DNA of 29,895 bases, taken from a virus. The notes under the pieces are model-generated. The model searched no databases and had not been told where the DNA came from. It saw only the letters and a list, made by a program, of their open reading frames with translations. Location: the IMG/VR virus record IMGVR_UViG_3300030450_003318, positions 1 to 29,895 of that record; one strand, 5' to 3'. This document shows positions 1 through 29,895 of the stretch, piece after piece; the first letter of the stretch is position 1, and every line of letters begins with the position of its first letter. Position numbers and translations under genes: made by a program.

Positions 1-259
1 CTCAGTAAATACTAGTTTATATATTGGTTACAAAGCTATTAGTGCTAATTATTGGTGGGACTATATAAAAAGTTGGAGTAGGTCACCTGGAATTAATGGA
101 GTTTCTTGGAATCTTGGCGGTGGTACTCCTTCCGCAGAGGGGGCTTTAAATGTAACTATTGAAGATGAACCCCTTATAATGTGGCTAAATTTAGCTCCTA
201 CAGGAACAGCAACAGGAACAGCAACAGCTTATATTACATATCAAATTGTAAAATTATAA
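1..259 (+). CDS. Phage structural protein, 3' part (gene begins at 29624)
   Basis: This is the C-terminal 85 or so codons of the gene that starts at 29624. The split falls inside a Gly codon (GG at the end of the window, C at position 1). The segment contains the aromatic run ANYWWDYIKSWSR, an SAEGALNVTIEDEP stretch, and a Thr/Ala/Gly tail built from a 12-bp tandem repeat (200-223). The stop TAA (257-259) overlaps the ATG of the next gene at 259 (TAATG), a coupling arrangement repeated many times here. A GTG at 181 in another frame could extend the downstream gene, but that would create a 79-nt overlap with this clearly coding frame. Confidence 0.75.
   Translation, partial: SVNTSLYIGYKAISANYWWDYIKSWSRSPGINGVSWNLGGGTPSAEGALNVTIEDEPLIMWLNLAPTGTATGTATAYITYQIVKL
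200..223 (+). repeat. 12-bp tandem repeat within coding sequence
   Basis: Two exact copies of acaggaacagca (200-211 and 212-223) followed by a partial third (acagc). It encodes alternating Thr-Gly/Thr-Ala near the C-terminus of the structural protein. It could vary in copy number by slippage; no function is evident. Confidence 0.6.
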
Positions 260-1287
260 TGGACACTACTAAATACCTTTACGCTTTAATAATGTTTATA
301 GTTTTTGGGTTAGCTACTTGTAATGCTCAATTCTTTAAATACGCTACTATTTATACCTCTATGAGCATGAATACTAGTATGGTGGAAAATCAAGATTATA
401 TAGCAATTAATAAAGGTTATGAGGAGGTTACGCAAATAAATCCTTATGACTATAATTTTACACTAGGAATAAGAAAAATAGCTAGATATGAGTACGAACA
501 GAAAAAAAGGACTTGGTATACAGGTAATGAGCAAACTAGCAGCGACTATACTACTATTGGTAATAATATTGGCTGGGAGTATTTACTTAATTATTCTTTT
601 ATACGCCGTAGGTCTGAAAAATTTACTAATCAAGATTTTTGGATTAGATATTTAGGTAATAGTTGTGTTACTAAAGTGCAGGTTAAAAATGACGAGGCTA
701 GGGATTTAGAGTTTAACTCTTTTGATACTAGGTTTAGATTAAATAAAGGTAGGTGGGACTTTACTGTTGGTTTAATAGGTAGGAATCATAGAGTTTATGG
801 ATATGTGCCTATAGAGGACTTTTGGGAAAGTGGAGAAAATACCTTTTTTGACCTAGCGGAAGATTTTGGTTACTCTAGTGAAATAGTGGGAGGTCAGTTT
901 CATTGGTTTAAAAATGGAGAGTTGCTAGCTACTAGTAATGATGAGTTTTTTAAACATTACTTTGGGAGAGCTATTGCTGACTATAATAGAGAACAAATAG
1001 ACGCTTTAGGTAATGTAAACGAGCTTTCAGTAGTTTTAGGGGCGTCTTACTATAAGTATAGTAATGATTTCTGGCTTCATTCTTGGGTAAATTTATTACC
1101 CTATCATTATGGAATAGATGAATATAGCTACGAGTATGAAAAAACTCCAATAGATTTAGATTTAGGAATAATAACAGGTTGGAAAATTACTAATTCTCTG
1201 GGTATTTTTCTAGAGGGGACTTATTTGAGCTACTGGGAAAAGCCAATATATGAGTGTAAAGTAGGGTTTAACTATTTAATAAAATAA
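259..1287 (+). CDS. Secreted, probable outer-membrane beta-barrel protein
   Basis: The 342-residue product starts at ATG 259, overlapping the previous stop (TAATG). This start gives a clear signal peptide: MDTT, a hydrophobic core around residues 7-20, and a likely cleavage near CNAQ (residues 21-24). The rest is rich in aromatic and alternating hydrophobic/polar segments (for example FTLGIRKIARYEY, WEYLLNYSFIRRR, FRLNKGRWDFTVGLIGR, LDLGIITGWKI, LGIFLEGTYLSYW, CKVGFNYLIK), the pattern of outer-membrane beta-strands, and it ends in an amphipathic strand. Export and a barrel fold are inferred. Its place at the head of the lysis/envelope block suggests action on the host outer membrane, such as superinfection exclusion or release. 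Related proteins seem to exist in other marine Bacteroidetes phages; their function is not known to me. Confidence 0.75.
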   Translation: MDTTKYLYALIMFIVFGLATCNAQFFKYATIYTSMSMNTSMVENQDYIAINKGYEEVTQINPYDYNFTLGIRKIARYEYEQKKRTWYTGNEQTSSDYTTIGNNIGWEYLLNYSFIRRRSEKFTNQDFWIRYLGNSCVTKVQVKNDEARDLEFNSFDTRFRLNKGRWDFTVGLIGRNHRVYGYVPIEDFWESGENTFFDLAEDFGYSSEIVGGQFHWFKNGELLATSNDEFFKHYFGRAIADYNREQIDALGNVNELSVVLGASYYKYSNDFWLHSWVNLLPYHYGIDEYSYEYEKTPIDLDLGIITGWKITNSLGIFLEGTYLSYWEKPIYECKVGFNYLIK

Positions 1288-1288
1288 T

Positions 1289-1795
1289 ATGAAAAATATA
1301 ATACAGTATATACTTTGGATATTAATAGCTTTATCTAGTGGTATTGTTTTATCTCAATCTAATTGTGAGCTTTGTGTAGAACAAAACGGGTTTTACTGTG
1401 GAGATGATGAGAGTAACTGGACGCAATACTCTCCTCTAGGGTGTGTTCCTAATGGTTTAAATGGGTTATTTTATCTTAATGATGGTTGGAGTGACTGTAA
1501 TGATAGTAGTGATGAACAGGAGGCTACTCCTACTACTTTAGCTGAGTGTGATATATACAATATTAACGATACTATATTTATTACTGATACTCTTTATATT
1601 AATATAACTGATACTTTAACAGTAACAGAGTATATAGATTGTAAAACAGGTCTACCTTGTGAAAATATAGGTATAATTGAGATACTAAATAAATCTCAAA
1701 ACGAAAACAAAATATATAATATTGAAGGAAAAGAAATATATAGACGAAAGGGGTTATATATAGAAAATGGAAAAATTAACTTTAAAATAAAATAG
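1289..1795 (+). CDS. Secreted Cys-rich protein with LDLR class A-like motif and T9SS-like C-terminal tail
   Basis: The 168-residue product has an N-terminal signal peptide (residues 1-23, ending GIVLSQS). Residues 26-87 hold six cysteines (26, 29, 37, 52, 70, 87). Within them GCVP, DGWSDC and NDSSDE follow the order of an LDL-receptor class A module (CxP...DGxxDCxDxSDE...C), whose acidic residues bind calcium. A Thr/Ile-rich linker follows (residues about 92-115, NDTIFITDTLYINITDTL). The last 29 residues (KIYNIEGKEIY...KGLYIENGKINFKI) have the shape of a type A T9SS sorting domain: IYxxxGxx, then KGLYIxxGK. The linker-plus-tail layout is common in secreted Flavobacteriia proteins. The LDLR-A match is partial, because spacing is longer between the fourth and fifth Cys. 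Confidence 0.7.
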   Translation: MKNIIQYILWILIALSSGIVLSQSNCELCVEQNGFYCGDDESNWTQYSPLGCVPNGLNGLFYLNDGWSDCNDSSDEQEATPTTLAECDIYNINDTIFITDTLYINITDTLTVTEYIDCKTGLPCENIGIIEILNKSQNENKIYNIEGKEIYRRKGLYIENGKINFKIK

Positions 1796-1797
1796 AT

Positions 1798-1980
1798 ATG
1801 AAAGATGTAATAATGAAAATGGTAAATAGTAGAAAATTTTGGTATGGATTTTCTATACTAATGGTTATAATGTTTTCTCAAGATTTAGGAATTAGTGAAA
1901 CAAAAATGAACAGCTTACTAGTAGTTGGTGTTGCTCTAATTATAGGTCAGGGACTAGCTGATAAATCTTGTAGAAAATAA
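1798..1980 (+). CDS. Small two-helix membrane protein, holin-like
   Basis: The 60-residue product starts at ATG 1798, two bases after the previous stop. It has a basic N-terminus (KMVNSRKFWYG), a hydrophobic segment at about residues 17-27 (FSILMVIMFSQ) and a second at about 39-53 (SLLVVGVALIIGQGL), ending DKSCRK. The SRKFW entry motif followed by two membrane helices and a short charged tail is typical of small holin-like proteins in Bacteroidetes phages. It sits in a tightly packed block with two other membrane proteins and a candidate lysin, consistent with a role in lysis. The holin call rests on size, topology and context. Confidence 0.6.
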   Translation: MKDVIMKMVNSRKFWYGFSILMVIMFSQDLGISETKMNSLLVVGVALIIGQGLADKSCRK

Positions 1981-1984
1981 ACAA

Positions 1985-2260
1985 ATGGCTACAGAAGTAT
2001 CAGAATCAAGTAAATTCACTCTATCATTAAAGAGTATTATAGCTATAGTAGTTATAGTTAGTAGTTTTGTAGGACAATATTATGTTTTAAGTAATGATAT
2101 AGAGCTAGCAAAGCGTCTACCTGAATCAGAAATTAGCAGGTCAGAGCTAGATTTAAAGCTAGAGTTAATTAGTAAAACAGTAATGTCAAACGCTGACAAA
2201 CTAGAAAAAATAGAAAACCAAGTAGAGAAGATAGAGGAGCGGGTTTATGAGTTAAAATGA
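1985..2260 (+). CDS. Membrane-anchored coiled-coil protein of the lysis block
   Basis: The 91-residue product has a single hydrophobic segment at about residues 14-35 (LKSIIAIVVIVSSFVGQYYV) followed by a charged, heptad-like helix to the C-terminus (ISRSELDLKLELISKT, then ADKLEKIENQVEKIEERVYE). A short N-terminal tail, one membrane helix and a coiled coil could suit a holin accessory protein, an inner-membrane spanin, or an oligomerising membrane protein. Its stop overlaps the start of the next gene (ATGA at 2257-2260). No catalytic or recognisable family motif is visible, so only topology and context support the description. Confidence 0.65.
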   Translation: MATEVSESSKFTLSLKSIIAIVVIVSSFVGQYYVLSNDIELAKRLPESEISRSELDLKLELISKTVMSNADKLEKIENQVEKIEERVYELK

Positions 2261-2637
2261 GATACTTTAAATACATACTACTACTGTTGGTAGGGCAAAT
2301 TGCCTTAAGCCAAAATACTGTAACAAGTGAGGGAGCTTTAAATAAATACCTCAAAACTAACGGTGTGTTAGTAATAGAATTTTGGGCTAAATGGAATGAT
2401 AAAAACTCTTGTAGTTTTTTAGAAGACCTGGAAGATTGCAATACTGTTAAGGCAGATATTGGAATTTGTACAGCACTACAAGAAAAATATAACATAGAGG
2501 TCTTACCAACACTAGTAGTTATTAACAATTCTAATGAAGTTTGCAGATTTACAGGTAACTTACTGTTTAAACTTTCTGTTAGTAAAAACCAAGTACAAGC
2601 TAAAATAGATAGTATAATAATTAGTAAATTTGAGTAA
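2257..2637 (+). CDS. Exported thioredoxin-fold protein lacking the CxxC active site
   Basis: The 126-residue product has a signal peptide (residues 1-18, YILLLLVGQIALSQ). The mature part follows the thioredoxin pattern: a beta-strand VLVIEFWAKW (37-46), an alpha/beta middle, then YNIEVLPTLVVINN (78-91) with the expected cis-Pro at P84. Where active thioredoxins have WCxxC, this protein has WNDKN (46-50), so both redox cysteines are missing; C52, C61, C71 and C96 lie elsewhere. A thiol-disulfide oxidoreductase role is therefore doubtful; binding or chaperone use, or non-canonical use of C52, is possible. Start overlaps the upstream stop (ATGA) and the stop overlaps the next start (TAATG). Confidence 0.7.
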   Translation: MRYFKYILLLLVGQIALSQNTVTSEGALNKYLKTNGVLVIEFWAKWNDKNSCSFLEDLEDCNTVKADIGICTALQEKYNIEVLPTLVVINNSNEVCRFTGNLLFKLSVSKNQVQAKIDSIIISKFE

Positions 2638-3257
2638 TGAATTTAACAGTAGAAAATATACAGGATACTTTAAGAGATAAGGGTTTTGCCTGGTTTAGTA
2701 ATGGAGATTATAACCTAAATATAGTAGGTGTTAGAAATAGTGAAACGGGAGATGAGGTTACTAATAAATTTGACGATAAAATTACAGTTTCCTACAAGGT
2801 AGAGGGGGAGTGGAAATTCCTTTGTTTTGATTGTACTACCGACCCAGGAAAATACTGGGTAAAAAACATAATGAGAAAAGAGGGGGTAGCCGCTTTAAAG
2901 GAAGGACAGTACAGAGGGGCTTATAGAATAGATAAACACAGAGGTCAGTATGACGCACTATGTCAAAGAGGGGCAAAGGTTGTGGTATATAGGGACGCAA
3001 ATAAGGACTTAACATACGATTTAAGCGAAGATAATACACAGGAAGGTTATTTTGGTATAAACATACATAGAGCGACAGGAAGGTCAGGAAAAACATCAAC
3101 ACAGGTGGATAAATGGTCTGCGGGCTGTCAAGTAATTGCTAGTAATGATGATTGGAATGAGTTTATGTTTGTTTGTCATAAGGCTAAAAACCTCTGGGGG
3201 AATAGTTTTACTTATACATTAATTAAAAGCGAAGATATTTATGGGCTTACTGAATAA
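2637..3257 (+). CDS. L,D-transpeptidase (YkuD)-like protein, candidate endolysin
   Basis: The 206-residue protein carries, at residues 138-165, YFGINIHRATG... followed by DKWSAGCQV. The His (H144) and the Ser-x-Gly-Cys (S161, G163, C164) reproduce the order and spacing of the L,D-transpeptidase active site (HxG, then SxGC). The Arg that usually follows is replaced by Gln/Val. Upstream, residues 92-125 (YRGAYRIDKHRGQYDALCQR, then VVVYRDANKD) fit the strands of that fold. It has no signal peptide, lies between holin-like genes and overlaps the 3TM-type holin gene by 17 nt, where endolysins usually sit. I infer a peptidoglycan-active lysin using this fold to cut or exchange peptide stems; the actual reaction is not provable here. 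Confidence 0.65.
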   Translation: MNLTVENIQDTLRDKGFAWFSNGDYNLNIVGVRNSETGDEVTNKFDDKITVSYKVEGEWKFLCFDCTTDPGKYWVKNIMRKEGVAALKEGQYRGAYRIDKHRGQYDALCQRGAKVVVYRDANKDLTYDLSEDNTQEGYFGINIHRATGRSGKTSTQVDKWSAGCQVIASNDDWNEFMFVCHKAKNLWGNSFTYTLIKSEDIYGLTE

Positions 3258-3615
3258 AATATTTGGTGGAGGTGGAGCTAGCTTAATAGGTAGTATAGAT
3301 AACCTAATAGACAATGTAACCACTACTAAAGAAGAAAAGTTATTAATAAAAAAACAAATGAAAGCTCTAGTACAGCAAGAAATAAGTAAACGCTGGGAGT
3401 ATGATACTAAACACGGAAATATGCTTACTAGGTCTGTTAGACCTTTAGTGTTAGTTTTTTTAATAGTATGCACAATGTTATTAGTGTTTATTGATAGTGG
3501 AAGTATAGAGTTTAATGTAGCGGAAAAATGGACGGACTTATTACAGCTAACTCTAATAACAGTAATAGGAGCTTATTTTGGAGGGCGTTCAGTAGAGAAA
3601 CTAAAAAATAAATAG
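3241..3615 (+). CDS. Holin, 3TM/GTA-holin-like
   Basis: The 124-residue protein begins with a Gly-rich amphipathic segment (GLLNKIFGGGGASLIGS). A charged helix follows, then the motif LTRSVRPLVLVFLIVCTMLL (residues about 61-80) and a second membrane helix ending VIGAYFGGRSVEK (108-120). The TRxxRPLVL entry and the final GAYFGGRSVEK are hallmarks of the phage/gene-transfer-agent 3TM holin family; here two membrane helices are evident plus the amphipathic N-terminus. It would form inner-membrane lesions that give the lysin access to peptidoglycan. It starts inside the preceding lysin gene (17-nt overlap), so the two are probably coupled. Confidence 0.8.
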   Translation: MGLLNKIFGGGGASLIGSIDNLIDNVTTTKEEKLLIKKQMKALVQQEISKRWEYDTKHGNMLTRSVRPLVLVFLIVCTMLLVFIDSGSIEFNVAEKWTDLLQLTLITVIGAYFGGRSVEKLKNK

Positions 3616-3703
3616 TATTAAAAAAGATTACAGATTAAGGCTAACACAAACAGAGTACGACCTTATCAAATCTAGTAGAGATAAGGAAACTAGAAATACT
3701 CTA

Positions 3704-4354
3704 GTGATTGGTGATTTACACGAACCATTTTGTTTAGAGGGTTATCTAGAGCACTGCTTATACGCTTATGATTATTATAACTGTAATAATGTGGTTTTTA
3801 TTGGAGATTTAATAGATAACCACTATTCTAGCTTCCATACTAGCGACCCTGACGGATATGGGGCTGGAGAGGAGTTAGACAGAGCAATAGATAAGATACA
3901 GGTTTGGTATAAACATTTCCCTCTAGCGAAAGTATGTATAGGAAATCATGACGCTATTGTTCGCAGGAAGGCTTTTGAGAGTTGTATTAGTAAAAGGTGG
4001 GTTAGAGATTACAACGAGGTGCTAGAAACGCCAGGCTGGGAGTTTAAAGAGTATCATAAAATAGATAATGTAGTATACACTCACGGAACAGGTACTAGTG
4101 GTAGGTCTGCTGCTGTAAAAAAATCAGTAGAGTTTCAGGATAATACTGTTCAGGGTCATATTCATACAGAAAGCTCTATAATATATGAGGGAAAACACTG
4201 GGGTATGCAGGTTGGTTGTGGTGTAGACAGGTCTAGTTATGCAATGGCGTATGCTAAATTCTTCCCTAAAACCTACAAAATAGCCTGTGGGGTAATACTA
4301 GATAACGGAAAACTTCCAATTATATTACCACTAACAACTCTATCTAAACAGTAA
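3704..4354 (+). CDS. Calcineurin-like metallophosphoesterase
   Basis: From the GTG at 3704 the product has 216 residues with all core metallophosphoesterase motifs: GDLH (D4, H6), GDLIDN (D35, D38), GNHD (N81, H82, D83), H127 and GHIH (H152, H154). These ligands bind a di-metal centre that hydrolyses phosphate esters; substrate cannot be read off. The GTG start puts the first metal motif at residue 3, which is too close to the end. The same frame stays open back to 3605 and encodes a plausible N-terminus (KKDYRLRLTQTEYDLIKSSR, then TRNTLV) but has no ATG, GTG or TTG. A rare start (ATT 3617 or ATA 3608), or a frameshift from the holin frame, is possible. It is the last gene before the convergent terminator region. 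Confidence 0.85.
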   Translation: MIGDLHEPFCLEGYLEHCLYAYDYYNCNNVVFIGDLIDNHYSSFHTSDPDGYGAGEELDRAIDKIQVWYKHFPLAKVCIGNHDAIVRRKAFESCISKRWVRDYNEVLETPGWEFKEYHKIDNVVYTHGTGTSGRSAAVKKSVEFQDNTVQGHIHTESSIIYEGKHWGMQVGCGVDRSSYAMAYAKFFPKTYKIACGVILDNGKLPIILPLTTLSKQ

Positions 4355-4362
4355 AAGAAAGA

Positions 4363-4385
4363 GAGGGCACACTATTAACGCCCTC
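4363..4385. terminator. Convergent intergenic hairpin, probable terminator
   Basis: A perfect 6-bp stem (gagggc 4363-4368 with gccctc 4380-4385, 11-nt loop) lies 9 nt after the metallophosphoesterase stop and about 90 nt past the end of the - strand operon. Read on the - strand it is followed by a pyrimidine-rich tcttcttt-like run, better for a terminator in that direction. Just downstream on the + strand are two further pairings that compete: cccc/gggg (4385-4388 with 4395-4398) and gggggt/accccc (4395-4400 with 4419-4424). The arrangement suggests a two-way terminator between converging operons. Confidence 0.6.
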
Positions 4386-4430
4386 CCCTTCAGCGGGGGT
4401 TATAAACAAATGAAAAATACCCCCCTTACG

Positions 4431-4450
4431 CGTTTTAAGCCGATTTAAGC
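4431..4450. repeat. 10-bp tandem repeat in convergent intergenic region
   Basis: Two adjacent copies, cgttttaagc (4431-4440) and cgatttaagc (4441-4450), differ at one base. It lies between the convergent hairpins and the end of the - strand operon. Function unknown; it could be a protein-binding site or chance. Confidence 0.45.
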
Positions 4451-4474
4451 GACTTTCTGTCTTTTTGAATGGTT

Positions 4475-4732
4475 TTATATTTCCTGCCCTTTAAATGTGC
4501 TTTGGAATATATATTTTGCAATAGTCACAGAATTACCAAACCTATTTTTTTTAGTAACAGGTTTACTAGTTATGCTCCACCCGTCTTTTCTTAAGTCATA
4601 GATTATAGAACTTAATCTAGTAGCCCCGTACTCTTGTATTGCCTCTAGGCTAGTAATACTACCAAATTCTTTTAAATGATAGCTAACCGCCTCCTTTTGT
4701 GTTGTTCCGTATATAAATGTGTTTTTTTTCAT
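4475..4732 (-). CDS. Helix-turn-helix protein (HTH_39-like)
   Basis: The 85-residue protein contains a winged-helix pattern: TQKEAVSYHLKEFGSITSLE, then AIQEYGATRLSSIIYDLRKD, then GWSIT (residues about 10-54). The sequence EAIxxYGxTRLxxIIxxLRxxGW matches the small helix-turn-helix family commonly listed as HTH_39 in phages, where Gly-Ala-Thr-Arg-Leu begins the recognition helix. The wing would be VTKKNRFGNSVTIAKYIF. It is the promoter-distal gene of the - strand operon. A DNA-binding role is likely; targets are unknown. The start context (AAATTATG) matches its neighbours. Confidence 0.7.
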   Translation of the reverse strand: MKKNTFIYGTTQKEAVSYHLKEFGSITSLEAIQEYGATRLSSIIYDLRKDGWSITSKPVTKKNRFGNSVTIAKYIFQSTFKGQEI

Positions 4733-4735
4733 AAT

Positions 4736-5008
4736 TTAATCTGTTTTAGTTTCGTTTTTAAATGTGCTATTTACTATTACATCTTGAGAGGCGTTTTTAT
4801 ATCTATATCCGTCCTTGTTTTTCAAAAGCCACTTTGCTAGTTCCTCTCTAACCTGGTCAGTATTTACCCACTCTATTAGGTTATACGCCTCTATTGTTAC
4901 TGTAAATTCGTTACCGTGTTCATCTGTTCCTACTAGGGTAATATCCCCTTCAAAAAAATGATAACAATTAATGTTATTTAGCCTTTTAGTAATTGTGTTT
5001 TCTGTCAT
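4736..5008 (-). CDS. Hypothetical early phage protein, 90 aa
   Basis: I do not recognise this protein. It is acidic to neutral, with a predicted beta-rich core (CYHFFEGDITLVGTDEHGNE, then FTVTIEAYNLIEW) and a helical C-terminal part containing VREELAKWLLKNKDGYRYKN. There is no signal peptide or membrane helix. Its start overlaps the stop of the 49-residue gene upstream (ATGA on the - strand), so the two are probably translated together. Small soluble proteins in an early operon of this kind often act on host functions, but nothing in the sequence says which. Confidence 0.7.
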   Translation of the reverse strand: MTENTITKRLNNINCYHFFEGDITLVGTDEHGNEFTVTIEAYNLIEWVNTDQVREELAKWLLKNKDGYRYKNASQDVIVNSTFKNETKTD

Positions 5009-5154
5009 AATTTATTTATTTCTTTTAATATTTTTTTAGCAACATCGCACCCCTCTAGCATTTTATCATCTACATAACTGTATAGCGTTAAATATTCTTC
5101 CCATAGATTTGCTACTGATTTATTCTCTTTTATTAATTCGTGTAAACTTTTCAT
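5005..5154 (-). CDS. Small hypothetical protein, 49 aa
   Basis: A 49-codon frame begins MKSLHELIKENKSV and ends KKILKEINKL. It fills the gap between two larger genes exactly: it starts 4 nt after the upstream stop, and its TGA overlaps the ATG of the downstream gene (ATGA). Predicted largely helical and charged, with one Cys in the segment MLEGCDVAKK. Codon use (TTA, AGT, GAA, AAA) is like the neighbours. Perfect fit within the operon is the main evidence that it is real; no function is recognisable. Confidence 0.6.
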   Translation of the reverse strand: MKSLHELIKENKSVANLWEEYLTLYSYVDDKMLEGCDVAKKILKEINKL

Positions 5155-5158
5155 AGTT

Positions 5159-5377
5159 TTATTTATTAAACTGGTATATTACTTCATTGATTTTTGAATC
5201 ATCTACAAATATATGTTCAACTTTTTTATCTCTTTCTATAAATTTTGCCACCTTTTTCGCCCACTCAACACTATCTGTTGTTTCTTCATCAATCCAGCCT
5301 TCATGCGTATAGCCTTCATAAGCCACCTGTATAGTGTATCTTTTTTTTCTTCCTTTATAGTTTTTTATATTTTCCAT
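5159..5377 (-). CDS. Hypothetical early phage protein, 72 aa
   Basis: An unrecognised 72-residue soluble protein. The N-terminus is strongly basic (NIKNYKGRKKRYTIQVAYEG), followed by an acidic helix (WIDEETTDSVEWAKKVAKFI) and a final beta/alpha part (VEHIFVDDSKINEVIYQF). The order strand-strand-helix-strand-helix could be a small alpha/beta fold. It has the AAAATTATG start context shared with neighbours and lies between two 49-residue genes. The basic start may contact nucleic acid, but this is only inference. Confidence 0.65.
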   Translation of the reverse strand: MENIKNYKGRKKRYTIQVAYEGYTHEGWIDEETTDSVEWAKKVAKFIERDKKVEHIFVDDSKINEVIYQFNK

Positions 5378-5381
5378 AATT

Positions 5382-5531
5382 TTAATCTTTTTTAGTATTC
5401 CACCTAACTACATATTCATTAATTACCCACTTAAAACTAATGTCAGTTGCTTTTTCATCTAATTGTAGTTTTTCTACAAAATCTGTAGTATCAGACCAAT
5501 CTGAAAAGTTTGCTGTTTTATCTTTTTTCAT
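5382..5531 (-). CDS. Small hypothetical protein, 49 aa
   Basis: A 49-codon frame beginning MKKDKTANFSDWSDTTDF and ending EYVVRWNTKKD fills the gap between two larger genes, 4 nt from each. Its start context (AAAATTATG) is the same as those of its neighbours at 5377, 5008 and 4732, which supports real translation. It is acidic in the first two thirds with three Trp residues, and ends with a likely beta-hairpin (ISFKWVINEYVVRW). No family is recognised. Confidence 0.6.
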   Translation of the reverse strand: MKKDKTANFSDWSDTTDFVEKLQLDEKATDISFKWVINEYVVRWNTKKD

Positions 5532-5535
5532 AATT

Positions 5536-5832
5536 TTATTTGTTTAAATCTGTTAATATTATTTGTTTACTTTCTATACGCTCTAGTATTTGTTTTCTAT
5601 CAAGACCTAGCCACTTGTATAAATATTTGCTTGTAGTTCTTGAGTAGTCTAGGGCGTATGTATCTAGGTGGGTTTCAAAAACACTTCTTGTAATAACTAT
5701 TTTTGCTATTAGTGTTTCATAGCTTTGAAAAATTCTTAATTCCTCTTTTTCTGTTTTTATATTTATATCAAACTGATTTGATACTTCTCTACCTGACCTT
5801 TCACTTGTTAAATTTTTTACTTTTATATTCAT
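5536..5832 (-). CDS. Conserved phage protein, DUF8033-like
   Basis: The 98-residue protein opens MNIKVKNLTSERSGREVSNQ and contains FQSYETLIAKI, then LDYSRTTSKYLYKWLGLDRK and a short charged end. The order KVKNLTS...NQF, FQSYxxxIAK, DYSxTTxKYxxxFLGxxxK is one I recognise from a small conserved protein common in phages and integrated elements of Bacteroidetes (DUF8033-like); its function is unknown. Start lies behind AAAACAAATG, the strongest recurring start context of this operon. Family assignment is from memory of the motif order. Confidence 0.65.
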   Translation of the reverse strand: MNIKVKNLTSERSGREVSNQFDINIKTEKEELRIFQSYETLIAKIVITRSVFETHLDTYALDYSRTTSKYLYKWLGLDRKQILERIESKQIILTDLNK

Positions 5833-5837
5833 TTGTT

Positions 5838-5987
5838 TTATGTATTAAAAATTAAACTTAATATTATTGTACCAATAAAGTAACCCGCTCCTACAAATAG
5901 GAAGAAATAGATTCCTTTAGTGGCTGCATTAGTACCCGCTAACCCTAGCAGGTACTTGCAATATTTATCTATTTTATCTGGCTGCAT
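5838..5987 (-). CDS. Small membrane protein, 49 aa
   Basis: A 49-codon frame starts inside the 3' end of the upstream gene (14-nt overlap) and reads MQPDKIDKYCKYLLGLAG..., then a hydrophobic segment (residues about 27-47, IYFFLFVGAGYFIGTIILSL) ending IFNT. A cytoplasmic charged N-terminus followed by one long membrane helix is clear. It ends 5 nt before the next gene starts. Overlap with upstream coding sequence and fit to the gap support it. Possible roles include superinfection exclusion or membrane targeting, but nothing specific is shown. Confidence 0.6.
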   Translation of the reverse strand: MQPDKIDKYCKYLLGLAGTNAATKGIYFFLFVGAGYFIGTIILSLIFNT

Positions 5988-6210
5988 ATCCATTATTATA
6001 AGCCTCTATTGCTAACTCATAAGCTAAATCAGAGTACTCCGCCTCTAGTATTTCTAGCTCCTCTTGAGTTAGTTCTTTTCCATTAATAAATTCCCCATAG
6101 CTTACATAAGCGTCGCAAAAATCTGGGTAGTCCCAAGAGTAGACCTCATCTACTTCTAGGGAGGTATAGTCAACCTCTTTGCTTTTAATAAAAATTCGTT
6201 CCATATTCAT
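5974..6210 (-). CDS. Acidic hypothetical protein, 78 aa
   Basis: An unrecognised 78-residue, strongly acidic protein: LEVDEVYSWDYPDFCDAYVS is followed by helical, Glu-rich EELEILEAEYSDLAYELAIE and ends NNGYAAR. Very high Glu/Asp/Tyr content without basic counterparts resembles DNA-mimic or inhibitor proteins of phages, though this is speculation from composition alone. Its ATG is preceded by AAAACAAATG. A second in-frame Met lies at residue 3; the first fits the start context better. The end overlaps the start of the small membrane protein gene. Confidence 0.65.
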   Translation of the reverse strand: MNMERIFIKSKEVDYTSLEVDEVYSWDYPDFCDAYVSYGEFINGKELTQEELEILEAEYSDLAYELAIEAYNNGYAAR

Positions 6211-6216
6211 TTGTTT

Positions 6217-6912
6217 TTAGTTATTACTCCAGTTAATTTTATAGTTTATATTATTACCTCTTTTAATGTTCTCTATGCCCCAAAGAGGTCTAAAATTAGT
6301 ATAGTGGTTTAGCTTTATTATATCCTCCTCTGTTTGAGCAAAAGATATAGGAACAATATGGTCTAAATGCCAATCTTTTCTATTAGCCCAGCTCATACCC
6401 TCTACAAATTGGTCTTCTATCCACCTTGTAAAGCTTTCAAAGTCAGTACCTAAAATTTCAAAGCTTCTGCTTTTTTTAGTATAACCCTTTCTAGATAAAG
6501 CTCTTAATATTTGCTTTTGTATTCTTTTTTTCATATCAAAAACCTTATCTGTAGCTTTTCTATTCTTCTCATATTGTCTAAAATACTCTGTTCTCTTTGC
6601 TCTTTGTATAGGGTCTTGCATACGCTTTCTCTCCTGTTTTCTTTTCTTTTTAGCCTGTTTAGGTGTTCTATAAAAAGCCGCCTTACGCTTTTTAACATCT
6701 TCCCTTTGAGAGTACTCTTTTTCTTGTGCTTTCCTTTCAGGTTTGCTTCTGTAGGCTTTCCTAGCCTCACTAACGCACTCCTTACATTTTTGTCTTCTAT
6801 ACTCTACAGGGATACCTTTTCTGCTTTTGTATTTCTTTAGACCGAATTTATCTATTACTAAAGACCTACTACAGTTAGTACAGGTTTTTTTCTTTTTAAA
6901 TAGTGTTATCAT
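6217..6912 (-). CDS. HNH endonuclease with N-terminal zinc finger
   Basis: The 231-residue protein starts with a four-Cys zinc finger (C11, C14, C43, C46). A long Lys/Arg-rich helical arm follows (residues 50-130), then a C-terminal HNH domain: WHLDHIVPIS (181-190; H182, D184, H185) and NHYTNFRPLWGIENIKRGNN (202-221; N206 and N215). The HNH motif coordinates one metal ion and cuts DNA; the basic arm would contact DNA. The LNHYTNFRPLW...NIKRG context is that of a phage HNH family, including free-standing homing-type nucleases. It lies second in the - strand operon, behind AAACAAATG. Confidence 0.85.
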   Translation of the reverse strand: MITLFKKKKTCTNCSRSLVIDKFGLKKYKSRKGIPVEYRRQKCKECVSEARKAYRSKPERKAQEKEYSQREDVKKRKAAFYRTPKQAKKKRKQERKRMQDPIQRAKRTEYFRQYEKNRKATDKVFDMKKRIQKQILRALSRKGYTKKSRSFEILGTDFESFTRWIEDQFVEGMSWANRKDWHLDHIVPISFAQTEEDIIKLNHYTNFRPLWGIENIKRGNNINYKINWSNN

Positions 6913-6916
6913 TTGT

Positions 6917-7114
6917 TTATTTGTTTTTATTTTTATATTCTACTTTAATAGATTCTCTTTTAAAGTATTCATTATTACCAATCTTATCTATATTTTTAAG
7001 AATGTTATTAATGTTCTTCTCCCACTCTGGGAAGGTTTTTTCTGTCATTACCCTACCATTAGGGTAAAAAACTTCGTCATAAGTTTTTTTCTTTATTTTA
7101 TCATTTTTTTTCAT
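6917..7114 (-). CDS. Hypothetical first gene of the - strand operon, 65 aa
   Basis: Chosen start is ATG at 7114, preceded by ACTAAACAAATG, the same context as other genes in this operon. A start 39 nt further upstream (7153) would add a residue stretch covering a palindrome that looks regulatory. The 65-residue product is basic at both ends (KKNDKIKKKTYDE, and RESIKVEYKNKNK) with a central EVFYPNGRVMTEKTFPEWEK. No family recognised. As the first gene after the divergent control region it should be expressed earliest from this strand. Confidence 0.6.
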   Translation of the reverse strand: MKKNDKIKKKTYDEVFYPNGRVMTEKTFPEWEKNINNILKNIDKIGNNEYFKRESIKVEYKNKNK

Positions 7115-7127
7115 TTGTTTAGTGTTG

Positions 7128-7140
7128 TTGTTAATAACAA
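7128..7140. repeat. 13-bp palindrome, candidate operator
   Basis: Perfect inverted repeat TTGTTA-a-TAACAA 14 nt upstream of the first - strand gene. Eleven bases of it (ttgttaataac) recur at 8196-8206 upstream of the replication gene, so it may be a binding site shared by two early promoters. Confidence 0.45.
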
Positions 7141-7289
7141 AACAAATTTGCAAACTTTTTTCCGAATAAACAAATATTTTTTTAATAAAAATAAAAAAAA
7201 TTTAATGTTGTTTTTTATCCTAGTAGGGAATTTTACCTAGTGCAAGAACGCAGGAGTGTAAATGGTTTTAATTCAAAACATAGTCATCT

Positions 7290-7303
7290 TGCGTTAAAAC
7301 GCA
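7290..7303. repeat. Inverted repeat TGCGTT-aa-AACGCA
   Basis: A perfect 6+2+6 inverted repeat in the middle of the control region. The half-site AACGCA is also present at about 7247-7252. GC-containing symmetry in otherwise very AT-rich sequence suggests an operator or origin-binding site. Confidence 0.4.
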
Positions 7304-7467
7304 CAAAAACCACCAAAAAAAGGATTTTGGACTATCCAAATATTTTCATATTTATTTTTTAAAAAGTTATAAAAATTTTATTTTTATAAAAATATTTTGA
7401 TTTATGAAATATTATAACGATAATTGTAATTGAATTTTTCATAGCTGGGGGAGCTCCTACGGATAAA

Positions 7468-7509
7468 CACTAGTTATTAATATAAGCAGATGTTGTATTA
7501 TTACTAGTG
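7468..7509. repeat. Long inverted repeat before the HTH regulator gene
   Basis: Arms CACTAGT (7468-7474) and ACTAGTG (7503-7509) pair perfectly. Flanking bases extend the symmetry (ttattaata on the left, tattatt on the right). Outside the arms, ggagctcc (about 7450-7457) and ggagttcc are near-matching inverted elements. The structure ends about 15 nt before the chosen start of the regulator gene, so it could be its operator or a leader hairpin. Confidence 0.45.
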
Positions 7510-7524
7510 GTGGAGTTCCCTCTA

Positions 7525-7770
7525 ATGAAAATAAATTTTAACTATATGAGATTTAAAAAATTTAATAGTGAGGAACAGGTACGAGATACTATTATCCTCA
7601 AAATGATGAAAAATAGAGTTAGGAAAAATAACCTAGCTCTAGAGTTAGGGTTATCATACCCTACTGTATTATCAAAACTAGATAGACCTTTCAGCTTTAA
7701 AGTTAGCGAGCTTCTAGTAGTTTGTAGTATGGTAAATATTGATATAAACGAATTACTAATTAAATACTAA
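7525..7770 (+). CDS. Helix-turn-helix regulator, Cro/XRE-like
   Basis: From ATG 7525 the product has 81 residues; other possible starts are GTG 7507 (inside an inverted repeat) and ATG 7546. The central part, NNLALELGLSYPTVLSKLDR, reads as a helix-turn-helix with GLSYPTVLSKL as recognition helix. SFKVSELLVVCSMVNIDINE follows, the usual last helices of XRE-type DNA-binding domains. As the first rightward gene beside a divergent control region it probably represses or switches the early promoters, acting on the inverted repeats there. No integrase was seen, so a lysogeny switch is not implied. Confidence 0.7.
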   Translation: MKINFNYMRFKKFNSEEQVRDTIILKMMKNRVRKNNLALELGLSYPTVLSKLDRPFSFKVSELLVVCSMVNIDINELLIKY

Positions 7771-7777
7771 TAATATT

Positions 7778-8188
7778 ATGGAAATTAAAAAATCAGCTGT
7801 TACTAATGTTCAACCAAATGGTACTTGGGACGGGAAATATGGTCTTATGTATAAGTTTGACATCTCTTTTGAGAACGGAGATACAGGAAGCTACCTGTCT
7901 AAATATGAAAATCAAACTAAATTTATAGTAGGTCAGGAAACAGAGTATGAGTATACAGGAGGGGAGTACCCTAGAGTAAAACCTCATTATGTAAATCCAG
8001 TACCTAAAACTACTAGCTATAGCAACTCTAATACCGACAAGGATTTAGAGATTAGGTTTGCTGTTGCTTTTAAGGCGGCTATTGAACTCTGCTCTAATGA
8101 TAAAATAGAAATGGAGGAAGTAATGGCTACTACTATTGGATTTGCGGAATTTCTTAAAGAAAAAAAGAATACTAGCCTGCCTTTTTAA
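7778..8188 (+). CDS. Probable single-stranded DNA-binding protein (OB-fold-like)
   Basis: The 136-residue protein has a beta-rich N-terminal half (TNVQPNGTWDGKYGLMYKFD, then FENGDTGSYLSKYENQTKFI, then GQETEYEYTG) arranged like a small OB-fold, with aromatic and Lys residues suited to single-stranded DNA. A helical region follows (EIRFAVAFKAAIELCS), and the C-terminus is TSLPF. An end in small/acidic residues followed by Pro-Phe is the protein-interaction tip of bacterial SSB (DIPF). Here the acidic stretch is weak, so the comparison is partial. Position directly before the replication protein supports a role in DNA replication. Confidence 0.55.
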   Translation: MEIKKSAVTNVQPNGTWDGKYGLMYKFDISFENGDTGSYLSKYENQTKFIVGQETEYEYTGGEYPRVKPHYVNPVPKTTSYSNSNTDKDLEIRFAVAFKAAIELCSNDKIEMEEVMATTIGFAEFLKEKKNTSLPF

Positions 8189-8200
8189 CAATAGATTGTT
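8187..8200. repeat. Inverted repeat AACAAT-ag-ATTGTT
   Basis: A perfect 6+2+6 inverted repeat beginning at the stop codon of the SSB-like gene, overlapping the ttgttaataac element (8196-8206) that is shared with 7128-7138. It lies about 60 nt upstream of the replication gene and could be an operator. A weak variant of the late promoter motif follows at 8225-8253 (gaattaa, then tatactttta, spacing 19 rather than 18). Confidence 0.4.
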
Positions 8201-8256
8201 AATAACTAATACTAGAAGCTTTTTGAATTAATGTAAAAATTTTTATACTTTTAAAT

Positions 8257-9051
8257 ATGGATAATATACTAGCGTCATCTTCGTTTCTTATAATAAACAA
8301 GGTCGTTCTCCAAGAGATAGGGGTTGACGCTAGTATTGTTTTATCTCATCTAGTACATAGAGAACTCTACTATAAAAAGGTAAATAGAATAAAAGACGGG
8401 TATTTTTATAATACTACTGTTACTATTTCGTGTGCTACTACTCTTTCTTATTATCAAATCAAGCAAGCTATAGAAACACTAAAGAAATACAAGTTTATTA
8501 CTTGTGTTCGTAAAGGAATACCAGCCAGGTTATTCTTTAAGATTAATACTAGTCAGTTATCAAATTTTTTAAGAACTAGTAATGAAGTAACTAATCAACT
8601 AGATTGTGAGTTAGCGGAGAACAAGATATATAAAAACCCTAATGAAGTTATAAATAATAAAGTTATAAAAAAGAATTATAGTATTAATACACGCCAAGAA
8701 TCTTTTAAAGAAGAATGTTCTTTAGTAGATAAGAGTATTAGTAAGGATATAATAAATGACTTTGTTGACTATTGGACGGAAACTAATAGCACGGGTAAAA
8801 AAATGAGGTACGAATTAGAGAAAACTTGGAGCACACCCTTGAGGTTAAAAAGGTGGGTAAGAAACCAGCAAAATTTCAACAGAAATAGTAGCTCTAGTAA
8901 TATGCCTGACTTTTTAGATAAAGCGTATATAAATAGAATTAGTGATGACCAGGCTCAAATAAATAAGTTTTACAAACACCTTGTAGAAAATTGTTCTTAT
9001 GAAAAATTTGAAACACAAACAGGTTATATTAAATACAGAAAACGAAGATGA
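8257..9051 (+). CDS. Replication protein with N-terminal winged helix (replisome organiser-like)
   Basis: The 264-residue protein has an N-terminal winged-helix domain (residues about 10-98). SIVLSHLVHRELYYKK is helix 1, DGYFYNTTVTISCATTLSYY plus QIKQAIETLKKYKFI is the helix-turn-helix, and VRKGIPARLFFKIN is the wing. This is the layout of phage replication initiators/organisers. A low-complexity Asn-rich linker (110-165) leads to a C-terminal domain, FVDYWTETNSTGKKMRYELE (169-188) plus KRWVRNQQNF. The latter I recognise as the C-terminal domain paired with such HTH domains in Bacteroidetes phages, probably binding DNA or loading helicase. No helicase or polymerase gene is present, so the host replisome is presumably recruited. 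Confidence 0.75.
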   Translation: MDNILASSSFLIINKVVLQEIGVDASIVLSHLVHRELYYKKVNRIKDGYFYNTTVTISCATTLSYYQIKQAIETLKKYKFITCVRKGIPARLFFKINTSQLSNFLRTSNEVTNQLDCELAENKIYKNPNEVINNKVIKKNYSINTRQESFKEECSLVDKSISKDIINDFVDYWTETNSTGKKMRYELEKTWSTPLRLKRWVRNQQNFNRNSSSSNMPDFLDKAYINRISDDQAQINKFYKHLVENCSYEKFETQTGYIKYRKRR

Positions 9052-9188
9052 TATTTATTAGTTTTATAAAGAATGGATTGTTACTTGGGGTTAGACATTT
9101 TGAGCCTGATGAAATAAGAAAATACTGGGAGATACATATATTACTATTAGTATTTCAAATAAATATATTTATAGATACAAAAAAATGA
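9048..9188 (+). CDS. Small hypothetical protein, 46 aa
   Basis: A 46-codon frame begins at ATG 9048, overlapping the stop of the replication gene (ATGA), and its TGA overlaps the next start. It reads MIFISFIKNGLLLGVRHFEP, then DEIRKYWEIHILLLVFQINI and FIDTKK. Two hydrophobic stretches suggest membrane association or a compact fold. Coupled overlaps on both sides are the main support. No family is recognised. Confidence 0.55.
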   Translation: MIFISFIKNGLLLGVRHFEPDEIRKYWEIHILLLVFQINIFIDTKK

Positions 9189-9286
9189 TAGAAACAGTAA
9201 TAATAAGCACGCTAGCAGGAATAGTAATAGGTTTGTATATATCAAGCCAGGTTAGTAGTTGGATAGATAAGAACACAAAGAAATGA
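9185..9286 (+). CDS. Small single-pass membrane protein, 33 aa
   Basis: A 33-codon frame starting at ATG 9185 (ATGA overlap with the upstream stop) and ending with a TGA that overlaps the VRR-NUC start. It encodes a membrane helix (residues 3-21, ETVIISTLAGIVIGLYISS) followed by SQVSSWIDKNTKK. Small phage membrane peptides of this kind are common but functionally unassigned. Overlaps on both ends support translation. Confidence 0.55.
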   Translation: MIETVIISTLAGIVIGLYISSQVSSWIDKNTKK

Positions 9287-9630
9287 AGGAACAAGATTTA
9301 CATAATAGCGTAGTAGAATATTTAGAGTATAACCCCAGTATACTTTGGACTTCTACTTTAGGGGGCGTTTATCTAGGGAAAGGAAATTATAAACAAAAAG
9401 CTCTAGTAAAGAAACATTATAAAAAGGGAGTGCCCGACATATTAATATTTGAGCCAAATCTAAAACACCACGCTCTTATGGTAGAGCTAAAGGTGGGAAA
9501 AAATAAACCCACTAAAGAGCAAAAGCTATGGATAAAAAAATTAGAAGATAGGGGCTACAAGGCTGTAGTTTGTTACTCTCTAGAGGAGTTTATAAACATT
9601 TTCAATAAGTACATTAAATTATCATTATGA
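9283..9630 (+). CDS. VRR-NUC domain nuclease
   Basis: The 115-residue protein is a stand-alone VRR-NUC fold, a branch of the PD-(D/E)xK nucleases. It shows HNSVVEYLEY at the start, KKGVPDILIF (D52), LMVELKVGK (E68, K70) and KEQKLWIKKLEDRGYKAVVC (Q80). D52, E68 and K70 are the metal-binding catalytic set. Family members cut branched DNA or remove flaps, so roles in recombination, resolving replication intermediates or preparing DNA for packaging are likely. It is coupled by 4-nt overlaps to both neighbours in the replication operon. Confidence 0.9.
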   Translation: MKEQDLHNSVVEYLEYNPSILWTSTLGGVYLGKGNYKQKALVKKHYKKGVPDILIFEPNLKHHALMVELKVGKNKPTKEQKLWIKKLEDRGYKAVVCYSLEEFINIFNKYIKLSL

Positions 9631-9911
9631 GAAAAAAACACGAACAATTTAAGAATATTAGAAGAAAAGACGAACATTTTAAGTATTTCTTATTTGATGT
9701 TTCTACAGCAGAAACTCACTATGCTTTTATACATAAAGAAACTCAAATAATAGAAGATATTGATGAGTATGTAGAGAATAAATTTGAAGCTATATATGAT
9801 TACTTTCAGCCTAGACCTGTAGAGATAGAAATAAGCCCTCTAGGTAAATGGGAGTACAACTCTCTAAATCAAGCTGGAACTAAAAAACTAATGAAGCTTT
9901 GGAAGAACTAA
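9627..9911 (+). CDS. Hypothetical protein, 94 aa
   Basis: An unrecognised 94-residue protein. It starts very basic (RKKHEQFKNIRRKDEHFKYF), then has LFDVSTAETHYAFIHKETQI, an acidic helix (IEDIDEYVENKFEAIYDYFQ) and ends SLNQAGTKKLMKLWKN. It is tied by a 4-nt overlap to the VRR-NUC gene and by a 13-nt overlap to the sigma-like gene, so it is likely co-translated with both. The charge pattern could suit an adaptor between nucleic acid and protein, without firm support. Confidence 0.65.
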   Translation: MRKKHEQFKNIRRKDEHFKYFLFDVSTAETHYAFIHKETQIIEDIDEYVENKFEAIYDYFQPRPVEIEISPLGKWEYNSLNQAGTKKLMKLWKN

Positions 9912-10429
9912 ACGCTTATCTAGAAACAAACTATAATAAACTACTAGAAATCAGTATAAGAATTACTAGTAATAGAAAACCTGACTACTATGACTTATTA
10001 CACGAAACTATTGAAGCTTTGTATAAAACTAAACAAGATAAAATTATAAATATAATAGTTAGTAAAAAAATGACCTTCTATATTATTAGAATACTAATAA
10101 ATCAGTACCACTCTAAAACAAGCCCCTACTATTATAAGTATAAGAGATACAACGAATTAATGAACAATTATGATGGTATTTATATTTATAGTAAAGAAGC
10201 TGCTACTAAAGAGCGTATAAAAAAACTAGAGTTAAATGAGGAGCGGTTAAAGTGGATAGACAAAAAACTAGAGGGGTTAAACTGGTTTGATGTTTCAGTA
10301 TTTAAACTTTACTACAAGAAGGGCTTTAGTTTAAATAGTATGAGTAGAGCCACAAAGATAAACAGAAGTACTCTAGGGAAATCAATAAGGTATATTAAAA
10401 ATTATTTAAAAAATGAAAAACAAAAGTAA
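9899..10429 (+). CDS. Sigma-70-like factor, candidate late-gene regulator
   Basis: The 176-residue protein has the layout of a minimal sigma factor. The region 2-like part (residues 1-75) contains the acidic helix DLLHETIEALYKTKQDKIIN and a hydrophobic FYIIRILINQYHSK. The region 4-like part (125-172) has FDVSVFKLYYKKGFSLNSMS, RATKINRSTLGKSIRYIKNY as helix-turn-helix. Such proteins in Bacteroidetes phages are usually annotated as sigma-70-family or hypothetical. It is expressed with the replication genes, before the late region, and is the only visible candidate to read the four-copy motif that precedes late genes. That link is inference. Confidence 0.65.
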   Translation: MEELNAYLETNYNKLLEISIRITSNRKPDYYDLLHETIEALYKTKQDKIINIIVSKKMTFYIIRILINQYHSKTSPYYYKYKRYNELMNNYDGIYIYSKEAATKERIKKLELNEERLKWIDKKLEGLNWFDVSVFKLYYKKGFSLNSMSRATKINRSTLGKSIRYIKNYLKNEKQK

Positions 10430-10781
10430 AGGGCTAGGGGATACAATAGATAAGTTTACTGAAAAAACAGGTATTAAGAAAATAGTAAAAGCAATAGCTG
10501 GAGATGATTGCGGCTGCGAGGATAGAAAAAGAAAACTAAACCAATTATTTCCTAACTTTAAAAACATTAGACAATTTACAGAAGATGAAATAAAGATATA
10601 TGAGGAGGCAATACTACCAGTAGTGGAAAGAGGTCACTTGCTAAAAGAAGAAAAGCCAATAGTAGACGCTTTATACAGGGGGGTTTTTGGTAGCAATCCA
10701 CAATGGAAAAGTTGTGCCCCTTGTAATAAAAAAATAATAACTAACCTTTACAAGGTATATGAAAAATCTTGTAAGGTATGA
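10413..10781 (+). CDS. Cys-rich conserved phage protein, 122 aa
   Basis: The 122-residue protein begins with a basic helix (KNKSKGLGDTIDKFTEKTGI, then KKIVKAIAGDDCGCEDRKRK) and contains two Cys pairs: CGC at residues 33-35 and CAPC near 101-104, plus a Cys near the end. The KGLGDTxxKFTxxTGIKKxVxAIAGDDCGCxxRK start is one I recognise as conserved in phages of this group; its function is unknown. The Cys pairs may bind zinc. It overlaps the sigma-like gene by 17 nt. Confidence 0.7.
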   Translation: MKNKSKGLGDTIDKFTEKTGIKKIVKAIAGDDCGCEDRKRKLNQLFPNFKNIRQFTEDEIKIYEEAILPVVERGHLLKEEKPIVDALYRGVFGSNPQWKSCAPCNKKIITNLYKVYEKSCKV

Positions 10782-10885
10782 AAAAGAAAGCCTGGAAATA
10801 CACTACTAATAAAAACAGAAAAAGAAAAGGGGTACACTCAAAGAACAATAAACCCCAGAAAAAATATAGAGGTCAAGGAAGATGA
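10778..10885 (+). CDS. Very basic small protein, 35 aa
   Basis: A 35-codon frame coupled by 4-nt overlaps on both sides (ATGA at 10778 and 10882). It reads MKKKAWKYTTNKNRKRKGVH, then SKNNKPQKKYRGQGR, with about 40% Lys/Arg. The pattern WKYT...RKRxGVHSK...KKYRGQGR matches a small conserved peptide I recall from other Bacteroidetes phages between the same neighbours, which argues that it is a real gene. Nucleic acid binding is plausible from charge. Confidence 0.65.
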   Translation: MKKKAWKYTTNKNRKRKGVHSKNNKPQKKYRGQGR

Positions 10886-11142
10886 AAAAACATACTAAAA
10901 TATATATGAACTTTCACGGTTATAGTAAAGAAGATTGGATACCTTGTGAGAGCTGTAATAATACCGCTGTAGACATTCACCATATAGACGCCAGAGGTAT
11001 AGGTGGTGACCCTAGAGGGCATAAGAATCAAATAGAAAACCTAATAGCCCTCTGTAGGAGCTGTCATATAAAAGCAGAAACCAATAAGGATTTTAATAAT
11101 GAATTAAGAGAACAAAATATATATAATCATAAATACAAATAA
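10882..11142 (+). CDS. HNH endonuclease near the terminase genes
   Basis: The 86-residue protein has a compact HNH site: CESC (C22, C25), VDIHHIDARG (H33, H34), ENLIALCRSCH (N53, C58, C61, H62). The Cys pairs hold a structural zinc; H33/H34, N53 and H62 make the catalytic metal site. Small HNH proteins encoded next to terminase genes assist DNA cleavage during packaging in several phages (for example HK97 gp74), and the terminase lies 1.6 kb downstream in the same operon. The same job is inferred here. Confidence 0.85.
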   Translation: MKKHTKIYMNFHGYSKEDWIPCESCNNTAVDIHHIDARGIGGDPRGHKNQIENLIALCRSCHIKAETNKDFNNELREQNIYNHKYK

Positions 11143-11144
11143 TA

Positions 11145-11723
11145 ATGGAAAAAATTAAAATATCAAAGCTAAAAAAGAGCCCTAGTAACCCTAGATATAT
11201 TAGTGAATCAAAATTTAACCAACTAAAGAAAAGCATTAAAGAATTTCCTGAAATGTTAAAGCTACGCCCTCTAGTAGTAGATAAGGATAATATAGTGCTA
11301 GGTGGAAATATGAGATTATCAGCCCTTAAAGATTTAGGAATAAAAGAAACTTATGTAGTAAAAGCAGAGGATTTAACAGATAAGCAAAAAGAGGAGTTTG
11401 TTATTAAGGATAATATAGGTTTTGGTAGTTGGGATTGGGATATACTAGCTAATAACTTTGATGGAGTTAATCTAGGAGATTGGGGTCTTGATGTATGGCA
11501 GCCAGAAAAAGAGCCTGACTACTCTATACTAGATGACGAGCCAATAGATAGTAGTGTTGAGGACATGAGGAGTAATGTAAGAAAGGCTGTACTAGTGGAT
11601 TTTAACCTAGAGGACTACGATACAGCTTACTCTCTAATAAAACACTTTAGAGATAAAAAGGAATATGTAGGGGGAATAATAATAGAACACTTAACTAATC
11701 TAAAGAACAATGAAAACAATTAA
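11145..11723 (+). CDS. ParB/Srx-domain (ParB N-terminal-like) protein
   Basis: The N-terminal 75 residues form a ParB-like domain: ISKLKKSPSNPRYI, FNQLKKSIKEF, then LRPLVVDKDNIVLGGNMRLS (GGNMR at 53-57, the nucleotide-binding GxxR) and ALKDLGI. The rest (residues 80-192) has DKQKEEFVIKDNIGFGSWDW and DILANNF, which usually precedes or accompanies a DNA methyltransferase in phages. Here no methyltransferase follows; the next gene is a candidate dioxygenase overlapping by 14 nt. Phage ParB-like proteins of this type are linked to DNA modification or nicking. A role in DNA modification is inferred from neighbours. Confidence 0.8.
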   Translation: MEKIKISKLKKSPSNPRYISESKFNQLKKSIKEFPEMLKLRPLVVDKDNIVLGGNMRLSALKDLGIKETYVVKAEDLTDKQKEEFVIKDNIGFGSWDWDILANNFDGVNLGDWGLDVWQPEKEPDYSILDDEPIDSSVEDMRSNVRKAVLVDFNLEDYDTAYSLIKHFRDKKEYVGGIIIEHLTNLKNNENN

Positions 11724-12471
11724 CCTAGAATACAAAGAACACAACACTAAAGTAGGAGATGTTTGCGGTCATATAGCTCCAAATGTTACGGAGGATTGTA
11801 TGTTTGAATCAGACGGAGAAATTATCGGATTTTATATAAAAGATGTAGCTAAATACGATAAAAAACTTATTCAATACTCTGACATAGCCAATGTGGAATT
11901 AAGGTCTAAAAATGTACCAAAAACGATTATGAAACGAGCAACAGGAGGCGTAGAGCAATACTCTACTATTATAGGTAGTATAGTACCAAAACCTCATATG
12001 CGTAGACCATACCCTAGTATCTCTAGTGTTCATAATATTGATACAGCACAAACCTTTATTAAAGCAATGTTACTATTATGTAGGCAAAGCGAGGAGCTAA
12101 TAAAGAAGATAACACCTCATATATTTGAGAAGCAAAAACAAGTAATAGAGGAAAATGTACCTAAAAAATGGAGGTTAGGTAGATTATTTACTAGTAGTAT
12201 TTCTAACTATAATATACCAGCTCCTTTTCATAGAGATAACGCTAACCTAAAGAACTGCGTAAATGTTATACTAGCAAAGAAGCTAAACGCTACAGGGGGT
12301 AACACTACTGTTCCTGATTATGGGGCTACTGTTAATAGCTGTAATAACTCAATGTTAGTGTATCCTGCGTGGAGAAATGTACACGGAGTTACTCCTATAG
12401 TACCTACTCATGAGGGGGGTTATAGGAATAGCTTAGTATTTTACCCTCTATCAGGTTTTCAAAAGTATTAA
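11710..12471 (+). CDS. 2-oxoglutarate/Fe(II) dioxygenase, TET/JBP-like (candidate DNA-base hydroxylase)
   Basis: The 253-residue protein carries the ligands of a 2OG/Fe(II) dioxygenase in correct order. APFHRDNANLKN (H174, D176) is the HxD pair, RNVHGVTP (H225) the distal His, and GGYRNSLVFYPL (R239) the 2-oxoglutarate-binding Arg, with the RxSLVFY strand typical of TET/JBP enzymes. Between them lie strands including VNVILAKKLNATGGNTTVPD. Phage members of this clade oxidise methylated cytosine or thymine in DNA as a first step to hypermodified bases. It overlaps the ParB-like gene. No DNA methyltransferase or glycosyltransferase is recognisable in the genome, so the substrate may be thymine, host-methylated cytosine, or not DNA. 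Confidence 0.6.
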   Translation: MKTINLEYKEHNTKVGDVCGHIAPNVTEDCMFESDGEIIGFYIKDVAKYDKKLIQYSDIANVELRSKNVPKTIMKRATGGVEQYSTIIGSIVPKPHMRRPYPSISSVHNIDTAQTFIKAMLLLCRQSEELIKKITPHIFEKQKQVIEENVPKKWRLGRLFTSSISNYNIPAPFHRDNANLKNCVNVILAKKLNATGGNTTVPDYGATVNSCNNSMLVYPAWRNVHGVTPIVPTHEGGYRNSLVFYPLSGFQKY

Positions 12472-12485
12472 ATAAAATTAACAAA

Positions 12486-12875
12486 ATGAGCAAAAAAGAA
12501 CACACACTAAAGAAGGAAACATTATTAAAGTCGCTAGAGGGAGCTATGGGAATAGTATCTACAGCCTGTGCTACTAGTGGTATTAGTAGAAGTAGCTACT
12601 ACAAGTGGTATAAAGAAGATGATGAGTTTAGAGCTAAAGTAGACGAAATAGATAATGTAAAATTGGACTTTGTAGAGAGTCAGCTATTTAAAAATATATC
12701 AGATAAGAAAGAGAAAAGTATAATATTCTACCTTCAACATAGAGGTCACAAGAGGGGGTATATACAAAAGCAGAATATAAATCTGACCTCTAATGAAGAC
12801 GATATTAATAAAATAGAAATTGAAATCATTAAATCTAAAGGGGACAGTAGTACTAGAGAAAAACCTCAAGGCTAA
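12486..12875 (+). CDS. terS: Terminase small subunit
   Basis: The 129-residue protein has an N-terminal helix-turn-helix (GIVSTACATSGISRSSYYKW, residues about 22-41; recognition helix SRSSYYKW), then helical DDEFRAKVDEIDNVKLDFVE, SQLFKNISDKKEKSIIFYLQ, and HRGHKRGY. This order (HTH, oligomerisation helices, FYLQxRGxxRGY) is typical of small terminase subunits, which bind packaging sites on the phage DNA. It lies directly before the large terminase, overlapping its start by 56 nt, and does not show any ATPase motif. Confidence 0.85.
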   Translation: MSKKEHTLKKETLLKSLEGAMGIVSTACATSGISRSSYYKWYKEDDEFRAKVDEIDNVKLDFVESQLFKNISDKKEKSIIFYLQHRGHKRGYIQKQNINLTSNEDDINKIEIEIIKSKGDSSTREKPQG

Positions 12876-13989
12876 CACTAGAATAGTAGTTAATCAAGGG
12901 GGTACTAGGTCTAGTAAAACCTACTCACTAGCTCAATTAATAGTATTAAGAGCTTTACAGAGTACAGGTAAGATATATACTATATGTAGAAAAACTCTAC
13001 CCTCTCTAAAAGGGACTTCCTATAGGGACTTTCTAGAAATACTAGAGAGCCTTAATCTATATGACCCTAATAAACATAATAAGTCAGAGCTTACCTATAA
13101 GCTCAATAATAACCTAATAGAGTTTATTAGTATTGATATGAGCCAGAAGATACGAGGGCGTAAAAGGAATGTGCTGTGGCTTAATGAGGCAAATGAGTTT
13201 ACTCAAGAGGATTGGATTCAATTATCATTAAGAACTACAGAGAACATCTATTTAGATTTTAACCCTTCAGACCCTTATAGCTGGATATATGATAATGTTA
13301 TTAGTAGAGATGATTGTACCTTTATTAAATCCACCTATTTAGATAACCCCTTTTTACCCCCTGATACTATTAGAGAAATAGAAAGGTTAAGAGAGCTAGA
13401 TAGTAACTATTGGAAAATATACGGACTAGGAGATATAGCCCAGCCTACAGAAACTATATTTAGGCAATTTAACCTATGTAACTCTATACCTAGTGAAGCC
13501 TCTCTAGTAGCGGTAGGTATGGACTTTGGCTATAGTAATGACCCTACAGCTATAGTAGAAGTACACAAACTAAATGACGAGCTCTATATAAACGAACTAC
13601 TATACAGCAAAGGTCTTACTAATCAGGATATAGCAGAGAAGCTAAAAGAGCTTAATGTTTCTACTAGGACAGAAATTATATACGATTCAGCAGAGCCTAA
13701 ATCAGGGGAGGAGTTAAGGAGGTTAGGTTATCTAATGTACCCATCTAAAAAAGGGGCTGACTCTATTAATATGGGAATAGATATATTAAGAAGGTATAAG
13801 ATAAATATTACCAAATCTAGTACTAATACTATTAATGAGTTTAAATTCTACAAGTGGCTAGTAGATAAGAATGGTTATGTTATAAATAAGCCTGCTACTA
13901 ATCAAGCAGACCACCTGTTAGACGCTATTAGGTATGTAGCTCTAAATAAGTTAGTTACTAACTATACAGGTAAATACTATATATTATGA
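12820..13989 (+). CDS. terL: Terminase large subunit (packaging ATPase/nuclease)
   Basis: The 389-residue protein has the Walker A variant GGTRSSKT (27-34), a Walker B-like NVLWLNEANEF, and the RNase H-like nuclease acidic residues in VAVGMDFGYSNDPTA, IIYDSAEPKSGEEL and ADHLLDAIRYV. It pumps DNA into proheads and cuts concatemers. The only possible start is TTG at 12820, immediately after an in-frame stop at 12814, inside terS; the next residues (SLNLKGTVVLEKN, then TRIVVNQGG) are the expected N-terminus. The ATP-binding loop is unusually near the N-terminus, as in other Bacteroidetes phage terminases. The stop overlaps the first late promoter-like motif. Confidence 0.95.
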   Translation: MKSLNLKGTVVLEKNLKANTRIVVNQGGTRSSKTYSLAQLIVLRALQSTGKIYTICRKTLPSLKGTSYRDFLEILESLNLYDPNKHNKSELTYKLNNNLIEFISIDMSQKIRGRKRNVLWLNEANEFTQEDWIQLSLRTTENIYLDFNPSDPYSWIYDNVISRDDCTFIKSTYLDNPFLPPDTIREIERLRELDSNYWKIYGLGDIAQPTETIFRQFNLCNSIPSEASLVAVGMDFGYSNDPTAIVEVHKLNDELYINELLYSKGLTNQDIAEKLKELNVSTRTEIIYDSAEPKSGEELRRLGYLMYPSKKGADSINMGIDILRRYKINITKSSTNTINEFKFYKWLVDKNGYVINKPATNQADHLLDAIRYVALNKLVTNYTGKYYIL

Positions 13990-14015
13990 ACAAAATACTA
14001 ATAATTATATTTATA
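13985..14015 (+). promoter_or_regulatory. Late promoter-like motif, copy 1
   Basis: Element 1 tatgaacaaa (13985-13994) and element 2 tatatttata (14006-14015) are separated by 11 nt. Three other copies with identical spacing lie at 22959, 23799 and 26174, all on the + strand just upstream of late genes. It ends only 4 nt before the ATG at 14020, so if element 2 is the -10 box the mRNA would be nearly leaderless. It does not match the usual Bacteroidetes sigma consensus (TTG / TAnnTTTG). Confidence 0.65.
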
Positions 14016-14019
14016 TAAA

Positions 14020-14646
14020 ATGGGATACGAGGAAATAAATGTTAATATTCCTACTAGCTGGAGTGATATAACAATAGGAATGTATCAGGACTTTGTAAAA
14101 ATACAGAAAACAAAGTACAGTAAAGAGGAGGAAAAGGCTATAGATTTGGTCTGTAAGATGACTAAACTAGAGGCAGAAAAGCTCTCTAGGTTTAAATACA
14201 AGGACTTAAAATACCTAGTAGATAAACTAAAAAAGCTAATGGACTCCGAAATAGATAGCGAAACTCTAGTAAAGAAAGTGGAGTTTAATAATACTAAATA
14301 TGGTCTAATACCTAACTTTAGTAATATTAGTTTAGGAGAGTTTGTTGATATAGAGAATAACTGTAAGGACTCTTACTCTAATCTACACAAGATTATGAGC
14401 GTTATGTATAGACCAATAGTAAAGGAAAAAGGAGATAGGTATAGTATAGAGGAGTATAACCCTGATGAGTATAAAGAGGACTTGTTTAAGGATTTTCCTA
14501 TAGCAGTATCAGTGAGTGCATTGAGTTTTTTTTTTCGTTTAGGGAAAATACTCAAGCTAGCTTTGCTCAAATATTCGGAGAAGGAAGTGACGAAGAAGAT
14601 AGCAAGGCTCAAACGATTAGTAAAAAATGGGGGTGGTATAGCATAG
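14020..14646 (+). CDS. Tail assembly chaperone, unshifted form
   Basis: The 208-residue product starts with INVNIPTSWSDITIGMYQDF and continues through KAIDLVCKMTKLEAEKLSRF, YGLIPNFSNISLGEFVDIEN and LHKIMSVMYRPIV. This is the pattern of tail assembly chaperones (gpG-like) found before tail genes in Bacteroidetes phages. At 14526-14535 there is a run of ten T. In this frame the last 37 codons after it (RLGKILKLALL...GGGIA) use codons rare elsewhere here (CTC, TCG, ACG, CGA). The -1 frame after the run encodes a plausible continuation. The protein would keep the tape measure soluble before tube assembly. Confidence 0.75.
   Translation: MGYEEINVNIPTSWSDITIGMYQDFVKIQKTKYSKEEEKAIDLVCKMTKLEAEKLSRFKYKDLKYLVDKLKKLMDSEIDSETLVKKVEFNNTKYGLIPNFSNISLGEFVDIENNCKDSYSNLHKIMSVMYRPIVKEKGDRYSIEEYNPDEYKEDLFKDFPIAVSVSALSFFFRLGKILKLALLKYSEKEVTKKIARLKRLVKNGGGIA
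14526..14535 (+). promoter_or_regulatory. Probable -1 frameshift site (ten-T run)
   Basis: Ten consecutive T residues contain the slippery heptamer T TTT TTT in the correct register (T14526, codons 14527-14532). A -1 shift leads into a stop-free frame of 82 codons ending at 14783. Frameshifting at this position in the tail chaperone gene is the rule in long-tailed phages (lambda G/GT). A missing T in a homopolymer run (eleven rather than ten) would give the same picture as an artefact. Confidence 0.6.
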
Positions 14647-14783
14647 TATTCCACCTCTGTAATGAAAATATTTTAAATGTAGAGGAGGTAACTAAATTAG
14701 AGTTATATCTAGTGTTAACATATCTTTGCTACAAGCAGGATTTGGACTCCGCTACTAAAAACAATTATAATAAATACAAATGA
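14535..14783 (+). CDS. Tail assembly chaperone, -1 frame extension (GT-like part)
   Basis: This frame has no ATG, GTG or TTG near its beginning, so it can only be translated by a shift from the upstream gene. It encodes SFRENTQASFAQIFGEGSDE, EDSKAQTISKKWGWYSIVFH, LCNENILNVEEVTKLELYLV and LTYLCYKQDLDSATKNNYNK. KKWGWYxxIxxL...EVTKLxLxxxLxxLxYxKxxxD is a motif I recognise from tail assembly proteins of Bacteroidetes phages. Its TGA overlaps the ATG of the next gene (ATGA at 14780). Codon use is like the rest of the genome. The fused product would be about 253 residues. Confidence 0.7.
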   Translation, partial: SFRENTQASFAQIFGEGSDEEDSKAQTISKKWGWYSIVFHLCNENILNVEEVTKLELYLVLTYLCYKQDLDSATKNNYNKYK

Positions 14784-15292
14784 TAACATATAAAAATATA
14801 GTAGATGATTTTAATAGTATTGCTACTAACCATTATCAAATCAACTCTTTTCATAATGGTTTCCTTGATGAGGTAGATATAGATAAAATGAATACTGGAA
14901 ACTTCCCACTATTATATGTAGAGCCTACAGCTAATACAATAGATAGCGGCGTTCTAACCTATTCTTTTAATATATATATACTAGATATACTAAAGGAGGA
15001 TTTGAGTAATAGAGAGGAGGTTTGGTCTAATACACTACAGATAATACAAGATATAGTAGCTGAGGTAAAACAGAATTTATCCCTACAAACATCAGGCGGA
15101 GATAGTGGTAAGAAATTCAGTTACTTTAGTGACGAGGTAGTATTAGAGTTACCTATTACTACAGAGCCTATTACAGCTAGATTTGCTAATATACTAACAG
15201 GCTGGACTTCAAATATATCCCTACAAGTAAACAATACTAATAACCTTTGTGACGCTCCTATAGAGCCTAGCGACGAAACTACAGGAACATAA
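14780..15292 (+). CDS. Neck/tail completion protein (tail terminator-like)
   Basis: The 170-residue protein contains HYQINSFHNGFLDEVDIDKM, FPLLYVEPTANTID, YSFNIYILDILKEDLSNREE, a central helix VWSNTLQIIQDIVAEVKQNL and then FANILTGWTSNISLQV. The succession INSFxxGxxxDI...FPLLYVEP...FNIxIxDIxK...LQIxQDxVA...GWTxNIxLxV is that of head-tail completion or tail terminator proteins in Bacteroidetes phages. It starts at the stop of the shifted tail chaperone (ATGA) and ends overlapping the next gene (TAATG). The role at the head-tail interface is inferred from this pattern and position. Confidence 0.65.
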   Translation: MITYKNIVDDFNSIATNHYQINSFHNGFLDEVDIDKMNTGNFPLLYVEPTANTIDSGVLTYSFNIYILDILKEDLSNREEVWSNTLQIIQDIVAEVKQNLSLQTSGGDSGKKFSYFSDEVVLELPITTEPITARFANILTGWTSNISLQVNNTNNLCDAPIEPSDETTGT

Positions 15293-15903
15293 TGAGGCTA
15301 CAAATGAGAAACCCTAAATCAGGTAGGTATTCAAGAGTACCCGCAAAGAACACTTTAAAAGCGTTTGACAGCTTTGGAGCTAGTTTAGTTAAACGGGGGA
15401 AATCTATCCTTAAACGGTACAAAAAGGTAGCTTCAGGTACATTAATTGACAGCTATCATTATAAGATGATACCTAAAAAAGACGGTATGGAGTTACAATT
15501 TGGATTTGGTGAAGCTAGTAGTTATTGGAGATTTGTAGATGAAGGGGTAAAAGGAGTAGGAGGTCAGATAGGTAGCGGGAGCTCTAGAGGCACAAATAGC
15601 CCCTTTAGTTTTAAGTATGACAATCCTGGGGGTAAACTAGTAGACGCTTTAGATAGCTGGATAAGATATAAGAATATTCCACTAAAGGAAGGTATGACGC
15701 AAACAGGTTTAGCTTTTGCAATAGGTTATAGTATTAAGCGTAGAGGGTTAGAGAGGACAATGTTCTTTACTAGACCACTAGAAGCTCTATATCAAAAGGC
15801 TCAAAAAAGAGTAGCTAAAGCTTACGCTGATGACTTCCAAAATCTACTAGATAAAATGGATACAGTAGTAGCAACTTTAAAATCAGATATATCAAAAATG
15901 TAA
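15292..15903 (+). CDS. HK97 gp10-like neck protein
   Basis: The 203-residue protein is basic. It shows the order of HK97 gp10-like proteins: a helix FDSFGASLVKRGKSILKRYK, a short beta part ASGTLIDSYHYKM, then LQFGFGEASSYWRFVDEGVK, GVGGQIGSG, and a C-terminal helix with AIGYSIKRRGLERTMFFTRP followed by LEALYQKAQKRVAKAYADDF. The YWRFVDEGVKG segment is typical. The start at 15292 overlaps the upstream stop (TAATG); ATG 15304 is an alternative. It would close the tail or the head-tail joint. Confidence 0.7.
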   Translation: MRLQMRNPKSGRYSRVPAKNTLKAFDSFGASLVKRGKSILKRYKKVASGTLIDSYHYKMIPKKDGMELQFGFGEASSYWRFVDEGVKGVGGQIGSGSSRGTNSPFSFKYDNPGGKLVDALDSWIRYKNIPLKEGMTQTGLAFAIGYSIKRRGLERTMFFTRPLEALYQKAQKRVAKAYADDFQNLLDKMDTVVATLKSDISKM

Positions 15904-15907
15904 TAAT

Positions 15908-17368
15908 ATGGCAACATCAATAACACAAAAACCAAATCAATTAGCAGCTTCAAATTCCCCTATGGTATTTGTAGTATCAGAAAGTGCTTCAGCTACTTAT
16001 GGAGGTTTTAAGTTTAGGTATATACTAAAAATAGAAATAAACGGAACACTAGAGGCTGTAATAAAAACACACAAAAACGGGGCTAATGTTGGTATTTTTG
16101 ATATTAGTAAAATTGTAAACAGCTATATTGAAACTCAATTATCTAATGCTAACAGTACTAGTAACCCTATACACTCTATAGGCGTTCAGCAGGGAGCAAA
16201 GCCTTTTAGTCAAAATACAAACCAATGTGGAAAGGTTGAGGTTAAGGTTTTTTATGAGGTGGCTACTAGTGCTACTACAGCTCCAGAGGAATCTTCAGAA
16301 CAAGCTTCAGCTATCTTTTACGCAATACCTGCAACAACACCCTTTACTAAAACCGCTACTAATAAAGGTGGTTTAGATGTTAGTGGTGGGAATTACCCTT
16401 TAGCGTGGTTTCTTAACAGTACAACTACAGAAGATAAACATAGCTTTTTTACTAATGCCCCTAATGTTCAGTTTGTTAGAGGGGGTAATGCAAGTGCTGA
16501 TAATACAGATTCACTAACAGTATGTTTTAAACAAGAGGGGTTAATTACTGACGGGGTAGATATAGATTATATGTTTGTAGAGTACTTTAATAGCTCTGGC
16601 GTTGCTATAGCTGGTACAGTAGGGTCGGCTACTTGGTACGCAATACCAAATAGTAACACTAGTGGAGGGGCTACTACAGCAGAATCTAATACAGTAGGAG
16701 AGGCTATTTTATATTTTGGCTGTGGTACTTATAATTTACAATCTCAAACAACAGCTAGTGTAATAGATAGCGAGGGGGCTACTGTTAACGGGTCAAATGC
16801 TAGACCTAGTAATCATACTGATTGGGCTTACTATACAATACACGGAAGTACAGACGCTAATAAAGCAAATAGATGTACTAAACACTATTACTTTTATAGA
16901 TATGGAACGAATGCAAGTGTAGACGATAGACACCAAAGTTGTACTAGAAATAATAATATTAGGTTAGCGTGGATAAATAGATTAGGGTCTTGGGACTATA
17001 TGAACTTTAGAGGCAAATCTGTAGAGTCAGTAGATATTAAAAGAACTGAAATGTCTAATGTTCCTGGCTCTTGGAATAGTAGTACTTTTGATTATAACTC
17101 TTGGGAGGGAGGTAGGTCAGGATTGTTTACAGACGCTAAAAGAAAATTAACTATTAATAGTGATTGGTTAAATGATAATGAGGCTATATGGCTAGAGGAG
17201 TTATTTACCTCTAATACAGTACAAATAATAGATGATGATGAAACTATAGTTTATCCTGTTTTGGTAACAGATAAATCCTATACTAAAAAAAATAGCTTAA
17301 ATAACAAAATAAAAGTACAGTACTCTATTAAACTAGAGTACGCTAATAATATAAGAACTAATAATTAA
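15908..17368 (+). CDS. Large tail protein, baseplate/distal-tail-like
   Basis: The 486-residue protein is Ser/Thr/Asn-rich with no signal peptide. The N-terminal 60 residues (PNQLAASNSPMVFVVSESAS, then FRYILKIEIN) look like a beta-sandwich, as does the middle. The C-terminal 150 residues include NIRLAWINRLGSWDYMNFRG, ESVDIKRTEMSNV, and WLNDNEAIWLEELFTSNTVQ. The W(I/L)NRxGxWDYxxF motif is common in large tail proteins of Bacteroidetes phages and usually precedes a second large tail protein, as here. Its TAA overlaps the next ATG (TAATG). I place it in the distal tail; a finer assignment is not possible. Confidence 0.65.
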   Translation: MATSITQKPNQLAASNSPMVFVVSESASATYGGFKFRYILKIEINGTLEAVIKTHKNGANVGIFDISKIVNSYIETQLSNANSTSNPIHSIGVQQGAKPFSQNTNQCGKVEVKVFYEVATSATTAPEESSEQASAIFYAIPATTPFTKTATNKGGLDVSGGNYPLAWFLNSTTTEDKHSFFTNAPNVQFVRGGNASADNTDSLTVCFKQEGLITDGVDIDYMFVEYFNSSGVAIAGTVGSATWYAIPNSNTSGGATTAESNTVGEAILYFGCGTYNLQSQTTASVIDSEGATVNGSNARPSNHTDWAYYTIHGSTDANKANRCTKHYYFYRYGTNASVDDRHQSCTRNNNIRLAWINRLGSWDYMNFRGKSVESVDIKRTEMSNVPGSWNSSTFDYNSWEGGRSGLFTDAKRKLTINSDWLNDNEAIWLEELFTSNTVQIIDDDETIVYPVLVTDKSYTKKNSLNNKIKVQYSIKLEYANNIRTNN

Positions 17369-20300
17369 TGAGTGTAAGATTAGTCGCATATAGAAGGAGT
17401 AGCACAGCTGCTGACGCTAGTGATTTAACTCAATATGAGTTAGACCTACAAAAAGAGCCTAATGTAGTAACAAATTATAAGTGGCTAGATTTAAAAGAGC
17501 CAGATAAGAGAAAATCTAGTTTTAGCCAAACTATTAAAATTCCCTTTACAAATAGAAATAATCAATTTTTTGAGAATTGGTTTGATGTTAATTTAGAAAC
17601 ACTAGTATTTAATGTTAGTAGAAAATTTAACGCTATACTATATGTAAATAGCGTACCTCAATTACAAGGATATGTGCAGCTAAAATCTATCTATCTAAAC
17701 GCTAGATTATACGAGTGTGTAATCTTTGGTCAAACAGCGGATTTCTTTACTGATATAAAAACCAAAAAGCTAAAGGACGCCTTTACTATTGAAGATGAGG
17801 ACAATCCAGGTACTTATTTAGATGACCCTACCTATGACCATATTTTAAGTTTAGAGAATATTGTTGATAGTTGGAGTGCTCCAGGTATAGAAACAGTAGG
17901 GGGTAGTAATACTACTGATATTATGTACCCTATAATAGATTACGGGCATACTACAAATCCTTATAGTAGTGCTATGTTTTGGAAGCCTGAAGATATAACA
18001 GACGCTATTGATGAGCTAGGTGACCAAAACTATTTACAGGGTATGAATTGGTTTGGAATAGTTAGAGGTACTGATTTAAAGCCAGCTATGCGTATTCAAA
18101 CGCTATTTCACTTAATAGCTAAAAAGGCGGGCTATCAAATCAAGAGTGCTTTTATGGGAATAAATGACACAGCAGGAACACCTATTACAGATACTAGTTA
18201 TTTTAGTAGGTTATTTATGACCTGTGAATCAGGGTCAGGAAGGGTTAAGAGTTTATGGAATATATCAACAGGGTCAGAAGCCCCTTTTGTGGGATTTGAG
18301 GCTAATATGAGTGCCCCTGTAACTCATAATACTCATATTACTCCTGACGGGGAGGGGGGTATATTTGGTCAAGCGTATGGAGTTTATTCAGTAGGAAATG
18401 GACTTTATGTAAATAATGAAGTATACGACCCTAATAGTTTATACTCTATTAGTAGTGGTCAGTTTGATTATGGTTATGATATAGAGTTTAACTTTGATTT
18501 ACCTGTAGTAACAATACCTTTATCAGAGGACGGTAGTATGTTACCTTCAGGAAATATGTCAGTAAAAACTACTATTAATCTTGATGTACCTAGTACCTAT
18601 AACTATAATAGTGGGGCTGACACAGGGTCTTTAGATAATTTAGAATTTAGAATAGTATGGAAAGAATGTGCTTTTGGAGGTGACGCTCCTTTTAATGCGT
18701 ATGATATGACAGCTGTAGCTGACGGATATTTTGTACTAACACCAGGTAATAATCAAACTATTACTTGTACTGTTCCATTACCTTGTGTTCCTGGGACTCA
18801 CTACGGTTTACAGTTAGTAGTATGTAGTACTCAAGGGTTAGCTGCAAGCCCTATTAAATCCGCTAATATTACAGTAAATAGCTGTACTATAGAAACACTA
18901 CAAACAGATGAGCTTGGTTTTATGGAAGGGGCTGAAAATGGAGAGGTACAGATGTATCATAATGTACCCGATATTACACAATCTGACTTTGTAAAAGATT
19001 TAGTAAATAGATTTAATCTAATAATAAAATCAGATGAAGGAAATGAAAGGTTATTACTAATAGAGCCTTACCAAGATTATATAGACGCGGGCTCTACTAA
19101 CTACTGGACGGACAAACTAGACACCTCTAAAGAAATGGTTATAAAATCTACTAATGAGCTACAATCAAGGTTTTTAGAGTTTAAGGATTTAGATGATACT
19201 GATTTTTTTAATAAGAGATATAAAGATATATATAATGTAACTTATGGCTCTTATAGAGAAATGCGACATAATGATTTCGCTAAAAAAGAATGGAAGAACT
19301 TTAGTGTATTTTCTCCTTTTATTGCTCAAGGTATAAACTACTGGGGTTTAGACGGTATTAGTGGGAATCTACCAGAGGCGAATGTAGCTATAGCGTATCT
19401 ATTTAGGGCAGAGCTAGGAGGGGAGGCGGAAGTAGCTACAGATTTAAAACCTAAACTATTTTACTATAGTGGAGTGCCTATTACTATATCAGGTAGTAAC
19501 CCTAATAGTGGTAACGCCTATGATTTTAAAATATGGTCTAGTAAGATAATTTTAGGGGATAGCTCTGAAGTATACGATACTAATAATAAATTTCCTATAT
19601 GTACTCAGTTTAATATAAATACAGTTACAGCTGTAACATCTTCTACTAAAACTTTTCACTGGCATTGGTATAACCCCTCTTTTAATAGTGGATTTACCTC
19701 TAATTATTTTGGAAATGAATATACTGAAAAGGGGCTGTTTAATGATTTTTGGAGGCAATATATAAATGAGATTTATAGTAGTGAGGCTAGGATAATGGAG
19801 TGTTATCTAAAGCTAAACGAGGAAGATATTAACAGCTTTGCGGGGGCAGGATTTAAAGACACCTATTATATTAAAAATACACTATGGAGAGTTATTAGTG
19901 TGGACGGACACCTAGTAGGAGGAAACAAATCAACTAAAGTAAAATTACTAAAGGTTATAGAAAAGCTAACTAATGATTGCGGGAATACTCCTACAGTTAC
20001 TGATTCAGGTTTAATAACTTGGGTAGATAGTGCTACTGGGGCATCAGTAGCTAAAGTTACTAATGCGTGCTGTGAGGGCTCATCTCCATATTGGACTTTT
20101 GTTCAAACTAACGCCACTACAGGAGAGGGGGATTGTTACGCTACAGGAATTGAAGATAATGATAGTGTTTCTCCTGCTTTTATGCCTACACTACCTGGAG
20201 GGGCTTCACAAGTATTAGGAGGAGGTAACGCTGGTAGTATAGCTCTAGGAATGCCTACCTCTCAAAATAACCTATTTATAACTAACTCTAATGGTATAGC

Positions 20301-20790
20301 TCAAACTACAACTTTTTATTTAGAGGCAACTACTTTAGATGATGTTAATAGATGTTATATAAATTTCAACGGGGTACAATCTCAAGTTTTTAGTATAAAA
20401 CAAAATACTATGAATTTTATGAAAGTAACAGTTTTAGGTAGTGTTGTAGCAGGAACTAATAATACTAAATGCGGTCAGTATGAGTATGATACTATTTTAC
20501 TGAATAGAGGGGCAGGGAGCGAATATATTGGAACAGCTGGAGGGAATTTAAGGTCTACTAGTAAAGACGCTGCTTTTAGTAACCCGACTTTAGACATAAC
20601 CAATTTTAATAAAGTGAGGTGGAGTCCTACTATAGTAGGAGGGGCAAATGAAAAGATACATTGGATTTTTAAAGTAGAAGCTCTTATACAAAAGACAGGA
20701 AACCCTGACTATAATTTTCCTACTAGAGCAATATTCCAAAACGGAAGCAATATAATATTACAAGATTTAAACCAGTTATTATGGAACTAG
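17368..20790 (+). CDS. Largest tail protein, probable tail tip/hub
   Basis: At 1,140 residues this is the largest protein. Its N-terminus (YELDLQKEPNVVTNYKWLDL, KSSFSQTIKIPFTNRNNQFF, ENWFDV) and AILYVNSVPQLQGYVQLKSI YLN.. resemble baseplate or tail-hub proteins of Bacteroidetes phages. The middle (residues about 540-860) contains DFVKDLVNRFNLIIKSDEGN and LIEPYQDYIDAG, TDKLDTSKEMVIKSTNELQS, then ARIMECYLKLNEEDINSFAG. The C-terminal third is Gly/Asn/Thr-rich with a Cys pair (ACCEG) and looks like a beta-rich, receptor- or fibre-like extension. It follows the 486-residue protein by overlap, upstream of the tape measure. Confidence 0.65.
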   Translation: MSVRLVAYRRSSTAADASDLTQYELDLQKEPNVVTNYKWLDLKEPDKRKSSFSQTIKIPFTNRNNQFFENWFDVNLETLVFNVSRKFNAILYVNSVPQLQGYVQLKSIYLNARLYECVIFGQTADFFTDIKTKKLKDAFTIEDEDNPGTYLDDPTYDHILSLENIVDSWSAPGIETVGGSNTTDIMYPIIDYGHTTNPYSSAMFWKPEDITDAIDELGDQNYLQGMNWFGIVRGTDLKPAMRIQTLFHLIAKKAGYQIKSAFMGINDTAGTPITDTSYFSRLFMTCESGSGRVKSLWNISTGSEAPFVGFEANMSAPVTHNTHITPDGEGGIFGQAYGVYSVGNGLYVNNEVYDPNSLYSISSGQFDYGYDIEFNFDLPVVTIPLSEDGSMLPSGNMSVKTTINLDVPSTYNYNSGADTGSLDNLEFRIVWKECAFGGDAPFNAYDMTAVADGYFVLTPGNNQTITCTVPLPCVPGTHYGLQLVVCSTQGLAASPIKSANITVNSCTIETLQTDELGFMEGAENGEVQMYHNVPDITQSDFVKDLVNRFNLIIKSDEGNERLLLIEPYQDYIDAGSTNYWTDKLDTSKEMVIKSTNELQSRFLEFKDLDDTDFFNKRYKDIYNVTYGSYREMRHNDFAKKEWKNFSVFSPFIAQGINYWGLDGISGNLPEANVAIAYLFRAELGGEAEVATDLKPKLFYYSGVPITISGSNPNSGNAYDFKIWSSKIILGDSSEVYDTNNKFPICTQFNINTVTAVTSSTKTFHWHWYNPSFNSGFTSNYFGNEYTEKGLFNDFWRQYINEIYSSEARIMECYLKLNEEDINSFAGAGFKDTYYIKNTLWRVISVDGHLVGGNKSTKVKLLKVIEKLTNDCGNTPTVTDSGLITWVDSATGASVAKVTNACCEGSSPYWTFVQTNATTGEGDCYATGIEDNDSVSPAFMPTLPGGASQVLGGGNAGSIALGMPTSQNNLFITNSNGIAQTTTFYLEATTLDDVNRCYINFNGVQSQVFSIKQNTMNFMKVTVLGSVVAGTNNTKCGQYEYDTILLNRGAGSEYIGTAGGNLRSTSKDAAFSNPTLDITNFNKVRWSPTIVGGANEKIHWIFKVEALIQKTGNPDYNFPTRAIFQNGSNIILQDLNQLLWN

Positions 20791-20966
20791 AATATAGAAT
20801 AAAAATACTAGGATTTTTTGTTACAACAGTATTATCAGAGGTAACAGTAAAGGAGTTTACTGACCCTGAGTGGGACTTTATTTATGGCTCTCAAGAGTAT
20901 AATAATGACTTAAAATTAACACTAAAACAATTTAAAAGGATATGGAAAAGAAGGGCTTTAAAATAA
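20781..20966 (+). CDS. Small protein between tail tip and tape measure, 61 aa
   Basis: The 61-residue frame overlaps the previous gene by 10 nt and the tape measure by 25 nt. It begins MELEYRIKILGFFVTTVLSE and ends LTLKQFKRIWKRRALK; WDFIYGSQEYNNDLK is in the middle. It is mixed charge with a basic end. It is not recognised. The tight overlaps on both sides support it being translated; a tail assembly accessory role is a guess from position. Confidence 0.6.
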   Translation: MELEYRIKILGFFVTTVLSEVTVKEFTDPEWDFIYGSQEYNNDLKLTLKQFKRIWKRRALK

Positions 20967-22963
20967 CAGCTGATGTAAAGGGGGCTGAAAAGGGTTTAAA
21001 GAAAACCTCTAAAGGTCTTAAAGATGTAGGTAAATCTAGTAAGATTTCCTCTAAAGGATTTAAGATGATGGGGACAGCTATGAAGGCTATGGGTATAGGT
21101 TTGATTATAGCTTTAGTAGCGAAGTTTACTGAAATGTTAATGAAAAATCAAAAGGTTCAAGATTTAGTAGCTAGAGTAATGGACACTTTAGGTAAGATTC
21201 TTAATGTTGTAATTGATATAATGTTTGAAGCTTTAAAGGTAATAGATAAGTTAACTTTTGGAATGCTTAATTTATCAGGAGAAACAGACGGGGCTACTAA
21301 ATCCCTTCAAACTCAAAGAAATGAATATGAGTTACTAGAGGCGGGTATGGAGAAAATCAAACTCCAATATGAAACTCAAATTGAAAAACTACGACAGATA
21401 AGAGATAACGAGAATCTCACAATGGAGGAAAGGATTGCGGCAAGTGACGCAATAGCAAAAACCCTAGATGAGCAATACGCAACAGAAAGAGAAAGGATTT
21501 TAGAGATGATTCAGGTTAAGAAAAATCTTTTAAAAGCTGATAGGCATAATGTAGAATTAAAGAAAGAGTTACTAGCGGTTGAAACTATGCTAGCTGAATT
21601 AGATAACAGAATAACAAGTCAAAGGTCTGAACAATTACAATCCTTTAATTCACTAAAAAGCTCACAGATTAAGTTATCTAGTAGCTCTAGTAAAGCTATT
21701 AAAGAAGAAGTAAAGAGTGTTGAGGAAATGATAAAAGCTTTAGATAAATATGGTGGTAAGATAGTTTTAACAGAAGAAGAAAAGCACAAACAAGCCCTAG
21801 TTAATATGGAAGAAGAATATAGGGACAATGTTAAGATTATAAGGGATAATGCGAGTAATGATGAAAAAAAGAAGATGAAAACCGAGTGGGATAGAAAATT
21901 AAAAGAAGCTAATAAAGTATTAAATAATCAAAAAGAAACATTACAATATTGGAGAAAGCAATTATCAAGTGCTAGAACTGAAGCTGAAAAAGAAGAAGCT
22001 AGAGAAAATATAAAGGCTTGGAAAAACACCATTAAAGCACAGACAAAACATAGAAATACATTAAGAGAAAATCAAGAAAAAGCATTAAGAAATAAAAGTG
22101 CTTTTAGTGAAAAGGAAGTAGAATTAACTACAGCTTATAATAAAAAGGTAGAACTTATAATAAAAGAACATAACGAAAAAGTAAAAAAACAAGAGGAAGA
22201 AAAACAGAAAAAGATACAAGATATTAAGGATAACGCTATGAAAATAGCTAGAGAAGACCAGCTATCTGATTACGCTAAAGAGTTTTTAGCTATGGAGGAG
22301 AAGTACGCTAAAATACTAGAACAGGAGGAGCTAACCGCTACTGAAATTACAGCTATAAAAGATAGGCAAAAAAGAGATGAGGAGGCTTTAGATGAAAAAT
22401 ATGAAGAAATAAAAGCTCAAAAAAGACAAGAGAGAAACGCTCAAATGATAGACGCAGCTGTATCTGTTGCAAATTCTCTAGTAGCCCTATCCAGAGCGTC
22501 TGCTAATAAAGAGTTAAGTGATTTAGAAAAGAAATTTAAAAAGGGTGAAATTACTGAAAAGCAATATAATAAAAGAGTAAATCAAATAGAAAAAGAACAG
22601 GCTAAAAAAGAAAAGGCGGCTGCTCTAATGCAAATTGGAGTAGATACCGCTAGAGGTATTTCTGCGGCTGTAGCAGCGGGGTCAGGTATTCCGTTTCCAG
22701 GTAATTTAGCAGCAATAGCTTCAGGGGTAGCTGCGGTACTAGCAGGGATAGCACAAGCAGCAGGTATACTAGGGGCACAGCCTGAGGGTGATGTTGAATC
22801 TGATGAGGATAGTGATGTTGGAGGAGAGGGTAATACTCCTCTTGTTCCTACATTTGGAGCAATAGGGGCAGAAGCTCCTCCTATTCAGGCTTATGTAGTA
22901 GAGAGTAATGTTAGTTCCGCACAAGCTCTAGCAGATGATATATCTTTACAGGCTACGCTATAA
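20942..22963 (+). CDS. Tape measure protein
   Basis: The 673-residue protein begins with a Lys/Gly-rich region (ITADVKGAEKGLKKTSKGLK, DVGKSSKISSKGFKMMG), a hydrophobic segment (residues about 45-66, TAMKAMGIGLIIALVAKFTE), then a very long coiled-coil region (about 110-545). It closes with an Ala/Gly-rich hydrophobic part (ISAAVAAGSGIPFPGNLAAI, ASGVAAVLAGIAQAAGILG) and an acidic tail. This is the typical build of a tail tape measure protein, which sets tail length. At about 1.5 angstrom per residue this would give a tail of roughly 100 nm (inference). The start overlaps the 61-residue gene; a promoter-like motif lies just before its end. Confidence 0.9.
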   Translation: MEKKGFKITADVKGAEKGLKKTSKGLKDVGKSSKISSKGFKMMGTAMKAMGIGLIIALVAKFTEMLMKNQKVQDLVARVMDTLGKILNVVIDIMFEALKVIDKLTFGMLNLSGETDGATKSLQTQRNEYELLEAGMEKIKLQYETQIEKLRQIRDNENLTMEERIAASDAIAKTLDEQYATERERILEMIQVKKNLLKADRHNVELKKELLAVETMLAELDNRITSQRSEQLQSFNSLKSSQIKLSSSSSKAIKEEVKSVEEMIKALDKYGGKIVLTEEEKHKQALVNMEEEYRDNVKIIRDNASNDEKKKMKTEWDRKLKEANKVLNNQKETLQYWRKQLSSARTEAEKEEARENIKAWKNTIKAQTKHRNTLRENQEKALRNKSAFSEKEVELTTAYNKKVELIIKEHNEKVKKQEEEKQKKIQDIKDNAMKIAREDQLSDYAKEFLAMEEKYAKILEQEELTATEITAIKDRQKRDEEALDEKYEEIKAQKRQERNAQMIDAAVSVANSLVALSRASANKELSDLEKKFKKGEITEKQYNKRVNQIEKEQAKKEKAAALMQIGVDTARGISAAVAAGSGIPFPGNLAAIASGVAAVLAGIAQAAGILGAQPEGDVESDEDSDVGGEGNTPLVPTFGAIGAEAPPIQAYVVESNVSSAQALADDISLQATL

Positions 22964-22989
22964 ACAAATAATAACTATTTATATTTATT
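22959..22989 (+). promoter_or_regulatory. Late promoter-like motif, copy 2
   Basis: Element 1 tataaacaaa (22959-22968, one base different from copy 1) and element 2 tatatttatt (22980-22989), separated by 11 nt as in the other three copies. It begins inside the end of the tape measure gene and finishes 3 nt before the ATG of the protease gene at 22993. Confidence 0.6.
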
Positions 22990-22992
22990 AGT

Positions 22993-23793
22993 ATGGGGAA
23001 GAAAAAATACAAAAAAGTAGAATTAATAATAGATGAGGAATCAGAGAAGTACGGAGTAGAGGCAATTTCTCTAGTAGAATTCCCAGCTATAGAAGAAAAC
23101 TGGGTTTTCTTTTCAAAAGATAATTTTTTAAGTTTAGCAAAACTAGACGAAGAACAAAAAACTCTAGTAGGAGCTGTATTAATACCTAATAAGGAAATAC
23201 CTAGATTTGACCAAGAAAATAACGAGGAATTTGTAGTTTACTTTAGTGAGGAAACTATTAAACAAGCTCAAGAGTTATTTATGTCAAGCTTAAGAAACAA
23301 TAACGCTACCTATGAACACAAAGTACCTGTAGAAGGTATTACAGTAGTAGAGAGCTGGATAAAAGAAGATAAAAAGTTTGACAAATCTAGTGCTTTTGGT
23401 TTTAATAAATTACCTCTAGGAACTTGGTTTGTAAAAATGAAAGTCAATAACGAGGAAATATGGAAATCAGTAAAAGACGGTAGCGTAAAAGGGTTTAGTA
23501 TAGAGGGGTACTTTACTGATAAATTAATAGAAGCCTCTAAACCTAAAGATATAATAGACCTAGCAGAAAATTGTATAGATTGCGAAGATGAAAAACTACT
23601 AGAAGATATTAGAAGTATAATAGCAGAAGATGAAGCTCTAGCTTTAGAGGAGCAACACTCTTTTGTTATTAGTAAAGCCCTAGCTAAGTACCCTTGGAAA
23701 CAATGTATTAGTGATATGGTCAAAGAATATGGTAGCAAAGAAACTGCTGCAAAAGTATGTTCAGCTATTAAAAACAAGACAGTAAATAGATAG
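22993..23793 (+). CDS. Prohead serine protease, XkdF-like
   Basis: The 266-residue protein has the XkdF-like protease core: ELIIDEESEKYGVEAISLVE FP.. at the start, LVGAVLIPNKEIPR (59-71), TYEHKVPVEGITVVESWI (107-123; H109) and SVKGFSIEGYF (164-174; S169). His and Ser are the expected catalytic residues. A C-terminal unit (about 226-264, LAKYPWKQCISDMVKEYGSK then ETAAKVCSAIK) with two Cys is a short helical domain found on several phage proteins. It should process the scaffold and capsid. Preceded by promoter-like motif copy 2, and followed by a separate motif before the scaffold gene. Confidence 0.8.
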   Translation: MGKKKYKKVELIIDEESEKYGVEAISLVEFPAIEENWVFFSKDNFLSLAKLDEEQKTLVGAVLIPNKEIPRFDQENNEEFVVYFSEETIKQAQELFMSSLRNNNATYEHKVPVEGITVVESWIKEDKKFDKSSAFGFNKLPLGTWFVKMKVNNEEIWKSVKDGSVKGFSIEGYFTDKLIEASKPKDIIDLAENCIDCEDEKLLEDIRSIIAEDEALALEEQHSFVISKALAKYPWKQCISDMVKEYGSKETAAKVCSAIKNKTVNR

Positions 23794-23798
23794 AGGGC

Positions 23799-23829
23799 TG
23801 TGAACAAAATTTAATTATTAATATTTATA
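23799..23829 (+). promoter_or_regulatory. Late promoter-like motif, copy 3
   Basis: Element 1 tgtgaacaaa (23799-23808) and element 2 aatatttata (23820-23829), 11 nt apart. It falls in the 52-nt gap between the protease and scaffold genes, with 16 nt left before the scaffold ATG at 23846. Confidence 0.65.
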
Positions 23830-23845
23830 AAAAAAGAATAACAAT

Positions 23846-24469
23846 ATGTCAAATACACTAGAAAAAATCAAAACTCTTTTATCTAAAGGGGGTATTAAAA
23901 AAACTAATCTATACGCAGAAGCTGTACTAGATGATGGTAGAATATTAGCTACAGAAGATGAAAAATTTGATGTAGGGTCAGAAGTGTTTGTAGTAGGAGA
24001 TGACGGGGAAACTGAAAAAGTAGCAGAGGGAGAATACACACTAGAGGACGGAACTAAAATATCTATAGACGCAGAAAGTAAAGTTGCTAGTTTAGGAGAG
24101 GAAGAAGCGGAAACTGAAGAAGAAGAACCTAAAGAGGAAGAAATGGAAATGCCTGAAGAATGGATAAAAACCTACGAGGAAATGAAAAAAAGAATCGAGG
24201 CATTAGAGAAAGCTGTTTATGGCGAAGATACTAATGTTGAGGAAATGGAAAAAGAGGAAAAGGTAGAAATGTCTAGAGATATGGTAACTAGTTTAATAGA
24301 GGAGGTTGAGGAGTTAAAATCTCAAATAGTAAAACTAGAGAAACAGCCAGGAGCGGAGGGTTTTAAACACAATCCAGAGGCTACTAATAGAAAAATAGAA
24401 AAAGTTAATTTAGGTAAACTTTCTACTCAAGAGAGAGTTGCTTACTTTATGAGTAATAATAATAACTAA
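23846..24469 (+). CDS. Probable capsid scaffold protein
   Basis: The 207-residue protein lies between the protease and the major capsid protein, where scaffolds belong. The first 80 residues form a small beta domain (AEAVLDDGRILATEDEKFDV, then GSEVFVVGDDGE, GEYTLEDGTKISIDAESKVA). Next is an extremely acidic Glu-rich stretch (residues about 85-110), then coiled-coil helices (EEWIKTYEEMKKRIEALEKA, MVTSLIEEVEELKSQIVKLE). The order beta-domain, acidic linker and coiled coil, ending QERVAYFMSNNNN, is that of scaffold proteins in Bacteroidetes phages, which template prohead assembly and are removed by the protease. Confidence 0.75.
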   Translation: MSNTLEKIKTLLSKGGIKKTNLYAEAVLDDGRILATEDEKFDVGSEVFVVGDDGETEKVAEGEYTLEDGTKISIDAESKVASLGEEEAETEEEEPKEEEMEMPEEWIKTYEEMKKRIEALEKAVYGEDTNVEEMEKEEKVEMSRDMVTSLIEEVEELKSQIVKLEKQPGAEGFKHNPEATNRKIEKVNLGKLSTQERVAYFMSNNNN

Positions 24470-24480
24470 TATATAACAAA

Positions 24481-25410
24481 ATGAGTAAACTAAAAAAATA
24501 TGAATTTGCTGATACAGTAACCTCAAATTATGCAGGAGAAGCTGCGGCAGGTTATATTTCGGCGGCTCTTTTATCAGGAACAACACTAGCTGAAAACAAC
24601 ATTACATTTTTAAATAATGTAAAGTATAAAGCTAATTTAAGAAAAATAACTATTGCAGGAACAGCTGGTAATTTAATGGCTGACGCTACTTGTGACTTTA
24701 CAGATTCAGGTACTCTTACTTATGCAGAAAGAGTATTACAACCAAGAGATTTTGATGTAAATATGGCTCTTTGTAAGCAAGATTATCTATCCTCTTGGGA
24801 AGGAGCTAATATGACAGCGGGTCTAAATGGTACATTACCTACAGATTTTGGTAATTACATTATTGCACAAACTGCTGCTAGAGTTTCACAAGAAATAGAG
24901 AAATCTATTTGGGACGGAACAGATGGAGATAATGGTAGTTTTGATGGATTTAGAAAATTATGTCTAGCTGATGGTGATGTAGTAGATGTTGCTGGAGCTG
25001 CTGCTCTAACTGCTGCTAATATTGTATCTAAATTAGAAGATGTAATGGACGCTATACCTACAGCTGTATTTGGTAAAGAAGATTTAAGAATATTTTTACC
25101 TACTTCAGCTTGGAGATTTTACATTCAGTCACAAGCTACTTTAGGGTATGGAAACATATATAATATGAATGATGACTGGAAATATACTTTCAATGGAATT
25201 AGAATAGCACACGCTCCAGGTTTAGCTAATGACACTATGATAGCGGGTAGAACTTCTAATATGTTCTTCGGAAGTGATGGGTCTAGTAGTGAGGTTAGAT
25301 TATTAGATATGGCTGATAAAGATGGCTCTGATAATATTAGAGTTATAATGCGGTTTACTGCGGGAGTTAATTACGCTTTTGGTAGTGATATGGTATTATA
25401 CGCAGGGTAA
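24481..25410 (+). CDS. Major capsid protein (HK97-fold)
   Basis: The 309-residue protein follows the scaffold by 11 nt. It shows typical capsid features: an N-terminal helical part (YAGEAAAGYISAALLSGTTL AEN), a beta region LMADATCDFTDSGTLTYAER VLQPRDFDVNMALCKQDYLS, long helix ARVSQEIEKSIWDGTDG, and RIFLPTSAWRFYIQSQATLG followed by FNGIRIAHAPGLANDTMIAG and ending VMRFTAGVNYAFGSDMVLYA. These match the HK97 fold order (N-arm, E-loop, P-domain helix, A-domain). About 300 residues is normal. A strong stem-loop terminator follows 15 nt after its stop, as expected for the most expressed virion gene. Confidence 0.85.
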   Translation: MSKLKKYEFADTVTSNYAGEAAAGYISAALLSGTTLAENNITFLNNVKYKANLRKITIAGTAGNLMADATCDFTDSGTLTYAERVLQPRDFDVNMALCKQDYLSSWEGANMTAGLNGTLPTDFGNYIIAQTAARVSQEIEKSIWDGTDGDNGSFDGFRKLCLADGDVVDVAGAAALTAANIVSKLEDVMDAIPTAVFGKEDLRIFLPTSAWRFYIQSQATLGYGNIYNMNDDWKYTFNGIRIAHAPGLANDTMIAGRTSNMFFGSDGSSSEVRLLDMADKDGSDNIRVIMRFTAGVNYAFGSDMVLYAG

Positions 25411-25425
25411 TAGTAAATGATTAAT

Positions 25426-25450
25426 GGGGAGTGAAATACCTCCCCTTTTT
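25426..25450 (+). terminator. Intrinsic terminator after major capsid gene
   Basis: Stem ggggag (25426-25431) with ctcccc (25440-25445), loop of 8 nt, followed by five T (25446-25450). It stands 15 nt after the capsid stop. Partial termination would raise capsid over tail tube levels. Confidence 0.8.
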
Positions 25451-25474
25451 AGAAACAATTAAAAAATATAGATT

Positions 25475-26086
25475 ATGGCGTGCACGCTTACAAAAGGGCT
25501 AACAGTAGATTGCAAAGACCAAATAGGAGGGCTAAAGGCGGTATTTTTCGCCTCTACATATTCTCCTGAAATCCGTAGTGCTGCTACCTTTAATGGTACT
25601 GATGTTCTACAAATGGATACAGCGGGTTTTACAGGCTGGACAGCTTATGGGACTCCTACAGGGTCAACAGTAACAGTATATAAATATACTTTAAGACCTA
25701 ATTTGTCCTCAATGACAGTAAATATAAATAGCGACCCAGCAACGGGCACTACTTGGTTTGAACAAACTTTATCTTTACAGCTACAAAAATTAACTGTAGC
25801 TCAAACAAATGAGTTAAAGTTAATTTCTTATAATAGAGCACAGGTATTTGTTCAAGATGTTAATGATAATGTATTCCTACTAGGAATGGATAATGGTTGT
25901 GATGTTTCAGGTGGTACAGCTGTTACAGGGGCAGCTAAATCTGATATGACGGGTTTTACTCTAGAGTTAAGAGCAGAGGAAAAAGACCCTATGATTTGGA
26001 TAAAACCTACCTCTGGAGGTGGAACTGATTATCCATTTGACCAATTAGGGGACGCAGATGCAGATTTAACTATAGTAGCTTCTTAA
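25475..26086 (+). CDS. Major tail protein (tail tube-like)
   Basis: The 203-residue protein begins MACTLTKGLTVDCKDQIGGL KAVFF.., the start of a tail tube protein type I recognise from Bacteroidetes phages. It is beta-rich through VTVYKYTLRPNLSSMTVNIN, WFEQTLSLQLQKLT, LISYNRAQVFVQDVNDNVFL LGM and FTLELRAEEKDPMIWIKP. The start context (TAGATTATGG) and terminators on both sides show it can be made as a separate unit. Length agrees with tube proteins of siphoviruses. A tail tube without a sheath gene supports a siphovirus. Confidence 0.75.
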   Translation: MACTLTKGLTVDCKDQIGGLKAVFFASTYSPEIRSAATFNGTDVLQMDTAGFTGWTAYGTPTGSTVTVYKYTLRPNLSSMTVNINSDPATGTTWFEQTLSLQLQKLTVAQTNELKLISYNRAQVFVQDVNDNVFLLGMDNGCDVSGGTAVTGAAKSDMTGFTLELRAEEKDPMIWIKPTSGGGTDYPFDQLGDADADLTIVAS

Positions 26087-26113
26087 TAAAAATCGCTACT
26101 CAATACTAAAAAG

Positions 26114-26144
26114 AGGGGTTTTCCTATACGGTAACCCCTTTTTT
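26114..26144 (+). terminator. Intrinsic terminator after major tail protein gene
   Basis: Stem aggggtt (26114-26120) with aacccct (26133-26139), 12-nt loop, preceded by A run and followed by a T run (to 26144), so it could work in both directions. It separates the capsid/tube unit from the portal operon. Confidence 0.85.
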
Positions 26145-26173
26145 ATTAAGAAAACTTTACAAATACTACAATT

Positions 26174-26204
26174 TGTGAACAATAAATAGATTTTTATATT
26201 TATA
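26174..26204 (+). promoter_or_regulatory. Late promoter-like motif, copy 4
   Basis: Element 1 tgtgaacaat (26174-26183) and element 2 tatatttata (26195-26204), 11 nt apart. It is placed right after a terminator and 13 nt before the first gene of the portal operon, the position expected of a promoter. Confidence 0.7.
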
Positions 26205-26217
26205 GTAAAGTAATATT

Positions 26218-26400
26218 ATGGCTTGGAAAGTTAAAAAAGAATACGAGGGGAAAACAGTACCTAATTTTAGAATACCTCTAGGGGATTTATCTCAAAAGTT
26301 TATTAAAGGATTGTCAGAAAGTGTTAGAAATGGATATTTTTACGAGGATAAACCTAAAAGAAAAACAAAGGAGGTAGAATGGATAACAGATAAGGACTAA
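26218..26400 (+). CDS. Small hypothetical protein, 60 aa
   Basis: The first gene after late promoter-like copy 4: 60 residues, MAWKVKKEYEGKTVPNFRIP, then LGDLSQKFIKGLSESVRNGY and FYEDKPKRKTKEVEWITDKD. Charged, no membrane helix. The N-terminal 25 residues look like a short beta-rich unit and are similar in style to small proteins encoded between tail tube and portal in related phages. Its stop overlaps the next ATG (TAATG). Confidence 0.65.
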   Translation: MAWKVKKEYEGKTVPNFRIPLGDLSQKFIKGLSESVRNGYFYEDKPKRKTKEVEWITDKD

Positions 26401-26540
26401 TGGGAACTAGAGTTGAGTGGATAGAAATAGATGAAGAACAAAAAAAAGAGTTAGATAAAAAGCTTCTAGAGGCTGAAAGTGAAGAAGAAAAAAGCTTATT
26501 GTATAAAGAGTATTGTTGGAAAATATTTAAAAAAGTATAG
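26400..26540 (+). CDS. Small hypothetical protein, 46 aa
   Basis: A 46-codon frame coupled to its neighbours on both sides: ATG 26400 overlaps the previous stop, and its TAG shares a G with the GTG start of the next gene. It reads MGTRVEWIEIDEEQKKELDK, then KLLEAESEEEKSLLYKEYCW and KIFKKV: mostly a charged helix. No family is recognised; overlaps and codon use are the support. Confidence 0.6.
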   Translation: MGTRVEWIEIDEEQKKELDKKLLEAESEEEKSLLYKEYCWKIFKKV

Positions 26541-27130
26541 TGGGAGTATATAATTTGAATCTTGAGGGAACTATGCCTCCTACTGTTTTAGGTGGCACTG
26601 TTATATTTTATGAAAATATTGATAGTTTAGTAAGTATAGCAAATACTAAAAACCTAGTAGCGTTATGTAGAGCAAGAAAAACCAATATAACTAGATTTGC
26701 CTCTTGCTTTCCTTTTGAGGGGACGGGAGATACTGATGACCCTACATATAGCTCAAATTCTAGGTATTGGCAGTTTGCAATAACATTTTTATATGGAAGT
26801 GCGGGAATAGCTGGGGCTTATGATGTGCTAGGTTATAGAGAGAATAGCATAGCAGTTATGCCTTTTATGGACACATTAGACATAGATTTATATTATGCTG
26901 ATTCAAACTCTTATGCAATAGCAGGTTTAACTAAAATAGAGGGAACAAGTATAGTGGTTAATTTAACAGTAGACGAAACATATGTACACAAAGGAGATTT
27001 ACCTATTACTTATTATACAGAATATACAGGAAATGATGTTGATGATGTAATTCCTGGCTCTACTGGAGAGCCTACCTCTGCTGATGAGGAGTTAAATGCA
27101 CAATATGGAACTCAAATTTGGGAAGTTTAA
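26540..27130 (+). CDS. Probable virion structural protein, 196 aa
   Basis: The product starts with GTG at 26540 (overlapping the upstream TAG); ATG 26573 is an alternative but would remove a likely strand. The sequence is beta-rich with no signal peptide: GVYNLNLEGTMPPTVLGGTV, YWQFAITFLYGSAGIAGAYD, then LDIDLYYADSNSYAIAGLTK and IEGTSIVVNLTVDETYVHKG. Gly/Asp/Thr content and lack of catalytic residues suit a virion component. It lies directly before the portal gene. No family is recognised. Confidence 0.6.
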   Translation: MGVYNLNLEGTMPPTVLGGTVIFYENIDSLVSIANTKNLVALCRARKTNITRFASCFPFEGTGDTDDPTYSSNSRYWQFAITFLYGSAGIAGAYDVLGYRENSIAVMPFMDTLDIDLYYADSNSYAIAGLTKIEGTSIVVNLTVDETYVHKGDLPITYYTEYTGNDVDDVIPGSTGEPTSADEELNAQYGTQIWEV

Positions 27131-27133
27131 ATT

Positions 27134-28966
27134 ATGAAGAAAAAACAAGATAATATATCAGTAGTGCACTTTGCAGAGTATAATCTGCCTAGTATAGTAG
27201 AACACAGTAATAAAAATTACATAGAGTTTGGAGACGATAACCTGTACCCTCAATACCTACTAGAGCTATATAATGGTAGTAGTATTAATAACGCTATTAT
27301 TAAAGGGGTTAGTGCTATGATTTACGGGGAAGGTTTAGACGCTACTGATAAAGATGAAGACGATAGTAAAAAAGGAAGTTGGATAAGGCTACAAAGCTTA
27401 CTAGAGTACTCCTCTAAAGATATTTTAAAATGCCTAGCTTTTGATTTAAAGCTATTTGGTATGTGTTATATTAATACTATATGGAACAAACCTAGAACAG
27501 AAATAGTAGAAATTAGGCATATCCCCGCTCAATATATGAGAAGTGGAAAATCTGACAGCTATGGTAATGTAAATGAATACTACTATTCAGCTGATTGGTC
27601 AAATCCTAGAAAGCACAAACCTAGAATTTACACAGCTTTTAACACTAAAGACAGAACTAATGCTAATCAAGTATTATGTATTAAAGATTATTCGCCTGGC
27701 TCTTTTTATTACGCTACCCCTGACTATCAGGGCTCTACTAGCTATATACAGTTAGATATGGAAATTGCTCAATTTCATCTATCTAATATAAAATCAGGTA
27801 TGTTTCCTAGTATGGCTATTAATATGGCTAATGGCGTTCCTACTAGAGAGGAAAGAAGAACAATAGAAAGACAGATAAATCAAAAGTTTGGAGGGTCAGG
27901 AAACGCAGGTAAAATACTATTAACCTTTAATGACGGAAAAGACACAGCTCCAGAGATAGTACCTATAAACTCTAATGACAATTCAGAAAGCTATCAGTTT
28001 TTATCTACAGAAACTACTAGAAAAGTACTAACAGGACATCGTGTTACTAGCCCTTTACTATTCGGAGTCAAAGGGGACGGTAGCGGTTTTGGGAATAACG
28101 CAGATGAGTTAAGAGATTCATATTCATTGTTCAATAATACCGTAATAAAACCCTTCCAAAGCACAATTTTAGACGGTTTAAAGCCACTTTTTCGTGTAAA
28201 CGATATAAACCTTGATTTATATTTTAAAACGCTTAAACCAGCTGATTTTATAGACCTTGAAAATGCGGGAAAATTAGATGAAGATGACCAAGAGAAGGAA
28301 GGAATAGATACAGGAGAGCCAATAGAGAAGGAGTTTACTGAGCTATCTGACGAGCAATTTGATGAGGTTTTACATAACCTAAACGGAGAAAATATTGATG
28401 ATGAGTGGGAGGTAGTAGACGAAAGAGAGCAGGGTATTAGTAGTGAAAAGTACGAGGAGTGGGCTGATAGATTAGTAAAGAAAAGAAAGGATTTTGCAAG
28501 GATAATAGATAGTAAACCAAGTGGTTTTAGCTATTTAGATAAATCTTACTATAAGATTAGATTTAAGTATTTTAAAAAATCCTCAAAAGCACTAAAAACA
28601 GGTAAATCTAGACCATTTTGTAAACAAATGATGAGTAGAAGTAGCAGCGGGGTAGTTTACAGAATAGAAGATATAGATAGAGCTAGTAGAGAGGGGGTAA
28701 ATAGTAATTTTGGTCACAAAGGCAGAGCTTATGACCTTTTCCGCTTTAAAGGAGGGGTTTACTGTAGGCACGCATGGAAGGAAGTTTTGTATAGATTGAA
28801 AAAAGGAACAGTAGTAGTAGATAAACAAATGCCTGAAAATATAGAAGATTACAAAAGAGTTGGTGAAATACCTAAATCATATAAACCTGCACCTAGAGGC
28901 ATGGAGGACGCTATAACAGCTCCTACTAATATGCCTAATCAGGGTCATTATCCAGGTGTAAAATAA
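27134..28966 (+). CDS. Portal protein fused to a minor head protein-like domain
   Basis: The 610-residue protein has a portal region (residues about 1-385): NKNYIEFGDDNLYPQYLLEL, NNAIIKGVSAMIYGEGL, DLKLFGMCYINTIW, EIRHIPAQYMRSGK, RRTIERQINQKFGGSGNAGK and TGHRVTSPLLFGVKG; this is the portal type common in Bacteroidetes phages. After an acidic linker (about 385-440) a separate domain follows (about 455-575) with KSRPFCKQMMSRSSSGVVYR, DIDRASREGVNSNFGHKG and FRFKGGVYCRHAWKEVLYRL. The FCKQM and CxHxW parts recall Mu gpF/SPP1 gp7-type head morphogenesis domains. The two are usually separate genes; here they are joined. It forms the DNA gate at one capsid vertex. Confidence 0.85.
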   Translation: MKKKQDNISVVHFAEYNLPSIVEHSNKNYIEFGDDNLYPQYLLELYNGSSINNAIIKGVSAMIYGEGLDATDKDEDDSKKGSWIRLQSLLEYSSKDILKCLAFDLKLFGMCYINTIWNKPRTEIVEIRHIPAQYMRSGKSDSYGNVNEYYYSADWSNPRKHKPRIYTAFNTKDRTNANQVLCIKDYSPGSFYYATPDYQGSTSYIQLDMEIAQFHLSNIKSGMFPSMAINMANGVPTREERRTIERQINQKFGGSGNAGKILLTFNDGKDTAPEIVPINSNDNSESYQFLSTETTRKVLTGHRVTSPLLFGVKGDGSGFGNNADELRDSYSLFNNTVIKPFQSTILDGLKPLFRVNDINLDLYFKTLKPADFIDLENAGKLDEDDQEKEGIDTGEPIEKEFTELSDEQFDEVLHNLNGENIDDEWEVVDEREQGISSEKYEEWADRLVKKRKDFARIIDSKPSGFSYLDKSYYKIRFKYFKKSSKALKTGKSRPFCKQMMSRSSSGVVYRIEDIDRASREGVNSNFGHKGRAYDLFRFKGGVYCRHAWKEVLYRLKKGTVVVDKQMPENIEDYKRVGEIPKSYKPAPRGMEDAITAPTNMPNQGHYPGVK

Positions 28967-28976
28967 ATAAAAAATT

Positions 28977-29555
28977 ATGGCTATACAACATACATTATTC
29001 ATAAGTACAAATAGATTAAAGAAAGATTCCGCTTTAGGGGGGTCTGTTTCAGATGACCTTTTATTACCTTATATACTAATGGCTCAAGATAGGTATATAC
29101 TACCTGTTTTGGGAACAGATTTACAAAATAAATTAATTAGTGATATACAAGGAAGTAGTTTAGCGGGTAATTACTTGACTTTATTACAAACATATATACA
29201 ACCAGCTTTAGTACAATTCGCCTTTGCTACTGTATTACCCTTTTTGCGTTTGAGAATGGTAAATAATAGTATAGTAACAATGAGTAGTGAAAACGGGGCT
29301 AGTGCTTCTCACAATGACCTAAAACCCTTAATAAGTAGTGCGGAAAATATGGGGGAATTTTATAGAGAAAGATTAATAGATTATTTATCAAATAATACAA
29401 GTAGCTTTCCTGAATACTCTAGTAATACGGGGGCTGATTTATCTCCTACTACAGCTAATTATTACGCTGGGCTTAATCTTGATGTATCTTATGATAGTCA
29501 AAAAGCCAACGCTTTATTAAGAAAGGCAGGAATAACAATAGTAGATTGCAACTAG
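28977..29555 (+). CDS. Head-tail adaptor protein (DUF6712-like)
   Basis: The 192-residue protein has LFISTNRLKKDSALGGSVSD, DDLLLPYILMAQDRYILPVL GTDLQNKLISDI, and LLQTYIQPALVQFAFATVLP FLRLRMV. The order STxRLKxxxALxxxVxDxxLxPxIxxAQDxxIxxxLGTDLxxKL is that of a mostly helical family following portal/capsid genes in Bacteroidetes phages (DUF6712-like), with the build of gp6-type adaptor proteins. It would form the ring joining portal to the neck. Position right after the portal gene fits. The family name is from memory. Confidence 0.7.
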   Translation: MAIQHTLFISTNRLKKDSALGGSVSDDLLLPYILMAQDRYILPVLGTDLQNKLISDIQGSSLAGNYLTLLQTYIQPALVQFAFATVLPFLRLRMVNNSIVTMSSENGASASHNDLKPLISSAENMGEFYRERLIDYLSNNTSSFPEYSSNTGADLSPTTANYYAGLNLDVSYDSQKANALLRKAGITIVDCN

Positions 29556-29556
29556 T

Positions 29557-29649
29557 ATGAGAACAAAGAAAAAAATAAAAGAACGAAAAAAGAATATTAA
29601 AAAACTAAAAACCTATCTAAACAATGGCGGGACAAAGGTTAACAGATAA
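29557..29649 (+). CDS. Very basic 30-residue peptide
   Basis: A 30-codon frame from ATG 29557 reads MRTKKKIKERKKNIKKLKTY, then LNNGGTKVNR; it overlaps the beginning of the structural gene at 29624 by 26 nt. Fifteen of 30 residues are Lys or Arg. It begins one base after the adaptor stop. It may be a translated peptide or only a spacer whose translation helps start the next gene. Support is limited to position and the ATG. Confidence 0.4.
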   Translation: MRTKKKIKERKKNIKKLKTYLNNGGTKVNR

Positions 29650-29895
29650 GACAGCTCTAGCAGAAAACACGGCTAATAATGATAATTTTTTAGTGGTCGA
29701 TACAAGTGATACTACTGGGAGTAGTGTTGGTACTAGTAAAAAGGTGTTATCGAAATTTATAATACAAACTGATAAAGTAACTATTAGTAATGCAGAGTAT
29801 AAGGCTTTAAACACTTCAGCTAAAACATTAGTAGCTGCTCCAGGAGCAGGGTTTGTGGTAATGCCTTTATCTTGTACTGTTCTTTATACAGAGGG
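29624..29895 (+). CDS. Phage structural protein, 5' part (gene continues at 1-259)
   Basis: The frame opens with ATG at 29624 and is still open at the last base. Joined to position 1 it continues without a stop to TAA at 257-259, giving 176 residues. The N-terminus (MAGQRLTDKTALAENTANND) with the following FLVVDTSDTTGS resembles small virion-associated proteins seen in Bacteroidetes phages, often called structural or decoration/fibre proteins. The middle has a PGAGFVV stretch and a Trp/Tyr-rich segment; the end is a beta-rich Thr/Ala segment. It lies between the head-tail adaptor and the envelope block, which suits a late virion protein. The family resemblance is from memory; the exact role (fibre, decoration, receptor contact) is not shown by the sequence. 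Confidence 0.75.
   Translation, partial: MAGQRLTDKTALAENTANNDNFLVVDTSDTTGSSVGTSKKVLSKFIIQTDKVTISNAEYKALNTSAKTLVAAPGAGFVVMPLSCTVLYTE

Follow-up and report, generated by a model that had tools for sequence, protein, structure and literature searches.

Sigma-dependent late promoters encoded by phages are known in principle, the familiar cases being those of T4 (gp55, TATAAATA) and SPO1 (gp28, gp33/34); T4 late promoters consist of a -10-like box only. In ECF promoters AAC and CGT are separated by N16/17, a spacing similar to that of the motif analysed here. Both AAC and CGT are general features of ECF promoters (PMC4153023). Late transcription in phages of Bacteroidota is poorly described, and a limited search of the literature gave no report of a late promoter class of this kind in them.

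The stretch of DNA considered here (the window) comprises 29,895 bases, the record of an uncultivated virus, and, judging from the presence of terminase, portal, head protease and capsid-like genes, belongs to a tailed phage. An earlier note had proposed that four copies of a bipartite motif in the window represent a phage-specific class of late promoter. After comparison with 22 related records and one cultured phage we regard this as the best explanation: very probably the four copies (P1 to P4) are late promoters directed by an ECF-like sigma factor of the phage, and a candidate fifth – within the sigma gene – would switch on the terminase operon. As far as we searched, the form that such a system takes in the window is new.

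Four copies of a bipartite motif

All four copies are present on the + strand at the positions that had been claimed (the AAC triplets start at 13989, 22963, 23803 and 26178; Table 1). The spacing between the two elements is fixed, as stated in the earlier note: element 2 begins 17 nt after the A of AAC (18 nt from the preceding G/A) in every copy, and its end lies 4, 3, 16 and 13 nt before an ATG, in line with the 3-16 nt reported. The copy at 26174 does sit behind a strong terminator. Among the downstream genes the protease and the portal have PHROG matches (Table 1). The name tail chaperone lacks support: the sole match of the gene after copy 1 (14020-14646) is a PHROG of unknown function. 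The motif had also been described as unlike the housekeeping promoter of Bacteroidetes. This holds insofar as TTG is not conserved and none of P1 to P4 matches TTG / TAnnTTTG exactly, but element 2 of the variant found in the window (variant A, below) is a single base away from TAnnTTTG. A search of the divergent region of the window (6905-7520) gave no clear host-type TTG/TAnnTTTG promoter.

With up to one mismatch allowed, P1 to P4 are the sole matches in the window to the pattern RAACAA-N11-TWATATTTAT (four against 0.05 expected; none of 100 shuffles reached four). With leave-one-out matrices each held-out copy scored 19.8-25.9 bits; higher scores came from the other three copies alone, and from nothing on the - strand. 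Because the pattern was derived from P1 to P4 themselves this test is partly circular, and the weight therefore rests on the relatives. A match at 1556 in the ORF 1289-1795 (TACAA for AACAA) falls within coding sequence and was dismissed as chance. The C-terminus of that ORF is NKIYNIEGKEIYRRKGLYIENGKINFKIK, which may resemble a Bacteroidetes type IX secretion sorting tail, something that would be unusual for a phage protein.

Table 1. Features of the window, with predicted promoters and the genes that they would serve.
Feature	Position	Strand	Details
ECF-like sigma factor, proposed promoter reader	9899-10429	+	TIGR02937, AlphaFold2, Foldseek
P0, candidate fifth promoter in sigma-like ORF	10162-10190	+	GAACAA-13 nt spacer-TATATTTATA; codons of the linker between sigma regions 2 and 4
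Genes that P0 would serve	10413-13989	+	gp37-like, HNH, ParB-like, Tet/JBP-like, terminase small and large subunits
P1	13988-14015	+	-35-like GAACAA 13988-13993; -10-like TATATTTATA 14006-14015; ATG 14020; predicted leader 0-2 nt
Putative late operon from P1, tail genes	14020-22963	+	
P2	22962-22989	+	AAACAA; -10-like TATATTTATT 22980-22989; ATG 22993; predicted leaderless
Head maturation protease, putatively from P2	22993-23793	+	phrog_3017, 3.4e-14
P3	23802-23829	+	GAACAA; -10-like AATATTTATA 23820-23829; ATG 23846
Scaffold-like gene, major-capsid-like protein and following gene, putatively from P3	23846-26086	+	
Intrinsic terminator upstream of P4	26109-26145	+	hairpin, -17 kcal/mol, z -3.4, then T run
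P4	26177-26204	+	GAACAA; -10-like TATATTTATA 26195-26204; ATG 26218; behind terminator
Portal operon, putatively from P4	26218-29895	+	portal phrog_33693, 1.5e-79

The motif in related phages

Scans with the capsid-like and terminase proteins yielded about 90 loci, and 22 related records were taken whole. Homologous sites recur in these relatives, as the earlier note had suggested should be checked. In 92 loci (some overlapping) the window matrix gave 136 matches above 12 bits on the late-gene strand, some of them within coding sequence, compared to 5 on the other strand. Reading the sequence directly after the terminase gene without any pattern showed that 21 genomes have the bipartite element there; one of them is the window, where it is P1. 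Matrices were then trained solely on this post-terminase site, using the two elements only, and scanned in nine A and 12 B genomes: in nearly every genome the leading matches include the sites that precede the protease, the scaffold-like gene and the portal operon, and the leading matches in non-coding DNA are almost all on the late-gene strand. This recovery of sites 2-4 is an independent prediction. Good matches are almost limited to the heads of late operons; those of B genomes before 'MERRYT', which lie within coding sequence over NKIYN-type codons, were rejected as chance.

The motif occurs in two variants. Variant A is GAACAA...TATATTTATA, with AACAA (AACGA in G009) in element 1 and the box TATATTTA in element 2; variant B is AAACRA...TATATATA, with AACRA as the core of element 1. 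All sites of a given genome carry the same -10 variant. AAC – required by the search pattern – is present in the 36 A sites and 53 B sites; the spacer is 12 nt in 36/36 A sites and 12 or 13 nt in B sites. The distance from AAC to the ATG falls into two classes: 30-31 or 39-43 nt for A sites (with one exception at 24, where an in-frame ATG occurs earlier) and 31-34 or 40-46 nt for B sites. Among sites with a 12-nt spacer the A at position 30 after AAC is invariant in both variants, and may be the point at which transcription starts. If so, P2 would be leaderless and P1 nearly so, which agrees with the near-leaderless mRNAs predicted earlier for copies 1 and 2, where the AAC-to-ATG distance is nearly fixed (the shorter class in each variant).

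Several further observations concern individual groups of genomes. In B genomes AACGA predominates at sites 1 and 4 and AACAA at sites 2 and 3; this site-specific difference might adjust promoter strength. In B-type genomes, too, a small conserved gene of about 70 aa that lies upstream of the sigma gene is preceded, at a distance of 40-45 nt, by an extra copy (positions in the oriented records: G006:27692, G008:7852, G011:22797, G018:792 (= L035:792) and G021:13807); in G018 it has the TATATTTA form. The outgroup G016 keeps TATATTTATA and has no clear match to element 1.

An ECF-sigma-like protein

The proposed reader is a protein of 176 aa, which fits the size of ECF group IV factors (about 160-190 aa, regions 2 and 4 only). 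The sigma70-ECF model TIGR02937 matches 25 of 25 relatives, and aligns with residues 3-172 of the window protein over model positions 2-163 of 165 (E 1.1e-6), at a score under the curated cut-off (28.4 vs 42.9 bits). Pfam Sigma70_r2 matches weakly in 8/25 relatives (best E 0.042). The AlphaFold2 model (pLDDT 82.8) is made up of two helical parts, and the linker between them (residues 90-101) has low confidence. The top Foldseek matches in the PDB are mostly sigma factors, many of them ECF, at weak values (E >=0.013), while in a viral library E falls to 1.4e-8 and several of the best matches are annotated as sigma. The family profile found no match among PDB sequences, and the protein none among named phages and plasmids; the genome collection gave one weak 30% match and no prophage or host. 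Given a TIGR02937 score below the cut-off, weak matches to PDB structures and sigma-annotated viral matches, the protein is best described as ECF-sigma-like – predicted to work as an ECF sigma factor without being a filed member of the family.

For the promoter variant the sigma tree requires a single change between A and B, compared to at least seven for the capsid tree and at least six for the gene just upstream of P4. The VRR-NUC, protease and portal trees also require one change each, and co-inheritance alone therefore fails to single out sigma. Alignment shows that the flanks of P4 are 80-94% identical between A and B genomes, yet each genome keeps its own variant. Since the variant follows sigma and not the capsid and P4-upstream trees, structural genes have moved between A and B while promoters stayed of the resident type. 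G009, with AACGA at all four sites, has an altered recognition helix and forms a long branch within the A clade of the sigma tree. The suggestion that the 9899-10429 protein could be the reader thus gains support both from its ECF-like character and from the way in which the variant follows its gene.

Separately, A and B phages have repeatedly swapped the capsid-like gene (24481-25410) and its neighbor (25475-26086): there are two diverged capsid types, and the label changes at least seven and six times on the respective trees.

A candidate promoter within the sigma-like gene

The count of four copies was correct for those four but incomplete: a fifth, with a spacer longer by 1 nt, lies within the sigma-like gene (P0). 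At the same place the sequence is AACAA-12-TATATTTA in A2 relatives and AACAA-12-TATATATT, or one close to it, in most B relatives. Synonymous variation in the P0 codons is 0.004 compared to 0.212 in the rest of the gene for 35 A2 coding sequences (0 of 200,000 random samples were as low), and 0.027 compared to 0.241 for 26 B coding sequences (P 1e-5): in both lineages these codons are the stretch of lowest synonymous variation in the sigma gene. They encode the inter-domain linker, the low-confidence part of the structural model, and no other ORF of >=50 aa overlaps P0 in the window. The constraint may have reasons other than a promoter.

The window gene 10413-10781 is a homologue of gp37 of Nonlabens phage P12024L (E 4e-5), and P0 is syntenic with the late promoter that precedes gp37 in that phage; for this reason P0, as a predicted promoter, probably feeds the terminase operon. 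We consider it reasonably likely that the sigma gene carries, in its linker codons, one of the promoters read by its product, kept across two lineages though both the linker protein sequence and the variant changed, that sigma and all promoters switch specificity jointly in each genome, and that two late operons give leaderless mRNAs.

A parallel in a cultured phage

P12024L has seven sites of the form AAACAA...CGTTAATA, which end 3-4 nt before late-gene ATGs; the genes are gp01, gp05, gp08, gp37, gp42, gp45 and gp46. When each is left out in turn, six of the seven top their own scan; the seventh has a spacer shorter by 1 nt. The sites carry the ECF signature AAC-N16/17-CGT, and gp35 scores above the Pfam Sigma70_r2 cut-off. 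Upstream of gp53 and gp58, which run leftward, there are perfect host-type TTG-N19-TATATTTG promoters. A scan of the collection for the P12024L pattern turned up matches that were mostly single and chance-like; in contig L264 two sites resemble the ones that precede gp45 and gp46.

In P12024L gp26, a Tet/JBP-like gene, adjoins the terminase genes, as does the Tet/JBP-like 2OG-Fe oxygenase of the window (11710-12471; PF12851, 1.5e-10). Within the window family the gene occurs in only 4 of 16 large genomes; its presence means that the phage DNA is possibly modified.

Discussion

The mechanism that we propose is as follows. RNA polymerase, presumably with the core enzyme of the host (none of the window proteins tested was recognised as a phage RNA polymerase), would carry the phage ECF-like sigma to P1-P4, where region 4 would read AACRA – in the window the -35-like AACAA with its ECF-type AAC – and region 2 the -10-like TATATTTATA. 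Transcription from P1 and P2 would start at the AUG or 1-2 nt before it, producing near-leaderless mRNA, while P3 and P4 would give leaders of about 10-13 nt, P4 restarting transcription past the terminator. Through P0, in the codons that link sigma2 and sigma4, the sigma factor would switch on the terminase operon downstream.

The sites might instead be read by host sigma A at the TATATTTA box, with a phage DNA-binding protein – for example the Cro/C1-type HTH protein encoded at 7507-7770 – bound to GAACAA as a substitute for the -33 element. The HTH gene occurs in 16/16 large genomes and the variant-A -10 departs from TAnnTTTG in its last base only, but the TTTG box is disrupted both in variant B (TATATATA) and in P12024L (CGTTAATA), and canonical host-type promoters exist elsewhere in P12024L. 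Moreover, both elements differ between lineages in a genome-coherent manner, and fixed spacing combined with AAC (and with CGT in P12024L) suits a reader of the ECF type; we judge the sigma A explanation improbable. An ECF factor of the host, rather than the phage protein, is a very unlikely reader, given that the variant tracks the phage sigma clade and that 21 of 22 related records have a sigma-like gene (the remaining one is a fragment that stops short of where the gene would lie).

That the motif is not a promoter at all, and acts in translation initiation or RNA processing, strikes us as barely credible. The copies are close to ATGs, and flavobacteria are without Shine-Dalgarno sequences and use an A-rich upstream context instead (PMC6847099). 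However, spacing is fixed between the elements and not to the ATG, which speaks for a promoter and against a ribosome-binding element; P1 and P3 form no hairpin, few genes per genome carry the motif, one copy stands behind a terminator, and the in-gene copy is not adjacent to a start codon.

If late promoters directed by the phage sigma are indeed what P1-P4 represent, then this group of uncultivated marine phages has its own system of late-gene control, based on a compact sigma-promoter pair whose natural variants differ in both promoter elements and in the recognition helix, and which would help to map sigma specificity and to set up orthogonal expression in flavobacteria. It would also provide a rare case of a promoter kept within the gene that encodes its reader, together with structural-gene mRNAs predicted to be leaderless in a host group where such mRNAs are a minority. 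Cultured P12024L makes the proposal of a sigma-promoter pair testable.

Among known systems, T4 and SPO1 share with the window (as proposed here) a phage-encoded sigma-like protein that redirects RNA polymerase to late genes. A reading of the motif as a T4-type promoter was rejected: TATAAATA can be read solely on the opposite strand, where it faces away from the genes, it is absent from variant B, and a second element is conserved. The Bacteroidetes sigma A promoter (TTG -33 / TAnnTTTG -7) shares 5/6 specified bases with the variant-A box TATATTTA, but the window has no conserved TTG and the B and P12024L boxes mismatch. The promoters of ECF (group IV) factors (B. subtilis sigma W/X/M; the SM6 class of F. 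psychrophilum; PMC4153023, PMC9723704) have the AAC -35 in common with the window and are likewise read by a small two-domain sigma. Their -10 is CGT, however, in place of which the window family has TATATTTATA or TATATATA, CGT being found only in P12024L; furthermore, the system of the window family is phage-encoded and located at structural-gene operons, with two sites predicted to be near-leaderless and one copy within the sigma gene. The Nonlabens phages P12024L and P12024S (Inhavirus) have the same gene order of VRR-NUC, sigma, gp37-like and terminase and, in P12024L (the one examined), AACAA-N-CGTTAATA late sites just before the ATG. The differences are that the P12024L -10 is CGTTAATA, that the two sigma proteins have no significant similarity by hhalign (window family against gp35, probability 0.5%), and that the terminase-operon promoter of P12024L stands just before gp37, whereas that predicted for the window family lies in the sigma gene.
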